This document shows positions 1 to 64,000 of a stretch of DNA of 64,000 nucleotides, piece by piece (the first letter of the stretch is position 1; each line of letters starts with the position of its first letter). Source of the DNA: Winslowiella toletana. Lineage in GTDB: Bacteria; Pseudomonadota; Gammaproteobacteria; Enterobacterales; Enterobacteriaceae. The translations under genes were made by a program, and so were the position numbers. Below the pieces are notes generated by a model. That model was not told where the DNA came from. It saw only the letters and a list, made by a program, of their open reading frames with translations, and made no database searches. The stretch lies in assembly GCF_032164335.1 (NCBI RefSeq), contig NZ_CP134152.1, forward strand, positions 4,216,001 to 4,280,000, given 5' to 3'.

Positions 1-3000
1 GCCTTACTGTTCACCAGCACGCGCGATTCGCCGTTGCTTTGCTCCAGTAAGTTATCGCCCAGCGACAGGTTGTTTTGCACCTGAATAATGCTGCTATCGG
101 TCACATCCAGCGAGCCGGATTCAATATATCCATCGGAAGTAAACCTGGTCGTACCGCCACCCAGCGTCAGACCACCAATAGCCTGCGGATCCACATCGAC
201 ACTCACCGTCGTGCCGCCGCCAACATTCAGGTTGGCATCAGTCAGCGCCAGGGTATTGTTGCCGGACAACATAAACTGCGCATTACTGAGATTTACCTGA
301 CCGGCAAAGTTGTTTCCGGTGTTGTCGCCAAAGTTAAATGCCTGGTTTCCTGTCGCGGCATTAACATTCAGCGCGCCGCTCCCGGTAAGCGCTTGATTAA
401 ATACATTAAGACCCGCCAGAGTTAGGGCACTGCCGTCAGCAATATCCACCCCGATATCCGACGCAAGATTGCCGGTACTGTTCAGGGTGACATCCGCGCT
501 GTCGCTCAGCGACAGCAGGCCCGTGCCGCCGACCTGGTTGCCAAAGGCGCCGCTGTAGCCCGCCAGGTTCAGGGTATTACCCGCGCCGTTCAGCAGGACG
601 GAAGCACTACCCGCGCCGAGATTACTCGCGCTGCCCACGCTCAGCGTGCTGTCGCCGCCGACCGAATAGGTGCCGAGGAAGTTGCTGTTATTGCCGCCCA
701 GCGCCGCCTCGCTGCCGCCGGTCAGGCTGACGGTGCTGCCCGCCACACCGGACAGCGCATTGTTAATCGCTCCGCTGAGCGCATTCAGCACCAGCTGCGA
801 GCCCGCGCTGCTTAACGAGACCGTGGCCGCGTCACTGCCGAGGTTGCCCGCTTTCGAAATCGTCAGCGCCCCGTCCGCGCCCACGTTGTGTAACCCGCTG
901 AAGGTGTTGTCCGCACTCAGGGTGACGTTAGCCCCGGTGTTGATGTTACCACCGCCGCTCAGCACGTTCGCCAGCGTCTGGTCCGCGTTCAGGTTCAGCG
1001 TACCGCCGCTGGCAATGCCAACCGCCGCGCTGCCGAGCGTTCCGGTATCCGTTAAGGTTACGGCCGCGCCCTGATTAATCGTGGTATTACCGGCAAGACC
1101 GGCGTTAGCTTTGGAGACAGCAAGCTCGCCGCCCGATACCACCAGGTTGCCGTTGCCGGTCAGCCCGCCAGCGGCGCTGGAGCTGCCGCCGTTCGTCAGC
1201 GTCAGCGTGCCGTCGCCAATATCGACCACTCCCGTATTATTGAATTCGCCGGTTTTGCCTGTGGTGTCGTCTTTATTAATCGTCAACGCACCATCCGCAC
1301 CCACCTTAATCGTACCGGCATTAATCAGCGCCCCCAGGGACTGGGATTTACCGTTGAGATCAAAGAGAGTATTAGCAAGCGCGCTCAGTTGTGAGGTGTT
1401 CCCCAGCGCATTATTACTTCCAGCGACCAGGGTTCCGCTCTTAATGAGTGTGCTGCCGGTATAGTCATTTTCCGTATTACTCAGCCTCAGACTTTCGCTA
1501 TTGGCATTAAGCGCAAGGTTACCGTTACCGGTAATTTGAGCAGTAAAGGTTTTTGCCGCTTCGGAAGTATTGGCAGTATTAAGTTCCAGGGTCTTATCAG
1601 CGAGCAGAGCCAGTTTCACCAGCCTCGCCACTACGCTTATGCCGCTGTCAGCGCTCAGGGCAAAATTATAGAAGCCTTCAGCCACCGTCGCGCCACTCTG
1701 AATAACACCCACTTCGGTATTGTTCGTCAGCGAATTGCCATCCAAATCCTGTAATGAGAGTTTTGCCAGCTCCTCAGCGCTCAATGCCTTACTGTTCACC
1801 AGCACGCGCGATTCGCCGTTGCTTTGCTCCAGTAAGTTATCGCCCAGCGACAGGTTGTTTTGCACCTGAATAATGCTGCTATCGGTCACATCCAGCGAGC
1901 CGGATTCAATATATCCATCGGAAGTAAACCTGGTCGTACCGCCACCCAGCGTCAGACCACCAATAGCCTGCGGATCCACATCGACACTCACCGTCGTGCC
2001 GCCGCCAACATTCAGGTTGGCATCAGTCAGCGCCAGGGTATTGTTGCCGGACAACATAAACTGCGCATTACTGAGATTTACCTGACCGGCAAAGTTGTTT
2101 CCGGTGTTGTCGCCAAAGTTAAATGCCTGGTTTCCTGTCGCGGCATTAACATTCAGCGCGCCGCTCCCGGTAAGCGCTTGATTAAATACATTAAGACCCG
2201 CCAGAGTTAGGGCACTGCCGTCAGCAATATCCACCCCGATATCCGACGCAAGATTGCCGGTACTGTTCAGGGTGACATCCGCGCTGTCGCTCAGCGACAG
2301 CAGGCCCGTGCCGCCGACCTGGTTGCCAAAGGCGCCGCTGTAGCCCGCCAGGTTCAGGGTATTACCCGCGCCGTTCAGCAGGACGGAAGCACTACCCGCG
2401 CCGAGATTACTCGCGCTGCCCACGCTCAGCGTGCTGTCGCCGCCGACCGAATAGGTGCCGAGGAAGTTGCTGTTATTGCCGCCCAGCGCCGCCTCGCTGC
2501 CGCCGGTCAGGCTGACGGTGCTGCCCGCCACACCGGACAGCGCATTGTTAATCGCTCCGCTGAGCGCATTCAGCACCAGCTGCGAGCCCGCGCTGCTTAA
2601 CGAGACCGTGGCCGCGTCACTGCCGAGGTTGCCCGCTTTCGAAATCGTCAGCGCCCCGTCCGCGCCCACGTTGTGTAACCCGCTGAAGGTGTTGTCCGCA
2701 CTCAGGGTGACGTTAGCCCCGGTGTTGATGTTACCACCGCCGCTCAGCACGTTCGCCAGCGTCTGGTCCGCGTTCAGGTTCAGCGTACCGCCGCTGGCAA
2801 TGCCAACCGCCGCGCTGCCGAGCGTTCCGGTATCCGTTAAGGTTACGGCCGCGCCCTGATTAATCGTGGTATTACCGGCAAGACCGGCGTTAGCTTTGGA
2901 GACAGCAAGCTCGCCGCCCGATACCACCAGGTTGCCGTTGCCGGTCAGCCCGCCAGCGGCGCTGGAGCTGCCGCCGTTCGTCAGCGTCAGCGTGCCGTCG
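1..3000 (-). repeat. Apparently exact 1,215-bp duplication between adjacent repeat units
   Basis: Bases 1-1215 reappear at 1786-3000 with no difference that I could find. Identity stops sharply after the shared text at 1201-1215 and 2986-3000. The match may extend left beyond the window. Confidence 0.85.
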
Positions 3001-6000
3001 GTAATATCTACCGTACCGCTGTTCGCCAGCGTTTCCACCGTCTGGCTATGACCGTTTAACAACGTTGAAGCTCCCTGATAAACCTCAAGCTGCGAGGTAT
3101 TACCCAGGACGTTGTTATCACCCAGGATTAACTGTCCGTTTTTCAGAATGGTGGTACCACTGTAGCTGTTATCGCTATTGGAGATAGTCAGCCCATAATC
3201 GCCACCTTCGATGACTAATCCACCGCTACCGCTCAGGAGTGAACGAAGTTCCTGAAGATCGCTACGGTTGTCCTCAACCTTAATCAGCAATCCTTTGTCA
3301 CCATCAGAAATCAAATCCAGCCCGACCATGCTGAACTTCACATATAGCCCCGGATCGTCGGCCACACTGCTATCTGATAACCCAAAGTTATAGTATGCAG
3401 TTGCTGCCGTTTCACCGTCCTGGGTTATGGTTTCTGAAATACGCTGATCGTGGGTAACCACCAGGACATCATTAATTTTTAATGCAATATCTTTTAACTT
3501 GCCGGTTAAGGTATCGGCGTCGACTAATGTCATCAGAACATTGCCGTAGTCCTGGGCGAGAATAGGCATCAGTTTTAAATCATCAGGCCCGTAGTTCTCC
3601 CAGCTATTTCCACCATTTACGGCAATCGTGCCGCTATTCAACGCCAGATTGTCTGTCTTAATCGTGCCATCTGCTGCGCTTTGCGGCCCGACAACACTGA
3701 ACGCCAGCTCTCCACCATTGAGATTAAGGTTACCGACGGTAGTGTCACTCTCTCCCACATCTGAAAGGCTGCCAGTATTCAACGTCAGGGTAGCGTTGCC
3801 CAATACCCCACTGTTATTTGCAATATCAAAGGTGACATCGTTGAGCATAATGTTGCCGCTAAACGCACTTCCGGTACCGGCGCCAAAATTAAAGCTCTGA
3901 TCATTGCCGTCGACAATAAATGCCCCACTACCGCTCAGCAGTTGATTAAAATCGGTGAGTCCCGCCAGAGTAAGGGCGCTGCCGCCAGCAATATCAATCC
4001 CGATATCCGACGCAAGATTGCCGGTACTGTTCAGGGTGACATCCGCGCTGTCGCTCAGCGACAGCAGGCCCGTGCCGCCGACCTGGTTGCCAAAGGCGCC
4101 GCTGTAGCCCGCCAGGTTCAGAGTATTGCCCGCGCCGCCAAGCAGGACGGAAGCACTACCCGCGCCGAGATTATTTGCGCTGCCCACGCTCAGCGTGCTG
4201 TCGCCGCCGACCGAATAGGTGCCGAGGAAGTTGCTGTTATTGCCGCCCAGCGCCGCCTCGCTGCCGCCGGTCAGGCTGACGGTGCTGCCCGCCACACCGG
4301 ACAGCGCGTTGTTTACCGCCCCGCTGAGCGCATTCAGCACCAGCTGCGAGCCCGCGCTGCTTAACGAGACCGTGGCCGCTTCACTGCCGAGGTTGCCCGC
4401 TTTCGAAATCGTCAGCGCCCCGTCCGCGCCCACGGAGTGTGATCCGCTGAAGGTGTTGTCCGCACTCAGGGTGACTTTGCCGCCGGTATTGATCGCCCCG
4501 GCACCGCTCAGCACGTTCGCCAGCGTCTGGTCCGCGTTCAGGTTCAGCGTACCGCCGCTGGCAACGCCAACCGCCGCGCTGCCGAGCGTTCCGCTGTCGC
4601 TCAGGGTTATCGTCCCGCCCGATCCGATAGCGGTGTTCCCCGCCAGGCCCGCATTGGCTTTGGAGACAGCAAGCTCGCCGCCCGACACCACCAGGTTGCC
4701 GTTGCCGGTCAGCCCGCCAGCGGCGCTGGAGCTGCCGCCGTTTGTCAGCGTTAACGTACCGCCGGCGATATTCACCGTGCCGGTGTTGGCCAGCGCGCCG
4801 CTGGTCAGCGCACCGTTCTGGCCGGTGGTGATCTGGCCTGCATTACTCAGCCCGCCCAGCGTCTGCGTGTTGCCGTTAAGGTTAAACGCCGTACCGGCAA
4901 GCGTGCTCAGCAGTGAGGTTTTCCCCAGAGCATTATTGCTGCCCGCCACCACCGTACCGCTGTTGATTGTCGTGCTGCCGGTATAGTCGTTACCGGCGTT
5001 ATTCAGCGTCAGCGTATCGCTACCGGCATTCAGCGCCAGGTTACCCGCTCCGGTGATCAGCGCGCTGAAGTTCTTCGAGGTGGCCCCCGCGGTATCCAGC
5101 GCCAGCGTTTTGCCCGTCGCCAGCGCCAGCTTAACCAGCTGCGCCGTGACGCTCAGGCCGCCGCCGATGCCCGACAGGTCGTAGTTGTAGGTCCCGGTCG
5201 CCGCCGTGCCATCGCCCTGGTCAATCGCCACCTCCACGCCGGTTTTAATCGCCTGGCCCTGGGCATCCTGCAGCGTCAGTTTTGCCAGATCTTCCGCGCT
5301 CAGCGTATTGCTGCTGCCGATCAGCCTGCGCTGCGTGCCGTCATCCTGATCCAGCAGGTTTCCGGTGGTGACATCGTCCGGGGTCACCCGGATGGTGCTG
5401 TCCTGCGCCACCGCCAGCGTGCCGCTGGTGATGCTGCTGCCGTCGGTAAACTGCGTGGTGCCGCCGTCAAGCGTCAGGTTGCCCACCGCCTGCGCGCCCG
5501 CGCCCACGATCACCGACGCTCCGCCGCCGACGTCAAGCGTCGCCGACTTCAGGCTGGCGGTATTGTTGCCCGTCAGGCCAAACTGGCTGTTGCTCAGGTT
5601 AACCCGCCCGGCAAACGCATCTCCGGTGTTGCTGCCGAAGGTAAAGCCCGTGCTGCCATTGATGTTCAGCGCACCGCCGCCGGTCAGCGCCTGATTAAAC
5701 GCATTAAGACCCGCCAGAGTCAGGGCACTGCCGCCAGCAATATCAATCCCGATATCCGACGCAAGATTACCGGTACTGTTCAGGGTGACATCTGCGCTGT
5801 CGCTCAGCGACAGCAGGCCCGTGCCGCCGACCTGGTTGCCAAAGGCGCCGCGGTAGCCCGCCAGGTTCAGGGTATTACCCGCGCCGCCAAGCAGCACGCC
5901 TGCATCCGCGCCGAGATTATTCGCGCTGCCCACGCTCAGCGTGCTGTCGCCGCCGACCGAATAGGTGCCGAGGAAGTTGCTGTTATTGCCGCCCAGCGCC

Positions 6001-9000
6001 GCCTCGCTGCCGCCGGTCAGGCTGACAGTGCTGCCCGCCACACCGGACAACGCATTGTTAATTGCCCCGCTGAGCGCATTCAGCACCAGCTGCGAGCCCG
6101 CGCTGCTTAACGAGACCGTGGCCGCGTCACTGCCGAGGTTGCCCGCTTTCGAAATCGTCAGCGCCCCGTCCGCGCCCACGCTGTGTGACCCGCTGAAGGT
6201 GTTGTCCGCACTCAGGGTGACGTTAGCCCCGGTGTTAATGTTACCCCCGCCGCTCAGCACGTTCGCCAGCGTCTGGTCCGCGTTCAGGTTCAGCGTACCG
6301 CCGCTGGCAACGCCAACCGCCGCGCTGCCGAGCGTTCCGGTATCCGTTAAGGTTACGGCCGCGCCCTGATTAATTGTGGTATTACCGGCAAGACCGGCGT
6401 TAGCTTTGGAGACTACAAGCTCGCCGCCCGACACCACCAGGCTGCCGTTGCCGGTCAGCCCGCCAGCGGCGCTGGAGCTGCCGCCGTTTGTCAGCGTCAG
6501 CGTACCGCCGGCGATATTCACGGTGCCGGTGTTGGCCAGCGCGCCGCTGGTCAGCGCACCGTTCTGGCCGGTGGTGAGCTGGCCTGCATTGCTCAGCCCG
6601 CCCAGCGTTTGCGACTTGCCATTGAGGTTAAACGCCGTACCGGCAAGCGTGCTCAGCAGTGAGGTATTCCCCAGCGCGTTGTTGCTGCCCGCCACAACCG
6701 TGCCGCTGTTGATTGTCGTGCTGCCGGTATAGTCGTTACCGGCGTTATTCAGCGTCAGCATATCGCTACCGGCATTCAGCGCCAGGTTACCCGCTCCGGT
6801 GATCAGCGCGCTGAAGTTCTTCGAGGTGGCCCCCGCGGTATCCAGCGCCAGCGTTTTGCCCGTTGCCAGCGCCAGCTTAACCAGCTGCGCCGTAACGCTC
6901 AGGCCGCCGCCGATGCCCGACAGGTCGTAGTTGTAGGTCCCGGTCGCCGCCGTGCCATCGCCCTGGTCAATCGCCACCTCCACGCCGGTTTTAATCGCCT
7001 GGCCCTGGGCATCCTGCAGCGTCAGTTTTGCCAGATCTTCCGCGCTCAGCGTATTGCTGCTGCCGATCAGCCTGCGCTGCGTGCCGTCATCCTGATCCAG
7101 CAGGTTTCCGGTGGTGACATCGTCCGGGGTCACCCGGATGGTGCTGTCCTGCACCACCGCCAGCGTGCCGCTGGTGATGCTGCTGCCGTCGGTAAACTGC
7201 GTGGTGCCACCGTCAAGCGTCAGGTTGCCCACCGCCTGCGCGCCCGCGCCCACGATCACCGACGCTCCGCCGCCGACGTCAAGCGTCGCCGACTTCAGGC
7301 TGGCGGTATTGTTGCCGGACAACATAAACTGCGCATTGCTGAGATTTACCTGACCGGCAAAGTTGTTTCCGGTGTTGTCGCCAAAGTTAAATGCCGGGTT
7401 TCCTGTCGCGGCATTAACATTAAGCGCGCCGCTCCCGGTAAGCGCCTGATTAAACGCATTAAGACCCGCCAGAGTCAGGGCGCTGCCGCCCGCAATATTC
7501 ACCCCGATATCCGACGAAAGATTACCGCTGCTGTTCAGGGTGACATCCGCGCTGTCGCTCAGCGACAGCAGGCCCGCGCCGCCGACCTGGTTGCCGAAGG
7601 CGCCGCTGTAGCCCGCCAGGTTCAGGGTATTACCCGCGCCGCCAAGCAGGACGGAAGCACTACCCGCGCCGAGATTACTCGCGCTGCCCACGCTCAGCGT
7701 GCTGTCGCCGCCGACCGAATAGGTGCCGAGGAAGTTGCTGTTATTGCCGCCCAGCGCCGCCTCGCTGCCGCCGGCCAGGCTGACGGTGCTGCCCGCCACA
7801 CCGGACAGCGCGTTGTTTACCGCCCCGCTGAGCGCATTCAGCACCAGCTGCGAGCCCGCGCTGCTTAACGAGACCGTGGCCGCTTCACTGCCGAGGTTGC
7901 CCGCTTTCGAAATCGTCAGCGCCCCGTCCGCGCCCACGCTGTGTGACCCGCTGAAGGTGTTGTCCGCACTCAGGGTGACGTTAGCTCCGGTGTTGATGTT
8001 ACCCCCGCCGCTCAGCACGTTCGCCAGCGTCTGGTCCGCGTTCAGGTTCAGCGTACCGCCGCTGGCAATGCCAACCGCCGCGCTGCCGAGCGTTCCGGTA
8101 TCCGTTAAGGTTACGGCCGCGCCCTGATTAATCGTGGTATTACCGGCAAGACCGACGTTAGCTTTGGAAACAGCAAGCTCGCCGCCCGATACCACCAGGT
8201 TACCGTTTCCGGTCAGCCCGCCAGCGGCGCTGGAGCTACCGCCATTTGTCAGCGTCAGCGTACCGCCGGCGATATTCACCGTGCCGGTGTTGGCCAGCGC
8301 GCCGCTGGTCAGCGCACCGTTCTGGCCGGTGGTGATCTGGCCTGCATTACTCAGCCCGCCCAGCGTCTGCGACTTACCATTAAGGTTAAACGCCGTACCG
8401 GCAAGCGTACTCAGCAGCGAGGTTTTCCCCAGAGCATTATTGCTGCCCGCCACCACCGTACCGCTGTTGATTGTCGTGCTGCCGGTATAGTCGTTACCGG
8501 CGTTATTCAGCGTCAGCATATCGCTACCGGCATTCAGCGCCAGGTTACCCGCTCCGGTGATCAGCGCGCTGAAGTTCTTCGAGGTGGCCCCCGCGGTATC
8601 CAGCGCCAGCGTTTTGCCCGTCGCCAGCGCCAGTTTAACCAGCTGCGCTGTAACGCTCAGGCCGCCGCCGATGCCCGACAGGTCGTAGTTGTAGGTCCCT
8701 TGTGCAACCGTATCGTCATTTTGAGTTATCGCAATCAGAGCGCCATTCCCCAGTGCTTCTCCCTGGGCGTTTTGCAGCGTCAGTCTGGCAAGTTCTTGCG
8801 ACGACAAGCTATTGCTGCTGTTAATTAGCTTTCGCGAGATCTCTTCATCCTGATCCAGCAGATTGCCGGGCATTACCTCGCCAGGCGTGACCTGAATTAC
8901 ACTGTTATCAGTAATATCGAGATTATCGGTGGCAATATTGCCTGAGGAAAATACGGTTGTTCCGCTGGCAAGCGTCATATTGCCGATAGTCTGCGTACCA

Positions 9001-10300
9001 GCACCCACGCTGAGCGTCGAGCCATCGCCAACATTGAGGGTTGAATCTGTCAGAGCGGTGGCGTTATTGCCCGAAAGACCGAACAGTACATTAGTCAGAT
9101 TGACCGTACCGGCATAGGTGCTGCCGGTATCAACGCCGAAATTAAATGATTGCTTATTATTGTTAATATTCAGCACGCCATCGCCGCTAAGCGCCTGGTT
9201 GAAGGTGTTTAAATTTACCAGGCTGAGTTCACTGTCATCGCCAATATTAATACCAACGCCTGCCGCCAGTAGATCCGCGTTATTCAAGGTCACATTTGAG
9301 GTATCGGTCAGGGACAGAGTGCCGGTTCCGTTCACCTTATGATTAAATACACCGCCGTACCTGGCCAAATTCAGCGCATTACCCGTTCCGCCAAGCAGTA
9401 CCGAAGCATTACTCGCTCCGAGATTATTTGCTTCGCCAATCGTCAGCGTGCTGTTTTCATTAACGGCATAAATCCCGCGGAAATTAACGTTATTACCTGC
9501 CAGCGTGGCATTGCCCGCGTTGTTTAAGGCTACGGTGCTACCTACTGTGCCGGACAAAACATTCCTGATAGCGCCGCTTAGCCCATTTAATACAAACTGC
9601 GAGTCAGCATCACTCAGGTTGACGGTTGCCGCTTCGCTACCTAAGTTAGCGGATTTGGAAATGGTGAGTTCGGCACCTTTGCCGATGGTATGGGTACCAC
9701 TGAAGGTATTATCTGCACTGAGAATGACTTTGCCGCCGGTGTTGATCGCCCCGCCACCACTTAGCACGTTCGCCAGCGTCTGATCCGCATTCAGGTTCAG
9801 TGTACCGCCGCTGGCAATGCCAACCGCCGTGCTGCCAAGCGTTCCGGTATCCGTTAAGGTTACGGCCGCGTCCTGATTAATCGTGGTATTACCGGCAAGA
9901 CCGGCGTTAGCTTCGGAAACAGCAAGCTCGCCGCCCGATACCACCAGGTTACCGTTTCCGGTCAGGCCGCCAGCGGCGCTGGAGCTACCGCCATTATTCA
10001 GCGTCAGCATGCCGCCGCCGATATTCACTACACCGGTATTAGATAATATACCGCTAGTAAGAGAACCACTGTTACCAACAATTATCTGACCTGCGTTTGC
10101 GAGCGCTCCATCGATCGTCTGGCTTTTACCATTCAGATTAAATGTCGCCCCGGACTTAGTACCCAGCCCGGTTGTCGCTCCCAACGCATTATTTTCACCA
10201 GCCACGACCGTACCGCTGTTAATTGCCGTGTTGCCGGTATAGTTATTGGTCTGGCTACTCAGCGTCAGTGCGCCCGTACCCGCGTTTAACTCCAGATTAC
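1..10300 (-). repeat. Tandem ~1.75-kb repeat units inside the autotransporter
   Basis: The same sequence landmark recurs at about 670, 2455, 4219, 5965 and 7723, with a more diverged copy near 9480, so units are about 1785, 1764, 1746, 1758 and ~1758 bp (roughly 582-595 residues). All spacings between the clear copies are multiples of three, so the frame is kept. Copies nearer the N-terminus are more diverged, and copies nearer the left edge are more alike, as expected if the array grows by unequal crossing-over at one end. Confidence 0.88.
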
Positions 10301-13300
10301 CGCTACCGGTAATTTGTGCACCAAATTGTTTTGCCGCATTTTCTGTATCAAGCACCAGCGTTCTGTTTGCCGCCAGCGCCAGTTTAATCAGTTGAGCAGT
10401 AACCGTAAGACCGCCCCCACTGCCGGACAAAGCATAGTTATAGGTCCCGTTGGCGACTTCATCGCCATTCTGGCTAATCGCCAGCTGCGTACCATTACCC
10501 AGCGCATCGCCCTGTGCATTTTGCAATGTCAGGAGAGCCAGTTGGCCTGCGGTCAAGGTATTGGTGCTGTTGATTATCTTACGCGTGCTGCTTTCATCCT
10601 GATCCAGCAGATTCCCTTCCAGAATGCCATCCGCATTGACCTGAACGGCACTTTGCTGCGCCACAGAGAGCGTGCTGGTATTGATATTACCGGTATCGAA
10701 AGCCGTGGTTCCGCCATTCAGGGTCATATTCCCGATGGTCTGATCGCTTGCACCTACCGTCACAACACTGCCGCTACCGCTGGTCAACGTGGCGCGCTGT
10801 AAAGCCGCAGTATTGGTACCGGATAAGGCCAGTGCCGTATCTTTCAGGCTAACATTACCGGTAAACGCATTACCTGTGGTGCTGCCGAAGTTAAATGCCT
10901 GATTAACAGCATTAATATTCAATGTGCCTGCCCCGGTGAGGGCGTTATTCAGGGACGTGAGTCCATTCAGATTCAGCACACCGGATAAAGCGAAGCCGCT
11001 GCTGTTGGCAATTTGATCGCCACGGGTAGCGGTGAGTGAAGCACCATTATTAACGCTCCAGCCGCCGGTAAAGGCATTAATACCGGAATTGGCGAGCGTC
11101 ACAGCAGCACCATTGTTGACGATAATACTGCCGTCGCCGTCGGATACATGGCCAAGAGTTGCGCTGAAGTTGCCGTTATAACCGTTGCCAAACTGCAGCT
11201 TACTGCTGTTATCCAGCAACACCGTACCACCGGTAATATTATTCTGCGATGTCAGGGTAAGATCGGTATTCTCACTCAGATTAATATTAGTAAATCCTCG
11301 CAACGCAGTATCCGTCTGGAGTGCACTTTGCGAGCGATTCATATTCAGCGTATTGGTCCCGGTACCCGCATCAATCGTACCTAAATATGTATTACTGCCG
11401 GTTAAATCATTAAGCGTAAAGGTATCGTTTCCACTTCCGGTGGAAATGGACTTAACCAGCGCACCATTATTAATGGTGACATTATTATTACCGTTGCCGA
11501 AAGTAAGGGTGCCGAGGCTTTGCGAGCCTTCTCCCAACACCAGAGAGTTGTTGCCATTTCCTGCCGTCAGCGCGCCGTCTAAGATGCCATTATTGGTAAG
11601 GGTATGCGCCATATCGCCAGTAAAGTCGACGGTTCCTTTTACTGTGCCCTGGTTAACAAAAGTCTTGGCAGCATCGCCGGAAAATTTAATCGCTGTGGCA
11701 CCCGTGGCGTTCAGCGCGACATTACTGCCAATAGTCGTGGTATTAGAGCCACCATCGGCAATAGTCAGTGCCGTTCCATCTGGACTATTTACCGTGATAT
11801 TCAGCCCCGGATCGGTTAAATCAACGCCGCCGCCGGTCGTTGCCACGCCTACACCTGCGCCATTGACGTTAATTTGCAACGCTTCGCTGTTAAGATTTGA
11901 GATGGCAGTGTTAGTCGTCTCAATACCGGTTCCGGTACCGCCAACGTTGATGGTATTACTGCCTTTTTCGCTGCTGAGGAAGTTAATGCCGGCCAGGTTA
12001 TTGAGCCCAACACGATTATTAATATTTAATACCACATTGCTGAGAGCAACCTTAACGGCATCGGCTTTAGCCAGCATATTACCGCTGCCACCGAGGTTAA
12101 CGATGAGATCGTTCAGGGTATGGGTTGCGGTATTGGTTGGATTACTTAAGGTTACCGCGCTGGCGGTGCCTGAGGTATTGATTTCCCCTCCGGTCAGATT
12201 TAATACCACCTTATCGGTTGCCGAACTCCCAGCGGTAATGCCGGTACCAGAAGTTGCGTTAATCACGCCAGAGTTGGAATCCGTTGCACCTTTGCTCATA
12301 TCCACATTCATGTTGTTGCCAGATGCGGAGCTGATAGTAATACCCGAAGTTGTTGTAGTGAGAGCCCCGGTATTTTTAATCACCACCTCACCGTTGCCAT
12401 CGTGGACAATATTCATCCCGGTTGCCGCGTCAATATTCGTGGCAGATCGGATATAGATTCCACTGTTGTTAATATTCGTTGTTGCTTTGTCTAAGTCATC
12501 ATTAAGATATTGGCTTTTGAGAACATTAATACCTATACCGGTCACATTAAACTGCGAACCTTCAGCAAGGTTAAAGATAATGTCACCGGCATTGTACTGG
12601 CCATTATTGATAATACTGTGAGTATAGAGAGAGTTGCTAATTCTGTAGTTTTTTCCACCCAAGTTAGTAATGCCGTCACCTGCAAGCTGGGCACCATTAA
12701 CTCCAGCATAGATAATTTTCGCCCCGGAACCAAATTCTTTGGTGTCTTTATTGTAACTACCAATTTCCAGGCCAACATTATTACCAGTGACGCTGCCAAA
12801 TACGTTCTGTTTGCTCCATAATTTGAAACTGGAACCATCTTCAAAAGCATATGAATAACCCTGGCCATTTCCATCCCCGGTCGTCAGTTTGGTGTTGGCA
12901 TCAAGATTAAAAGAAACATCAGAACCGGTTTTAAAAGTTAGCTGGTTTTGCAGTAAATCATTGGTATTATTCCAAAAAACATAAGAATAGGCATTATTAG
13001 CACCCGTACCGTAAAAATCCAGCGTCCCGGTAAAATCAATTTTACTGCCATTTATCCACTGTTTATAAGTTACGCTATTAAATGGATTACTGGCATTATT
13101 CCCTAAAAATGTTCCAACAGTGACTTTGCTATAAATATTCTGGTTGTAGGTATAGCCACGTTTATAATTTGCATCATATCCGTTTAATGTATTACCGTAA
13201 GAGCTGGTAGAATAACTGGTACTCGTTCTGCGATAGGCAACCCCATCATTGGCACCTGAACCATAGGTCATTAAGGCCAGCGTCGAATTAGGAATACCCT

Positions 13301-13907
13301 GGATATTATCAAAGACAACATTCACGTTAGAACCACTATCGCCAACGCTGGCGAAAAAGTGGTTAGCATTATTGGCGGCGGCCGTAGTGGTCAAGTTCGC
13401 ATTTTTGATTGTAAAAGTAACCTGGTTATCAGCATCGCCACCGCGTACCGCAAAACGATAAGCTTGGTTATTACCGTTACTGATACCGTACTTAGCTGCC
13501 CCGCCGTCAAGGGTAATCGCCGTACGGGTACCAAAATCAAATTTAGTGGTATTATTATTTAATCCGGTACCGCCAGGAACATTACTGGCACCTGAATAGA
13601 GCGCTCCGTCACGGTAGTCTGCAAGGTTAATATCTGCTGTCAGGGTAATATCAGTACAGTCATTGTTGTTTAATGCGGCGCCTAACTCCTTTGCTGTACC
13701 GACTTCGCAGGCATCGGCGGCAAAAACAGGCTGGGCGGCGAATAATCCTACAAGCATAAATGCGTTTGCCAGCCTTTTCGCCGTTTTTCTTTGTGCGCGG
13801 CTACCTTGCCCCTGACTGGAAGATTTTTGTTTACCTTTAGCTAACTCGCTGGCGACAACCCATATACCCAGCAATGTATTCCAGATAACCTTGTAAACCT
13901 TGTTCAT
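1..13907 (-). CDS. Giant type V autotransporter adhesin (N-terminal part, runs off left edge)
   Basis: A single open frame runs leftward from an ATG at 13907 to the window edge, giving about 4,635 residues with the C-terminus outside. The first ~25 residues (starting MNKVYKVIWN, then ELAKG) are an extended signal peptide region (ESPR), followed by a hydrophobic signal sequence ending in AQPVFA near residue 63. ESPRs mark large type V-secreted proteins. The mature start carries a Cys pair about 15 residues apart, then beta-helix-like sequence rich in Gly/Asn/Thr/Ser with motifs such as GNTTINQGA, TLTLTNGG and GNGNLVVSGG, typical of autotransporter-associated beta-strand repeats. From about residue 1,200 to the edge it is built of ~590-residue tandem units. 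The outer-membrane beta-barrel expected at the C-terminus is not visible. Likely role: surface adhesion or aggregation. Forward-strand open frames in this stretch are shadows of the repeats. Confidence 0.9.
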   Translation of the reverse strand, partial: MNKVYKVIWNTLLGIWVVASELAKGKQKSSSQGQGSRAQRKTAKRLANAFMLVGLFAAQPVFAADACEVGTAKELGAALNNNDCTDITLTADINLADYRDGALYSGASNVPGGTGLNNNTTKFDFGTRTAITLDGGAAKYGISNGNNQAYRFAVRGGDADNQVTFTIKNANLTTTAAANNANHFFASVGDSGSNVNVVFDNIQGIPNSTLALMTYGSGANDGVAYRRTSTSYSTSSYGNTLNGYDANYKRGYTYNQNIYSKVTVGTFLGNNASNPFNSVTYKQWINGSKIDFTGTLDFYGTGANNAYSYVFWNNTNDLLQNQLTFKTGSDVSFNLDANTKLTTGDGNGQGYSYAFEDGSSFKLWSKQNVFGSVTGNNVGLEIGSYNKDTKEFGSGAKIIYAGVNGAQLAGDGITNLGGKNYRISNSLYTHSIINNGQYNAGDIIFNLAEGSQFNVTGIGINVLKSQYLNDDLDKATTNINNSGIYIRSATNIDAATGMNIVHDGNGEVVIKNTGALTTTTSGITISSASGNNMNVDMSKGATDSNSGVINATSGTGITAGSSATDKVVLNLTGGEINTSGTASAVTLSNPTNTATHTLNDLIVNLGGSGNMLAKADAVKVALSNVVLNINNRVGLNNLAGINFLSSEKGSNTINVGGTGTGIETTNTAISNLNSEALQINVNGAGVGVATTGGGVDLTDPGLNITVNSPDGTALTIADGGSNTTTIGSNVALNATGATAIKFSGDAAKTFVNQGTVKGTVDFTGDMAHTLTNNGILDGALTAGNGNNSLVLGEGSQSLGTLTFGNGNNNVTINNGALVKSISTGSGNDTFTLNDLTGSNTYLGTIDAGTGTNTLNMNRSQSALQTDTALRGFTNINLSENTDLTLTSQNNITGGTVLLDNSSKLQFGNGYNGNFSATLGHVSDGDGSIIVNNGAAVTLANSGINAFTGGWSVNNGASLTATRGDQIANSSGFALSGVLNLNGLTSLNNALTGAGTLNINAVNQAFNFGSTTGNAFTGNVSLKDTALALSGTNTAALQRATLTSGSGSVVTVGASDQTIGNMTLNGGTTAFDTGNINTSTLSVAQQSAVQVNADGILEGNLLDQDESSTRKIINSTNTLTAGQLALLTLQNAQGDALGNGTQLAISQNGDEVANGTYNYALSGSGGGLTVTAQLIKLALAANRTLVLDTENAAKQFGAQITGSGNLELNAGTGALTLSSQTNNYTGNTAINSGTVVAGENNALGATTGLGTKSGATFNLNGKSQTIDGALANAGQIIVGNSGSLTSGILSNTGVVNIGGGMLTLNNGGSSSAAGGLTGNGNLVVSGGELAVSEANAGLAGNTTINQDAAVTLTDTGTLGSTAVGIASGGTLNLNADQTLANVLSGGGAINTGGKVILSADNTFSGTHTIGKGAELTISKSANLGSEAATVNLSDADSQFVLNGLSGAIRNVLSGTVGSTVALNNAGNATLAGNNVNFRGIYAVNENSTLTIGEANNLGASNASVLLGGTGNALNLARYGGVFNHKVNGTGTLSLTDTSNVTLNNADLLAAGVGINIGDDSELSLVNLNTFNQALSGDGVLNINNNKQSFNFGVDTGSTYAGTVNLTNVLFGLSGNNATALTDSTLNVGDGSTLSVGAGTQTIGNMTLASGTTVFSSGNIATDNLDITDNSVIQVTPGEVMPGNLLDQDEEISRKLINSSNSLSSQELARLTLQNAQGEALGNGALIAITQNDDTVAQGTYNYDLSGIGGGLSVTAQLVKLALATGKTLALDTAGATSKNFSALITGAGNLALNAGSDMLTLNNAGNDYTGSTTINSGTVVAGSNNALGKTSLLSTLAGTAFNLNGKSQTLGGLSNAGQITTGQNGALTSGALANTGTVNIAGGTLTLTNGGSSSAAGGLTGNGNLVVSGGELAVSKANVGLAGNTTINQGAAVTLTDTGTLGSAAVGIASGGTLNLNADQTLANVLSGGGNINTGANVTLSADNTFSGSHSVGADGALTISKAGNLGSEAATVSLSSAGSQLVLNALSGAVNNALSGVAGSTVSLAGGSEAALGGNNSNFLGTYSVGGDSTLSVGSASNLGAGSASVLLGGAGNTLNLAGYSGAFGNQVGGAGLLSLSDSADVTLNSSGNLSSDIGVNIAGGSALTLAGLNAFNQALTGSGALNVNAATGNPAFNFGDNTGNNFAGQVNLSNAQFMLSGNNTASLKSATLDVGGGASVIVGAGAQAVGNLTLDGGTTQFTDGSSITSGTLAVVQDSTIRVTPDDVTTGNLLDQDDGTQRRLIGSSNTLSAEDLAKLTLQDAQGQAIKTGVEVAIDQGDGTAATGTYNYDLSGIGGGLSVTAQLVKLALATGKTLALDTAGATSKNFSALITGAGNLALNAGSDMLTLNNAGNDYTGSTTINSGTVVAGSNNALGNTSLLSTLAGTAFNLNGKSQTLGGLSNAGQLTTGQNGALTSGALANTGTVNIAGGTLTLTNGGSSSAAGGLTGNGSLVVSGGELVVSKANAGLAGNTTINQGAAVTLTDTGTLGSAAVGVASGGTLNLNADQTLANVLSGGGNINTGANVTLSADNTFSGSHSVGADGALTISKAGNLGSDAATVSLSSAGSQLVLNALSGAINNALSGVAGSTVSLTGGSEAALGGNNSNFLGTYSVGGDSTLSVGSANNLGADAGVLLGGAGNTLNLAGYRGAFGNQVGGTGLLSLSDSADVTLNSTGNLASDIGIDIAGGSALTLAGLNAFNQALTGGGALNINGSTGFTFGSNTGDAFAGRVNLSNSQFGLTGNNTASLKSATLDVGGGASVIVGAGAQAVGNLTLDGGTTQFTDGSSITSGTLAVAQDSTIRVTPDDVTTGNLLDQDDGTQRRLIGSSNTLSAEDLAKLTLQDAQGQAIKTGVEVAIDQGDGTAATGTYNYDLSGIGGGLSVTAQLVKLALATGKTLALDTAGATSKNFSALITGAGNLALNAGSDTLTLNNAGNDYTGSTTINSGTVVAGSNNALGKTSLLSTLAGTAFNLNGNTQTLGGLSNAGQITTGQNGALTSGALANTGTVNIAGGTLTLTNGGSSSAAGGLTGNGNLVVSGGELAVSKANAGLAGNTAIGSGGTITLSDSGTLGSAAVGVASGGTLNLNADQTLANVLSGAGAINTGGKVTLSADNTFSGSHSVGADGALTISKAGNLGSEAATVSLSSAGSQLVLNALSGAVNNALSGVAGSTVSLTGGSEAALGGNNSNFLGTYSVGGDSTLSVGSANNLGAGSASVLLGGAGNTLNLAGYSGAFGNQVGGTGLLSLSDSADVTLNSTGNLASDIGIDIAGGSALTLAGLTDFNQLLSGSGAFIVDGNDQSFNFGAGTGSAFSGNIMLNDVTFDIANNSGVLGNATLTLNTGSLSDVGESDTTVGNLNLNGGELAFSVVGPQSAADGTIKTDNLALNSGTIAVNGGNSWENYGPDDLKLMPILAQDYGNVLMTLVDADTLTGKLKDIALKINDVLVVTHDQRISETITQDGETAATAYYNFGLSDSSVADDPGLYVKFSMVGLDLISDGDKGLLIKVEDNRSDLQELRSLLSGSGGLVIEGGDYGLTISNSDNSYSGTTILKNGQLILGDNNVLGNTSQLEVYQGASTLLNGHSQTVETLANSGTVDITDGTLTLTNGGSSSAAGGLTGNGNLVVSGGELAVSKANAGLAGNTTINQGAAVTLTDTGTLGSAAVGIASGGTLNLNADQTLANVLSGGGNINTGANVTLSADNTFSGLHNVGADGALTISKAGNLGSDAATVSLSSAGSQLVLNALSGAINNALSGVAGSTVSLTGGSEAALGGNNSNFLGTYSVGGDSTLSVGSASNLGAGSASVLLNGAGNTLNLAGYSGAFGNQVGGTGLLSLSDSADVTLNSTGNLASDIGVDIADGSALTLAGLNVFNQALTGSGALNVNAATGNQAFNFGDNTGNNFAGQVNLSNAQFMLSGNNTLALTDANLNVGGGTTVSVDVDPQAIGGLTLGGGTTRFTSDGYIESGSLDVTDSSIIQVQNNLSLGDNLLEQSNGESRVLVNSKALSAEELAKLSLQDLDGNSLTNNTEVGVIQSGATVAEGFYNFALSADSGISVVARLVKLALLADKTLELNTANTSEAAKTFTAQITGNGNLALNANSESLRLSNTENDYTGSTLIKSGTLVAGSNNALGNTSQLSALANTLFDLNGKSQSLGALINAGTIKVGADGALTINKDDTTGKTGEFNNTGVVDIGDGTLTLTNGGSSSAAGGLTGNGNLVVSGGELAVSKANAGLAGNTTINQGAAVTLTDTGTLGSAAVGIASGGTLNLNADQTLANVLSGGGNINTGANVTLSADNTFSGLHNVGADGALTISKAGNLGSDAATVSLSSAGSQLVLNALSGAINNALSGVAGSTVSLTGGSEAALGGNNSNFLGTYSVGGDSTLSVGSASNLGAGSASVLLNGAGNTLNLAGYSGAFGNQVGGTGLLSLSDSADVTLNSTGNLASDIGVDIADGSALTLAGLNVFNQALTGSGALNVNAATGNQAFNFGDNTGNNFAGQVNLSNAQFMLSGNNTLALTDANLNVGGGTTVSVDVDPQAIGGLTLGGGTTRFTSDGYIESGSLDVTDSSIIQVQNNLSLGDNLLEQSNGESRVLVNSK

Positions 13908-14015
13908 AACGCCCCGCACAATTTACAGAATAAAATTTTCTGTCATAAATTGTAGTCGTTTTATTTACAAAAATAGGAATATTCTTATAAAAAATTAAAG
14001 ATGTTTAAAATCCAT

Positions 14016-14027
14016 TGATAATTATCA
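14016..14027. promoter_or_regulatory. Candidate Fur-type operator upstream of the autotransporter
   Basis: The 12-bp perfect palindrome TGATAATTATCA lies about 110 bp upstream of the autotransporter start in an AT-rich leader. It resembles the core of an enterobacterial Fur box. No strong sigma-70 promoter could be assigned around it, so the regulatory role is a guess. Confidence 0.3.
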
Positions 14028-14444
14028 TTACAAAAAAATGGCCTGTGATGTTGCCACGCAGCATATGAATGTTAATTCTTACGTAAATCAGCCCCAAGGG
14101 TGGCAAGAACGCGGCCGCGCCGCTATCTCGGGCAGCACGGTTTGCGAGGTGAAGCGATTAGCAGGGAGATCTGGCGCATCGTTGCAGGATCTGAGCGACG
14201 GAATAAGACGCTGAAGGAAGGGATTTACTACAGGGAGCCCGCGGATTATATGCCGATGATGCGCCGTATTTTTAGCGGAAAGCGTACCCGCCATATGCTT
14301 ATATTTGATGAAGTGCCAGAGCGGTTTGGCGAAAAGAGAATGAACCAGGATAAACCATGACCCAGTGGCTGCGCAGGTAACCGATGAGATGGTTTCGCTG
14401 CTGAAGCTTACAGAGCAATACCTGTCCACTAAGGACAACAAGCA

Positions 14445-14804
14445 ATGATGCCGGCAGTACCAGACCAGGGCGTTTCGTTTTCCGCCGCGCAGCGGCCGGT
14501 GGCCATCGATTATCCTGCCGCGCTGGCCCTGCGTCAGATGCCCCTCGTTCAGGACGAACTGCCGAAATACCTGTTGGCACCAGAAGTGAGCGCCCTGCTC
14601 CATTACGTACCCGATCTGCACCGCAAGATGCTGCTGGCAACACTCTGGAACACGGGCGCGCGTATTAATGAGGCCCTTGCGCTGACCCGGAGTGATTTCC
14701 CCCTGGCGCCGCAACACCCCGTTCTCCAGCGTGGCTCGCATCCAGAATCGATGGGGATTACCGTGAAAAACGCCGGTAGCCTAGTCCGACCGCTTATCGG
14801 TTAA
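14445..14804 (+). pseudogene. Truncated, frameshifted F-plasmid-type resolvase (tyrosine recombinase)
   Basis: The first ~88 residues read as the N-terminal part of the tyrosine recombinase called ResD or D protein on IncF-type plasmids, including the core PDLHRKMLLATLWNTGARIN and the EALALTR that follows. After LAPQ the similarity leaves this frame and appears to continue briefly one frame over (PFSSVARIQNRW), then hits stops. The catalytic Arg-His-Tyr region is absent, so it cannot be active. Its start overlaps the stop of an upstream open stretch (ending LTEQYLSTKDNKQ, stop at 14446-14448), which may be the tail of another decayed gene. The family call comes from remembered sequence, not a search. 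The rest of 13,908-14,444 holds only short frames with no recognisable product. Confidence 0.65.
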
Positions 14805-14945
14805 TACGCTGCTCATCAGGCAGAGAGCATCGGTGTACTCGATACCGGCTTTGCACCAATGTTCGGTATCCTGTTCAATCATCAACCCGGCCTGATCGGC
14901 ATATCGTTTCCTTTTTTCAAATGATGCCACGCGCTGACGCCTCAG
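14781..14945 (-). other. Short coding-like remnant, unidentified
   Basis: This frame reads as ordinary protein (containing RKRYADQAGLMIEQD and HWCKAGIEYTDAL) and ends at a TAG at 14781-14783. It has no clear start of its own and abuts the end of the MFS gene. It may be the tail of a gene replaced by the neighbouring operon. I do not recognise it. Confidence 0.3.
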
Positions 14946-14949
14946 GCTG

Positions 14950-16095
14950 CTATCTCTGGCGCATAATATTGCTGCACAGCGGCAGGCAGAGGGACATTAT
15001 CGTGACCAGCATGAATGCCCAGGCGAGGCTGTAAAGATGAGCCACGGCACCAATCAGCGCTGGTCCCAGCAGAATGCCGGAGTAGCCAATGCTGGAGATC
15101 GCTGCAACGGCCAACGCGCCGTGCATCACTTGCTGCCGGCCCGCCGCGGTAAAGAGAATGGGTACCAGATTGGATAATCCACAACCGATCAGGAAAAAAC
15201 CAGCCAGCATAATCATCAGGTGTCCGCCGACGATGACGCAGCCATAGCCCAGTGTAGCGATTAGTGAGCTGAAGAGAAAAATCCGAAAGCGGCCAAAGGC
15301 CTTGATCAAGCGGTCTCCGGACAGTCGGCCTGCCGTCATGGCGCAGGCAAAAAGAATATAGCCAATACCCGCATGTTGGGCGTTGACGTGATTTTCGCTG
15401 GTCAGCAGAATACCGCTCCAGTCCAACATCGCTCCCTCCATAATGTAGGCAATGAAGCACAGGAAACCGAGGAGAATAACAATCCCTTTTGGTAACGCAA
15501 ACAGCGGAGCGTCGGTGGATTCCGGTTCCCGAAGCAGACGGCCGGCGGTGCGTAGCAGCAGCAACAGGACGCCTGCGATCAGCAGACTTACCGTGAGCAG
15601 CGGCGTAAAACCATAGCTCAATAGCAGGCTGGCAATGCCAGAGCCGGCGATACCGCCGATGCTGAATAAGGCGTGGAAGCCAGACATGATAGGGCGCCCA
15701 GCCAGTTTTTCAACCCGCACGGCATGAATGTTGACTACCACGTCCATAGCGCCGATACCGGCACCAAAAATAAACAGGGACGTGCCCAGCGAGGAGGGCT
15801 CGTCAGTGAGCACCAGCGCCGGAAGTGTGGCCAGCACCAGCCCCGTAGCGGCAGTGAAAACCAGGCGGCAGCCAAAACGTGCTGCCAGCATGCCAGATAA
15901 AGGCATCATCAGCAGGGAACCGAGGCCAAAAGCCAGTAGCACCAGGCCCATTGTGCCATTGTCTGCCATCATTCGGTCTCTGGCCAACGGAATTAAAGGG
16001 GCCCAGGCGGCCAGTGTAAAGCCGGCGATAAAAAAAGCCCTTCGCGTTGCCCCGATGGCGTTTGTAAGTGAATAGGATGTTGCATCTTTCATCAT
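14950..16095 (-). CDS. MFS transporter, YbjJ-like (probable exporter of the operon product)
   Basis: A 381-residue major facilitator with about 12 hydrophobic segments and the loop motif GMLAARFGCRLV after the second helix. Overall it resembles the YbjJ/Fucose-permease-like branch of MFS. It is the last gene of a four-gene leftward operon behind a HAD phosphatase, a zinc dehydrogenase and a class III aminotransferase, so export (or self-protection) of a small polar product is the natural guess. There are two consecutive ATGs at the start and no good ribosome-binding site. It is separated from the phosphatase by 62 bp holding a strong hairpin, so its expression may be set separately. Substrate cannot be told from sequence. 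Confidence 0.8.
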   Translation of the reverse strand: MMKDATSYSLTNAIGATRRAFFIAGFTLAAWAPLIPLARDRMMADNGTMGLVLLAFGLGSLLMMPLSGMLAARFGCRLVFTAATGLVLATLPALVLTDEPSSLGTSLFIFGAGIGAMDVVVNIHAVRVEKLAGRPIMSGFHALFSIGGIAGSGIASLLLSYGFTPLLTVSLLIAGVLLLLLRTAGRLLREPESTDAPLFALPKGIVILLGFLCFIAYIMEGAMLDWSGILLTSENHVNAQHAGIGYILFACAMTAGRLSGDRLIKAFGRFRIFLFSSLIATLGYGCVIVGGHLMIMLAGFFLIGCGLSNLVPILFTAAGRQQVMHGALAVAAISSIGYSGILLGPALIGAVAHLYSLAWAFMLVTIMSLCLPLCSNIMRQR

Positions 16096-16122
16096 GATAG
16101 GTACGCGCTCTGCAAACGAAAG

Positions 16123-16147
16123 TATCCGGCGCTAAGCGCGCCGGATA
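16123..16147. repeat. REP-like hairpin between phosphatase and transporter
   Basis: Perfect 10-bp arms TATCCGGCGC and GCGCCGGATA around a 5-base loop. The GCCGGATA core recalls enterobacterial REP elements. Inside an operon such hairpins commonly protect upstream mRNA or dampen downstream expression. No U-tract follows, so it is not a classical terminator. Confidence 0.7.
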
Positions 16148-16157
16148 GTGATGAGCA

Positions 16158-16796
16158 TCAGGCGGAGACCGCCTGTATTGCCCTTAAGGGTGCGATATCA
16201 TTCAGCGTTTCGATCACTGCGTGTGCCTGATGATAGCGCTCGCTCCCGGACAGTGCGTGCGGCCAGGCATAGACTTGCGTGATGCCGGCTGCTGTGGCGG
16301 ACTGAATTCCTAAGTCAGTATCCTCAACCACTATTGTCTGTGCGGCGGCGACATCAAGGTGCGCCAGCATGGCCAGATAGGGATCGGGCCATGGTTTGGT
16401 GCGAGTGATATCGTCGCCGGCAACCAGCGGTGGTTCCTGTGGCAGCGCCAGTGTGGCCAGGTTAGCCAGACAAATATCCCGCGGCGCGGTAGAGACAAAG
16501 CCGAACGGAATACCTCGTTCGCTCAGTCCATGAACGAGACCGCGAATCCCCGGTCGCAGATAGCGAGGCCCCAGCGAGGCCTGATATGCCGCGACAATAC
16601 GGCGTGTCAGATTGCCATGCTGTGCGGCATCAATTCCGATCTTCAATAGCGTCTCTTCCAGACTGAGGCCGATCAGCTGCTCAGCCGTCACCCCGCGAGT
16701 GTGCTCAGGAAGCAGCCCGGAGAGGACGTCAAAGTGCAGCTGTTCGCTGTCGACCACTACGCCGTCGATATCGAAAATAACACTCAGTGTGCTCAT
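16158..16796 (-). CDS. HAD-superfamily phosphatase (subfamily IA)
   Basis: A 212-residue HAD hydrolase. Motif I is FDIDGVVVD at residues 8-16 (Asp9 nucleophile, Asp11 acid/base), there is a helical cap, motif II is around FVSTAPRD, and motif IV is VVEDTDLGIQSA. This matches beta-phosphoglucomutase/sugar-phosphatase-type HADs, which act on small phosphorylated metabolites in the cytoplasm. Its ATG overlaps the stop of the preceding dehydrogenase (ATGA), so the two are translationally coupled. Beside an aminotransferase and a sugar-alcohol-type dehydrogenase, a role in removing phosphate from an amino-sugar alcohol phosphate is plausible but inferred. Confidence 0.88.
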   Translation of the reverse strand: MSTLSVIFDIDGVVVDSEQLHFDVLSGLLPEHTRGVTAEQLIGLSLEETLLKIGIDAAQHGNLTRRIVAAYQASLGPRYLRPGIRGLVHGLSERGIPFGFVSTAPRDICLANLATLALPQEPPLVAGDDITRTKPWPDPYLAMLAHLDVAAAQTIVVEDTDLGIQSATAAGITQVYAWPHALSGSERYHQAHAVIETLNDIAPLRAIQAVSA

Positions 16797-17866
16797 ACCT
16801 GTTCCTCCCTTGCCTGGGAACGAATGCGCAGCATCACTTTGCAGCCCGGTTCGGTAATCGGTCGCGGCGTTTTTCCGTCTATGTCGCAGCCGACGGTGGC
16901 AAAAGCCTGACGATAGTCATCAAAAGTAAAGTGGTGGCTGACCAGTCTCTCAGCCGGGATTTTTCCGTCGCGGATTAACGCATAGGCTCGTTCAAAACTG
17001 TTATTCAGAGAGTCGATCGATCCGATTATCGAGAGGCTTTTATCGGCGATTTTCAGCACGTCCAGGTTTGCCGTTGCGTCTTTCAGCGCAACATTCAGCA
17101 GTTTTCCTCCCGGAGCCAGTCGGGCAAAAACGGTTTCAGCGAGATAACCCGTGGTGTCGACGCAGAGATCCAACAGCGCGTCGTTGCCATATTCGCAGGC
17201 CATTGCTTCGGCAAAGTCCGTGTACAGGCGGCATCCATCTGGTAAAACACCGCGAGCAAACGCGAGGCGATGGGGGTTTTTTTCCACCATAAAAGCTGTG
17301 ATGCCGCGCAAGTACAGACTCCACAGATACAGCAGCCCCATTGGGCCGGCACCGATGACGGCAGCGCGCAGGGCGCTGTGCGTGATATTCAATTTATCCA
17401 CGCCGGTCAGGGTACAGCTCAGAGGTTCGGTCAGGGCGCCCGCTTCAAAGCTGACGTTATCATCCAGCGCCAGCAAGGCACTCTCTTTGGTGCGATACTG
17501 GTCGGCAAACGTACCATCGTAAGACACACCGGCTTCTGTGCCGTGTTTTTGCTCACAGTGATTCATATTGCCAATCTGGCACATGCGGCAGGTACCGCAG
17601 GAGTAAGTCGGATTGATCACCACCCGATCACCCGGTTTGAAACGGCTGACATCGGATCCGATCGCCAGGACCGTGCCGGTTGATTCGTGCCCCAATGTGG
17701 TACCGGGCACGGCAACCGGGTAGTCGCCGGTGATGATACCAACGTCGGTACCGCATATACCGCAGACTTCAATCGCGACGATGACGTCATCAGCATCAAT
17801 GCATGAAAGCGAGGGCACTTCAACGGGAGTAATATCCCATACGGCGTTAAATTTCAGGGCTTTCAT
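16793..17866 (-). CDS. Zinc-dependent medium-chain dehydrogenase (sorbitol/threonine dehydrogenase type)
   Basis: About 357 residues. Catalytic zinc motif CGICGTD (Cys at ~35), GHE at ~59-61, and the structural-zinc cluster CGTCRMCQIGNMNHC (Cys at ~90, 93, 96 and 104). The NAD(P) Rossmann motif is GAGPMG near residue 170. The family oxidises secondary or primary alcohols of polyols and amino alcohols. The ATG at 17866 is preferred over a TTG one codon earlier because it is preceded by AGGAGG and forms a TGATG overlap with the aminotransferase stop. Order and coupling (aminotransferase-dehydrogenase-phosphatase) point to one pathway. GutB1 of the Bacillus azasugar cluster is of this family and oxidises C6 of 2-amino-2-deoxymannitol. 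Confidence 0.9.
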   Translation of the reverse strand: MKALKFNAVWDITPVEVPSLSCIDADDVIVAIEVCGICGTDVGIITGDYPVAVPGTTLGHESTGTVLAIGSDVSRFKPGDRVVINPTYSCGTCRMCQIGNMNHCEQKHGTEAGVSYDGTFADQYRTKESALLALDDNVSFEAGALTEPLSCTLTGVDKLNITHSALRAAVIGAGPMGLLYLWSLYLRGITAFMVEKNPHRLAFARGVLPDGCRLYTDFAEAMACEYGNDALLDLCVDTTGYLAETVFARLAPGGKLLNVALKDATANLDVLKIADKSLSIIGSIDSLNNSFERAYALIRDGKIPAERLVSHHFTFDDYRQAFATVGCDIDGKTPRPITEPGCKVMLRIRSQAREEQV

Positions 17867-19134
17867 CAAATGGCCTCCTGCATAGCACGATCCGCGCTTT
17901 CCAACGCGGTGAAAGCGAGGTCCAGTTTTTGAATAATTTCGTCGAGGTGACGGCGTTCGCAGACAAGCGGCGGGCGAATCTTAATTGCGCTGCCTTTACC
18001 GTAGCGCGATCCCCGAATGATCAATCCCTGGCTTGCAGCCAGCTCAATCGCCTGTGCGGCGATTTCCGGGCTGGGAGTATCAAAACCAAACATGTATCCC
18101 AATCCCCGGACGCGGCTGATTAACGGATGCTTTTTCTGCAAACCCAGCAGAGCATTGCGCAGATATGCTTCGTGACGCTGCACATTGTCTAACAGCTGTT
18201 CGTCTTCAATGATCGCAATGGTTTCATGCAGCGCCGTCAGCGACAGCGGGTTAGCACCGGAGGTATTAGAGTGCTCATAAGCGGCCAGGACGTCGAGCTT
18301 CTCTTTCATCAGGATGCCTCCCGTCGGAATACCGATTCCGCCGGCGCCCTTGGCAAAGACAATTATGTCGGGCTGAAGAGCGTTGGCGTAGCCTGTACTG
18401 GCAAAGAATGTTCCCGTGCGACCAAATCCGGTCTGAACTTCATCTGCAATCAGGACAATGTCATGTCGGGTACAAAACTCGCGGATCTGGCGATAGAACG
18501 TTACCGGCAGGACGATATTACCGCCATTACCCAGCACGGGCTCCATGATCAGACATGCCACTTTCCCACTCGAGCCGTAACAGAAAGAATCCTCAAGCTC
18601 AGTAATAAATTCTGCACTCGCGCTTTCGGCATCGGCCGCGTCGGCCAGCACGCTATCAGGCGTAGGGATTTTAAATGACCCTTCGATATGGTTAGCAAAA
18701 TGTGCCAGGCGGAAAGCATTTCCAGAGATGCTTGCCGTAGCCAGCGACTGGCCGTGATGTGAGGCGAATAGTGAGATTACGCCTGAGCGGCCGGTATATT
18801 TTTGTGCCATGCGGATTGCTCCTTCTACCGCCCCCGAGCCCGAAACATCCCTCAGCCAAATACGATTAATTCCGACTGGTAAATAGGGTTTTAATTGCGC
18901 CAGAATATTTTCTGCCATCGGCTTGGTATAGGCTGAGCTTAAATGCGCACAGCGTTCTATTTGCTCTTTGAGCTTATTTGTCAAGCGCGGATGTGTATAT
19001 CCAAAAGGCAGATTGAACGTCCCTGAAGCTGCATCAATTAAAATGACTTCGCCATCACGCAAATATGGCCCATCTCCCTTAAAACGGCCGATCATTGCAT
19101 CGAAGTTATCACGATTATTTTTCATATTAACCAT
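17866..19134 (-). CDS. Class III (PLP) aminotransferase, GabT1-like by context
   Basis: 422 residues of fold type I, class III. The PLP-ring Asp is in IADEVQTGFGR (Asp231), the Schiff-base Lys in FAKGAGG (Lys262), and there is an SGTFNLPFGYTHP substrate-side motif near residue 40 and SHHGQ near 125. The family moves amino groups to ketones or aldehydes such as omega-amino acids, ornithine and, in some cases, keto sugars. It is the first gene of the operon; the 690 bp upstream hold no gene in this direction. An ATG at 19125 is an alternative start with a slightly better-placed purine-rich leader. Substrate cannot be deduced, but the neighbouring dehydrogenase and phosphatase argue for a sugar-phosphate acceptor rather than amino acid catabolism. 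Confidence 0.88.
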   Translation of the reverse strand: MVNMKNNRDNFDAMIGRFKGDGPYLRDGEVILIDAASGTFNLPFGYTHPRLTNKLKEQIERCAHLSSAYTKPMAENILAQLKPYLPVGINRIWLRDVSGSGAVEGAIRMAQKYTGRSGVISLFASHHGQSLATASISGNAFRLAHFANHIEGSFKIPTPDSVLADAADAESASAEFITELEDSFCYGSSGKVACLIMEPVLGNGGNIVLPVTFYRQIREFCTRHDIVLIADEVQTGFGRTGTFFASTGYANALQPDIIVFAKGAGGIGIPTGGILMKEKLDVLAAYEHSNTSGANPLSLTALHETIAIIEDEQLLDNVQRHEAYLRNALLGLQKKHPLISRVRGLGYMFGFDTPSPEIAAQAIELAASQGLIIRGSRYGKGSAIKIRPPLVCERRHLDEIIQKLDLAFTALESADRAMQEAI

Positions 19135-19829
19135 CCCGTATAATTATATTATCAACATTATTCACCTGCAGGGTATGAGGTGTAAGAAGCGGCGTTCTAA
19201 CCGGATTGCTATTATTTTTATAGCTATATCATTCGTTACACGCTAAGTGTCTTATACTTATTATCAAGCGCAATTTCCCTGAAAGTCCGGATTTAAGGCG
19301 GCGAACAATCTTGCTGTTAGCATCGTATTATTCCTGACGGAAAATTGCCCTCTCCAGCATACGTTGATGTTTGACGCCGTGTTGCCGCAGCGTTAACACT
19401 GTACTGCTGCGCAATCTGTGCAGCGTGTCACGCCTTGAGTAGGCGACCGCCAGCGAATATCAACCAACGAAACTAGTTACATTCACTTAACTTTTGATTG
19501 CGCATTTTTTCCATCCCCACCCCCTTTTTCACGCTTTTCTTTTTAATAACTTCTTGTATTTGATCATTATGCGATCATAACCACAATTTTGAAAGGGTTT
19601 ATCGACTTCGTTTACGAAGCGTTTATGTATAATTAATTCTTATTTCTTTAATTATTCTGTTGATTTGTGACTAAGGGGAGGAGAGATAGACTGAACTTGA
19701 CCCGCCATCTCCAGACAGCTTTTGTATCTTAAGTTAACGATACCCGCTGGCGCCGATGTTCCCTTGGGAGTCGCTTCTCTGACGATGTGATTAAGCTTTA
19801 TACGCCATTGATCGACAGGGAGTTGATCT
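19135..19829. other. Intergenic, AT-rich, no intact gene
   Basis: Leader of the aminotransferase operon on the left. The minus strand around 19,270-19,440 has short coding-like stretches broken by stops that faintly recall transposase helix-turn-helix sequence, but too little to name. An imperfect dyad (TGATC and GATCA arms) sits near 19,561-19,577. Otherwise I see nothing. Confidence 0.5.
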
Positions 19830-19970
19830 GGCGCTGCTGTAAATAAATGGGTGTGGTAAAATTTTTCGACTCCTTTTGCTGGCGGAGCAGCACATGAACC
19901 CATTCAAAGGCCGCATTTTCAGCTAAAGCCCTGCGGGCGGTACGCTGGTATTACAAATATGGCATCAACA
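19830..19970 (+). mobile_element. IS6-family (IS26-like) insertion sequence, left-end remnant
   Basis: The sequence at 19830-19843 (GGCGCTGCTGTAAA) matches the IS26 terminal inverted repeat at 11 of 14 positions. It is followed at the right distance by CCTTTTGCTG and an ATG at 19894 starting a MNPFKGR peptide, the start of IS6-family transposases. A one-base deletion shortly after breaks the frame; a shifted frame continues with AVRWYYKYGI, and similarity then ends. The rest of the transposase and the right end are gone, so this is an old immobile fragment. Comparison is with the remembered IS26 sequence. Confidence 0.75.
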
Positions 19971-20099
19971 TCGACTTACTATTGGTTTTATCAAATGGTC
20001 AGAAATCGAGGCAGATGGGATTACAAGCAATTCAATCCCTACTTCGCCAACTTTGGAAATTTTAATTTTGGGGCAGCAGGTATCGCTGCGGGAATACCA

Positions 20100-20261
20100 G
20101 AGAACATCTTGCTGATGGGCGCTGGATGAGCTTAAAGCCATGCAGGAACATCTAAGCCCGAGTGGGGAAACTGGTATTAAAAGCCTCCTTATGGTGATGA
20201 CCCAACCGACCAACGTTATATCAGTGAAGGGATTGAGTATGCGCGCCAGAACGGTTATTAA
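20100..20261 (+). pseudogene. Frameshifted tail of an unknown gene
   Basis: Two frames joined by a shift near 20,180 read as protein: DELKAMQEHLSPSGETGIK, then PPYGDDPTDQRYISEGIEYA and a TAA at 20259-20261. The tail overlaps the start of the next small gene by 23 bp, as co-translated pairs often do. This looks like the end of a lost upstream partner. I do not recognise the family. Confidence 0.4.
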
Positions 20262-20688
20262 ATGGATGCATAGTCTTTTGACTATGTTTCTATTAATTCT
20301 GGTCGTTGGTTTCGTGTATCTGAATCGTACAGACGATACGCGCTCAGAGGACGAGCTACAACATGTCTATAAGATTAATGACTGCCTGTGGCTTTATACC
20401 ACTAAAAACAGAGAGGGTGACGCTACCGCACCCATTATATATCGCTTTTATGTGAGCGATGAAATTACAGGAAGCGATAAGGAAATTATCAAAAAATTGA
20501 ATAATGGAGTACCATTTCTTGTAGGAAGTGGCAGCATAAGTAAAATAAGTTTTGTTGAAAATGACAACCTTAGTGTCAAATATAGCGGAGAAGTTTATTC
20601 GCTAAGTGACACTATCAGTTATTCGATACGCGGCCAGCAGATTAATGCCCACATCTCATATCATATCATATCATATCATATTAATTAG
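20239..20688 (+). CDS. Small membrane-anchored hypothetical protein (immunity-like layout)
   Basis: About 149 residues. A basic N-terminus (MRARTVIKWMH) is followed by one transmembrane helix (residues ~12-28) and then a soluble, Asp/Ser/Tyr-rich domain that should face the periplasm. The ATG at 20239 is chosen because it precedes the membrane helix and overlaps the end of an upstream decayed frame; the frame stays open further upstream without plausible protein sequence. The C-terminus, ISYHIISYHIN, is encoded by a 5-base repeat and looks like a duplicated ISYHI. Small membrane-anchored proteins overlapping the end of a longer gene are a common layout for immunity proteins of secreted toxins, but no family was recognised. 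Confidence 0.6.
   Translation: MRARTVIKWMHSLLTMFLLILVVGFVYLNRTDDTRSEDELQHVYKINDCLWLYTTKNREGDATAPIIYRFYVSDEITGSDKEIIKKLNNGVPFLVGSGSISKISFVENDNLSVKYSGEVYSLSDTISYSIRGQQINAHISYHIISYHIN
20656..20680. repeat. Pentanucleotide microsatellite (TCATA)x5
   Basis: Five perfect tandem copies of TCATA just before the stop codon of the small membrane protein. Slippage by one unit would change the last residues and move the stop codon. Confidence 0.9.
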
Positions 20689-21061
20689 CGCCTCACGGAG
20701 CTCGTTGTTCAATGCCGCCAGCACTGAAAGCAACAGTCAGCACTGTCGGCGTTTATTGTTATAACGGATTAATTCTCAGGCGCACAGTAAGTGCCCAGCC
20801 TGAACCGATCTGCTACCCAGAGCCTGACATCGTAAACTATCTCCTTCAGTTTTTTCCGGTCTGATTTCTCACAAAGAGATAGTCCAACACATCCTAAAAT
20901 TTGATGTGGTAAATAAATTCATTCTGGCAGTGAAACACTCAATACAAAACTCGCCTTGAGGAAGATAGTAAATGCGTAAAACCTTCACTCCGAATACAGG
21001 CTCCGGCGGTTATATGAAGGTATCGCTGCCCTGACTGATAATTTGGGGTGTAATCATGCAA

Positions 21062-21214
21062 TCAGGAAATCGAGACTTTCGCCGCATCCTCTGCCATCCT
21101 GAAATCTTTATTCAAATCTTTTTTTAACGCAAAGCGCGTAAACGTCAGTAAACTGATACCGTTATATTCCTCAACCAAATCAAAAACAGCTTTTTCGATA
21201 TCACTATCAATCAT
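21062..21214 (-). pseudogene. Truncated DUF1493-like small protein
   Basis: A 50-residue frame starting MIDSDIEKAVFDLVEEYNG, with a GAAG ribosome-binding site before the ATG at 21214. It reads like the N-terminal half of enterobacterial DUF1493 proteins (acyl-carrier-like helical fold): a Val/Phe-Glu-Glu-Tyr-Asn-Gly helix, then a DLNKDFRM-EDAA segment. Family members run to about 100 residues; this one stops just after EDAA, so the helix following the loop is missing. The surrounding 20,689-21,061 hold no other gene that I can see. Confidence 0.45.
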
Positions 21215-21346
21215 AATATATCTTCATTATCAACAATTCGGTTTAAGTCCAATTAAACCTGCAGCTTAAAAGAAATATCCACACCTATTACCGCTTTTGA
21301 CCCGCCGTTATTCATTACCCACGCGTTATAAACGCAGCGACAGCCA

Positions 21347-21375
21347 AAGAGAGGCGCGGCAGAAGTGCCTCTCTT
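21347..21375 (-). terminator. Hairpin terminator after the MEKHLA gene
   Basis: Perfect 9-bp arms AAGAGAGGC and GCCTCTCTT, 14 bases past the stop of the leftward MEKHLA gene. It is the likely end of the adhesin/secretion/ThDP transcription unit. The U-tract is short. Confidence 0.6.
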
Positions 21376-21388
21376 CCCAAGGTAAAGC

Positions 21389-21853
21389 TTAAATAAGCCA
21401 TTGCCCGTCGTGCGGCTGCGGCCAGAACAGTGCGGCCTGGCCTCGTGAGGCTCTCTGCTCATCGTAAACCTGCCAGACGATGCCATCATAAATCATAAAG
21501 CGCTTACCCTGACTGTCGATACGCGGCCCCTGGTAGTTATCAGCGATACCGTTTTGATCAACAATATCAAGTAACCTCTTCCGCTCTTCCCGATCCTCTT
21601 CCGATGCACTGAAGCGCGAAGGCATGCCAAGCATCTGTGGTTGCGTATAATTAAAGCAGCGTAGTGCGCAATGATTAGCATAGATAAATCGTGGATCCTC
21701 ACTGCCGTCATGGGCCAGTAAGCTGTAAGGAGCATCAGCGTGCAACCAGCTTAGTCGATCGGCTATCCCTGCAGGAGTGAGCAACGGAGCACCACGATGA
21801 ACGCGGAAACTGTTATCAATCAGTATCAGTAGTGCACGCATTTCCTCTGTCAT
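21389..21853 (-). CDS. MEKHLA domain protein
   Basis: 154 residues matching the MEKHLA domain (a PAS-like fold also found at the end of plant HD-ZIP III proteins). Characteristic stretches are the helical start with LIDNSFRVHRG, FIYANHCALRCFNYT, the MPSRFSA segment and a C-terminal IYDGIVWQVYDE strand pair. Bacterial members are soluble, stand-alone and of unknown function; PAS relatives bind small ligands. It begins 8 bp after the stop of the ThDP enzyme with an AGGA leader, so the two are surely co-transcribed. A sensor or binding partner of that enzyme is possible but unproven. Confidence 0.8.
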   Translation of the reverse strand: MTEEMRALLILIDNSFRVHRGAPLLTPAGIADRLSWLHADAPYSLLAHDGSEDPRFIYANHCALRCFNYTQPQMLGMPSRFSASEEDREERKRLLDIVDQNGIADNYQGPRIDSQGKRFMIYDGIVWQVYDEQRASRGQAALFWPQPHDGQWLI

Positions 21854-21861
21854 AATTTGTC

Positions 21862-23586
21862 CTATAGGTTTTTTACCCGGGGATTAGTACCCAGCACATG
21901 CGCAGGGTCGACCAGAACTTCAATCAACATAGAAACGCTGCCGGGTGTTCGACATTTAGCAAGTAGCGAATGCAGATTAGACAGGTCAACCGCCAAGCGC
22001 TCCGCCTGCCAGCCTGAGGCGCGAGCCAGTGCACAGTAATCCAGCGGCCGCACTTCTGCATGATAGTTTCGAGGATCAACGTCCGGCAAAATTTGTGTTA
22101 ATCCCTGTTCGACGATGGAAAATCGAGAGTTATTTAGCAGAAAGAGAGTTAAGCCAAGATCGCGCGCCTCTCCCATTGAACCGGCAAACAGTCGAAAACA
22201 TCCATCTCCGGTAAACACAAATACGGCACTGTTCGGGCTGGCCAGCCGGGCTCCAATCGCCGCGCCGAAAGCCCCCCCCATCGCTGAACCCCGATAGAGA
22301 GAGAAAAAACGAATGCGATCGTTAGGGCGCTGTGTAACATACTGGCGATCTTTATAGGCCAGACACACATCATCAAATCCGAGTGAGTTTTCCGGCCACC
22401 AGGCATCAAGCCGCTGATAAAGTTCGGCCATATTGACATACCCCGCTTCCGGTTGAGTAAGAGGAAGGGCATTCAGATAATCAGGGGCGATATCAGCCGG
22501 GATATTGCCAAATGGCTCGCTGCGCCCTTCATCAGTCAAGGAACGGAGCAGGCTATCCAGCGGAGCATGGACATGATGATATTCGCCCGTTGCGAAATGG
22601 CTGAAACTGTTGTCTATCTGGCCGTAGGCGCCGCGAATATTACTGAGGTAAAAAGTGTTGGCGGCACTGAATTTTTTTAGATTGGCCGTATATTCATCCG
22701 GGCAGGCACCCAAAATCATCAGCACATCATTCTCACCCAGATTTTCATACAGCGAGAGACTGCTGTCATTGCCACCAAAGGAGATATAGCCATAGCCGTA
22801 AGGGTTAGATCTGCTCACCGCATTCGCACCATTAATGCTCCAGATGGCTTTAGCGTGTAACACCTGGCACAGCTGCTCAGTCATCTGTGACGCCTGCTTA
22901 TAGCGCGCCATCTCCTCGCCAACCAGAATAACCAGATGCTTATCGGATACCGCCTGACGGAATTGAGTAAGAAACACGGCAATATCATCAGTCTCTGCCG
23001 GTTCAGGAGGCGACAAGGGGGGAGATGAGGCAGGCACCCGTTCGACAAGTGCCTCATGCATCAGCACTAACACTACCGGTTTTGCATTATCAAGCTGGCG
23101 GCGCGCCTGGGTCAAAGTGCTCGCCAGCGTACTGATATTATCAAGCAGGAATACGCCATCAGGGCACTCCGCGCGCAGCTGTTCTGGCACATTGCTGCCA
23201 TGGCGCGTGGTATCCTGCAGTGGGGCCAATCCTTCCGTCGCTGCACCCGATAAGGGCACTAAATAAACTGCTGGAATATCATGAAGTTTTGCATCACTTA
23301 GCCCGCAAGTCAGCAGCTTTGTGGCGGCACCACTGGTTGCAACCGCAGCTGCCATCTTTCCACTGGCTAAGTAGTATCCAAGAGGGACAAAGCCCGCGCT
23401 GTATTCACCAAGGGTGAATAATGCTGCTCTTCCATCAACGTCCGCATCAAATGGCGGAAAGTGCTTGAGAAAATGAATTACACCGCCGCCAGTAACACCA
23501 CTGTAAAGTGTTATGCCCCATTCACCTAAACGACTGACTAAAAGATCATAACCATTACCTGTTGGTGTTGCGGATGTCGAATTCAT
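21862..23586 (-). CDS. Thiamine diphosphate-dependent enzyme (decarboxylase/synthase type, unknown substrate)
   Basis: 574 residues with the usual Pyr-middle-PP domain order. The Pyr domain carries the probable cofactor-activating Glu in LGEYSAGF (about residue 67). The PP domain carries the ThDP/Mg motif beginning GDGCF (near 460) and ending in LLNN. Family members decarboxylate 2-oxo acids or make acyloins; the substrate here cannot be named. The FAD-binding motif of acetolactate synthase is not evident. An ideal AGGAGG precedes the ATG at 23586. It follows the SGNH gene by 76 bp without an obvious terminator and is coupled to a MEKHLA gene. It may be part of the adhesin locus or an independent pair that landed there. 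Confidence 0.8.
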   Translation of the reverse strand: MNSTSATPTGNGYDLLVSRLGEWGITLYSGVTGGGVIHFLKHFPPFDADVDGRAALFTLGEYSAGFVPLGYYLASGKMAAAVATSGAATKLLTCGLSDAKLHDIPAVYLVPLSGAATEGLAPLQDTTRHGSNVPEQLRAECPDGVFLLDNISTLASTLTQARRQLDNAKPVVLVLMHEALVERVPASSPPLSPPEPAETDDIAVFLTQFRQAVSDKHLVILVGEEMARYKQASQMTEQLCQVLHAKAIWSINGANAVSRSNPYGYGYISFGGNDSSLSLYENLGENDVLMILGACPDEYTANLKKFSAANTFYLSNIRGAYGQIDNSFSHFATGEYHHVHAPLDSLLRSLTDEGRSEPFGNIPADIAPDYLNALPLTQPEAGYVNMAELYQRLDAWWPENSLGFDDVCLAYKDRQYVTQRPNDRIRFFSLYRGSAMGGAFGAAIGARLASPNSAVFVFTGDGCFRLFAGSMGEARDLGLTLFLLNNSRFSIVEQGLTQILPDVDPRNYHAEVRPLDYCALARASGWQAERLAVDLSNLHSLLAKCRTPGSVSMLIEVLVDPAHVLGTNPRVKNL

Positions 23587-23662
23587 CGAACCTCCTGGCT
23601 GAATCAGACTTCAACAGCTGATTATCACCATCAATTATATTAGTGCTGAAATAGCCGTGTTT

Positions 23663-25204
23663 TTATTCTCTGCCAAGACTGAACGTTTCCCACAGGCTTA
23701 TTTTAGCGGCATTAAAACTAAAGCCGTTATTTACGTTCACTTTGTAACATCTCAGATAAACGTCATTGATGCCAAACGCGTATTTATTGCCTTTTAATCC
23801 GAACAGGCTGACCTTATCCGCGATATAGTCACCCAGATCGAAACGTTTGTTCTCTCTTAATACGTGATTTTCGGCAAGGCCAATACCATTTTTATAGCAG
23901 CTTAACGGCACGCTAATCCCCGCCAACTTCACGCTGAAAACCACCTGCTGATTGTCAACCATGGCGATTGTTACTGGTAGCAGCGGATTGGGATAAATTG
24001 CCGTCAGATTTTTATCAATGCTGATGCATTTCTGCAAAACCGTATCGTACAGCATCACATAGCCATGCGAAGATGTGATAAGCAATTGATCATCAAGGGA
24101 CGCTTTCAATCCGTCAATCACCGCTTTATTAATTTTCAGGTTTACCAGGTGGGTAATTCTGCGAGCATCGAAAGTCTGACGCACATCTTTTACCCATTTA
24201 GTGCCGGAAGGCCGCCAGAAGCACAGCGTTGAGATCGATAGTACCGGATGTTCTGCAATTTTCTTGCTGACCTGCGGATGATAAGTCAGCGGTACGCTGC
24301 TATCCGTCGGCGCTTCGTAGTCAATCACAATTCTGTCGATTTGCGTGTTGACCGGAGAGGGAATAAATATTTTCAGAAAGCTGGATAAATCAATATCACG
24401 ATACAGCGAAATAGATGCAGCGGTTTCATGACCACTCATCAATTTCAGATGTGATTTGGTGTTTTTCTTATTAATATAAAATCCGATCAGCGTCATTGGT
24501 TCAGAAATTTTAATCTCATCGTCCTGATTGAGAAATGCAAAAGTTTCCTGGAATAACGAGTTTTTTATTTCATATTTTTTATCTTCAGCATACTCTTCTG
24601 AGACATTGCGAATAATGAAATTTTCACTGTAATTAACATTATCACTCATAAAGCCCAGAGAACTTTTACTTTGCTCGTCTTCCAGCACCTGTGCAACCAT
24701 ACTACCAATAAAGTTGGCAATAAACTCGGTGGGATGCGGATCCATATCATATAAATTATCAATCAGCGAATTTGAGAATGCGTTAATATTTTCAATGATA
24801 TGTTTAAAACATAAGAACTGTGCTCCCAGCCGCCTGGCCAGCATTTCGCGGGTACGGTAAATGATAGTGGTATTATGCAATGTTGCCAGCAAAGGAATGG
24901 CGATAATAACCAGTTTGGTCTGGCTGGCAATGGTCGACAGGAATTCAAAATAGATATCATTATAGAAATTATAATTTTTAAATGAATTCGTTTTTAAAAA
25001 GTACTCTTCATCATTCGGCAAACTGTCAAAAAACACATAGTCGTAAACGGAGAAATCCATACGGGCAAACACCGAAAACTGTAAGCCGGGCGACGCACCG
25101 ATAGATAAGTTACTCACCTCAGAATCGACCAGACGATCGGACAATCCTTTGACCCAGCCGTTGCGGCGTACTGAATTCGATGTTCCTAAGATTAAAATTT
25201 TCAT
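23663..25204 (-). CDS. SGNH-like protein, Asp2-like by context (candidate glycan O-acetyltransferase/esterase)
   Basis: About 513 residues. The first ~170 look like an SGNH/GDSL hydrolase domain: block I ILGTSNS (Ser9 or Ser11 as possible nucleophile), a Gly-containing NLSIGASPG segment near 36, and a C-terminal DMDPHPTEF motif (Asp153/155, His157), close to but not exactly the usual DxxH. The remaining ~340 residues are beta-rich and unrecognised. The ATG at 25204 is preceded by GGAGAAGG; the TTG one codon upstream is unlikely. It starts 16 bp after the glycosyltransferase stop. In Gram-positive SRR adhesin systems the SGNH protein Asp2 O-acetylates adhesin GlcNAc; a similar job here is inferred from context only. 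Confidence 0.6.
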   Translation of the reverse strand: MKILILGTSNSVRRNGWVKGLSDRLVDSEVSNLSIGASPGLQFSVFARMDFSVYDYVFFDSLPNDEEYFLKTNSFKNYNFYNDIYFEFLSTIASQTKLVIIAIPLLATLHNTTIIYRTREMLARRLGAQFLCFKHIIENINAFSNSLIDNLYDMDPHPTEFIANFIGSMVAQVLEDEQSKSSLGFMSDNVNYSENFIIRNVSEEYAEDKKYEIKNSLFQETFAFLNQDDEIKISEPMTLIGFYINKKNTKSHLKLMSGHETAASISLYRDIDLSSFLKIFIPSPVNTQIDRIVIDYEAPTDSSVPLTYHPQVSKKIAEHPVLSISTLCFWRPSGTKWVKDVRQTFDARRITHLVNLKINKAVIDGLKASLDDQLLITSSHGYVMLYDTVLQKCISIDKNLTAIYPNPLLPVTIAMVDNQQVVFSVKLAGISVPLSCYKNGIGLAENHVLRENKRFDLGDYIADKVSLFGLKGNKYAFGINDVYLRCYKVNVNNGFSFNAAKISLWETFSLGRE

Positions 25205-25220
25205 CAAAGCACCTTCTCCG

Positions 25221-26831
25221 TTATACCGCTGAGTTATTATTATTGCGACTTATCTCAACCTGCATAAATAACTCACCCCAACGTTGGGAGAAGTCATTAG
25301 CCGTATAATTCTTTGCCAGCTTAGCGGCATTTTTTTGCATCGCCTTCAGGCCTTTACGATCTTTTAAAGCGCTAATCACCGACTGTGCGAATTGCTCATC
25401 CTGTTTATCTTCGACCAGAAAACCATTAACACCATCAACAATCATTTCCTCGGGGCCGTAATTAATTTTGTAGGAAACCACCGGACACTGATTTGCCAGT
25501 GCTTCCATTATCACCAGCCCATAACCCTCAGAGCGACTGGTAAACAGCATCAGATCGGCTGACTGATAGACTAAATCAACACTTTCGGTGTATTCACAGA
25601 TCTCAACATGGTTCGACAAATCATACTGCTCTATTGCCGCCTGCATTTTTGCCAGCTCGGAACCATAACCGTACAGCTTTAACGAGGCTTCCGGGATCGC
25701 CTGCACCACCCGGGAGAAGATGCGGATCAACTCCGGCAACCTTTTAACCGGATCAAAGCGCCCGACAGAGATGCAGCTAAAGGGCTTACGTTCGGCATTA
25801 TATTTTGCGATTTTTTTATCATAAACATGAGGTATTTCAACGCTGACATTATTGAATTTAAAGCGTTCCTCAGCCTCTTGCTTCTGCTTTTTAGTCAGAA
25901 AAACCAGCGCATCCAGTTGATGGGCATTGTCAAAATAGTGCTTATAGTGGCTGTTTACCCGCGAATGACTGTCCGCTGGGTTAACATAATGAGCAGCATG
26001 AATAGTACCGATATAAACATAGTTCGGTTTTTTATGCAAAAATAATGCCTGACTAAAATAAATCGCCCGATCAATAATAAAGTAGTAAAGCGTGTCATCG
26101 CGATTGTAGAAGGTGTCCAGTGCATGCAGAAACAGTTCTTTTTCTGACGTCAGCGTGGTTTCAATGAACCCTTGCGGATTAAACAGAATGATACTTTGCA
26201 GTTCACTGGACTTGTCATCCACCTTATAATTATTAATTATTTTTAGTTTACCGTCGGCATCAAACAGTGATACTGAGGTTATTTTTCCTTCGCTGATCTG
26301 TTGAATACAGCTTAATTTCTGCGCGGCATCGTATTTAGCGCGCATAATTATTTTATTATCGTTAAAATAATTTATATAGGACAGCGAACCGTCACTGCGC
26401 GTAATCTCATATCGCTTCTCAAACTTGCCTTTCTTAAAGATAAAATTATTATTAGTATCCTGCACATAACCTTCACTGGCAACCGGAGTATACGGCTTAA
26501 TCTCTCTGCCAGCATCGACATCGCCAGGCTGAATTTTTTGAAACAGTGAGTACACATTCTGAAAGCGAACCTGTTTACTGAGCACGCCATTCTCAATCAT
26601 ATTGTTATAGACGTGGCTAAGCTCAGCATCATACTCAACCGTAAGAATGGTGACATTATAGTCGCGCTGAGCGAGAATATTAGCTCTTTTCAGCATCGCC
26701 ATGACCAGGCCATTTTTCTTTAATCCCAACCGGGGATAAAGCATGATGATCTCTTTCTTCTCGTATGCTTTGCGGTCGCTCATATTGTCACCGGTCTCTT
26801 TTGCATTATTGAATGTGCTGTACATCATCAT
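25221..26831 (-). CDS. GT-B glycosyltransferase resembling SdgA/SdgB/GtfA (candidate Ser-Asp repeat glycosyltransferase)
   Basis: 536 residues. Residues ~27-100 form the first part of a GT-B N-domain. Residues ~130-230 are a run of short strands rich in Gly/Asp/Tyr turns (FKKGKFEKRYEI, GSLSYINYF, LFDADGKLKI), like the beta-meander insertion (DUF1975) seen in GtfA, TarM, TagE and staphylococcal SdgA/SdgB. Residues ~350-510 are the GT1/GT4 donor domain, with VGRFDPVKRLP and the EX7E motif from Glu435 to Glu443. Such enzymes add alpha-linked hexoses or HexNAc to Ser-rich proteins or to teichoic acids; Gram-negatives make no teichoic acid. It sits 30 bp after the HlyD gene. The start is uncertain: three ATGs at 26831-26823, or one at 26783. 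Confidence 0.78.
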   Translation of the reverse strand: MMMYSTFNNAKETGDNMSDRKAYEKKEIIMLYPRLGLKKNGLVMAMLKRANILAQRDYNVTILTVEYDAELSHVYNNMIENGVLSKQVRFQNVYSLFQKIQPGDVDAGREIKPYTPVASEGYVQDTNNNFIFKKGKFEKRYEITRSDGSLSYINYFNDNKIIMRAKYDAAQKLSCIQQISEGKITSVSLFDADGKLKIINNYKVDDKSSELQSIILFNPQGFIETTLTSEKELFLHALDTFYNRDDTLYYFIIDRAIYFSQALFLHKKPNYVYIGTIHAAHYVNPADSHSRVNSHYKHYFDNAHQLDALVFLTKKQKQEAEERFKFNNVSVEIPHVYDKKIAKYNAERKPFSCISVGRFDPVKRLPELIRIFSRVVQAIPEASLKLYGYGSELAKMQAAIEQYDLSNHVEICEYTESVDLVYQSADLMLFTSRSEGYGLVIMEALANQCPVVSYKINYGPEEMIVDGVNGFLVEDKQDEQFAQSVISALKDRKGLKAMQKNAAKLAKNYTANDFSQRWGELFMQVEISRNNNNSAV

Positions 26832-26861
26832 TTCTACGTTATTCCTGTTACCACAGAAGCA

Positions 26862-28082
26862 TTAACGCTCGCGCAGCGCTTCTTTTACCCGATTGAAAGG
26901 CTTCACCAGATATTCCATGATGGTTTTCTGGCCGGTTTTAATATCCACCGTGGCCACCATCCCCGGCACAATCGAAAAATGATGGCCGGCTGCGTTTTGC
27001 AGATAGTCGACGTTGGTGCGGATAAACACGCGATAGTAGTAAATCTCCGGTTTGACCTCATCCTGGATCGTGTCGGGGGAAATTCCTTCTACAACGCCTT
27101 CCATGCCGCCATAAATTGCATAGTCATAAGCCGAGATTTTTACCAGCGCGCGTTGGTCGGGATGAATAAAGGCGATATCGCGCGGCGACAGGCGCGCCTC
27201 AATCAGTAAGCGATCGTCTAATGGCACGATATCCATCAGTTCGCCATTCGGTGGAATGACGCCGCCGATGGTCATCACCTTGATATTTTTTACAATGCCG
27301 CGCACCGGCGAGCGCACCGTCAGACGGGTAACCGAGTCAGCGCGGCCTTTAATCACCTCGCTCAGCGAGTCAACTTCAGCGTTGCCCTTCGCCATCTCTT
27401 CACGAGCCTGCACATAATACTGCGAATAGAGATCGGTCAGTTTCAGATCGAGGTCGGCCTTTTGCCGCTGCAGACGTAACACCTCAACGCTACTGGCCGC
27501 ACCGCTTTTTGCCAGTTTCTGCGTAATCGCCAACTCGCGACTCGCCAGCGACAGCGACTCTTTAATCCGGGCAGCTGACTCAGTGAGCTGCTCGCGGCGC
27601 GTATTGTATAAACGCGTTTCCGAAGCCAGCAGTTCAGGAAAAGCCTCTAACTCTTGCGGAAATGTTAAGGGCTGATTATTCACTTCTGCACGCAAACGCG
27701 CAGTCGCGGCCAGTGAAGCACGGTAACGCGCGGCGCTCTCTCCAACATTCGATTCGTAACGCGTCGGATCAAGCCGTGCCACCACTTGCCCTGCCTGCAC
27801 CATCGCGCCTTCATGCACGCTGAGTTCGGTCAGCACGCCGCCATCCAGCAACTGCACCACCTGTTCACGCGTGCTGGGAATCACCTTGCCACTGCCGGTA
27901 GAAACCTCATCCAGTACGCCAAACCATGCCCATACGCCCGCCGACAATAGCAGGAAAAAGGTGATAATAATGATCCGCGCCGAGCCGGTATAACTCCTGC
28001 GGCTACCCTTCTCATCATCCAGATCGTCAAGATTAAAGGGTGAAGGTGCGGTGGTGGTGGTTTCAGCGGGCAGGTTTTTCAT
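26862..28082 (-). CDS. Type I secretion membrane fusion protein (HlyD/LapC family)
   Basis: About 406 residues: a short cytoplasmic start, one transmembrane helix (~36-56), a lipoyl/barrel-sandwich half (VIPSTREQVVQLLDGG), a long periplasmic coiled-coil hairpin (~110-260), a second lipoyl half (TVRSPVRGIVKNI) and a beta-barrel end. It bridges the inner-membrane ABC transporter and the outer-membrane channel. The ATG at 28082 is preceded by AGGAGG and lies inside the end of the ABC gene (20-bp overlap); the frame extends 21 codons further up but without a ribosome-binding site. Part of the adhesin export operon. Confidence 0.92.
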   Translation of the reverse strand: MKNLPAETTTTAPSPFNLDDLDDEKGSRRSYTGSARIIIITFFLLLSAGVWAWFGVLDEVSTGSGKVIPSTREQVVQLLDGGVLTELSVHEGAMVQAGQVVARLDPTRYESNVGESAARYRASLAATARLRAEVNNQPLTFPQELEAFPELLASETRLYNTRREQLTESAARIKESLSLASRELAITQKLAKSGAASSVEVLRLQRQKADLDLKLTDLYSQYYVQAREEMAKGNAEVDSLSEVIKGRADSVTRLTVRSPVRGIVKNIKVMTIGGVIPPNGELMDIVPLDDRLLIEARLSPRDIAFIHPDQRALVKISAYDYAIYGGMEGVVEGISPDTIQDEVKPEIYYYRVFIRTNVDYLQNAAGHHFSIVPGMVATVDIKTGQKTIMEYLVKPFNRVKEALRER

Positions 28083-30252
28083 CGGACGCCTCCTGCTGGG
28101 AAGTCGGGTTACGTGAGTTTTTAATCGCTTTATCTTTCGGCGCATCCATTACCAGTAGCCCCTCTTTTAGCACCACCACGCGATCCACCAGTTCCAGTAC
28201 CGCAGCACGGTGAGTCGCGACAATCAACGTTCGCCCAGCCAGCCACTGGCCCAGACGCTGAATAAACTCACGCTCGGTATGCTCATCCAGAGAAGCGGTT
28301 GGCTCATCCAGCAGCACAATATTTGGATCGCGCAGCAGCATACGCGCCAGCAATACCGACTGCCGCTGTCCTCCGGATAATCCGATACCCCCTTCCATCA
28401 CTATATGATCCAGCCCCAGCGGCAATCGCCGCACATAGTTGGCGGCACCACTGACTTCCAGCACCTCAAACAGCGCCTCATCGTCGATATTAGGTGCGCC
28501 CAGCATCAGGTTTTCACGCAGAGTGCCGTGAAAAAGGCGCGCGTTTTGCGTCAGCAGGCCGATATTACGGCGGATATCTGCAGTATCGATATGTGGCAGA
28601 CTCAGGTTATCCAGCCGCACTTCGCCGCTGACCAGCTCCATACCGCCAGCCATTGCTTTCAGCAGGGTAGATTTTCCGGCACCGTTACGCCCTAACAGCG
28701 CGATACGCTCGCCGGGCTGGACGGTCAGGCGACCAATTTTCAGCGGGAATACGGTATCTTCAGTGCGATAACGGAAACAGGCATCGGTAAACTGGTAATG
28801 GCCGTGCAGCACCGGGCAATGCACCCGCGTCTCTTCCCGACTGTTCTCAACCGGCAGATTCATGATGCTGTCCAGACCGGCTTTGGCCGCTTTCACCTGC
28901 TGCCAGCGCGCCAGTACGCCGCATAACTTGGTCATTGGCGAGATCATGCGCGAGGAAAGCAGTGAGGCAGCGACGATCGCACCGGTAGTGATATCGCCAT
29001 CCATCACCATCGGTGCACCAATCACCACCACCGAGGCATACACCAGGTTTTGTACCGTCACTCCCCAGTTGACCAGGCCCTGAGTCAGACGACGGGTCTC
29101 CACACCGGACTGCGCGGTGATCTGGATATAGCTGTTCCACTGTTGCAGGAAGCGATCTTCCGCCTGCATCAGCTTGATATCCTCAAGCCCCTGTACGCTT
29201 TCAACCAGCACGGCGTTACGCAGTGTGGATTCATGTAACGACCTGCGCGCCAGCGTGGCGAGCCGTTTCTGCAGCAATAGGCCCGGCACAATCATAATCA
29301 CCGCCGCCACTGGCGCGATCCATGCCAGATGCGGCGAGATAATCGCCAGAACAAACAGGAACAGGAAAAAAAATGGCATATCGACAATTGCGGTGACGGT
29401 GGTTGAGGTGATCATCTCGCGAATCTGCTCAAGTTCGCGCAGCTGTGAAATAAAGCTGCCGGTAGAGCGTGGGACGGCACTTTCACGCAGCCGCAGCGCG
29501 TGACCAAATACCCGATCGGAGACGCGCATATCGGCGCGTTTACCCAGCACGTCGGTAATATGTGAGCGGCCAAGCCGCAGCAAGAACGAGAACAGTACGG
29601 CGATTAACACTCCGCCAAACAATACATAAAGCGTCGGATAAGACTGCGCCGGAATCGCCCGATCATAAACCTGCATGGAAAACAGAATGCCGGACAGCGC
29701 CAAAATATTCACCAGCAGTGAAGCCAGCATCACATAGCCGTAAGGTTTAATGTCGCGCAGCACCAGCTTGCGCAGCCAGTCGGGCTTATTTTGCTCCAGA
29801 TAACGATCGACCCGGCTGTCTTTCGCCGCCGCAACCGGCCGGAACGCCACAACATGACGAATTTGCGGCAGCATCTGTTTAAATGACACAGGCGTCAGTT
29901 GCGGATCGTTAGCGAAGTTAAGCGTCAGCGTATCCTCACCATCAAACTGGCTAATCACTGCTACCTGGCCGTCAGACAATTCCACTGCCAGTGGCAGTCG
30001 CCATGCCGACATTTCTCGTGCCGGATCGTCCAGCATGCGCGCAGACAGACCCGCCTGGCGTGACAGGTTGGTTAATGCCCGCTCCAGTGGCAGCGCATGT
30101 TGCCATTCAGTTGTGGCATATAACATGCCGGGTGAGCAAGCCAGCCGGTAGTGGGTGGCAATCTGAATAATTGCGGCGGTCCACGATGCCAGCGGCTGAC
30201 CTTCAGGAGTATCGGGGGTTTCTGACGGAGTGACCGCCTGAAGTTGGGTCAT
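28063..30252 (-). CDS. Type I secretion ABC permease/ATPase (HlyB/LapB type)
   Basis: 729 residues. An N-terminal C39-like domain (~1-140) lacks the catalytic Cys (SWTAAIIQIATHY replaces the Cys-containing helix), so it should bind rather than cleave its substrate. Then come a six-helix membrane domain (~170-450) and an ATPase domain with Walker A GRNGAGKST, signature LSGGQRQ and Walker B VLLDEPTASLD. This is the usual layout of exporters of RTX- and Bap-type adhesins with a C-terminal signal. It overlaps the TolC-like gene by 4 bp (ATGA) and the HlyD gene by 20 bp. The likely cargo is the Ser-Asp adhesin encoded just upstream. Confidence 0.93.
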   Translation of the reverse strand: MTQLQAVTPSETPDTPEGQPLASWTAAIIQIATHYRLACSPGMLYATTEWQHALPLERALTNLSRQAGLSARMLDDPAREMSAWRLPLAVELSDGQVAVISQFDGEDTLTLNFANDPQLTPVSFKQMLPQIRHVVAFRPVAAAKDSRVDRYLEQNKPDWLRKLVLRDIKPYGYVMLASLLVNILALSGILFSMQVYDRAIPAQSYPTLYVLFGGVLIAVLFSFLLRLGRSHITDVLGKRADMRVSDRVFGHALRLRESAVPRSTGSFISQLRELEQIREMITSTTVTAIVDMPFFFLFLFVLAIISPHLAWIAPVAAVIMIVPGLLLQKRLATLARRSLHESTLRNAVLVESVQGLEDIKLMQAEDRFLQQWNSYIQITAQSGVETRRLTQGLVNWGVTVQNLVYASVVVIGAPMVMDGDITTGAIVAASLLSSRMISPMTKLCGVLARWQQVKAAKAGLDSIMNLPVENSREETRVHCPVLHGHYQFTDACFRYRTEDTVFPLKIGRLTVQPGERIALLGRNGAGKSTLLKAMAGGMELVSGEVRLDNLSLPHIDTADIRRNIGLLTQNARLFHGTLRENLMLGAPNIDDEALFEVLEVSGAANYVRRLPLGLDHIVMEGGIGLSGGQRQSVLLARMLLRDPNIVLLDEPTASLDEHTEREFIQRLGQWLAGRTLIVATHRAAVLELVDRVVVLKEGLLVMDAPKDKAIKNSRNPTSQQEASDEKPAR

Positions 30253-31700
30253 GGTTGAATCTCCACCGTTTGAATCGTCTGATTGTTCAGCGCGAAGGCT
30301 GAACGCATAAAGCCAGTGCTGTACAGGCAGTCAAGCTGTAAGGTGTGTATCTGACTAATGGTTTGCTGTTCGGTGAAGCGCGCCTGATAAATCTCCTGCT
30401 CGGAGTTGAGTACATCCAACAGTGGGCGCGTGCCCAGTTGCAGATACTGATCCTGATATAATTCGCGGGTTCGCTCTGCCAATTTCTGCTGACGACTCTG
30501 AATCACCAGCGTACGCGCCAGGCTCATCTCTTCATTTTGCGATTCGCTGAGTTTTTGCTGTGCATCAAGCTGGGCATTACGCACTGCCGCATTGGCAGAT
30601 TCGAGAGTATGTGCGGCGGCATTGCGACTGGCCGTCAGGCCTCCACCCTGATAAAGCGGCATTTCAACCTTAACCCAGGCACCATATTGGGTACGATCCA
30701 GTACCTGATTATTGGAATAGTTATTGGTCAGATAGTGGGTGACTTCAGGCTCTAATGAGATGGTTGGGGTCATCTGGGAGTTGGCGTTGTCGAGATTAGC
30801 CTGCGCCTGATTAACCTGAGCCCAGGCCGCCAGCACTGAAGGAATCAGTCGATAATCGGGCTGTGCCACCTGGCAAGATTTAGAGAGCGTAACGGGAAAT
30901 TTATTGCTGACTTCTTTCAGATCGCGCCAGCCAAGGTAGGTTGACAGTGTGGCACGCCAGCGATCCAGGTTAGCCTGGTATTGCATCAGCGTAGACCGCG
31001 CTCCCTCAATACGGGTTTCGGTTTGCACCACGTCGGATAATGAGCTGGCACCTTCATCGTTACGCTGACGCGCCAGCTTGCCGATATTATTCAGTGCTTC
31101 AAGCTGTGCCTCAGCAATTTTCACCAGTTGCTGATAGCCCTGCACCTGCACTACTGCTGCCGCAGTATCATGGGCGATGGTATCAATACTCACCAGCACA
31201 TTGGCCTGCTCTTTGGCCACGCTGGCTTCAGCCGCTCTTACCGAGCTGTCTACTTTGCCGAAGTCATACAGCATCTGTGACAACGACAGTACAAATGATG
31301 GGTTATAGCCGCTGTTGGTGCTGGAATTGGTCATGCCGTTGTTCATGCCGGCACTTATTTTTGGATAGTATTTTGATCGCGCGACATTGACGCCTTCAGC
31401 CTGCTCATACAGTTTACCGATCACCTCGGCAATATCGGGATGCCATTGCACCGCGCGATTAACCGCCTGCGTAATATCGAGTGTGGCGGGAGCATTTGGC
31501 GATTGTTGTGAAGCAACAGTGCCGTCTAAAGAGGGTAACTCCTGCTGAGCAAACATTTGCCCGGCACGGATCATATTTGCTGAAACCTCGCTGTCTGACG
31601 CAGCAAACAACGCGGTACTAAAAAAGAGGGCGAAGCAAAAGACAAATGCACTCGCCAGGTGGCAATAACTAAACATTGCTCGTAACAGAACTAAATTCAT
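30249..31700 (-). CDS. TolC-family outer membrane channel of the type I system
   Basis: 483 residues with an N-terminal signal peptide ending near AALFA-type Ala residues and two TolC/OEP repeats rich in heptad-like Gln/Ala/Asn. Recognisable stretches are VNVARSKYYPKI, LSLSQMLYDFGKV and LDVLNSEQEIYQAR. It forms the trimeric outer-membrane tunnel. The ATG at 31700 follows GGTGGATG at a good distance; a Met at residue 9 is an alternative. It lies 80 bp downstream of the adhesin stop and is coupled to the ABC gene, so it is a dedicated channel rather than housekeeping TolC. Confidence 0.92.
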   Translation of the reverse strand: MNLVLLRAMFSYCHLASAFVFCFALFFSTALFAASDSEVSANMIRAGQMFAQQELPSLDGTVASQQSPNAPATLDITQAVNRAVQWHPDIAEVIGKLYEQAEGVNVARSKYYPKISAGMNNGMTNSSTNSGYNPSFVLSLSQMLYDFGKVDSSVRAAEASVAKEQANVLVSIDTIAHDTAAAVVQVQGYQQLVKIAEAQLEALNNIGKLARQRNDEGASSLSDVVQTETRIEGARSTLMQYQANLDRWRATLSTYLGWRDLKEVSNKFPVTLSKSCQVAQPDYRLIPSVLAAWAQVNQAQANLDNANSQMTPTISLEPEVTHYLTNNYSNNQVLDRTQYGAWVKVEMPLYQGGGLTASRNAAAHTLESANAAVRNAQLDAQQKLSESQNEEMSLARTLVIQSRQQKLAERTRELYQDQYLQLGTRPLLDVLNSEQEIYQARFTEQQTISQIHTLQLDCLYSTGFMRSAFALNNQTIQTVEIQP

Positions 31701-31731
31701 TAATCATCCACCGCAGATTAAGAGTGAAGAT

Positions 31732-31747
31732 GGCACATCCTTGTGCC
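31732..31747. promoter_or_regulatory. Small hairpin between adhesin and secretion genes
   Basis: Arms GGCAC and GTGCC around a six-base loop, in the 80-bp gap between the adhesin stop and the TolC-like start. It could partly attenuate readthrough or mark an mRNA end. No U-tract is seen. Confidence 0.35.
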
Positions 31748-31780
31748 GGTTTATTCCCTATAAGTTCATAACAACTACCG

Positions 31781-34700
31781 TTAAACGTCCGTATTCAGGT
31801 GTTGCAACAGCTCTTCCAGCGATACGTTTACTCCTTCCAGAGTAATCAGCTGAGTACTTTCAAAGTTCGTACCCTGCCCATCGCGGTCAATCGATACGAT
31901 GGTATTTTCGCCATCAAACTCGACTGAAACGAAGTTTCCGATGGTGCCGCCCGCTCCATTCAGGCCAATCAACAGCTCGCCAATATCGATCTGATCATCC
32001 TGTGCCAGCGAGAAATCAGTCCAGGTATCGGTGCCGTTTCCACCGGTCGCATCGGCATTATCCAGCAGGTTATAGACCACGGTGTCGCCACCGCCACCCA
32101 AGGTAAAGGTGTCATCATTCGGCGTACTGTTGACGGTATCCGCATAGTTGCTACCGGTGATCTGCATATTCAGATCGATAGTCAGCGATGCACTGGATGT
32201 TGAACCGTCCGTTGCCGTCAGGGTGTAGTCGAATACCTCCTTCTGCGTCATGGTCGACAGATCAATGTTGGCGTCACGTACATAGCTGTAACTGCCATCT
32301 GCATTGATGGTTAAGGTGCCGTAGAGGCCATCTACCGTCGCGCTGGTTGCATTGCGGTCGTAAGGGTTCAGTGCGGCAGAGTCTGAGTCGTTGGCATTGC
32401 TGATAGCGATCCTGGTACCTACCGAGATCAAACTATCCGCTACACCATCCGCACCCGAGCCGTCGAGGATATTGCCGGTTACCGTGGCTGAAGCGCCGGT
32501 ATGGAACTCATCCACATGCGTCTCAGTACCTCTTACCGATCCCCTCACCGTTGTCAGCCCCAGTACTGAAGAGCTACCGGTAACGCGCAGTGTGTAGTTG
32601 CCTGCTTCCAGATCCAGACCCGAAACGTTAACCGTTGCGGCACCGCCAATAATTCCAGATGGCGCTACGCTGCCGGTACGCACTGAAGTTCCGCTACTGT
32701 TAACAATGGCCCACGTTATATTTGTACCGGTTAGTGCAACACCCGTGACGGTGAAGCCCAGCGTAATATTGTGAAGTACCGAATCCGCCTCAACCGTGAA
32801 GCCACCGGAACCTGTCGCTGAGTTGGTACCTACTACCGTGGTCCAACTTGCTGACGCGATATTCGCGAAGTTCTCCACTTCCTGAACGACGGTTGCACTG
32901 GTTGCCAAATCAACACTGTCATCAACCGCTTGCAGCGTGCCCGGTTGCAGATCGATGGTCAGCGTTGCCGTACTGGTTGAGCCATTTGGCGTTTTCAGCT
33001 CATAGGTGAAGGTTTCATCACCGGTAATACTGCCTGCCGCCAGACCTGCATTCAGCGTATAGGTGTAATTACCCAGCGCATCGATGGTTAGCGTGCCGTA
33101 CTGACCGGTAATGTTGGTGACACCACTTGCATTAATTCCGGTGCCATCGACTTCACTGACCAACGTGCCGGCCGGTGCGGTATCGCCACCTGCCCCTTCA
33201 CTATCGCCATCGATCACATTACCCGTCACCGAACTGCCCGTAGTGACATAGCCATGTGTAGTGTCCTGCAAGACATTCAGGGTGAAACCAGTTAACACCG
33301 ACACGCCATTCGCTGCATTCAACAAGAAGACATAGTCACCTTCCGGCAGAGTCAGCGTCAGCTGGCCTGATGTTCCTGCTACCAATCCGACTTGCAGCCA
33401 GTTATTCACAACATCGATCCGCTCGTAATTTCCGCTATCCGGATTGAGCTGATAAATGTTGAGGTTATAGGTTGAGAGTAATGACACTCCTAACGACGAT
33501 GCCTGGAAGGTAAGCGTACGAGATGTACCCTCCGCTACCGAGAAGGTCGACTGTGCGTCAAGTTCAGCAACCGACAGATTCAGCACATTGCCCAGCCCCA
33601 CTGTTGCCAGTGTTGCGCCGCTCTGCGATGACGGTCCGTTATTTACCGTTGTCTCTTCCGTTTCAATATCCAGCGTAACGTTATCGTCTACGGCATTAAC
33701 GCTGTCTGAATCGCTGTCGCTATCGGAATCACTGTCGCTATCGGAGTCGCTGTCGGAATCGGAATCGCTGTCGGAATCGGAATCGCTGTCGCTATCAGAG
33801 TCGCTGTCGGAATCGGAGTCGCTGTCGCTATCAGAGTCGCTGTCGGAATCGGAATCGCTGTCGCTATCAGAATCGCTGTCGGAATCGGAATCGCTGTCGG
33901 AATCAGAGTCGCTGTCGCTATCGGAGTCACTGTCGGAGTCAGAATCGCTGTCGGAATCAGAGTCGCTGTCGCTATCGGAATCGCTGTCGGAGTCAGAGTC
34001 GCTGTCGCTGTCTGAATCGCTGTCGGAATCAGAATCACTGTCGCTATCGGAATCGCTGTCGCTATCAGAATCGCTGTCGGAATCAGAATCGCTGTCGCTA
34101 TCGGAATCGCTGTCGCTATCAGAGTCGCTGTCGGAATCAGAGTCGCTGTCGGAATCGGAGTCACTGTCGGAATCAGAATCGCTGTCGGAGTCAGAATCGC
34201 TGTCGCTATCGGAGTCGCTGTCGGAATCGGAATCGCTGTCGCTATCGGAATCGCTGTCGGAGTCAGAATCACTGTCGCTCTCTGAGTCGCTGTCGCTATC
34301 AGAATCACTGTCGGAGTCAGAGTCGCTGTCGCTGTCTGAATCGCTGTCGGAATCAGAATCGCTGTCGCTATCGGAATCGCTGTCGGAATCAGAGTCGCTG
34401 TCGCTATCGGAATCGCTGTCGGAGTCAGAGTCGCTGTCTGAATCGCTGTCGGAATCGGAGTCGCTGTCGGAGTCAGAATCGCTGTCGCTATCAGAATCGC
34501 TGTCGGAATCGGAGTCGCTGTCGCTATCAGAGTCGCTGTCGGAATCAGAGTCGCTGTCGGAGTCAGAATCGCTGTCGCTGTCTGAATCGCTGTCGCTATC
34601 AGAATCGCTGTCGGAATCGGAATCGCTGTCGCTATCAGAGTCGCTGTCGGAATCGGAGTCGCTGTCGCTATCAGAGTCGCTGTCGGAATCGGAATCGCTG

Positions 34701-37700
34701 TCGCTATCAGAATCGCTGTCGGAATCGCTGTCGGAGTCAGAATCACTGTCGCTATCAGAATCACTGTCGGAGTCAGAATCACTGTCGCTATCGGAGTCGC
34801 TGTCGCTATCAGAGTCGCTGTCGGAATCGGAATCGCTGTCGCTATCAGAGTCGCTGTCGGAATCAGAGTCGCTGTCGCTATCGGAGTCACTGTCGGAGTC
34901 AGAGTCGCTGTCGCTGTCGCTGTCTGAGTCACTGTCGGAATCAGAATCGCTGTCGCTATCGGAATCGCTGTCGGAATCAGAATCGCTGTCGCTGTCTGAG
35001 TCACTGTCGGAATCAGAATCGCTGTCGCTATCGGAATCACTGTCGGAATCAGAGTCGCTGTCGCTATCGGAGTCACTGTCGGAGTCAGAATCGCTGTCGG
35101 AATCAGAGTCGCTGTCGCTATCGGAATCGCTGTCGGAGTCAGAGTCGCTGTCGCTGTCTGAATCGCTGTCGGAATCAGAATCGCTGTCGCTATCGGAATC
35201 ACTGTCGGAATCAGAATCGCTGTCGCTATCAGAGTCGCTGTCGGAATCGGAATCGCTGTCGCTATCGGAGTCACTGTCGGAATCGGAATCGCTGTCGCTG
35301 TCTGAGTCGCTGTCGGAATCAGAATCGCTGTCGCTGTCTGAGTCGCTGTCGGAATCAGAGTCGCTGTCGGAATCGGAATCGCTGTCGCTATCGGAGTCAC
35401 TGTCGGAATCAGAGTCGCTGTCGCTATCGGAGTCACTGTCGGAGTCAGAGTCGCTGTCGCTGTCTGAGTCACTGTCGGAATCGGAATCGCTGTCGCTATC
35501 GGAATCGCTGTCGGAATCAGAGTCGCTGTCGCTATCGGAATCGCTGTCGGAATCGGAGTCGCTGTCGGAGTCAGAATCGCTGTCGCTGTCTGAATCGCTG
35601 TCGCTATCGGAATCACTGTCGCTGTCTGAATCGCTGTCGGAATCGGAATCGCTGTCGGAATCAGAGTCGCTGTCGGAGTCAGAGTCGCTGTCGCTATCTG
35701 AATCACTGTCGGAGTCAGAATCGCTGTCGCTATCTGAATCGCTGTCGCTATCGGAGTCACTGTCGGAATCAGAATCGCTGTCGCTGTCTGAGTCGCTGTC
35801 GGAATCAGAATCGCTGTCGCTATCGGAATCACTGTCGCTGTCTGAATCGCTGTCGCTATCAGAGTCACTGTCGGAATCGGAATCGCTGTCGCTATCGGAG
35901 TCACTGTCGGAATCGGAATCGCTGTCGCTGTCTGAATCGCTGTCGCTATCAGAATCACTGTCGCTGTCGGAATCGCTGTCGCTATCAGAATCACTGTCGG
36001 AGTCAGAGTCGCTGTCGGAATCAGAATCGCTGTCGCTGTCTGAATCGCTGTCGCTATCAGAGTCGCTGTCGCTATCGGAGTCACTGTCGGAATCGGAATC
36101 GCTGTCGCTATCGGAATCACTGTCGCTGTCTGAATCGCTGTCGGAATCGGAATCGCTGTCGGAATCAGAGTCGCTGTCGGAGTCAGAGTCGCTGTCGCTA
36201 TCTGAATCACTGTCGGAGTCAGAATCGCTGTCGCTATCTGAATCACTGTCGGAATCGGAGTCGCTGTCGGAATCAGAGTCGCTGTCGCTATCGGAATCGC
36301 TGTCGGAATCAGAGTCGCTGTCGCTATCGGAGTCACTGTCGGAGTCAGAGTCGCTGTCGCTGTCGCTGTCTGAGTCACTGTCGGAATCAGAATCGCTGTC
36401 GCTATCGGAATCGCTGTCGGAATCAGAATCGCTGTCGCTGTCTGAGTCACTGTCGGAATCAGAATCGCTGTCGCTATCGGAATCACTGTCGGAATCAGAG
36501 TCGCTGTCGGAATCGGAGTCACTGTCGGAGTCAGAATCGCTGTCTCAGAGTCTGTCGCTATCGGAATCGCTGTCGGAATCAGAATCGCTGTCGCTATCGG
36601 AATCGCTGTCGGAATCGGAATCGCTGTCGCTATCGGAGTCACTGTCGGAATCAGAGTCGCTGTCGCTATCGGAGTCACTGTCGGAGTCAGAGTCGCTGTC
36701 GCTGTCTGAGTCACTGTCGGAATCGGAATCGCTGTCGCTATCGGAATCGCTGTCGGAATCAGAGTCGCTGTCGCTATCGGAATCGCTGTCGGAATCGGAG
36801 TCGCTGTCGGAGTCAGAATCGCTGTCGCTGTCTGAATCGCTGTCGCTATCGGAATCACTGTCGCTGTCTGAATCGCTGTCGGAATCGGAATCGCTGTCGG
36901 AATCAGAGTCGCTGTCGGAGTCAGAGTCGCTGTCGCTATCTGAATCACTGTCGGATCAGAATCGCTGTCGCTATCTGAATCGCTGTCGCTATCGGAGACT
37001 GTCGGAATCAGAATCGCTGTCGCTGTCTGAGTCGCTGTCGGAATCAGAATCGCTGTCGCTATCGGAATCACTGTCGCTGTCTGAATCGCTGTCGTCGCTG
37101 TCGGAATCGGAATCGCTGTCGCTATCGGAGTCACTGTCGGAATCGGAATCGCTGTCGCTGTCTGAATCGCTGTCGCTATCAGAATCACTGTCGCTATCTG
37201 TCGAGAATCACTGTCGGAGTCAGAGTCGCTGTCGGAATCAGAATCGCTGTCGCTGTCGCTCGGAATCGGAGTCGCTGTCGCTATCAGAGTCGCTGTCGCT
37301 ATCGGAGTCACTGTCGGAATCGGAATCGCTGTCGGAATCAGAATCGCTGTCGGAATCGGAATCGCTGTCTCAGAGTCGCTGTCGGAGTCAGAGTCGCTGT
37401 CGCTATCTGAATCACTGTCGGAGTCAGAATCGCTGTCGCTATCTGAATCACTGTCGGAATCGGAGTCGCTGTCGGAATCAGAGTCGCTGTCGCTATCGGA
37501 ATCGCTGTCGGATCAGAGTCGCTGTCGCTATCGGAATCGCTGTCGGAGTCAGAATCACTGTCGGAATCGGAGTCACTGTCGGAATCAGAATCGCTGTCGC
37601 TATCGGAGTCGCTGTCGGAGTCAGAGTCGCTGTCGCTGTCTGAATCGCTGTCGGAATCAGAGTCGCTGTCGCTATCGGAATCGCTGTCGGAATCAGAATC

Positions 37701-40700
37701 ACTGTCGCTGTCTGAATCGCTATCGGAATCGCTGTGAATCACTGTCTGTCTGAATCGCTATCGGAATCGCTGTCGCTGTCAGAATCAGAGTCGCTGTCGC
37801 TATCGGAGTCACTGTCGGAATTAGAATCGCTGTCGGAATCAGAATCGCTGTCGCTGTCTGAGTCGCTGTCGGAGTCAGAGTCTGTCGCTGTCTGAATCGC
37901 TGTCGGAATCAGAATCACTGTCGCTATCGGAATCGCTGTCGCTATCAGAGTCGCTGTCGCTATCGGAGTCACTGTCGGAATCGGAGTCGCTGTCGCTGTC
38001 AGAATCGCTGTCGCTCGGAATCGCTGTCGGAGTCAGAATCGCTGTCGCTATCGGAGTCACTGTCGCTATCGGAATCGCTGTCGGAGTCAGAATCGCTGTC
38101 GGAATCAGAGTCGCTGTCGCTATCGGAGTCACTGTCGCTGTCTGAATCGCTGTCGGAATCAGAATCGCTGTCGCTATCGGAAGTCACTGTCGGAATCAGA
38201 ATCGCTGTCGCTATCGGAATCACTGTCGCTGTCATCGCTGTCGGAATCAGGATCGCTATCGCTGAATCGCTGTCAGAATCGCTGTCGTCAGAATCAGAGT
38301 CGCTGTCGCTATCGGAGTCACTGTCGCTATCGGAATCGCTGTCGCTGTCGCGAATCGCTGTCGGAATCAGAGTCGCTATCGCTATCTGAGTCACTGTCGG
38401 AATCAGAGTCGCTGTCGGAATCAGAATCGCTGTCGCTATCGGAGTCACTGTCGGAATCGAAATCGCTGTCGGAATCGCTGTCGCTGTCTGAGTCGCTGTC
38501 GGAATCAGAATCGCTGTCGCTATCGGAGTCACTGTCGGAATCAGAATCGCTGTCGCTATCGGAGTCACTGTCGGAATCGGAGTCGCTGTCGCTGTCAGAA
38601 TCGCTGTCTGTCAGAATCGCTGTCGAAGTCGCTGTCGCTATCGGAGTCACTGTCGGAATCGGAGTCGCTGTGAATCGCTGTCGGAGTCAGAATCACTGTC
38701 GCTATCGGAATCGCTGTCGGAATCGGAATCGGAGTCACTGTCGGAATCGGAATCGCTGTCGCTATCGGAGTCACTGTCGGAATCGGAGTCGCTGTCGCTG
38801 TCGCTGTCTGAATCACTGTCGGAATCGGAATCGCTGTCGGAATCAGAGTCGCTGTCGCTGTCTGAATCGCTGTCTGAATCGCTGTCGGAATCAGAATCGC
38901 TGTCGGAAGAGTCGCTGTCGCTATCGGAATCGCTGTCGGAATCAGAATCGCTGTCGCTGTCTGAGTCGCTGTCGGAATCGGAGTCACTGTCGGAATCAGA
39001 GTCGCTGTCGCTATCGGAGTCACTGTCGGAGTCAGAGTCGCTGTCGCTATCAGAATCACTATCGCTGTCTGAATCGCTGTCGCTATCTGAGTCGCTGTCG
39101 GAATCAGAGTCGCTGTCGCTGTCTGAATCGCTGTCTGAATCAGAATCACTGTCGCTATCAGAGTCGCTGTCGGAATCAGAATCACTGTCGCTATCAGAGT
39201 CGCTGTCGCTATCGGAGTCACTGTCGGAATCGGAATCGCTGTCGCTGTCTGAATCGCTGTCGCTATCTGAGTCGCTGTCGGAATCAGAGTCGCTGTCGGA
39301 ATCAGAGTCGCTGTCGCTATCGGAATCACTGTCGCTGTCTGAGTCGCTGTCGCTATCAGAGTCACTGTCGGAATCGGAATCGCTGTCGGAGTCAGAATCG
39401 CTGTCGCTGTCTGAGTCGCTGTCGCTATCAGAATCGCTGTCGGAATCAGAATCACTGTCGGAATCGGAGTCGCTATCGGAATCGCTGTCGGAGTCAGAAT
39501 CGCTGTCGCTATCGGAGTCGCTGTCGCTGTCTGAATCGCTGTCGCTATCGGAGTCACTGTCGGAATCGGAGTCGCTGTCGCTATCGGAATCGCTGTCGCT
39601 ATCAGAGTCACTGTCGCTGTCTGAATCGCTGTCGGAATCGGAGTCGCTGTCGCTGTCTGAGTCGCTGTCGGAATCGGAGTCACTGTCGGAATCAGAATCG
39701 CTGTCGGAGTCAGAATCACTGTCGCTATCGGAATCACTGTCGGAATCGGAATCGCTGTCGCTATCGGAGTCACTGTCGGAATCGGAGTCGCTGTCGCTGT
39801 CGGAATCGCTGTCGCTGTCTGAGTCGCTGTCGGAATCGGAATCACTGTCGGAGTCAGAATCACTGTCGCTCTCTGAGTCGCTGTCGGAATCAGAATCGCT
39901 GTCGGAGTCAGAATCGCTATCGGAATCGCTGTCAGAATCAGAATCACTGTCCGAGTCTGAATCGTCAATAATTGGCGCTGTTACATTCGCTGCATCAGAA
40001 GTATTACTTGCGGCATCAGTCAGTGTAACTGCAAGGATCCCCCCCGCTACCTGGGCCGGACTCAGCGTAACAGAGAAGTTGCCGTCATCATCGACCGAAC
40101 CACTACCGATGATATTACCCTCGGAATCCTCTACAGAAACGGTAGTTCCTGGCTCACCTTTACCGGTCAGTATGGTGCCATCTTCAGAGACATCAAGAGC
40201 GGTCGGCGGCAGCGGCGCAGTGGTATCTCCAGCCGTTACTTCAGCCGAAGGTGAGATATTGCCCGCTGCGTCAGTCAGCGTGACGCCTAGCTTTTCACCG
40301 TTAGTCTGTGCCGGATTTAGTTCGACCAGGAAGTTGCCAGCGTCGTCGACCGTACCGGTACCGATGATGTTGCCATTAGGATCCCTGACGGTGACAGTAG
40401 TACCGGGTTCACCCCGGCCAGTATGCGTAGTGCCGTCTTCAGAAACAAACAGATCGGTTGGCGGCAGCGGTGCGGTGGTATCGTCAGCAACCACTTCAGC
40501 AACAGGAGAAATATTGCCTGCCGGATCGGTCAGCGTGACGTCAAGAATTTCGCCGTTAGTCTCAGCCGGATCCAGATCGACTGTGAAGTTACCGTCTTCA
40601 TCAACCAGGCCGGTGCCGATGGTATTGCCATCCTCATCGGTGACGGTCACGGTAGTGCCAGGCTCGCCGCGTCCACTGAGCGTAGTGCCGTCTTCAGAGA

Positions 40701-42033
40701 CATCCAGATCGGTTGGTGGCAGCGGTGCGGTGGTATCGCCAGCAGTGACTTCAGCGACAGGAGAAATATTGCCCGCCGCATCAGTTAAGGTGACATCGAG
40801 TAGTTGACCGTTGGTCTGCGCCGGATTCAGATCGACCGTAAAGTTACCTTCATCATCGACTGTGCCGGTCCCGATGGTATTACCCTCTGCATCGGTGACG
40901 GTCACGGTAGTGCCGGGCTCACCGCGGCCGCTAAGCGTGGTGCCGTCTTCAGAGACATCCAAATCGGTTGGAAGCAGCGGTGCGGTGCTGTCACCTGCAG
41001 TCACCTCAGCGACCGCCGAAACATTGCCCGCCGCGTCGGTCTGCGTGACATCCAGGATTTCGCCATTGGTTTGCGCCGGATCCAGGTTGACGGTGAAATT
41101 ACCATCCTCATCAACCGTACCGGTACCAATGATATTGCCCAGGGCATCTCTGACGATAACAGTATCACCTGCTTCGCCTCTGCCGCTTAACGTGGTGCCA
41201 TCTTCAGACACGCTGAGATCTGTAGGGGCATCTGGTGCATCAGTGTCTGAATCGCTGTCAGAATCAGAATCAGAATCACTGTCGCTGTCGCTGTCGGAGT
41301 CAGAATCACTGTCAGAATCACTTTCTGAGTCAGAATCTGAGTCACTCTCCGAGTCAGAGTCGCTATCGGAATCGCTGTTATCCGAATCGCTGTCAGAATC
41401 AGAATCGCTGTCAGAGTCAGAATCGCTGTCAGAGTCAGAATCGCTATCAGAGTCGCTGTCGGAGTCGGAATCGCTGTTATCCGAATCACTGTCGGAGTCA
41501 GAATCACTGTCCGAATCTGAGTCGCTCTCGGAATCGGAATCGGAATCGGAATCGGAATCGGAATCGGAGTCACTGTCGGAGTCAGAATCGCTGTCGTTCG
41601 ACAGATCGCGTGAATCACCGTCAGAAGAGTTAGCCGCCGCAGCCAAACCGAGAAAACCTAAACCACCGGCTCCAAGGAAGGCCGCAGTGCTGGCACTTGT
41701 CTCGGTGCCATAAAGCAGCCCTTCAATGTCAGCGATTGAGGTAAATTCAAAACCCGGTCCCGGATTCTCAATCCACCATAATGCGCCAGTCTGATCCTGT
41801 ATCACCAGATCGCTGATATTTCCTTCCGCATCAGCGACAAAGAAATTCTGAATAACAACTTTCTCTCCGGACTTGAGAGTGACGACTAAGTTATTTTGAT
41901 CGCGGGTAAGGGAGGCAATGTCCTCTCTGTTAAGTTGGAGCGTGACGACACTGGGCGAAGTTATACTAACTTCACTTCCATTTATACTGGAGGCTGAACC
42001 GCTATCTTTTGCGGTTACCTTGATTTCATTCAT
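31781..42033 (-). CDS. Giant BapA-like type I-secreted adhesin with Ser-Asp repeats (frame broken in the repeat)
   Basis: About 3,400 residues if read through. Residues 1-140 are a BapA/LapF prefix domain ([34 protein letters not shown], then a Gly/Ala-rich hydrophobic stretch). Next come a short Ser-Asp linker (~141-264), five ~85-residue Ig-like domains (~265-688), a huge Ser-Asp tract (~2,085 residues), and a C-terminal region with VCBS-like domains ([14 protein letters not shown]). It ends in a VCA0849-type type I secretion target ([31 protein letters not shown]). The N-terminal part is open from 42033 to 38647 and the C-terminal frame is open from about 36,950 to 31781. Between them several indels shift the Ser-Asp frame, so as given the gene is split. 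GGGAGTG precedes the ATG. Expected role: biofilm or surface adhesion, exported by the TolC/ABC/HlyD genes that follow. Confidence 0.85.
33711..39966 (-). repeat. Ser-Asp dipeptide repeat tract
   Basis: About 6.25 kb of hexamer-like repeats (TCN-GAY / AGC-GAY codons) encoding (Ser-Asp)n, over 1,000 dipeptides. Codons are varied (TCC, TCT, TCA, AGC; GAT, GAC), so the tract is held at protein level rather than being a simple DNA repeat. Long stretches recur: text around 35,370-35,700 reappears 1,242 bp further on. The antisense frame reads as (Ser-Glu-Ser-Leu)n and is a shadow. Confidence 0.92.
36947..38675 (-). other. Cluster of frame-shifting indels within the Ser-Asp tract
   Basis: Small deletions or insertions break the Ser-Asp frame repeatedly here, e.g. 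GGATCAGA near 36,955, GGAGACTG near 36,993, TATCTGTCGAGAA near 37,197, GCTCGGAA near 37,258 and 38,013, and GCTGTGAATC near 37,733 and 38,668. The flanking Ser-Asp sequence (33.7-36.9 and 38.9-39.9 kb) is free of them. The N-terminal and C-terminal halves are therefore in different frames. Confidence 0.85.
39969..41240 (-). repeat. Five tandem Ig-like domains of the adhesin
   Basis: Five ~85-residue copies, each with [20 protein letters not shown], a VTVTDxxGNxIGTG strand, a VDxxGNFTVxLxPAQTNG segment and a [20 protein letters not shown] end. These are the bacterial Ig-like modules common in BapA/Bap adhesins. The fifth copy, next to the long Ser-Asp tract, is the most diverged. Confidence 0.88.
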
Positions 42034-42123
42034 ATAACTTGCACTCCCTATAAGGGTTAGGCATTCGGTTACGAGTAATCAATCACACCAATAATTTCTG
42101 ACTGTTCCTCATGTAATAACAGA

Positions 42124-42144
42124 CAAAAAAACGCCGTAAGGCGT
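42124..42144 (-). terminator. Rho-independent terminator (leftward)
   Basis: Arms ACGCC/GGCGT around a 4-base loop, followed on the minus strand by seven T. It ends leftward transcripts from the EAL gene about 290 bp past its stop and about 90 bp before the adhesin start, so the adhesin should have its own promoter in the ~90 bp left, or be read through. The rest of 42,034-42,434 is AT-rich with no gene. Confidence 0.8.
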
Positions 42145-42434
42145 CACCAGAGCTCGCGGTTTTATTCGTATTTTTAACAACACCCAGAGATACGTATAAA
42201 GCTGCATCACTTTGGATTCATTCCCTATGATCTGACCAGGAAATTAAGTTTCTGCAGTAAATTATCTAATGAAGTAAAAATACAGGAAGGTTAGTTCTTT
42301 TCATTCTTTACCTGCACTGTCATCAAATAGTCACTCAGATAAATTTAAAAACACATACGCAAATAAGAAAGACGCTTAATTACGCCTTCCTTGCAGAATT
42401 AATAATAATGTTCGTTGATTATTTCATTTAATTA

Positions 42435-43127
42435 TTAGTGCAGTAGTTTAACCACAGCGTCAGCTTTCACAGGCTTCCAGTGATACCCCTGCATCCCCTT
42501 AACATCCAGCGCCCGCAGCTGCTCCTCATGCCTTGCGTGCTGAATTCCTTCAACGATGATAACGTCACAAAAAGCATTGAGATGAGAGATTAAGTCGCGA
42601 AACGCATTACTTTTTCCATACTGCCAGAAAAAATTCTTCTCAATCTTTACGTATTCAAACTTACCCTTCATCACCATGGTTAAGTTTGTGTTACCCGCAC
42701 CAAAATCATCCAGCCATAGGGGGCAAACTTTTGTCAGTTCTCTTAATAATAGGGATTCATCATTATCAGCATCACGTGAGAAAAAATTACATATTTCAAA
42801 ACGTAGAAGAGGCATCTGTGCGATTAATTGTTGCAACCTGAAATTATTGGTTATTTCATTGGCGATGACTTTATCAATGTGAACAGATATTTTCGGCAGG
42901 GTATTATTCTTTTGATAAATATTATCAAGCAGAGCCAACTGCTGATTAAATATTGACAAACGTTCAGACTGAGAAATCTGCAAAAAACCATTTTCTTTGT
43001 CTTGTTTGCAATAAAAAGATCTATTGGATGAGACAAACTTAGTCAAAAGTTCATAGGCAATTAGCGATCCAGAAAAATCACGTATCGGTTCCAGAATGAA
43101 CTGGTAATTATCATTATTTTCATTCAT
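42435..43127 (-). CDS. Stand-alone EAL-domain protein, probably degenerate
   Basis: 230 residues, EAL domain only, no membrane segment or sensor. The EAL motif is ELL (Glu26). The metal-site Asn is replaced by His83 (SVHIDK), while Glu111, Asp140-Asp141 (LDDFGAG), Lys161 (KIEK), Glu193 (VEGI) and Gln213 (QGY) remain. Loss of the Asn and the altered EAL motif suggest weak or no c-di-GMP phosphodiesterase activity; YdiV-type EAL proteins act instead by protein binding. It lies ~400 bp upstream of the giant adhesin in the same direction, a natural position for a regulator of biofilm genes. The ATG follows an AAGG leader. Confidence 0.82.
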   Translation of the reverse strand: MNENNDNYQFILEPIRDFSGSLIAYELLTKFVSSNRSFYCKQDKENGFLQISQSERLSIFNQQLALLDNIYQKNNTLPKISVHIDKVIANEITNNFRLQQLIAQMPLLRFEICNFFSRDADNDESLLLRELTKVCPLWLDDFGAGNTNLTMVMKGKFEYVKIEKNFFWQYGKSNAFRDLISHLNAFCDVIIVEGIQHARHEEQLRALDVKGMQGYHWKPVKADAVVKLLH

Positions 43128-44085
43128 AGCCCATTACCTTCACACCTGCAAGTACGATTAATACCAGAACCTCAGAAAACTACTTATGAATATTTTCGTT
43201 CAAAGTCAGAGCAGGCGAACAGACACACTATTAATTAAAATTTTACAAAATCCTAGCTTACAGAAACAGATATTAAAAATTGGTTAAATCTTCCTTAACT
43301 CAAATCATCATAGGTAAAAACTATCAATAAAGAGAAAATTTAGCTTACGTTTGTCAAAATCGTCAGATGACTCTTCTTTATCATTGCATGCACAAAAATC
43401 ACTTAAGCAATTGTCCAATTAACACCTTGAATGCATGGCTATTTAAGCGATTAGAAGTGAAGTTTTCGTGCATTACCTCCTTATTTCACCGCATAAAACT
43501 GGTTATATAACAACCAAATAGTTAATATAAAATTAACAATAAACCTAATGAATAATTAAGAAAATGCATGTAATTGCATCTGATTGCGGTCAAAACCCCC
43601 CTCCAAAAACCCCTAATTCACCTCATTACAGATTTTTCCCGAAAAGGCTTTAACATTAAAAATTATAATAATTACATTAACGAAACTTTCTGTCGTGATG
43701 GAGATCACTGCGCAGATGACGTAGAAACCACGAAAAATGAGTGAATCTCGCGGCAAAAAAGTGACTAATCGCTCAATAAACACTCAAAAAAAGCACCCAG
43801 AGAAGCAAAAAAAACGCTGAATGTTTTAAGCCCTCTCAGCGATTGATTAAAAAAATAAAACAAAAAAGCACTTATCATTCAAAAAAAACACCATGAGATT
43901 GCAACATCAGCAGAAATGTTAACGGTTTGTGAATGAAGGAATTCATCCAAAACCCTTCAGCCATACTGATTAACATCGGATATCTTCATTTAGCATTGCT
44001 GTCGTAAAATTCTGACAGAAGGGTGCTACTGGATTATCCCTGCTAAAGTACCCTTTTCCTGTTCTGACGATGTCATGACTATGCA
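43128..44085. other. AT-rich non-coding stretch
   Basis: Nearly 1 kb with many A-runs and no convincing open frame on either strand. The right part of the EAL leader is here. I see no named element. Confidence 0.6.
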
Positions 44086-44089
44086 GCCA

Positions 44090-44540
44090 CCCCTCGCTTT
44101 GCGCGCAATGATGGTCAGGCGGCTGAATGTGTTGGGTTTAAACACTCTCTCCCCTGCCCACCTGAGGCTGGAAAAGTTGCAGTGCGCATGAATCAGTCGT
44201 CCATTGACTTTTCACATCTGATCACCCTATCGGGAGCTGAACACACGCGCACGCAGCGGCGCTGACGATCGGCATACGGTGCAAGCAATGAATGTAATGG
44301 GTGGGCTCGATGCAATGCTGGATTGCATTGGTGGTCAGGAAGCATAGACGCTGGCGGAAGCGGTCAATCCTTAGGGTAAATTTATCAGCTATAGCCTGTT
44401 GCCCGGCGTACCGATATCTCTCCAGCTGCAGCGCCCGACCGCTAACGTGCTGATTCAGTGCAGATAGCGCAATATCGCGGCCAATCTGACACCAGCAATG
44501 ATCAAGAACGCGCTGACTAAGTCAGCGCGTTGCTATAAAG
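44090..44540 (+). pseudogene. Decayed zinc-type alcohol dehydrogenase/quinone reductase
   Basis: Two parts of a medium-chain oxidoreductase in different frames. From about 44,090: FKHSLPCPPEAGKVAVRM then NQSSIDFSHLITLSGAE, like the N-terminal start of such enzymes. From about 44,303: GLDAMLDCIGGQEA, a stop, TLAEAVNP, a stop, then GKFISYSLLPGVPISLQLQ, like the post-Rossmann part. The middle of the gene, including the cofactor-binding motif, is deleted and at least three stops interrupt the rest. It is clearly non-functional. Confidence 0.7.
44507..44531 (-). terminator. Strong hairpin downstream of the isochorismatase gene
   Basis: Perfect 11-bp arms AACGCGCTGAC and GTCAGCGCGTT with a 3-base loop, 39 bases past the stop of the leftward hydrolase gene. 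No long U-tract on either strand, so efficiency is uncertain. Confidence 0.6.
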
Positions 44541-44569
44541 GAAGAGAATGCTTCGGCGGATGGAAAACA

Positions 44570-45211
44570 TTACGCCTGGCGTTGTGGCGCTTTGTGCACC
44601 AGCGTGTAAGCGTAATCAACACCCATACCGTAAGCACCGCTGTGCTCACGCACTAAATCCATCACCGCGTCATAAGTCTCTTTACGCGCCCAGTCACGCT
44701 GGTACTCCAGCAGCACCTGCTGCCACGTCACCGGTACCGCGCCAGCCTGTACCATGCGGTCGATAGAGCGCTCATGGGCATCAACGCTGGTGCCGCCTGA
44801 AGTATCAGTCACCACGTACACTTCATAGCCCTCTTTCAGCGCCATCAGGGCCGGAAACGTCAGACAGACTTCGGTCCACAAGGCAGAAATAATCAGTTTT
44901 TTACGACCGGTTGCCTTTACTGCTTCAACGAATGCCGCGTCTTCCCACGAGTTCATTGAGGTGCGCTCAATCGGTTTCACTTGCGGATGCACCGCCAGCA
45001 GTTCCGGCCAGATATAGCCGCTGAAGCTTTCGGTTTCTACTGAGGTGTAAATCACCGGCACGTTAAAAACCTTGCCCGCTTTCGCCAAAGCAACCGTGTT
45101 ATTTTTAAGCTGCTGCCTGTCGATATTGGCGACGCCGAAAGACATTTGCGGCTGATGGTCGATGAAAATCAGCGCGGAATTCTGTGGATCAAGCAGGTCG
45201 AATTTAGACAT
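44570..45211 (-). CDS. ycaC: Isochorismatase-family hydrolase, YcaC-like
   Basis: 213 residues of the cysteine-hydrolase (isochorismatase-like) fold: catalytic Asp in FIDHQPQ (~18), Lys ~84 region in QVKPIERTS, and the nucleophilic Cys in ALWTEVCLTFPA (~120). Length and the TSMNSWED and VTWQQVLLEYQRDW segments match E. coli YcaC and its relatives, octameric enzymes of unknown physiological substrate. It has GAGGAAA before the ATG. It is monocistronic: a hairpin follows and ~165 bp separate it from the diguanylate cyclase. The symbol rests on family resemblance. Confidence 0.75.
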   Translation of the reverse strand: MSKFDLLDPQNSALIFIDHQPQMSFGVANIDRQQLKNNTVALAKAGKVFNVPVIYTSVETESFSGYIWPELLAVHPQVKPIERTSMNSWEDAAFVEAVKATGRKKLIISALWTEVCLTFPALMALKEGYEVYVVTDTSGGTSVDAHERSIDRMVQAGAVPVTWQQVLLEYQRDWARKETYDAVMDLVREHSGAYGMGVDYAYTLVHKAPQRQA

Positions 45212-45377
45212 GATTATTTCCTCTCAGGATATTGTTTTCGGTTAGTGTTGTGCTGCTGGAGATAACAATACGAGAGGAACGTTTTCACAGATAGCGGAAA
45301 GAATTTGTCAACTTGTTGAATAATTTTTGTGTCTGCCAACAGCGAGCATCCGCAGCGATATACTGCGGATCCGTCGG

Positions 45378-46823
45378 TTAACGTATCGGTTCTGCTGCCG
45401 TCGCAATAGGTTGCATGGTCTGATTACGCCCGTTACGTTTGGCCTGATAAAGCTGCTTATCCGCCGCCGATATTAACGTATTTACCGTTTCGACACGGCT
45501 TTTTTGGGGCCGGATTTCGTTGGCAATACCAATACTGACGGTGATGCTAACGGTATTACCTTGCAGCAGAAACTTACGCATGAAAATGGCAATACGAATC
45601 TGCTCGGCTATCCGAAACAGCGCGGTTCGTTCGTGATTAAACAATACCACCATAAACTCTTCACCACCGAAACGGCACAGCATCCCCTGGTCACCAATCA
45701 CGGTACGCATCCGGCTCGCAATCTCTTGCAGTACGGCATCACCGGAATCGTGACCAAAACTGTCGTTGACCACTTTAAAATAATCGATATCAACCAGCAT
45801 TACGCCCGCACTTTGCACATTGGGTTGCCCGCTATCATCTGTTTGACGCAACTGCTCATACAAACCGGAGCGGGAGAGCAAGCGGGTGAGAAAATCATAA
45901 TTGGCGCGCAACGCCAACTGTTTATTCAGCTGCAGAATGGCATCAACACTGACTGCCACAATCAACGGGCTGATGGCGACCGTCGCAATGCCCAGTCGCG
46001 CAGAAACCAGCTGACTCAAAGCCAGCAGTTCGTCATTACCCTGAATATTCATTACCCCGTTAACCACCAGCATAATTTCGGCGACGCCAACTATCAGCGT
46101 AATCAGACTGGTGACAGCAATCGGATAAACAATCGCACACCAGATCAGCGCCGGCAGGGGAAATGTCAGGCTGCCAGCACCGCCAATCAACGCAGCAGCA
46201 ATAATTGATGCCAAAACTGCTATAGCAGGTAACAGTTTTTTCAGACGCCAGCACGATAAATTCAGGCTAAAACGTGCTGGCAGGGTCAGCAAGGGAGGTA
46301 ATAACAGCACTCCCGTCGAGAATTGCTCACTGACCCAGTCACTCCATACCGGTAAAAAGTTCTCACCGACTGTCGCCCCTTCAGCCAGCGTTCCCCACGT
46401 GGCGCTTGCCAAAGCTCCCAGCAAACAAGCAGGAAAAATCAGCAGCGCTTTGCCCGGACGGCTCAGTCCGGGAACGGGCTTATTGCGTTTAATCAACAGG
46501 CTGGCAACGATGAGAATGAAAATAATATTGGCAAAGTTGATAGTAAAAGATCGGGATGCCCAGCCGGAAAAGACCAAATCATTAAACACCATTGCCAGAT
46601 AGCAAATCAGATAAGTTCGGCTGCGATGAAGAAAAGGAAAGCGGACGATTATTCCTGCCAGCAATGCATTGACCGGCCAGAACAGTGACAGTTCTGGTGG
46701 CAGCCGCAGGTGCCCGCCAATAAAACAGAATAGTACAGTCACGAGAAACACCGTTAAGGCATTGGCCTTATTATTATTTTCATCAAGCAGATTGAATCGC
46801 ATAGACTCTGATACCCATAACAT
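45378..46823 (-). CDS. MASE1-GGDEF diguanylate cyclase
   Basis: 481 residues. Residues ~20-300 form an eight-helix MASE1 membrane sensor; residues ~305-470 form a GGDEF domain with the intact GGEEF at 386-390 and the substrate-binding DIDYFKVVNDSFGH. It makes c-di-GMP from GTP at the inner membrane. The product-inhibition RxxD site expected just before GGEEF is absent (IGDQG there), so feedback control is probably lost. An ATG seven codons in (46802) is an alternative start; neither has a strong ribosome-binding site. It is a possible partner of the EAL protein in controlling the nearby adhesins, but no direct link is seen. Confidence 0.9.
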   Translation of the reverse strand: MLWVSESMRFNLLDENNNKANALTVFLVTVLFCFIGGHLRLPPELSLFWPVNALLAGIIVRFPFLHRSRTYLICYLAMVFNDLVFSGWASRSFTINFANIIFILIVASLLIKRNKPVPGLSRPGKALLIFPACLLGALASATWGTLAEGATVGENFLPVWSDWVSEQFSTGVLLLPPLLTLPARFSLNLSCWRLKKLLPAIAVLASIIAAALIGGAGSLTFPLPALIWCAIVYPIAVTSLITLIVGVAEIMLVVNGVMNIQGNDELLALSQLVSARLGIATVAISPLIVAVSVDAILQLNKQLALRANYDFLTRLLSRSGLYEQLRQTDDSGQPNVQSAGVMLVDIDYFKVVNDSFGHDSGDAVLQEIASRMRTVIGDQGMLCRFGGEEFMVVLFNHERTALFRIAEQIRIAIFMRKFLLQGNTVSITVSIGIANEIRPQKSRVETVNTLISAADKQLYQAKRNGRNQTMQPIATAAEPIR

Positions 46824-47000
46824 TCCACTGCTTCAACCTCAATAATGTTTGAGGTTAGCCCTGACACGTTTAATTGAAGTGATTTGTGCCCAGCCAGACG
46901 GCTTAAGGCAAAATAATATTCTGTTTATTATTGTCTGGTGAGATTATTCCTGGTTGTATTAATCAGGATGTTATCACAGGAAAACGGCAACGGTTATAAC

Positions 47001-47035
47001 AAAGCGGGTGCTATCTGTACGATGGCACCCGCTTT
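47001..47035. terminator. Bidirectional rho-independent terminator
   Basis: 11-bp arms AAAGCGGGTGC and GCACCCGCTTT around a 13-base loop, with T-runs reading in both directions. It ends the carbonic anhydrase-SulP operon 26 bp past its stop. Confidence 0.8.
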
Positions 47036-47060
47036 TAACAGAGGAAGGAATGAGTCTTAA

Positions 47061-48536
47061 TTATTTAACTGCAACTGGCCACTGGCTTAGCTTGATCCCA
47101 CGGTCATCGGCATTTTCGCTAAAGTCTTTCAGCACAGCTTTTACATCAGGATCGATATACTCCGCATTATCATGATCGACAATTACCACACTATTTTCCG
47201 GAATCTCAGCCAGTAAATTTTGCAGTCGGGGATTGTGCATGAAAGTGAGGTTTTGCTGAAAGCGCAGCACGTAATGATCTTCATAACGGGTAAGCTGCAA
47301 CGCGTTGCGATGGCTCTTATAGACGCTAAAGAGAATTTGAGTAGCAATACCGAGGCCAATACCCGCCAACATACCAAAGACGATTATTCCAATAATGGTC
47401 GCCATAAATGGTACGAACTGCTGCGACCCCATGCGAAACTGTTCAATAAACAGTCGCGGTGTTGCCAGTTTATATCCGGTATATAACAATACTGCCGCAA
47501 GGCTCGCCAGCGGAATCGCATTAAGCAAGCCACTGAAGTACAGCCCACAGACCACCAACAACGCACCATGAAGTAAAATCGACAGTTTACTTTGCGCTCC
47601 GGCATTGACGTTGACCGAGCTACGCACAATCACTGCGGTAATCGGTAAGCCGCCAAAAAAACCCGACAGCATATTGCCGACTCCCTGTGCGCGCATCTCC
47701 TTATCAGGTGACGGCGAGGGATTTTGTGGACGTAATTTATTCAATGCTTCCTGACTGAGCAAGGTTTCCAGGCTGGCGACCAGCGCCAGCGTTACCGCAA
47801 CCACATACACCGAAGGATTACGCCATGCCTGCCAGTCCGGACGCTCCAGTTCACTGGTCAGCTGCCCAAGGCTGTCAAACTCTGGCAGTGTAATGCGCGG
47901 TAGGCTGCTGACAAATTCCGGATGAATTCCTCCGCCAAACACCGTCGCCATGCAGCCAGCCAGTACCGCAATCAGCGGGCCTGGCACCCAGCTAAGACCT
48001 TTTATTTGTTTTACCCGCGGTGTCGTCCATACCCACAGAATGAATAATCCCGTGGCGGCCACCGCAATAGCCGATGAGGAGAAGATAAAATCTCCGCTGA
48101 ACAGCGCCGCGAGGCTGCTCTCTTCAGCCGCCCCCAGCGCCACCGGAATCTGCTGCATAATCAGTAAAATACCAATCGCGGCCAGCATCCCTTTAATCAC
48201 ACTTCCCGGCACCAGAGAGATAAAACGTCCGGCGCGGACCACACCAAACAGAAATTGCAGAATACCGGCCAGTATCAGTGCCAGCAGAAAAGCGGAGAAC
48301 GATCCAAGCGTCTCAATGGCGGCGACCACTATAGTCACCAGCCCGGCTGCCGGTCCGCTGACCGCAAAGCGCGACGGGCTTAATGAAGTAACGATCAACC
48401 CGCCAATAACACCGGTTAACAGTCCGACAAACGGCGGTAAACCACTGGCCTGCGCGATGCCCAGACACAGCGGCAAGGCCACCAGAAACACAACGAGACC
48501 GGCAGGAAGATCCTGGCGCAGCGTTCTCAGATTCAT
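47061..48536 (-). CDS. SulP-family anion transporter (probable bicarbonate uptake)
   Basis: 491 residues with 10-14 hydrophobic segments and the SulP consensus in the first helices (GLVVFLVALPLCLGIAQASG, then SPSRFAVSGPAAG). A short STAS-like C-terminal part follows the last helix (~410-491, VVIVDHDNAEYIDPD). SulP proteins carry sulfate, bicarbonate or dicarboxylates. Its start overlaps the stop of a beta-carbonic anhydrase by 4 bp, which argues for bicarbonate, as in natural SulP-carbonic anhydrase fusions. It is the second gene of a two-gene leftward operon closed by a terminator. Confidence 0.9.
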   Translation of the reverse strand: MNLRTLRQDLPAGLVVFLVALPLCLGIAQASGLPPFVGLLTGVIGGLIVTSLSPSRFAVSGPAAGLVTIVVAAIETLGSFSAFLLALILAGILQFLFGVVRAGRFISLVPGSVIKGMLAAIGILLIMQQIPVALGAAEESSLAALFSGDFIFSSSAIAVAATGLFILWVWTTPRVKQIKGLSWVPGPLIAVLAGCMATVFGGGIHPEFVSSLPRITLPEFDSLGQLTSELERPDWQAWRNPSVYVVAVTLALVASLETLLSQEALNKLRPQNPSPSPDKEMRAQGVGNMLSGFFGGLPITAVIVRSSVNVNAGAQSKLSILLHGALLVVCGLYFSGLLNAIPLASLAAVLLYTGYKLATPRLFIEQFRMGSQQFVPFMATIIGIIVFGMLAGIGLGIATQILFSVYKSHRNALQLTRYEDHYVLRFQQNLTFMHNPRLQNLLAEIPENSVVIVDHDNAEYIDPDVKAVLKDFSENADDRGIKLSQWPVAVK

Positions 48537-49162
48537 GGTGAGGATTCCTCGGTAGATTGCTGAATTAACTCGGTAAGATGCCCCGACTGCAGATCATACA
48601 CGCAGCCATAGACATCCAGCTCAACGCCCTGTTGCCAGGCTTTTCTCACTGCTTCAGTGGCCACCAGCCGGGAGAACTGCGCGATAACATTGGCCTCAAC
48701 CAGTCTGTTTTGCCGTACGCTTTCTTCGTCCTTATCAGCATGAAAAGCCGCTAAATCGTCTGACAGCGACGACCGCAGTTGCGTAATACGCCGCGCCAGC
48801 GGTGAGTTTTCACCCGCCAGCGAGCTATTGGGTAATGCCACCGCCGCCTGCACACCGCCACAACCATAATGACCGCACAGCACGATGCGTGAGACATTGA
48901 GATATTCCAGCGCGTATTGCAGCACGCTCATAAAATTGTCATCGTCCTCAATCACCATATTGGCGATATTACGATGCACAAACAGTTCTCCGGAATGCGA
49001 GCCTGTCAGTACCTCGGCGGGTACGCGGCTATCAGAGCATCCTATCCATAACGAATGCGGTTTCTGCTGGTGCAGATACTTATCGAAATACTTAGGATTG
49101 CGCTGTCGCCGTTGTAATGCCCAACTGCGATTTTTAGCTAACAGGGGTTTAAGCGTCGTCAA
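48533..49162 (-). CDS. Beta-class carbonic anhydrase
   Basis: 209 residues. The zinc ligands are Cys42 and Asp44 (CSDSRVP), His98 and Cys101 (CGHYGCGG). The enzyme interconverts CO2 and bicarbonate in the cytoplasm. Length and the VHRNIAN motif are standard for bacterial beta enzymes such as Can/CynT. Translationally coupled to the SulP transporter behind it, suggesting it equilibrates imported bicarbonate. Possibly a paralogue of a housekeeping Can elsewhere in the genome. Confidence 0.93.
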   Translation of the reverse strand: MTTLKPLLAKNRSWALQRRQRNPKYFDKYLHQQKPHSLWIGCSDSRVPAEVLTGSHSGELFVHRNIANMVIEDDDNFMSVLQYALEYLNVSRIVLCGHYGCGGVQAAVALPNSSLAGENSPLARRITQLRSSLSDDLAAFHADKDEESVRQNRLVEANVIAQFSRLVATEAVRKAWQQGVELDVYGCVYDLQSGHLTELIQQSTEESSP

Positions 49163-49795
49163 AATAATAGTCTCTCTGTGGCAACAATCTGGCCTCTATC
49201 TGGCCGAATAAATAAATCTCACAATCGCACTCGCGGAAATAACCCAGCTACTCACGGCAGGAAAACGTCAGGAGAATAATCTTTAACACTTAACAGACTA
49301 ATAGAGTATTAGGAAATAGACCACAATGACAAATAAAAAATTGAATGTAATTTTACTTAAAGAAAATGTATTCTTTAGTAAATAAGAAAAATGAAACTTG
49401 TAATTTATATGCTAATGGGCACACCAAGAAAAATCTTAGTTTTCATTGAGTTAATATTAAAGTTGCATCTTATTTACCTATATTATTAATAACCACACTT
49501 CTAATAAGAGTACAATTCAAAAAAGACTCCAGTCTCAATCCAATATCTCGCATGTTATTTCACCCTACTCTTTCAGTGAATTATTCTGCGTATATCAGTA
49601 AACGAGATAAGTTATTATGGGCAATTGAACAGTATTAAGGTTGATATTTAGGAAAACGCTTACTTCCGCAATTAATCAGATTAAATCTTTCCCCGGTATA
49701 ATATTAAGATAAATCTTACCCATTGTTACCCTACTGTCGGTAGAGTAATTTATAATTAAAGACCTGCTGACGTTTGTGATAACTGAGATCTCAAC
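49163..49795. other. AT-rich intergenic stretch between divergent genes
   Basis: About 630 bp separating the leftward carbonic anhydrase from the rightward YfiH-type gene. It must hold promoters for both. Very AT-rich with many A/T runs; no gene or named element recognised. Confidence 0.6.
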
Positions 49796-50521
49796 ATGCC
49801 AACTTCGGATACCGAAAACTCTCGCTACTCATCACTGCTGGCCGGGCTTGGCTGGCTGGAACATGCTTTCCTGCCCGCAGGAGTAGCGCCGCCGGATAAC
49901 AGTGCTTACGCGCATCAACGCCATAGCGCGGTGATCGTGCAGGATGAGCAGGCGTTCCCGGCCAAAAGCTGTGATGCCGATGGAGTAATTGGTGTTACCA
50001 CTCGCCCGGTAGCGGTTTACACTGCTGATTGTCTGCCGGTTCTGATTGCCGATGATCGGATGCATCACGTTGCTGCGGTACATGCCGGGCTAAAAGGTGC
50101 GTTGGCCGGTGTACTGTTCAGCGCCGTCGATCAACTGCTGGCACTCGGTGCCCGTAGCGACAGCCTGCATATTGCGATCGGTCCGGCTATCGGCCCGTGC
50201 TGCTATGAACTCGGCCACGATCTGGTGGATGAGATGCAAAACAATGCGCTACTGCAGCAAACACCGCCGTGGCAACAGCAGCAACCGCGTAATCAGCGGG
50301 CAGTACGGCCGCAGGCGCTGGCACATCATCAAGGCATCTGGTTTAATCTGCCGGGCTTAGCCAGCCAAATGCTGCAACAGCGTGGAATTCCGGCCGCGCA
50401 GATAGAGATACTGGAAGTTTGTACCTACTGTATGGCCGAGCGGCGCTCCAGCTATCGTCGTAACACTCACTTTTCCGACGGTTATGCCTCGCGCTACTCA
50501 TGGATTCAACGCTGCAATTGA
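49796..50521 (+). CDS. YfiH/PgeF-type multicopper-oxidase-like protein (laccase domain)
   Basis: 241 residues of the Cu-oxidase_4 family. Visible signatures are CDADGVIGVTTRPVAVYTADC, AAVHAGLKGALAG, GPCCYELG and VCTYCMAERRSSYRR, which hold the His and Cys metal ligands. Relatives are reported as peptidoglycan editing factor (PgeF) and as purine nucleoside phosphorylase/adenosine deaminase enzymes. The usual HAGWRG is HAGLKG here, and the gene stands outside the normal rluD-yfiH setting, so it is probably a second, diverged copy. It is transcribed alone, about 300 bp before the gallate operon. The start has no good ribosome-binding site. Confidence 0.8.
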   Translation: MPTSDTENSRYSSLLAGLGWLEHAFLPAGVAPPDNSAYAHQRHSAVIVQDEQAFPAKSCDADGVIGVTTRPVAVYTADCLPVLIADDRMHHVAAVHAGLKGALAGVLFSAVDQLLALGARSDSLHIAIGPAIGPCCYELGHDLVDEMQNNALLQQTPPWQQQQPRNQRAVRPQALAHHQGIWFNLPGLASQMLQQRGIPAAQIEILEVCTYCMAERRSSYRRNTHFSDGYASRYSWIQRCN

Positions 50522-50668
50522 GCCACTTGTCATGGATAGATATCTTTTTAACGTCCTTTCTCCCTGCCCTATTCAAATTTTCGATCCTGCTCATCGAATA
50601 AACAAAACTCATACCTTTATAACGATTTTATGGCAGACAAAGCCGTATCAGCCCCCTAACGTGGTAGC

Positions 50669-50684
50669 AACGATAAACATCGTT
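50669..50684. promoter_or_regulatory. Candidate operator before the gallate transporter
   Basis: Perfect dyad AACGAT-AAAC-ATCGTT, about 145 bp upstream of the transporter ATG. A second 12-bp palindrome, AAACAATTGTTT, lies at 50693-50704. Either could bind the LysR-type regulator encoded at 54.8-56.0 kb; nothing in the sequence proves it. The remainder of this ~300-bp gap has no gene. Confidence 0.35.
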
Positions 50685-50828
50685 ATCAATATAAACAATT
50701 GTTTTAAAAATAAAAAATTATAAAATCGCATCACGTATTGGCGTTAAGGATCTGCACTGCAGTTTGTGCAACGTGGAAAAAATTTTAACCCGATCACGTA
50801 TTAATAAAAAAAATTGAGAGCGTACCCT

Positions 50829-52208
50829 ATGAGCAACCACGAAATTGTCGACGTAAAGGAGTGGATCGATTCCCGTCCGATATCCGGCTACCAATGGCTG
50901 GTATTGGCCCTCTGCTTCATCATCATCATGTTTGATGGCTACGATGCGGCAGTGATGGGATTCATCGCCCCGGCGCTAATTGAGGACTGGGGAATGTCCC
51001 GCGCCGAAATGGGCCCGATTCTGGGATGCGCGATGTTTGGCGTGGCGCTTGGCGCACTGATTGCCGGCCCCTGGTCCGATCGTTTTGGCCGCAAGCGCGT
51101 CCTGCTACTGTCAATAGCCTGCTTCGCCAGCTTTAGCCTTCTTAGCGCCTTTGCCCGCTCACCAATGGAGATGGCGCTACTGCGCTTTCTGACCGGTTTA
51201 GGGCTGGGTGCAGTGATGCCCAACTGTGTGACGCTGGTTTCTGAATATATGCCGGAGCGTCGCCGCAGCCTGATGATCACGCTGATGTACAGCGGCTTTA
51301 ATATCGGATCAGGGCTGGGCGGATTTATCGCCGCCGGAATGCTGCCGAACTATGGCTGGAAAGCCGTACTCTGTTTTGGCGGCATTATTCCGTTAATGAT
51401 GCTGCCACTGCTGGTGTGGATTCTGCCGGAATCAGCGATGTATATGGTGGTACGCAACAGCCCGCGGGAAAAAATTGCTGCCGCACTGACGCGACTCGGT
51501 GGACAGTTTAAAGCCAGCACCGCTTTTGTGCTTAACGCGCCGGTAATCCCGAAACAAGCACCGGTGCTGCAGCTGTTCAGCCGTGGCTACGCCCGCGGAA
51601 CCGTGGTGCTGTGGACCACCTATTTTATGGGTTTATTTGTCATCTATCTGTTGAATGGCTGGTTACCGACCATTATGCGCACCGGCGGCGTGTCGCTGGA
51701 ACGTGCGGCTATCGTTGCGGGCTTATTCCAGCTGGGCGGCACCGTCGGTGGCCTGTTAGTCGGCAGCCTGATGGATCGCCTGCAGGCAAAATATGTGATT
51801 GGCAGTTTTTATTTCCTCGGCTGCTGCAGCTTGCTGTCACAAGGCATTTTTGGTTTCGGTCCGGAAGTGCTGGCTCTGTTAGTGTTCTTCAGCGGCGTAT
51901 GCATTAACGGCGCGCAAACCGGTTTGCAGGCGTTCTCCCCTGCTTATTATCCAACAGAAATGCGCGCTACCGGCGTGTGCTGGATGCACGGCATCGGCCG
52001 CAGCGGCGCGATTCTCAGTTCCTCGCTTGGCGGCGTGCTGCTTGGCGTTTTCCCGGGTCAGACAAGCATCTTTATCATTTTGTCACTCCCGGCTTTACTG
52101 GCAGCGATCGTGATCACCCGTCATCAAAAAGCGCGCGTTCAGCAGCAGATGAAAGGGATCGATCTCAACGATCTTCCTGCGCTCTCGCGCACCATGAATA
52201 ATCGATAA
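50829..52208 (+). CDS. galT: MFS aromatic acid:H+ symporter (AAHS family), probable gallate transporter
   Basis: 459 residues with 12 transmembrane segments and the AAHS signatures: an early Asp in MFDGYDAAVMGF, DRFGRKRVLL after helix 2, and MPNCVTLVSEYMPERRR in the middle. The family (PcaK, GalT, BenK) imports aromatic acids with protons. It starts a rightward operon with gallate dioxygenase next, 19 bp on, so gallate is the natural substrate. The ATG at 50829 is used; a TTG five codons upstream stays in frame but is less likely. The symbol follows the Pseudomonas gal cluster. Confidence 0.85.
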   Translation: MSNHEIVDVKEWIDSRPISGYQWLVLALCFIIIMFDGYDAAVMGFIAPALIEDWGMSRAEMGPILGCAMFGVALGALIAGPWSDRFGRKRVLLLSIACFASFSLLSAFARSPMEMALLRFLTGLGLGAVMPNCVTLVSEYMPERRRSLMITLMYSGFNIGSGLGGFIAAGMLPNYGWKAVLCFGGIIPLMMLPLLVWILPESAMYMVVRNSPREKIAAALTRLGGQFKASTAFVLNAPVIPKQAPVLQLFSRGYARGTVVLWTTYFMGLFVIYLLNGWLPTIMRTGGVSLERAAIVAGLFQLGGTVGGLLVGSLMDRLQAKYVIGSFYFLGCCSLLSQGIFGFGPEVLALLVFFSGVCINGAQTGLQAFSPAYYPTEMRATGVCWMHGIGRSGAILSSSLGGVLLGVFPGQTSIFIILSLPALLAAIVITRHQKARVQQQMKGIDLNDLPALSRTMNNR

Positions 52209-52227
52209 GTGAAGTAAGAGGTCAACA

Positions 52228-53487
52228 ATGGCAAAAATCATCGGCGGTCTGGCGGTTTCGCATACCCCTACAATCGGCTTCGCAGTCGATCATAACAAGC
52301 AGCAAGAGAGCGCATGGGCACCCATTTTCGACGGCTTCGCCCCGATGCAGCGCTGGCTGGAAGAGAAAAAACCTGACGTGCTGCTGTATGTATTTAACGA
52401 TCACGTCACCTCGTTTTTCTTCGATCACTACTCGGCGTTTGTGTTGGGGATCGACGATAGCTATGCCGTCGCCGACGAAGGCGGTGGCGCACGCGACTTA
52501 CCCCCGATTAAAGGCCACGCTGCGCTGTCTCAGCACATTGGCGCCAGCCTGATGGCGGACGAATTTGATATGTCTTTCTTCCAGGATAAGCCGCTGGATC
52601 ACGGCCTGTTTTCACCTTTATCCGCACTGATGCCGTGTCAGGATGGCTGGCCAACCACCGTGGTACCGCTACAGGTTGGCGTGCTGCAATTCCCAATCCC
52701 CAGCGCACGCCGCTGCTATAAGCTTGGTCAGGCGCTGCGTCGCGCGGTAGAAAGCTTTCCGGAAGATCTGAAAGTGGCGGTAATCGCCACCGGTGGCGTG
52801 TCACATCAGGTACACGGCGAGCGCTGCGGCTTTAACAATCCGGAATGGGATGCGCAGTTTATCGATATGCTGGTCAACGATCCGGAGCGTCTTACCGAAA
52901 TGACGCTGGCCGAATATGCCACCCTGGGCGGCATGGAGGGCGCAGAAATAATTATGTGGTTAGTGATGCGCGGCGCGCTATCGGCGAACGTTGAAAAGCT
53001 GCATGAAGCTTATTATCTGCCGTCCATGACCGGTATCGCCACGCTGATTCTGGAAAACCAGGCACGTGAAGCACCGGTCGATGTCCACCAGCGTCAGCGT
53101 GATAAAATCAACGCCCAGCTTGATGGCGTGGAGAAATTACCCGGCACCTATCCGTTTACCCATGCGCGTAGCCTGAAAGCTATCCGCATTAACCGCTTCC
53201 TGCATCGGATGATCCAGCCGGCCTGGCGTGAACGCTTCCGCAGCGAACCGAAGGCGCTGTATGCCGAAGCCGGGCTGACCGCTGAAGAGCAACAGTTGCT
53301 GGATAGTCTCGACTGGCGCGGAATGATTCACTATGGCGTCAGCTTCTTCTTACTGGAGAAACTCGGAGCAGTAGTGGGCGTTTCCAACCTGCATATCTAC
53401 TCGGCGATGCGCGGCGTTTCGCTGGAAGAATTTCAGAAAACGCGTAATCAGCAGGTGCTGTATTCCGTCGCAGGGAAATCAGCCTGA
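52228..53487 (+). CDS. galA: Gallate dioxygenase (class III extradiol)
   Basis: 419 residues, the length of Pseudomonas GalA (about 420). The first ~290 residues are a LigB-type catalytic domain with iron ligands His12 (SHTPT) and His59 (VFNDHV) and a later Glu in the ATLGGMEGAE region. The remainder is LigA-like, fused in one chain as in GalA and DesB. It cleaves gallate between C4 and C5 to give 4-oxalomesaconate. AAGTAAGAGG precedes the ATG. Its stop abuts the next gene's start (1-bp overlap), so it is co-translated with the hydrolase. Confidence 0.92.
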   Translation: MAKIIGGLAVSHTPTIGFAVDHNKQQESAWAPIFDGFAPMQRWLEEKKPDVLLYVFNDHVTSFFFDHYSAFVLGIDDSYAVADEGGGARDLPPIKGHAALSQHIGASLMADEFDMSFFQDKPLDHGLFSPLSALMPCQDGWPTTVVPLQVGVLQFPIPSARRCYKLGQALRRAVESFPEDLKVAVIATGGVSHQVHGERCGFNNPEWDAQFIDMLVNDPERLTEMTLAEYATLGGMEGAEIIMWLVMRGALSANVEKLHEAYYLPSMTGIATLILENQAREAPVDVHQRQRDKINAQLDGVEKLPGTYPFTHARSLKAIRINRFLHRMIQPAWRERFRSEPKALYAEAGLTAEEQQLLDSLDWRGMIHYGVSFFLLEKLGAVVGVSNLHIYSAMRGVSLEEFQKTRNQQVLYSVAGKSA

Positions 53488-54317
53488 TGAGTATTTCACT
53501 GCAACCAATTATCGACTGCCATCACCATGTCTTCGATCCGGCACATTTTCCCTACGCGCCAGAGAGCGGATACCATCCGGACGGTCATGAGCTGGCAACG
53601 CCAGCTTATTATCAGGCGGTAATGGAAGCCTATAACATTCAGCACTCGCTGATTGTTGGCCCGACATCGGCGTATAACACCGATAACCGCTGCCTGCTGG
53701 ATACGCTGAAACAGGGCAACGGCAAGTTTAAAGGTATTGCGGTTACCCCTTTCGATATCGACAGTGACCGGCTGGCGACGTTAAAAGCGCAGGGCATTGT
53801 TGGTATTGCCTTTAATGTAGCGATGCTCGGCATCGAACCGTTTTTAAAACTTGATGGACTGATGGCGCGGCTGGCCGATCTTGATCTGTACGCCCAAATC
53901 CAGGTGCAGGACGATCAGCTATTGGCACTTATGCCGCTGCTGCAACGCAGCCGTACCCGCTTGTTGATCGACCATTCCGGACGGCCGGACGTCACTGCCG
54001 GTGTGCAGCAACCGGCTTTCCAGGCGTTATTGTCGCTGGCCGACGATGGCCGCAGCGCGGTAAAACTTTCCGGGCTGGCGAAGTTTTCCCGTCAGGCCTG
54101 GCCTTATCGCGATGGTCATCCTTACCTGCTGGCGCTGCTGAAAGCTTTTGGTGCAGAAAACTGCATGTGGGGTTCCGACTGGCCGTTTCTGCGCGCCAGC
54201 GAGCGGATGGATATCGGCACGCAGCTACTGCTGCTGGAGAAGCTATTCCCCGATGAGCAAACCCGCCGTCAGATTTTATGGCATACGCCGCAGCGCCTGT
54301 TTGGCTTTGGACTTTAA
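53487..54317 (+). CDS. Amidohydrolase-2 family lactonase, LigI-like (2-pyrone-4,6-dicarboxylate hydrolase type)
   Basis: 276 residues, a TIM-barrel metal hydrolase: the N-terminal DCHHHVFDP motif, HSGRPD in the middle (His ~165), and WGSDWPF near the end (catalytic Asp ~230). Closest to LigI and related PDC/sugar lactonases. In gallate pathways a share of the substrate forms the lactone PDC, which LigI opens to oxalomesaconate; that would feed the GalB-D branch here. LigI itself does not need a metal; the presence of HxH does not settle this. One-base overlap with galA supports a shared pathway. Confidence 0.75.
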   Translation: MSISLQPIIDCHHHVFDPAHFPYAPESGYHPDGHELATPAYYQAVMEAYNIQHSLIVGPTSAYNTDNRCLLDTLKQGNGKFKGIAVTPFDIDSDRLATLKAQGIVGIAFNVAMLGIEPFLKLDGLMARLADLDLYAQIQVQDDQLLALMPLLQRSRTRLLIDHSGRPDVTAGVQQPAFQALLSLADDGRSAVKLSGLAKFSRQAWPYRDGHPYLLALLKAFGAENCMWGSDWPFLRASERMDIGTQLLLLEKLFPDEQTRRQILWHTPQRLFGFGL

Positions 54318-54326
54318 GGAGAAAAG

Positions 54327-54752
54327 ATGAAAACGATTTATGTGCTGAATGGACCGAATCTTAATTTGCTCGGTACTCGCGAGCCGGAAACTTACGGCTC
54401 GGACACGCTGGCAACTATCGAGGAGCTGTGCCGCACCACCGCCGCGCAGCTGGATGTGGCGATTGAGTTTCGCCAGACCAATCACGAAGGCGAAATGATC
54501 GACTGGATTCAGCAGTCACGCCTGGATGGCCACGCGCTGGTGATCAATCCCGCCGCCTGGACTCATACTTCGGTTGCCATTCGCGATGCGGTCACTGCTG
54601 TCGCGCTGCCGCTTTACGAAGTGCATATCACCAACGTGCATAAGCGCGAGCCATTCCGCCATCACTCATTTTTGTCCGATGTCGCAAAAGGGGTAATTTG
54701 CGGTTATGGCATTCGCGGCTATCAGTATGCATTAATGGAAGCGGCGCGATAA
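54327..54752 (+). CDS. aroQ: Type II 3-dehydroquinate dehydratase
   Basis: 141 residues with the family pattern: NGPNLNLLGTREPETYG (Arg and catalytic Tyr ~24), RQTNHEGEMIDWI (~50), VINPAAWTHTSVAIRDA (Asn/Thr ~75), EVHITNVHKREPFRHHS (His ~99) and a KGVICGYGIRGY end. It converts 3-dehydroquinate to 3-dehydroshikimate. Inside a gallate operon it is best explained as catabolic: quinate-derived dehydroquinate becomes dehydroshikimate, which can be turned into gallate. It has a GGAGAA leader and is the last gene of this half of the island. Confidence 0.93.
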   Translation: MKTIYVLNGPNLNLLGTREPETYGSDTLATIEELCRTTAAQLDVAIEFRQTNHEGEMIDWIQQSRLDGHALVINPAAWTHTSVAIRDAVTAVALPLYEVHITNVHKREPFRHHSFLSDVAKGVICGYGIRGYQYALMEAAR

Positions 54753-54778
54753 TCTCCGGGATTCAGATGCTTAAGTAC

Positions 54779-54797
54779 GGGCGCTTAATCCGCGCCC
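54779..54797. terminator. Hairpin between convergent gene ends
   Basis: Arms GGGCGC and GCGCCC with a 7-base loop containing the stop codon of the leftward LysR gene. It is placed where aroQ and the regulator converge. Weak as a terminator because no U-tract is present. Confidence 0.4.
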
Positions 54798-56011
54798 GCC
54801 ACCTCACGTAAATAACCGATCAGTGCTTCGGCCGCCGGAGAGTGCAGACATCCGGCGCGAAAAGTCAGCCCTATTGCCCGTCCGGTATCCGGCAATGTCA
54901 CCGACAACGGCACCAGTTGGCCGGACGCCATCTCATATTCCAGCTGATGCGCCGACACCGCCGCCAGCATATCGGAATTCAACAGCAATCCGCGCAACAG
55001 CGCCAGATCGCCGGTCTCTACCACCGGATCCGGTGCCGGAATGCCCATCGCCAGGAAGCAGTTATTCAGCAGACGACGCGCAGGCGTTGCCGAGCGCGGC
55101 AGCACCCAGCGCGCACTGCGTAAATCCTGATTTTCGACTTTGCGCTGCGCCAGTGGATGATCGTGACGCGCGAGAATCACCATATCCTCCGCAAACAGGG
55201 TTTCGCTGGTCACATCCGCCGCATAGTCACTGCCGCGCAGTGCCCCAAAAATAAAGTCGATATCTCCGGCGCGCATCTCACTGGCCAGCGCCCCAAAAGC
55301 ACTTTCATTGGTCACCACTTTGACGCCCGGATAGCGAGAAGTCAGCGCAACAATGGCCTGCGGCAGCAGACGGGTACGCCCAAGCGGCAGCGCGCCGACC
55401 CGTACTGTCCCTTCCAGCACGCCACGGCGCGCGGCAATATCTGCCGGAATATGGCGTAATTCATTGAGCGCACGACGAACATTGGCTTCGATCTCCTGCC
55501 CGGCCAGCGACGGCATCATGCCGTGCGGCGTGCGCTCCAGCAGCGCCACGCCTGCGCCATTCTCCAGCACCTTCAGCGCCGCACTGATCGCCGGCTGGCT
55601 CAGCCCCAGCAGCGTTGCCACCGTCTGCATGTGATGTGCCTGGCACAGCATCACAAAGATTTGCAGACGACGGACGTTAAACAGATACAGCGGTTCGGTA
55701 TCCAGCCGGCTGGAACTGCTTTTGCCCAGCAGTTTCGCCAGCAGCTGTGGAATCTGATGCAGCTCCGCAATGGCACGATGGGCACGCGGCAAGACACATT
55801 TACCGAAGTCGGTCAGCATCATGCCCCCGGCGTGACGCTCGAACAGCGGCACCGCCAAAGTGAGTTCCAGATCACGAATTGAACGGGTAATTGCCGATTG
55901 CGTGCGGAATAATTCATCGGCCGCACGTGACACACTTCCCTGAGCAACAACCTGACTGAATGCCCTGATTTGCATAAGATTTATCAGGTCGTGCGTGCTG
56001 TTATCCTGCAT
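54785..56011 (-). CDS. galR: LysR-type regulator with two tandem winged-helix domains (GalR-like)
   Basis: About 408 residues, ~100 more than a normal LysR protein. Two LysR-like winged helices are visible: residues ~10-70 (MQIRAFSQVVAQGSVSRAAD, then FRTQSAITRSIRDLE) and ~105-170 (NVRRLQIFVMLCQ, LLGLSQPAISAALKVLE). A normal effector domain follows (~190-400). The ATG at 56011 follows GGGGAT; the frame extends 23 codons upstream without support. It is placed between and facing away from the galB operon, so it very likely controls the gallate genes with gallate or a ring-cleavage product as effector, as GalR does in Pseudomonas. Confidence 0.85.
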   Translation of the reverse strand: MQDNSTHDLINLMQIRAFSQVVAQGSVSRAADELFRTQSAITRSIRDLELTLAVPLFERHAGGMMLTDFGKCVLPRAHRAIAELHQIPQLLAKLLGKSSSSRLDTEPLYLFNVRRLQIFVMLCQAHHMQTVATLLGLSQPAISAALKVLENGAGVALLERTPHGMMPSLAGQEIEANVRRALNELRHIPADIAARRGVLEGTVRVGALPLGRTRLLPQAIVALTSRYPGVKVVTNESAFGALASEMRAGDIDFIFGALRGSDYAADVTSETLFAEDMVILARHDHPLAQRKVENQDLRSARWVLPRSATPARRLLNNCFLAMGIPAPDPVVETGDLALLRGLLLNSDMLAAVSAHQLEYEMASGQLVPLSVTLPDTGRAIGLTFRAGCLHSPAAEALIGYLREVAGAD

Positions 56012-56142
56012 GTTTATCCCCGCTAAATTCAGTGCTGTTGATAGGGGAATATAAATAAAACGCATACCTGCTGCAATCAAATGAATTATCGCCTTCTCAG
56101 CCAGAGTGACAGCATGGAAAAAAACAGCGAAGGAATTCGATC

Positions 56143-56886
56143 ATGACTGAGAACACTACCAAAAAAACCGCATTGGTTGTCAGCGCCCACTCCGCTGACT
56201 TCGTCTGGCGTTCAGGCGGCGCGATTGCTTTGCATAGCGCCCAGGGCTATGACGTGCATGTTGTCTGTCTTTCATTCGGCGAACGCGGCGAGTCAGCCAA
56301 GCTGTGGCGTAAAGGCAGTAGCATGACCGAAGAGCAGGTAAAAGCCTCACGCCGTGAGGAAGCCCATGCTGCTGCCGATATCCTCGGTGCCAGCATTGAA
56401 TTTTTCGATCTTGGTGACTATCCGCTGCGTGCCGATAAAGAGACGCTGTTCCGCCTCGCCGATGTCTATCGCCGCGTTCAGCCTCACTTTGTGCTGACCC
56501 ACTCGCTACAGGATCCCTACAACTACGATCACCCGATGGCGACCAATCTGGCGCAGGAAGCACGGATTATCGCGCAGGCCGAAGGCTATCGCCCAGGCGA
56601 ACCGATTATTGGCGCGCCACCGGTTTACTGCTTTGAGCCGCACCAGCCGGAACAGTGCAACTGGAAGCCTGATGTGCTGCTGGATATCACCGAGGTATGG
56701 GACAAAAAATATCAGGCGATTCAGTGCATGGCCGGTCAGGAACATCTGTGGGAATACTACACGCGCGTCGCTCAGCAGCGTGGCGTGCAGGCCAAGCGTA
56801 ATGTCGGCATCACCAGCAGCCGCAATATTGTTTACGGCGAAGGTTATCAGAGCATCTTCCCACGGGTAACAGGAGATCTGGCATGA
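56143..56886 (+). CDS. galB: 4-Oxalmesaconate hydratase (PIG-L fold)
   Basis: 247 residues of the PIG-L/LmbE fold. The zinc motif is [12 protein letters not shown] (His16, Asp19), and a later [12 protein letters not shown] carries the third ligand and acid/base residues. In the gallate pathway GalB adds water to 4-oxalmesaconate (enol form) to give 4-carboxy-4-hydroxy-2-oxoadipate; it is unrelated to the LigJ-type hydratase. It is the first gene of the second gallate operon, divergent from the regulator with a 131-bp shared control region, and overlaps galC by 4 bp. Confidence 0.88.
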
Positions 56887-57596
56887 GCATCATCGGCAAA
56901 AAAGGCGTAGTGGTGCGCAATATTCGCCGTGCCGCTTCGCAGGATGTTGATGCGCTGGCCGAATTCGGCGTTGCAACAGTGCATGAAGCGCAGGGCCGCC
57001 ACGGACTGCTGGATGCGGCCATTCGCCCGATTCAACGCGACTGCGGCATTGCCGGTAGCGCGGTGACGGTGTTGGTCGCGCCCGGCGATAACTGGATGTT
57101 CCACGTCGCGGTTGAACAGTGTCAGCCGGGCGATATCCTGGTCGTTGCGCCAACGTCACCGTGTATTGACGGCTTTTTTGGCGATCTGCTGGCGACCTCA
57201 TTGCAGTCGCGTGGCGTGCGCGGATTAGTCGGCGATCTCGGTATTCGCGACAGCCGCACCCTGCGTGAAATGGGCTTTGCCGTCTGGTCACGTGCGGTCT
57301 ACGCACAGGGCACGGTCAAAGAGACCATCGGTTCTGTCAACGTCCCGGTAGTGTGCGCCGGTCAGCTGGTCTGGCCGGGCGATGTGGTGGTCGCTGATGA
57401 CGATGGCGTGGTTATCGTACAGCGCGAGCAAGCCAGCCAGGTGGTGGCGGCCAGCCGTCAGCGCGCCGATGCGGAAGAAGGCAAACGCGCCCGAATGGCA
57501 CGTGGAGAACTGGGGCTGGATATCTACAATATGCGTCCACGGCTGGCCGAGAAAGGGCTGCGCTACGTCGACAGCGTCGAACAGCTGGAGGAGTAA
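56883..57596 (+). CDS. galC: 4-Carboxy-4-hydroxy-2-oxoadipate aldolase (RraA-like)
   Basis: 237 residues of the HMG/CHA aldolase family (RraA fold). The signature is [16 protein letters not shown], supplying the pyruvate-binding Arg and metal-binding Asp, preceded by [18 protein letters not shown]. The enzyme splits 4-carboxy-4-hydroxy-2-oxoadipate into pyruvate and oxaloacetate, the last step of gallate breakdown. Co-translated with galB (ATGA overlap); the next gene starts 1 bp after its stop. Confidence 0.9.
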
Positions 57597-57597
57597 T

Positions 57598-58707
57598 ATG
57601 CGCCAGCGCCGAATCCCCTGTCTGTTGATGCGCGGCGGCACCTCAAAAGCCGCCTGCTTCCTCGCCCGCGATCTGCCCGACGATCCGGCGCTGCGCGATC
57701 GGGTGCTGCTGGCGGTGATGGGATCGCCCGATCCGCGCCAGATCGACGGCATCGGCGGAGCCGATCCACTAACCAGCAAAGTGGCGATCGTTCAGGCATC
57801 ACAGCGTGAAGATGCGGATGTCGATTATCTATTCGCCCAGGTCAACGTCAATCAGGCCCTGGTCGATTACGGCCAGAACTGCGGCAATATACTGGCTGCG
57901 GTCGGCCCTTTTGCCATTGAACGCGGGCTGGTTGCCGCCCGTGCCGGCACCACCCCGGTGCGTATCTTTATGCAGAACACCGGGCAGATCGCTGAAGCGC
58001 AGATCCCGACGCCGGACGGCGAGATCGACTATGACGGCGATTTGCAGATCGACGGCGTACCCGGCAGTGCGGCACAGGTAGTACTGAATTTTCAGGATAT
58101 CGCCGGATCGAGCTGCGGCGCGCTGCTGCCTACCGGTCATCCGCAGGATCGCTTTGATGACATTGCAGTAACCTGTATTGATAACGGTATGCCCGTGGTG
58201 TTAGTTCGTGCGGCGGACGTGGGCCGCAGCGGTTTTGAAAGCCGCGAACAGCTGGATAACGACAGCGAACTCAAGCAGCGGCTGGAATCGATTCGACTTC
58301 AGGCCGGGCCAAAAATGAATCTGGGTGATGTCAGCCAGCGCACGGTGCCAAAAATGACGCTGATCGCCGAGCCGCGTGACGGTGGCGCCATTACCAGCCG
58401 CACTTTTATACCTCATCGATGCCATGCCTCGATTGGCGTGCTGGGTGCGGTCAGCGTCGCCACTGCCTGTCTGATTCCCGGCAGCGTGGCGCAGGGGCTG
58501 GCACGCACCGCATCAGGCCAGCAGCAACGCCTGAGTGTTGAACACCCGAGCGGTGAATTCAGCGTATTGCTGACGCTGGATAATCAACAGCAGATCGTCG
58601 GCTGTGGACTGTTGCGCAGCGCACGCGCGCTGTTTGACGGTAACGTGCAAATCCCAGGTGATATCTGGCGATCAACTGAGACGAACTCTGGAGAAAACGA
58701 TGACTGA
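57598..58707 (+). CDS. galD: 4-Oxalomesaconate tautomerase (PrpF family)
   Basis: 369 residues, close to Pseudomonas GalD. PrpF/diaminopimelate-epimerase fold with LLMRGGTSKAACF at the start and the QNCGNILAAVGPFAIE motif (Cys of the active site) near 95-110. It converts the keto form of 4-oxalomesaconate to the enol, the substrate of GalB. The ATG at 57598 follows GAGGAG directly after galC; an in-frame extension upstream lies within galC and is not used. Its end overlaps the next gene by 8 bp. Confidence 0.9.
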   Translation: MRQRRIPCLLMRGGTSKAACFLARDLPDDPALRDRVLLAVMGSPDPRQIDGIGGADPLTSKVAIVQASQREDADVDYLFAQVNVNQALVDYGQNCGNILAAVGPFAIERGLVAARAGTTPVRIFMQNTGQIAEAQIPTPDGEIDYDGDLQIDGVPGSAAQVVLNFQDIAGSSCGALLPTGHPQDRFDDIAVTCIDNGMPVVLVRAADVGRSGFESREQLDNDSELKQRLESIRLQAGPKMNLGDVSQRTVPKMTLIAEPRDGGAITSRTFIPHRCHASIGVLGAVSVATACLIPGSVAQGLARTASGQQQRLSVEHPSGEFSVLLTLDNQQQIVGCGLLRSARALFDGNVQIPGDIWRSTETNSGENDD

Positions 58708-59581
58708 CATTACCATTATCGGTTTCGGCGAAGCAGGCGGCATTCTGGCGCAGGATCTGGCGTCAGACCATCATGTCACCGTCTGGGACAGCAAACTGTT
58801 AACCGACCTAAACCACGCGATGCACAGCAAGGCACAGCAGATCGGCGTACGTGCCGCCACGTCACTGGCCGATGCGCTGAACGGGGCTGCGCTGATATTT
58901 TCTGTCGTCACCGCCGCCAATGCGTTGACGCTGGCGCAGCAGGCCGCCCCGCTGCTGAAACCGCAGCAAACCTTTTTCGACCTTAACTCCGTTGCGCCAA
59001 ACACCAAACGTGCCGCAGCAGAAATTATTGAAAGCTACGGCGCTCACTATATTGATGTCGCGGTAATGGCACCGGTGCCGCCAAAACGGCTGGCAACACC
59101 GCTGCTGCTCGGCGGGCCGGACGCTGAGCGCTGCACTGCACTGCTGAATGGACTGGGGTTGAATGCACGGTTTCGCAGCACCGAAGTAGGTGAAGCCTCC
59201 GCCATTAAAATGTGCCGCAGCATTATGATCAAAGGGCTGGAAGCGCTGACTACCGAATGTCTGAGCGCAGCACGACAGTATGGCGTCGAACAGGCGGTGC
59301 TGGATTCGCTGCACGCCAGTTTTCCTTCGCTCGGCTGGGATGATGCCTTTCCACACTATCTGATCAGTCGGGTGGCGGAGCACGGCAAACGCCGCGCCGA
59401 AGAGATGCAGGAAGTGGTGAAGACGCTGCATGACGTCAATGTACCCGCTGCCATGAGCCAGGCAACGGTTGCAACGCAGCAGGGACTGGTCGATGCACTG
59501 GCACAACGGGAGTTGCAGTATGCCGAGCTGACGCCATTCGTCTGGCAACAGACGTTGGATAAAATTTACGCAAAGGCATGA
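58700..59581 (+). CDS. NAD(P)-dependent oxidoreductase, DUF1932 type (6-phosphogluconate-dehydrogenase-like)
   Basis: 293 residues. Rossmann motif GFGEAGG at ~8-14, a beta-hydroxyacid-dehydrogenase-like VAVMAPVPPK segment near 118, the likely catalytic Lys in EASAIKMCRS (~170), and an all-helical DUF1932 C-domain. It could reduce or oxidise a hydroxy acid tied to the gallate branch, for instance a side-product of ring cleavage, but no pathway step is missing, so the role is unknown. The ATG at 58700 (GGAGAA leader) overlaps galD. It closes the operon. Confidence 0.75.
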   Translation: MTDITIIGFGEAGGILAQDLASDHHVTVWDSKLLTDLNHAMHSKAQQIGVRAATSLADALNGAALIFSVVTAANALTLAQQAAPLLKPQQTFFDLNSVAPNTKRAAAEIIESYGAHYIDVAVMAPVPPKRLATPLLLGGPDAERCTALLNGLGLNARFRSTEVGEASAIKMCRSIMIKGLEALTTECLSAARQYGVEQAVLDSLHASFPSLGWDDAFPHYLISRVAEHGKRRAEEMQEVVKTLHDVNVPAAMSQATVATQQGLVDALAQRELQYAELTPFVWQQTLDKIYAKA

Positions 59582-59668
59582 AAAGCATCAATAAAGGTAT
59601 GAGTTTTATTTATATCACATTGTTAACATCCTGATAACGTCGTAGCGTAACGTACATAAATAGATAGC

Positions 59669-59688
59669 GGGCTAATTAAAATTAGCCC
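59669..59688. terminator. 20-bp perfect palindrome after the gallate operon
   Basis: GGGCTAATTAAAATTAGCCC: 9-bp arms with two bases between, ~90 bp past the DUF1932 stop and ~40 bp before the GlcG-like gene. It is a possible terminator or operator; no U-tract follows. Confidence 0.5.
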
Positions 59689-59730
59689 TGACAACAGACC
59701 CTTTCTTTATTGCTACTGGAAATTAACACC

Positions 59731-60183
59731 ATGAAATTGCTCGCCCCATTCGCCCTTGCGCTGCTGGCGCTCAGTGCTGGCTATGCCAGTGCCGCTCAAC
59801 TTAACAATGCTCAGGCTAATCAGGTGATTGCCAGCGTCAAAGACAACCTCAGCAGCCAAAAAAGCGTCGGCTGCGTGGCCGTCGTCGACGCCAGCGGTAC
59901 GCTGATGGCATTCCAGCGTTTTGACGGCGCACCGCTGGGCTGTGTAGAGGCTTCGATTGGTAAAGCCCGCACATCTGCGCTTTATCGCGCTCCCTCACTG
60001 AAATTTATGCAACGTCTGCAAAGCGGCGAAACAACTGTGCTGGCGATACCGCATGCGGTGGCGCTCGGTGGCGGTTTCCCGTTAACCCTCAATGGTGAAG
60101 TGGTCGGCGCCGTCGGCGTCAGTACACCAAAACAGGAATTGGATAATCAGTCGTCTGAAGCTGCGGCTCAGTCACTGAAATAA
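59731..60183 (+). CDS. Secreted GlcG/HbpS-family protein
   Basis: 150 residues: a signal peptide (MKLLAPFALALLALSAGYAS, cleavage after ASA) and then a GlcG/HbpS domain (CVAVVDASGTLMAFQRFDGAPLG; ASIGKARTSALYRAPS; IPHAVALGGGFPL; GAVGVSTP). The family includes heme- or cobalamin-binding proteins and accessory proteins next to oxidoreductases. It probably sits in the periplasm and is the first gene of the dehydrogenase operon, 27 bp before the small subunit. The ATG at 59731 is chosen over an upstream TTG because it begins the signal peptide. Confidence 0.82.
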   Translation: MKLLAPFALALLALSAGYASAAQLNNAQANQVIASVKDNLSSQKSVGCVAVVDASGTLMAFQRFDGAPLGCVEASIGKARTSALYRAPSLKFMQRLQSGETTVLAIPHAVALGGGFPLTLNGEVVGAVGVSTPKQELDNQSSEAAAQSLK

Positions 60184-60210
60184 TAACACCACTCACTTAC
60201 AGGAAGTTCC

Positions 60211-60741
60211 ATGGTTACCCTTACACGCCGCCGGCTATTAGCCGGAACGGCGGGCCTTTTGGTGGCTGGCGCGCTGCATAATCTGCTGCCGCTTAGCCAG
60301 GCTTTTGCTGCGCCACCGCTGGCCTCTGCCGTTAATATGCCCGAACATTTTCTCGCCCTCTCTACGCAGCTGACCGGCATTGAGCAGCCCGATGCCCTGC
60401 TGTCACAGCGTTTATACAGCTGGCTTTATCAGCAATTTCCGCAACTTGACCAGCAGATTGATCGTCTGTCGACGCTGCTGAATCAGCAGCAGGAAAGCGA
60501 GGGCGCAGCGCTGCTGTCGCTGCTTGCCAGCCAGCCTCAGCCGCTGCGCGAACTTTATCAGGCGCTGGTCTCCGGCTGGTATCTCGGCGTGGTCGGTGAG
60601 AGCAAACCGCAATGCATTGCCTTTGAAAATATCGTCAGTTACGCACTAGTGCGTGATTCACTGACGCCGCCAAGTTATGCCCCTGGTGAGCCCAATTTCT
60701 GGACGCAACCGCCACATAAGGAGACAGGGAAAAATGTCTGA
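60211..60741 (+). CDS. Membrane-bound gluconate/2-ketogluconate-type dehydrogenase, small (Tat) subunit
   Basis: 176 residues with a twin-arginine signal (TRRRLLAGTAGLLVAGA) and a helical body typical of the gamma subunit of FAD-dependent sugar-acid dehydrogenases. It carries the folded flavoprotein subunit across the membrane as a Tat hitch-hiker and supports its assembly. The order small-large-cytochrome c that follows is the hallmark of these three-part enzymes. It overlaps the large subunit by 8 bp. Confidence 0.85.
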   Translation: MVTLTRRRLLAGTAGLLVAGALHNLLPLSQAFAAPPLASAVNMPEHFLALSTQLTGIEQPDALLSQRLYSWLYQQFPQLDQQIDRLSTLLNQQQESEGAALLSLLASQPQPLRELYQALVSGWYLGVVGESKPQCIAFENIVSYALVRDSLTPPSYAPGEPNFWTQPPHKETGKNV

Positions 60742-62335
60742 TGCTTTACATGCCGATGTGGTAGTAATTGGTGCCGGTATTGCCGGTTCACTGGCCGCGC
60801 TGAAAATGGCCAAAGCGGGTGTATCCGTGTTGATGCTGGAGTCCGGCCCGGAAATCAAACGTGATGAAGCGGTAGAGTACTTTCGAAATTCACCGTTTAA
60901 AGGCGACTTTACCGAACCCTATCCGCCAGAGCCGTGGGCGCCACAGCCAAAATTTGTGCCGAAAGATAATAACTACCTGATCCAGAAAGGCCCGGATGCC
61001 TATCGCGCTCAGTATCTGCGCGGCATCGGCGGCACCACCTGGCACTGGGCGGGTCAGGCTTTCCGCCTGTTACCGAACGATATGAAAATTCACTCGCTGT
61101 ACGGCATTGGCCGTGACTGGCCGATCTCTTATGCCGATCTGGAGCCTTACTATTGCGACGCGGAATACCAGATGGGCGTTTCAGGTGATGACGATTTACA
61201 GTCACCGCGCTCGCGTCCTTATCCGATTCCGGGGATTCCGCTGCCGTATGGTTTTGAACGCATTAAACAGCGCGTGGCGGGTCTCGGTTACGATGTGGGC
61301 ATTGGTCCGCAGGCGCGTAACAGCATCCCTTACGACGGTCGTCCAGCCTGCTGCGGCAATAATAACTGTATGCCGGTATGCCCGATTGATGCGCAGTATC
61401 ACGGTGGGATTTCCGCGCGTAAAGCGCTGGATGCCGGCGTAAAAATCGTCGCCAATGCGGTGGTGTATCGCATTGAAGCCGACGATAGCGGCACCATTCA
61501 GGCGGTGCATTATCTTGACCGCAATAAAGTCAGCCACCGCGTTACCGGCAAACGCTTTGTACTGACCGCCAACGGTATTGAAAGCCCGAAAATCCTGCTG
61601 CTTTCGACCAGCGATCGCTTCCCGAACGGTATTGCCAACAGCTCAGGCATGGTGGGCCGCAATCTGATGGATCACCCTGGTTCTTCCGTCGAGTTTTATG
61701 CCGATGAACCGGTATGGTTTGGCCGTGGGCCGATGCGTCCGGGCAGCATCAATAATCTACGCGACGGCGACTTCCGTGCAGACCGCTCGGCGCTGCGTAT
61801 CGATCTCGCAAATACCTCACCGGTGCGTTATCTCACCGAACGCCTGATTCGTCAGGGTTACTACGGCAAGGCGCTTAATGAAAAACTGGCTTATCAGTCA
61901 GAGCGTTACGTGCTGCTGAAATGCCTGCTGGAGATGTTGCCGGAGCCGGAAAACCGCGTAACGTTAAGCAAAACCGAGAAAGATGCCTGGGGTATCCCAA
62001 AGCTGGAAGTCTGGTACAAATTCCCGGAATACGTGCATCGCGGCTACGACCAGTCAATGCTCGATTTCCAGCGTATCGTCAAGCAGATGGGCGGCAGCGA
62101 AGCGGTTTACAGCAAGCGCGGCGTTTATGACAACAATCAGCATATTACCGGCACCATGATCATGGGCAGCGATCCACGTGACTCGGTGGTCGACGGCAAC
62201 TGTCGCACCCACGACCACGAAAACCTGTTTATCGCCGGCACCGGCATTATGCCATCCGCCTCCACCGTGAACTCGACGCTGACCGGCACCGCTCTGGCGC
62301 TGCGGATGGCCGACAGCGTGCTGAAAAGCTTGTAA
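60734..62335 (+). CDS. Gluconate/2-ketogluconate-type dehydrogenase, FAD large subunit (GMC)
   Basis: 533 residues. The FAD-binding start is VVVIGAGIAGSLAALKMAKAG with ESGPE after it; the GMC C-terminus has GTGIMPSASTVNSTLTGTA. A Cys-rich insertion CCGNNNCMPVCPIDAQYHGG near 215 matches the [3Fe-4S] cluster loop seen in membrane-bound fructose/gluconate/sorbitol dehydrogenases. It oxidises a sugar acid on the periplasmic side and passes electrons to the cytochrome subunit. Substrate (gluconate or 2-ketogluconate) cannot be separated by eye; the GntP permease next door favours gluconate. It lacks its own signal and relies on the Tat subunit. The ATG at 60734 has GGAGACAGGG before it. Confidence 0.88.
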   Translation: MSDALHADVVVIGAGIAGSLAALKMAKAGVSVLMLESGPEIKRDEAVEYFRNSPFKGDFTEPYPPEPWAPQPKFVPKDNNYLIQKGPDAYRAQYLRGIGGTTWHWAGQAFRLLPNDMKIHSLYGIGRDWPISYADLEPYYCDAEYQMGVSGDDDLQSPRSRPYPIPGIPLPYGFERIKQRVAGLGYDVGIGPQARNSIPYDGRPACCGNNNCMPVCPIDAQYHGGISARKALDAGVKIVANAVVYRIEADDSGTIQAVHYLDRNKVSHRVTGKRFVLTANGIESPKILLLSTSDRFPNGIANSSGMVGRNLMDHPGSSVEFYADEPVWFGRGPMRPGSINNLRDGDFRADRSALRIDLANTSPVRYLTERLIRQGYYGKALNEKLAYQSERYVLLKCLLEMLPEPENRVTLSKTEKDAWGIPKLEVWYKFPEYVHRGYDQSMLDFQRIVKQMGGSEAVYSKRGVYDNNQHITGTMIMGSDPRDSVVDGNCRTHDHENLFIAGTGIMPSASTVNSTLTGTALALRMADSVLKSL

Positions 62336-62346
62336 GGGAGAACAGC

Positions 62347-63669
62347 ATGAAACGACTGTTAAACACGGTAGTGATGGCGCTGGCACTGACGCAAAGTGCC
62401 GTGGCGCTGGCCGATGGCGCGATTGATAACGCCGATCAGATTAAGCGCGGCGAATACCTTGCGCGGGCGTCCGACTGCACCGCCTGCCACACCTCAACCA
62501 ATGGCCCGCTGTTTGGCGGCGGTTTTGCCGTCAGCACGCCGTTTGGTCAGATCTATGGCACCAATATCTCCTCAGATAAGCAGTATGGCATTGGTGACTG
62601 GAGTGATGACGAGTTTGTCGCTGCGGTACGCGACGGCGTCGGTAAAGACGGGCAGCAGCTTTATCCGGCAATGCCTTATGACTCATTTACCAAAATGAAA
62701 CGCGACGATGTGCTGGCGATCAAAGCGTATTTGATGTCGCTGCCTGCGGTCCATGAGCCAACTCCAAAAACCGATCTGCCCTTCCCGTTCAACCAGCGCT
62801 GGGGTATGCACTTCTGGAAGTTATTTAACTTTGATGAAGGAGAACTGCAAGCCGATCCAGAGCAAAGCGCGCAGTGGAATAACGGCCGCTATCTGGTTGA
62901 AGCCCTTGGACATTGTGGCACCTGCCATACGCCGCGCAATCTGACCATGGGCATGGACAACGATAAGCCGCTGGCCGGTGGCGATCTTGGCGGCTGGATC
63001 GCCTTTAATATCACGCCGGATCGCAATGCCGGTATCGGCAGCTGGTCAGAACAGGAACTGGTAACTTACCTGAAAACCGGCGATGTTGCCGGACGTGCCA
63101 GCGCTTCCGGCCCGATGGCCGAGGCAATTGAACACAGCCTGCAATATCTGCCGGATAGCGATCTGCACGATATCGCCACCTATCTGCGTACGGTAAAACC
63201 GATCGCAGATAAACAGCAGACGCGGCCGCGCGCCGACTGGGGTAAACCGACGCAGGATGCGGTGTTGCTGCGAGGCGCGACCGCACAGCAGCGTGCGGAC
63301 AACGCCGGTGCAGTTCTGTTTGTCGGTAACTGTGCCAGCTGTCACGGCGCGGATGGCAGCGGTGTCGGTAAGGGTTTCCATGCTTATCCGTCACTGTTTA
63401 ACCATACCAGTACCGGAGCCGCCGACAGTCGTAATGTCCAGTCGGTGATCCTCAATGGGGTGCGCCGCCATATGACTCAGGGTGAAATCCTGATGCCGTC
63501 GTTTGCCACCGAACTGAGTGACCAGCAGATTGCCGATCTGACTAACTACATCAGTAAGCAGTTTGGTAATCCGGCCGCGGCAACGGCTAGCGCGAAAGAG
63601 GTGTCGAAGCTGCGCAGCGATGCGAAACTGCCTTCACCTGCCCACTACGCGCAGGGCGATAAGCCGTAA
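62347..63669 (+). CDS. Gluconate/2-ketogluconate-type dehydrogenase, triheme cytochrome c subunit
   Basis: 440 residues: signal peptide (MKRLLNTVVMALALTQSAVALA), then three c-type heme sites, CTACH (~45), CGTCH (~195) and CASCH (~330), each in its own cytochrome domain. It anchors the complex on the periplasmic face of the inner membrane and gives electrons to ubiquinone. It starts 11 bp after the large subunit, with GGGAG before the ATG, and is the last gene of the operon before a strong hairpin. Confidence 0.92.
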   Translation: MKRLLNTVVMALALTQSAVALADGAIDNADQIKRGEYLARASDCTACHTSTNGPLFGGGFAVSTPFGQIYGTNISSDKQYGIGDWSDDEFVAAVRDGVGKDGQQLYPAMPYDSFTKMKRDDVLAIKAYLMSLPAVHEPTPKTDLPFPFNQRWGMHFWKLFNFDEGELQADPEQSAQWNNGRYLVEALGHCGTCHTPRNLTMGMDNDKPLAGGDLGGWIAFNITPDRNAGIGSWSEQELVTYLKTGDVAGRASASGPMAEAIEHSLQYLPDSDLHDIATYLRTVKPIADKQQTRPRADWGKPTQDAVLLRGATAQQRADNAGAVLFVGNCASCHGADGSGVGKGFHAYPSLFNHTSTGAADSRNVQSVILNGVRRHMTQGEILMPSFATELSDQQIADLTNYISKQFGNPAAATASAKEVSKLRSDAKLPSPAHYAQGDKP

Positions 63670-63677
63670 TTCAGGCA

Positions 63678-63711
63678 ATTGTCCGGGCGGGGAAAAAACC
63701 GCCCGGACAAT
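63678..63711. terminator. Bidirectional hairpin terminator
   Basis: 13-bp perfect arms ATTGTCCGGGCGG and CCGCCCGGACAAT around an A-rich loop, between two convergent genes (8 bp past the cytochrome stop, 3 bp from the permease stop). It lacks a clear U-tract but has a very stable stem. Confidence 0.75.
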
Positions 63712-63714
63712 CAA

Positions 63715-64000
63715 TCAGTGAATGATCATATCTAAAATCAATACGCCCGCTAACCCAAGGAACGAGATCAACGTTTCCATTACCGTCCAGGTTTTCAGCG
63801 TCTCAACCACCGTCAGGTTAAAGTAGCCTTTGAACAGCCAGAAGCCCGGATCGTTGACATGCGAAGCAATAACACTCCCGGAACCCACCGCCAGCACCAT
63901 TAATGCCGGGTCGGCATGGGTAACGGCAATAATTGGCGTAACAATACCGGCAGTGGTGATTGCGGCAACCGTCGCCGAACCGAGAGCGATGCGCAGCATC
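63715..64000 (-). CDS. GntP-family gluconate:H+ symporter (C-terminal end, runs off right edge)
   Basis: The last ~95 residues of a GntP/GntT-type permease: RIALGSATVAAITTAG, SGSVIASHVNDPGFWLFK, then KTWTVMETLISFLGL and a hydrophobic tail. These are signatures of the gluconate permease family (12-14 helices, ~450 residues); the rest is outside the window. It faces the gluconate-type dehydrogenase operon, so the region may handle gluconate both by periplasmic oxidation and by direct uptake. Confidence 0.88.
   Translation of the reverse strand, partial: MLRIALGSATVAAITTAGIVTPIIAVTHADPALMVLAVGSGSVIASHVNDPGFWLFKGYFNLTVVETLKTWTVMETLISFLGLAGVLILDMIIH

Follow-up and report, generated by a model that had tools for sequence, protein, structure and literature searches.

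Six genes on the minus strand of the window, the 64,000-nucleotide stretch of DNA analysed here, form one operon by their ORF coordinates, which in transcription order comprises an adhesin gene, the TolC, ABC and HlyD genes of an exporter, a glycosyltransferase (GT) gene and a gene for an SGNH-like protein. The adhesin and TolC genes are separated by 80 bases, TolC overlaps ABC by 4 bases and ABC overlaps HlyD by 20, and gaps of 30 and 13 bases lie between HlyD and GT and between GT and the SGNH gene. The order, single direction and short gaps proposed in the initial annotation are borne out by these coordinates. An EAL-domain protein (42435..43127, minus strand; Pfam EAL 53.4 bits, cut-off 31.3) is encoded directly upstream of the adhesin, and the adhesin of Winslowiella iniecta is also preceded by an EAL gene (L162, 3257-3949; 60.4 bits). 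A promoter and terminator scan gave no terminator-like site downstream of the SGNH gene before the following gene, so that the operon end is not marked in this way. The G+C content was 41% in the SGNH gene and 42% in the GT gene versus 51-56% in the three exporter genes, which fits a later addition of the former two.

Adhesin and type I exporter

The adhesin (42033-31781, minus strand, as are all features below) is of the BapA type, since both its terminal profiles exceed their cut-offs. The N-terminus carries a BapA prefix-like domain (41680..42033; BapA_N PF22783 141.4 bits, cut-off 27), and the C-terminus (31781..33690) comprises adhes_GNV_Cterm (NF045619 385.2 bits, cut-off 180) along with a type I secretion target domain (T1SS_VCA0849, TIGR03661 50.2 bits, cut-off 17.6). 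Between these ends lie a first Ser-Asp (SD) tract of about 117 residues, read from the ORF translation (41245..41598), five Big_6/Ca_tandemer Ig-like repeats (39970..41250; PF17936 in five stretches, 460.1 bits, and NF033510 in five stretches), over which TRF found a period of 255, and the main SD tract of about 2,080 residues, located by repeat scan and ORF reading (33701..39966). Ser-Asp residues number about 2,200 altogether. In the two clean stretches that were read, 1,079 of 1,083 and 430 of 431 codons specify Ser or Asp, and the serines of the tract are encoded by AGY as well as TCN codons. With nearly all codons specifying Ser or Asp, and Ser in both codon families, chance does not account for the SD tract.

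The SD coding of the main tract shifts among the three frames 14 times from 38671 to 36955, giving 15 successive stretches, and one further stop occurs near 36550; elsewhere it is clean. These frame hops are probably an assembly error in a long repeat. The adhesin of another locus, G116, is a single uninterrupted frame of 3,389 residues. The BapA-like adhesin with a Ser-Asp repeat of about 2,000 residues described earlier is retained as to its domains and SD tract, but in this assembly its coding is split over several frames.

The exporter consists of a TolC-type outer membrane protein (30249..31700; TIGR01844 315.8 bits, cut-off 225.15), a type I secretion ABC exporter of the LssB type (28063..30252; TIGR03375 772.2 bits, cut-off 693.1) and an HlyD-type membrane fusion protein (26862..28082; TIGR01843 309.7 bits, cut-off 208.65), the start of which was set at the ATG matching the W. 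iniecta start. All three genes, first noted as TolC-like, ABC and HlyD-like, score over curated cut-offs, and with the C-terminal signal domain of the adhesin they identify a type I secretion locus.

Glycosyltransferase

The GT gene (25221..26831) encodes a GT4 glycosyltransferase of 536 residues, which profiles and the SdgB structure in the PDB place with the SdgA/SdgB/GtfA/TarM kind. Among the matches listed (the best 25 of 36 NCBIfam families), the top three profiles were SdgA (NF047880; 209.6 bits, E 6.7e-62), SdgB (NF047881; 181.8 bits, E 2e-53) and GtfA (TIGR02918; 117.5 bits, E 6.5e-34). By the curated cut-offs (800 bits each for SdgA and SdgB, 574.6 bits for GtfA) the enzyme is outside these three families; it passes the gathering score of Glycos_transf_1 (PF00534; 131.1 bits versus 26.4). 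The closest solved structure by sequence was SdgB (E 3.2e-42), followed by TarM, a full-length match (residues 25-522 of the window enzyme, E 1.1e-30), and then by GtfA (Gtf1). The operon and the kind of GT that had been proposed are upheld, with SdgA, SdgB and GtfA as nearest profiles and SdgB as nearest structure; membership in the three families is not, the scores lying far under the cut-offs. Because the nearest profiles and structure agree with the co-occurrence of the gene with SD tracts over 45 loci (see below), its assignment as an adhesin-type glycosyltransferase of the SdgA/SdgB/GtfA kind is well supported. No GtfB-like partner was found by NCBIfam profiles among the operon proteins scanned.

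The beta-meander insertion of the initial annotation is a putative one, traced by alignment: enzyme residues from 149 on align with SdgB (chain 122-219), and the SdgA profile matches from position 93. The roles of the SdgB residues used here follow the excerpted text of PMC8561734. The donor-site residues H278, R358, K363, E435 and E443 correspond to SdgB His246, Arg329, Lys334, Glu406 and Glu414; these five letters are identical in all 11 rows of the GT alignment and hence not diagnostic of SdgB. In the SD groove, Y152, N154, F156 and R164 match SdgB Tyr124, Asn126, Phe128 and Arg137, SdgB Arg132 stands opposite a gap and Lys134 is replaced by Ile. Arg101 seems to be replaced by Phe, as judged through the staphylococcal rows of an alignment from which SdgB itself is absent. 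Compared with SdgB, the predicted Asp-anchoring groove is partly missing. The W. iniecta enzyme has Trp in place of Tyr152. The groove Asn (N154) is also found in three staphylococcal enzymes that branch together, the remaining six comparison rows having Asp, Thr or Glu; one of the three is encoded two genes from sdrF, one beside an Ig-like protein and one without such a neighbour.

SGNH-like protein

The last gene (23663..25207) encodes a protein of 514 residues, which by its motifs is a putative glycan esterase or O-acetyltransferase. The SGNH consensus comprises the Ser of block I, the Gly of block II, the Asn of block III and Asp-x-x-His in block V. In a four-row alignment of the window protein, its W. 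iniecta counterpart and two remote relatives, Ser10, Gly37 and Asp156 are invariant and the block III Asn (N65) is present in three rows; block V reads D156-P-H158 in the window and D-x-x-H in the two remote relatives. The protein matched no Pfam family at E <=10, no NCBIfam family at E <=0.1 and no PDB sequence at E <=10. The SGNH-like protein of the initial annotation is thus backed by conserved motif residues and not by any family match, and its identity, with motifs as the sole basis, is putative.

The SGNH gene occurs in two of 37 genomes of the genus, those of the window and of W. iniecta, and in one of 246 genomes of the family, the window's own, in a draw that does not contain W. iniecta. 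Both SGNH-bearing genomes have the gene adjoining GT within the adhesin operon; the pair was not found mostly beside LPS or capsule genes, an arrangement that the first account had named as refuting its idea. Two weak plasmid matches were obtained (E <=0.01), and a remote relative of 25% identity lies in an E. coli plasmid polysaccharide-export locus, upstream of polysaccharide-export and GT2/GT92 genes. Among viral_contigs, four stretches fitted a search pattern and none encodes a relative.

Comparison across loci and genomes

A sample of 45 BapA-type loci was scored for a GT gene after HlyD and for an SD tract in the readable adhesin. GT was present in nine loci, and a tenth has a remnant only. 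An SD tract was found in nine of the ten loci with GT or remnant versus none of the 35 without, in readable sequence (Fisher 1.1e-8, a value that ignores the relatedness of the loci). The remnant locus, G599, has an SD tract and only the front half of a fusion gene, without the GT half; recounted as GT-less, it changes the proportions to 8/9 versus 1/36 (Fisher 3.7e-7). At G430 a GT gene is present and an SD tract is absent from the 1,343 residues readable before the contig end. The GT label needs four changes on the exporter tree, and starred branches provide three independent pairs, in all of which (3/3) the SD tract changes the same way (sign test p 0.25). Neither GT nor SD tract was found at G569 and G442, which lie beside the GT locus G448 (G569 is cut by a contig end), or at G274 and G529, which lie beside the window pair on a branch that is not starred.

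In the GT tree, which was built without SdgA and SdgB themselves, two unlike lineages are separate and deep, namely the free enzyme described here and a fusion found in six other genera. The front domain of the fusion, which belongs to no Pfam family, is in other families joined to a Mur ligase instead, and other large adhesin-like genes lie next to such fusions. A GT of a Yoonia plasmid was set aside as evidence, its neighbours looking staphylococcal and teichoic-acid like, and was kept as one row of the tree and alignment.

Within the genome of the window, two other BapA_N adhesins have neither an SD tract nor a GT gene after their HlyD. W. iniecta keeps the order TolC-ABC-HlyD-GT-SGNH, with 87% identity for GT and 90% for the SGNH-like protein, and its SD coding lies at the ends of two contigs. 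The free GT was found at one locus of genome_contigs, that of W. iniecta, and at E 1e-25 in one of 369 genomes of the class, the window's own. The SdgA profile gave at least nine matches at E 1e-30 in 394 genomes of the order, with up to three candidates scored per genome. Of the three neighbourhoods read, those of the window and G116 are adhesin loci, whereas in G228 the GT gene lies at a contig edge and the 5 kb read there contain no adhesin. Five of the six remaining matches begin at profile position 264 or later and cover its back half alone.

Discussion

The operon probably makes a giant surface adhesin and glycosylates its Ser-Asp stalk in the cytoplasm before type I export. Gene order, homology, the conserved donor-site residues and the co-occurrence of GT and SD tract are observed, whereas the nature of the sugar and of its acceptor, the timing in the cytoplasm, the acetylation and any role in adhesion are inferences. 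Because the type I signal is C-terminal, the entire adhesin chain would be synthesised before it leaves the cell. In the cytoplasm, the SdgB-like GT4 enzyme could guide the acidic SD repeat past its inserted domain and glycosylate the serines, most likely with GlcNAc taken from UDP-GlcNAc. This sugar may next be O-acetylated by the SGNH-like protein, in the way that Asp2 acts on GspB, and the glycosylated chain would exit via the TolC-ABC-HlyD channel, whose genes lie between those of the adhesin and of the two enzymes.

The Asp2-like acetylation is only plausible, and the chance that the SGNH-like protein instead removes acyl groups, shortens glycans or has a non-enzymatic role falls little short of even. 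SGNH folds include esterases, and the Asp of block V stands two, not three, residues before the His; the precedent of Asp2, however, favours acetylation (excerpt of PMC5578698).

It is unlikely that the locus is decaying, with a genuine loss of frame in the adhesin repeat and mere remnants in place of the enzymes encoded after it. The 14 frame hops and the stop near 36550 agree with such decay, but no interruption affects the exporter, GT and SGNH genes, the two enzymes are 87-90% identical to those of W. iniecta and the G116 adhesin is unbroken. Moreover, the nearly pure Ser/Asp codons flanking the interrupted part are expected if the consensus is in error in one middle stretch.

That the substrate of the GT and the SGNH-like protein is a surface polysaccharide or lipid, and that their genes adjoin the adhesin by chance or through shared regulation, is quite improbable. 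GT4 enzymes are common in polysaccharide synthesis, and the E. coli plasmid relative of the SGNH-like protein has neighbours of that kind. Nevertheless, both genes follow HlyD in the same direction at very short gaps, SD tract and GT go together over the 45 loci and inside the window genome, and the nearest GT profiles are those of adhesin glycosyltransferases. Hitch-hiking, in which a few lineages inherited GT and SD tract jointly although the two are functionally unconnected, is very unlikely, for although the exporter tree offers only four changes and three independent pairs, the link spans two unlike GT lineages and near loci with neither feature were found beside G448 (one contig-cut) and beside the window pair (on an unstarred branch).

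If glycosylation of the stalk before export is true, SD-repeat glycosylation is shared between Gram-positive and Gram-negative bacteria and between secretion routes, and a chain bearing many sugars can travel through a type I exporter. The GT and SGNH genes offer a directly testable pair in a non-model bacterium, and a simple candidate rule for wider genomic testing is that BapA-type adhesins with an SD tract have a GT gene after HlyD. More tentatively, and with the balance somewhat against it, type I giant adhesins of Enterobacterales may have unrecognised cytoplasmic modifiers, with free or fused SdgA-like GTs serving SD tracts and the front domain-Mur ligase fusions elsewhere possibly adding amino acids. 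On this view, stalks modified in advance would generally leave by type I export, in a counterpart to the accessory-Sec logic.

In staphylococci, Sdr proteins leave the cell by the Sec route and are anchored by sortase. The SdgA/SdgB enzymes that act with ClfA and SdrC-E resemble the present GT in being GT4 enzymes with an inserted domain (here by alignment), in their location near an SD-repeat adhesin and in the donor site; similarly, a GT gene on an S. epidermidis plasmid is found two genes away from sdrF. The present locus differs in its type I export, one GT gene instead of two, the added SGNH gene and the deep separate branch of its GT. Cytoplasmic glycosylation before export is known from HMW1C/EtpC, which act on Gram-negative two-partner secreted adhesins; the process proposed here is likewise Gram-negative and cytoplasmic, but involves another glycosyltransferase family and another secretion route. 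The glycan coat on staphylococcal SD repeats shields the adhesins from host proteases, according to the excerpt of PMC8561734. In the accessory-Sec GtfA-GtfB/Asp2 system of serine-rich-repeat adhesins, GlcNAc on the adhesin GspB is O-acetylated by Asp2, an esterase-like acetyltransferase, as described in the excerpted PMC5578698, and the same sequence of steps is proposed here; the differences are the type I exporter, a GT whose SdgA/SdgB scores exceed its GtfA score, and the lack of a GtfB-like gene in the scan of the operon proteins. Adhesins of the BapA/Bap/LapF type share the adhesin ends and the exporter by curated cut-offs, but the approximately 2,200 SD residues have no equivalent in the readable part of 35 of the 45 loci. 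Among the open-licence PubMed Central titles and abstract starts listed, none dealt with SD-repeat adhesins that are both glycosylated and exported by a type I system. TarM, although a full-length match, has wall teichoic acid as its acceptor and scores below SdgB, and in the GT tree an enzyme encoded beside a CDP-glycerol gene branches away from the GT of the window.

Ser-Asp repeats and the glycosyltransferase gene

The genes for the adhesin, the TolC, ABC and HlyD exporter parts, the glycosyltransferase (GT) and an SGNH-like protein form a single run on the minus strand from 42033 to 23663, which confirms the one-direction order given in the initial annotation. The three exporter parts passed the curated cut-offs in the profile scan. 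From its N- to its C-terminus, the adhesin comprises a BapA prefix-like domain, a short Ser-Asp (SD) tract, five Big_6 repeats, a long SD tract (33701..39966, minus strand) and a C-terminal part that combines the BapA/Bap/LapF end with a type I target domain. An EAL-domain gene lies directly upstream of the adhesin (42435-43127; 3257-3949 in the W. iniecta stretch). Its product could link the operon with cyclic-di-GMP signalling, or it may be a regulator that has degenerated. The genes downstream of the operon are unlike those in W. iniecta.

The adhesin C-terminal profile NF045619 (adhes_GNV_Cterm) matched in 44 of the 246 genomes of the GTDB family, that of the window included, and 42 of these matches were over the cut-off. 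The window, the best locus of each of the other 43 matched genomes and W. iniecta gave 45 loci, one per genome, in which SD tracts were identified as windows of 40 where Ser and Asp together account for 75% or more. Nine loci have a gene resembling the window GT after HlyD, and a tenth (G599) holds only the front half of a fusion gene. The free GT and SGNH pair, which the initial annotation proposed to seek beside Ser-Asp adhesins of relatives, is present in two loci, those of the window and W. iniecta. In the remaining loci, from six genera, the GT is fused behind a front domain (1,024-1,062 residues between stops in six whole loci; split over two frames in G466). The SD tract was found in 9 of the 10 loci with a GT gene or remnant vs 0 of the 35 others, of which seven adhesins are cut by contig ends, as is that of G430, where the GT gene is present; in G009 the contig stops shortly after HlyD, and a GT that does not resemble that of the window could go undetected. 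The Fisher values, 1.1e-8 with G430 scored as a miss and 3.7e-7 when G599 was also scored as lacking the GT, are both too strong because the loci are related. On the exporter tree the GT label needs four changes, giving three independent pairs, all of which agree (sign test, p 0.25).

Within the same genome, two further very large BapA_N adhesins (G000:C1:3291397 and 3740354) have their own ABC and HlyD genes, with a TolC match seen for one of them, and possess neither an SD tract nor a GT after HlyD. Sharing the cell and the kind of adhesin, they are the simplest control. At the window start, an open frame of 4,640 residues (3-13922, minus strand) continues past the edge; its appearance, autotransporter-like on visual inspection, suggests a second giant surface protein.

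Of the two clean stretches read, one has Ser or Asp at 1,079 of its 1,083 codons and the other at 430 of its 431. Several Ser codons are used in the tract (AGC, TCC, TCT, AGT and TCA), which indicates that the protein pattern, beyond the DNA pattern, is kept. In the tract as read, unmended, the SD coding changes frame 14 times from 38671 to 36955, and a further stop lies in the adhesin frame near 36550. Since the SD pattern is picked up again in a different frame and the coding on either side is clean, assembly error appears likelier than decay.

Properties of the glycosyltransferase

SdgA, SdgB and GtfA were the best three of the 36 NCBIfam families reported for the 536-residue GT (25221..26831, minus strand), and among solved structures compared by sequence SdgB was the best, TarM the second and GtfA the third. 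The description of the enzyme as SdgA/GtfA-like holds for its closest profiles, but the curated cut-offs of the three families were not reached; in the GT tree, the window GT and the W. iniecta copy stand alone on a deep branch. By this placement, the window GT is a relative, not a member, of the SdgA/SdgB/GtfA group. The GT half of the fusions again had SdgA and SdgB as best profiles (three scanned) and SdgB as best solved structure (one scanned). The five SdgB donor-site residues named in PMC8561734 are identical in the aligned window GT and across all 11 rows of the GT alignment, which demonstrates a working GT4 site, though not an SD acceptor. In the SD-peptide groove (SdgB numbering), Tyr124, Asn126, Phe128 and Arg137 are kept, whereas Arg132 and Lys134 are not, and Arg101 is probably not kept either. 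The G+C content of the SGNH and GT genes (23663-26831) is 41-42% vs 51-56% in the exporter genes.

The SGNH-like protein and the proposed mechanism

The 514-residue SGNH-like protein (23663..25207, minus strand) gave no family match in Pfam or NCBIfam and no structure match among PDB sequences. Its identity is 90% to the W. iniecta protein and 21% and 25% to two remote plasmid proteins, one of which sits in a polysaccharide-export locus. Ser10, Gly37 and Asp156 are invariant in the alignment of these four proteins. Asn65 and His158 match the usual blocks less strictly, the His lying two residues after the Asp instead of the usual three. By analogy, the protein can reasonably be suspected of acetylating GlcNAc as Asp2 does. 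According to PMC5578698, Asp2 acetylates GlcNAc on GspB in a manner coupled to accessory-Sec transport, whereas the window operon has a type I exporter.

As the type I signal is C-terminal, the adhesin chain would be complete before export. The GT would act on this complete chain, along the disordered acidic SD tract, and the SGNH-like protein could then add acetyl groups. A comparable action along the SD chain, via a positive tract, is proposed for SdgB in PMC8561734. Only the gene content is observed; the rest of this mechanism is inferred.

Known systems and the front domain of the fusion

Serine-rich-repeat adhesins of streptococci are glycosylated. Staphylococci are known to glycosylate SD repeats (PMC8561734, PMC5230774), and no paper on this modification in type I secreted adhesins was seen among those listed in searches of an open-licence library. 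The front domain of the fusion matched in 7 of 394 genomes of the order, five of which belong to two further families. It adjoins other large adhesin-like genes in G371, G090, G061, G380 and G121 (stretches L137, 16210-19386, and L143, 2019-5228; also L135, L139 and L141), and in G378 it stands alone, with no such adhesin within the 19.9 kb read. In the four of these loci that belong to family f25, a TolC-ABC-HlyD set lies near the front-domain gene on the opposite strand. The domain belongs to no Pfam family and has a faint likeness to GH76, GH127 and GH88. A Mur ligase lies behind it in both loci scanned by Pfam (L137 and L143), and amino-acid ligation to an adhesin is possible. This pairing beside adhesin-like genes provides a base for the bolder reading that type I secreted giant adhesins of Enterobacterales may have dedicated modifying enzymes encoded alongside, free or fused. 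After the fusion gene of G116, a secreted-looking protein of 319 residues from ATG (L014, 8223-9239), with no match in Pfam, carries a zinc-protease-like HEFFH motif. An 11.5 kb Yoonia plasmid record (NZ_CP151763.1) bears teichoic-acid and TarM-like genes of staphylococcal look and is possibly a contamination.
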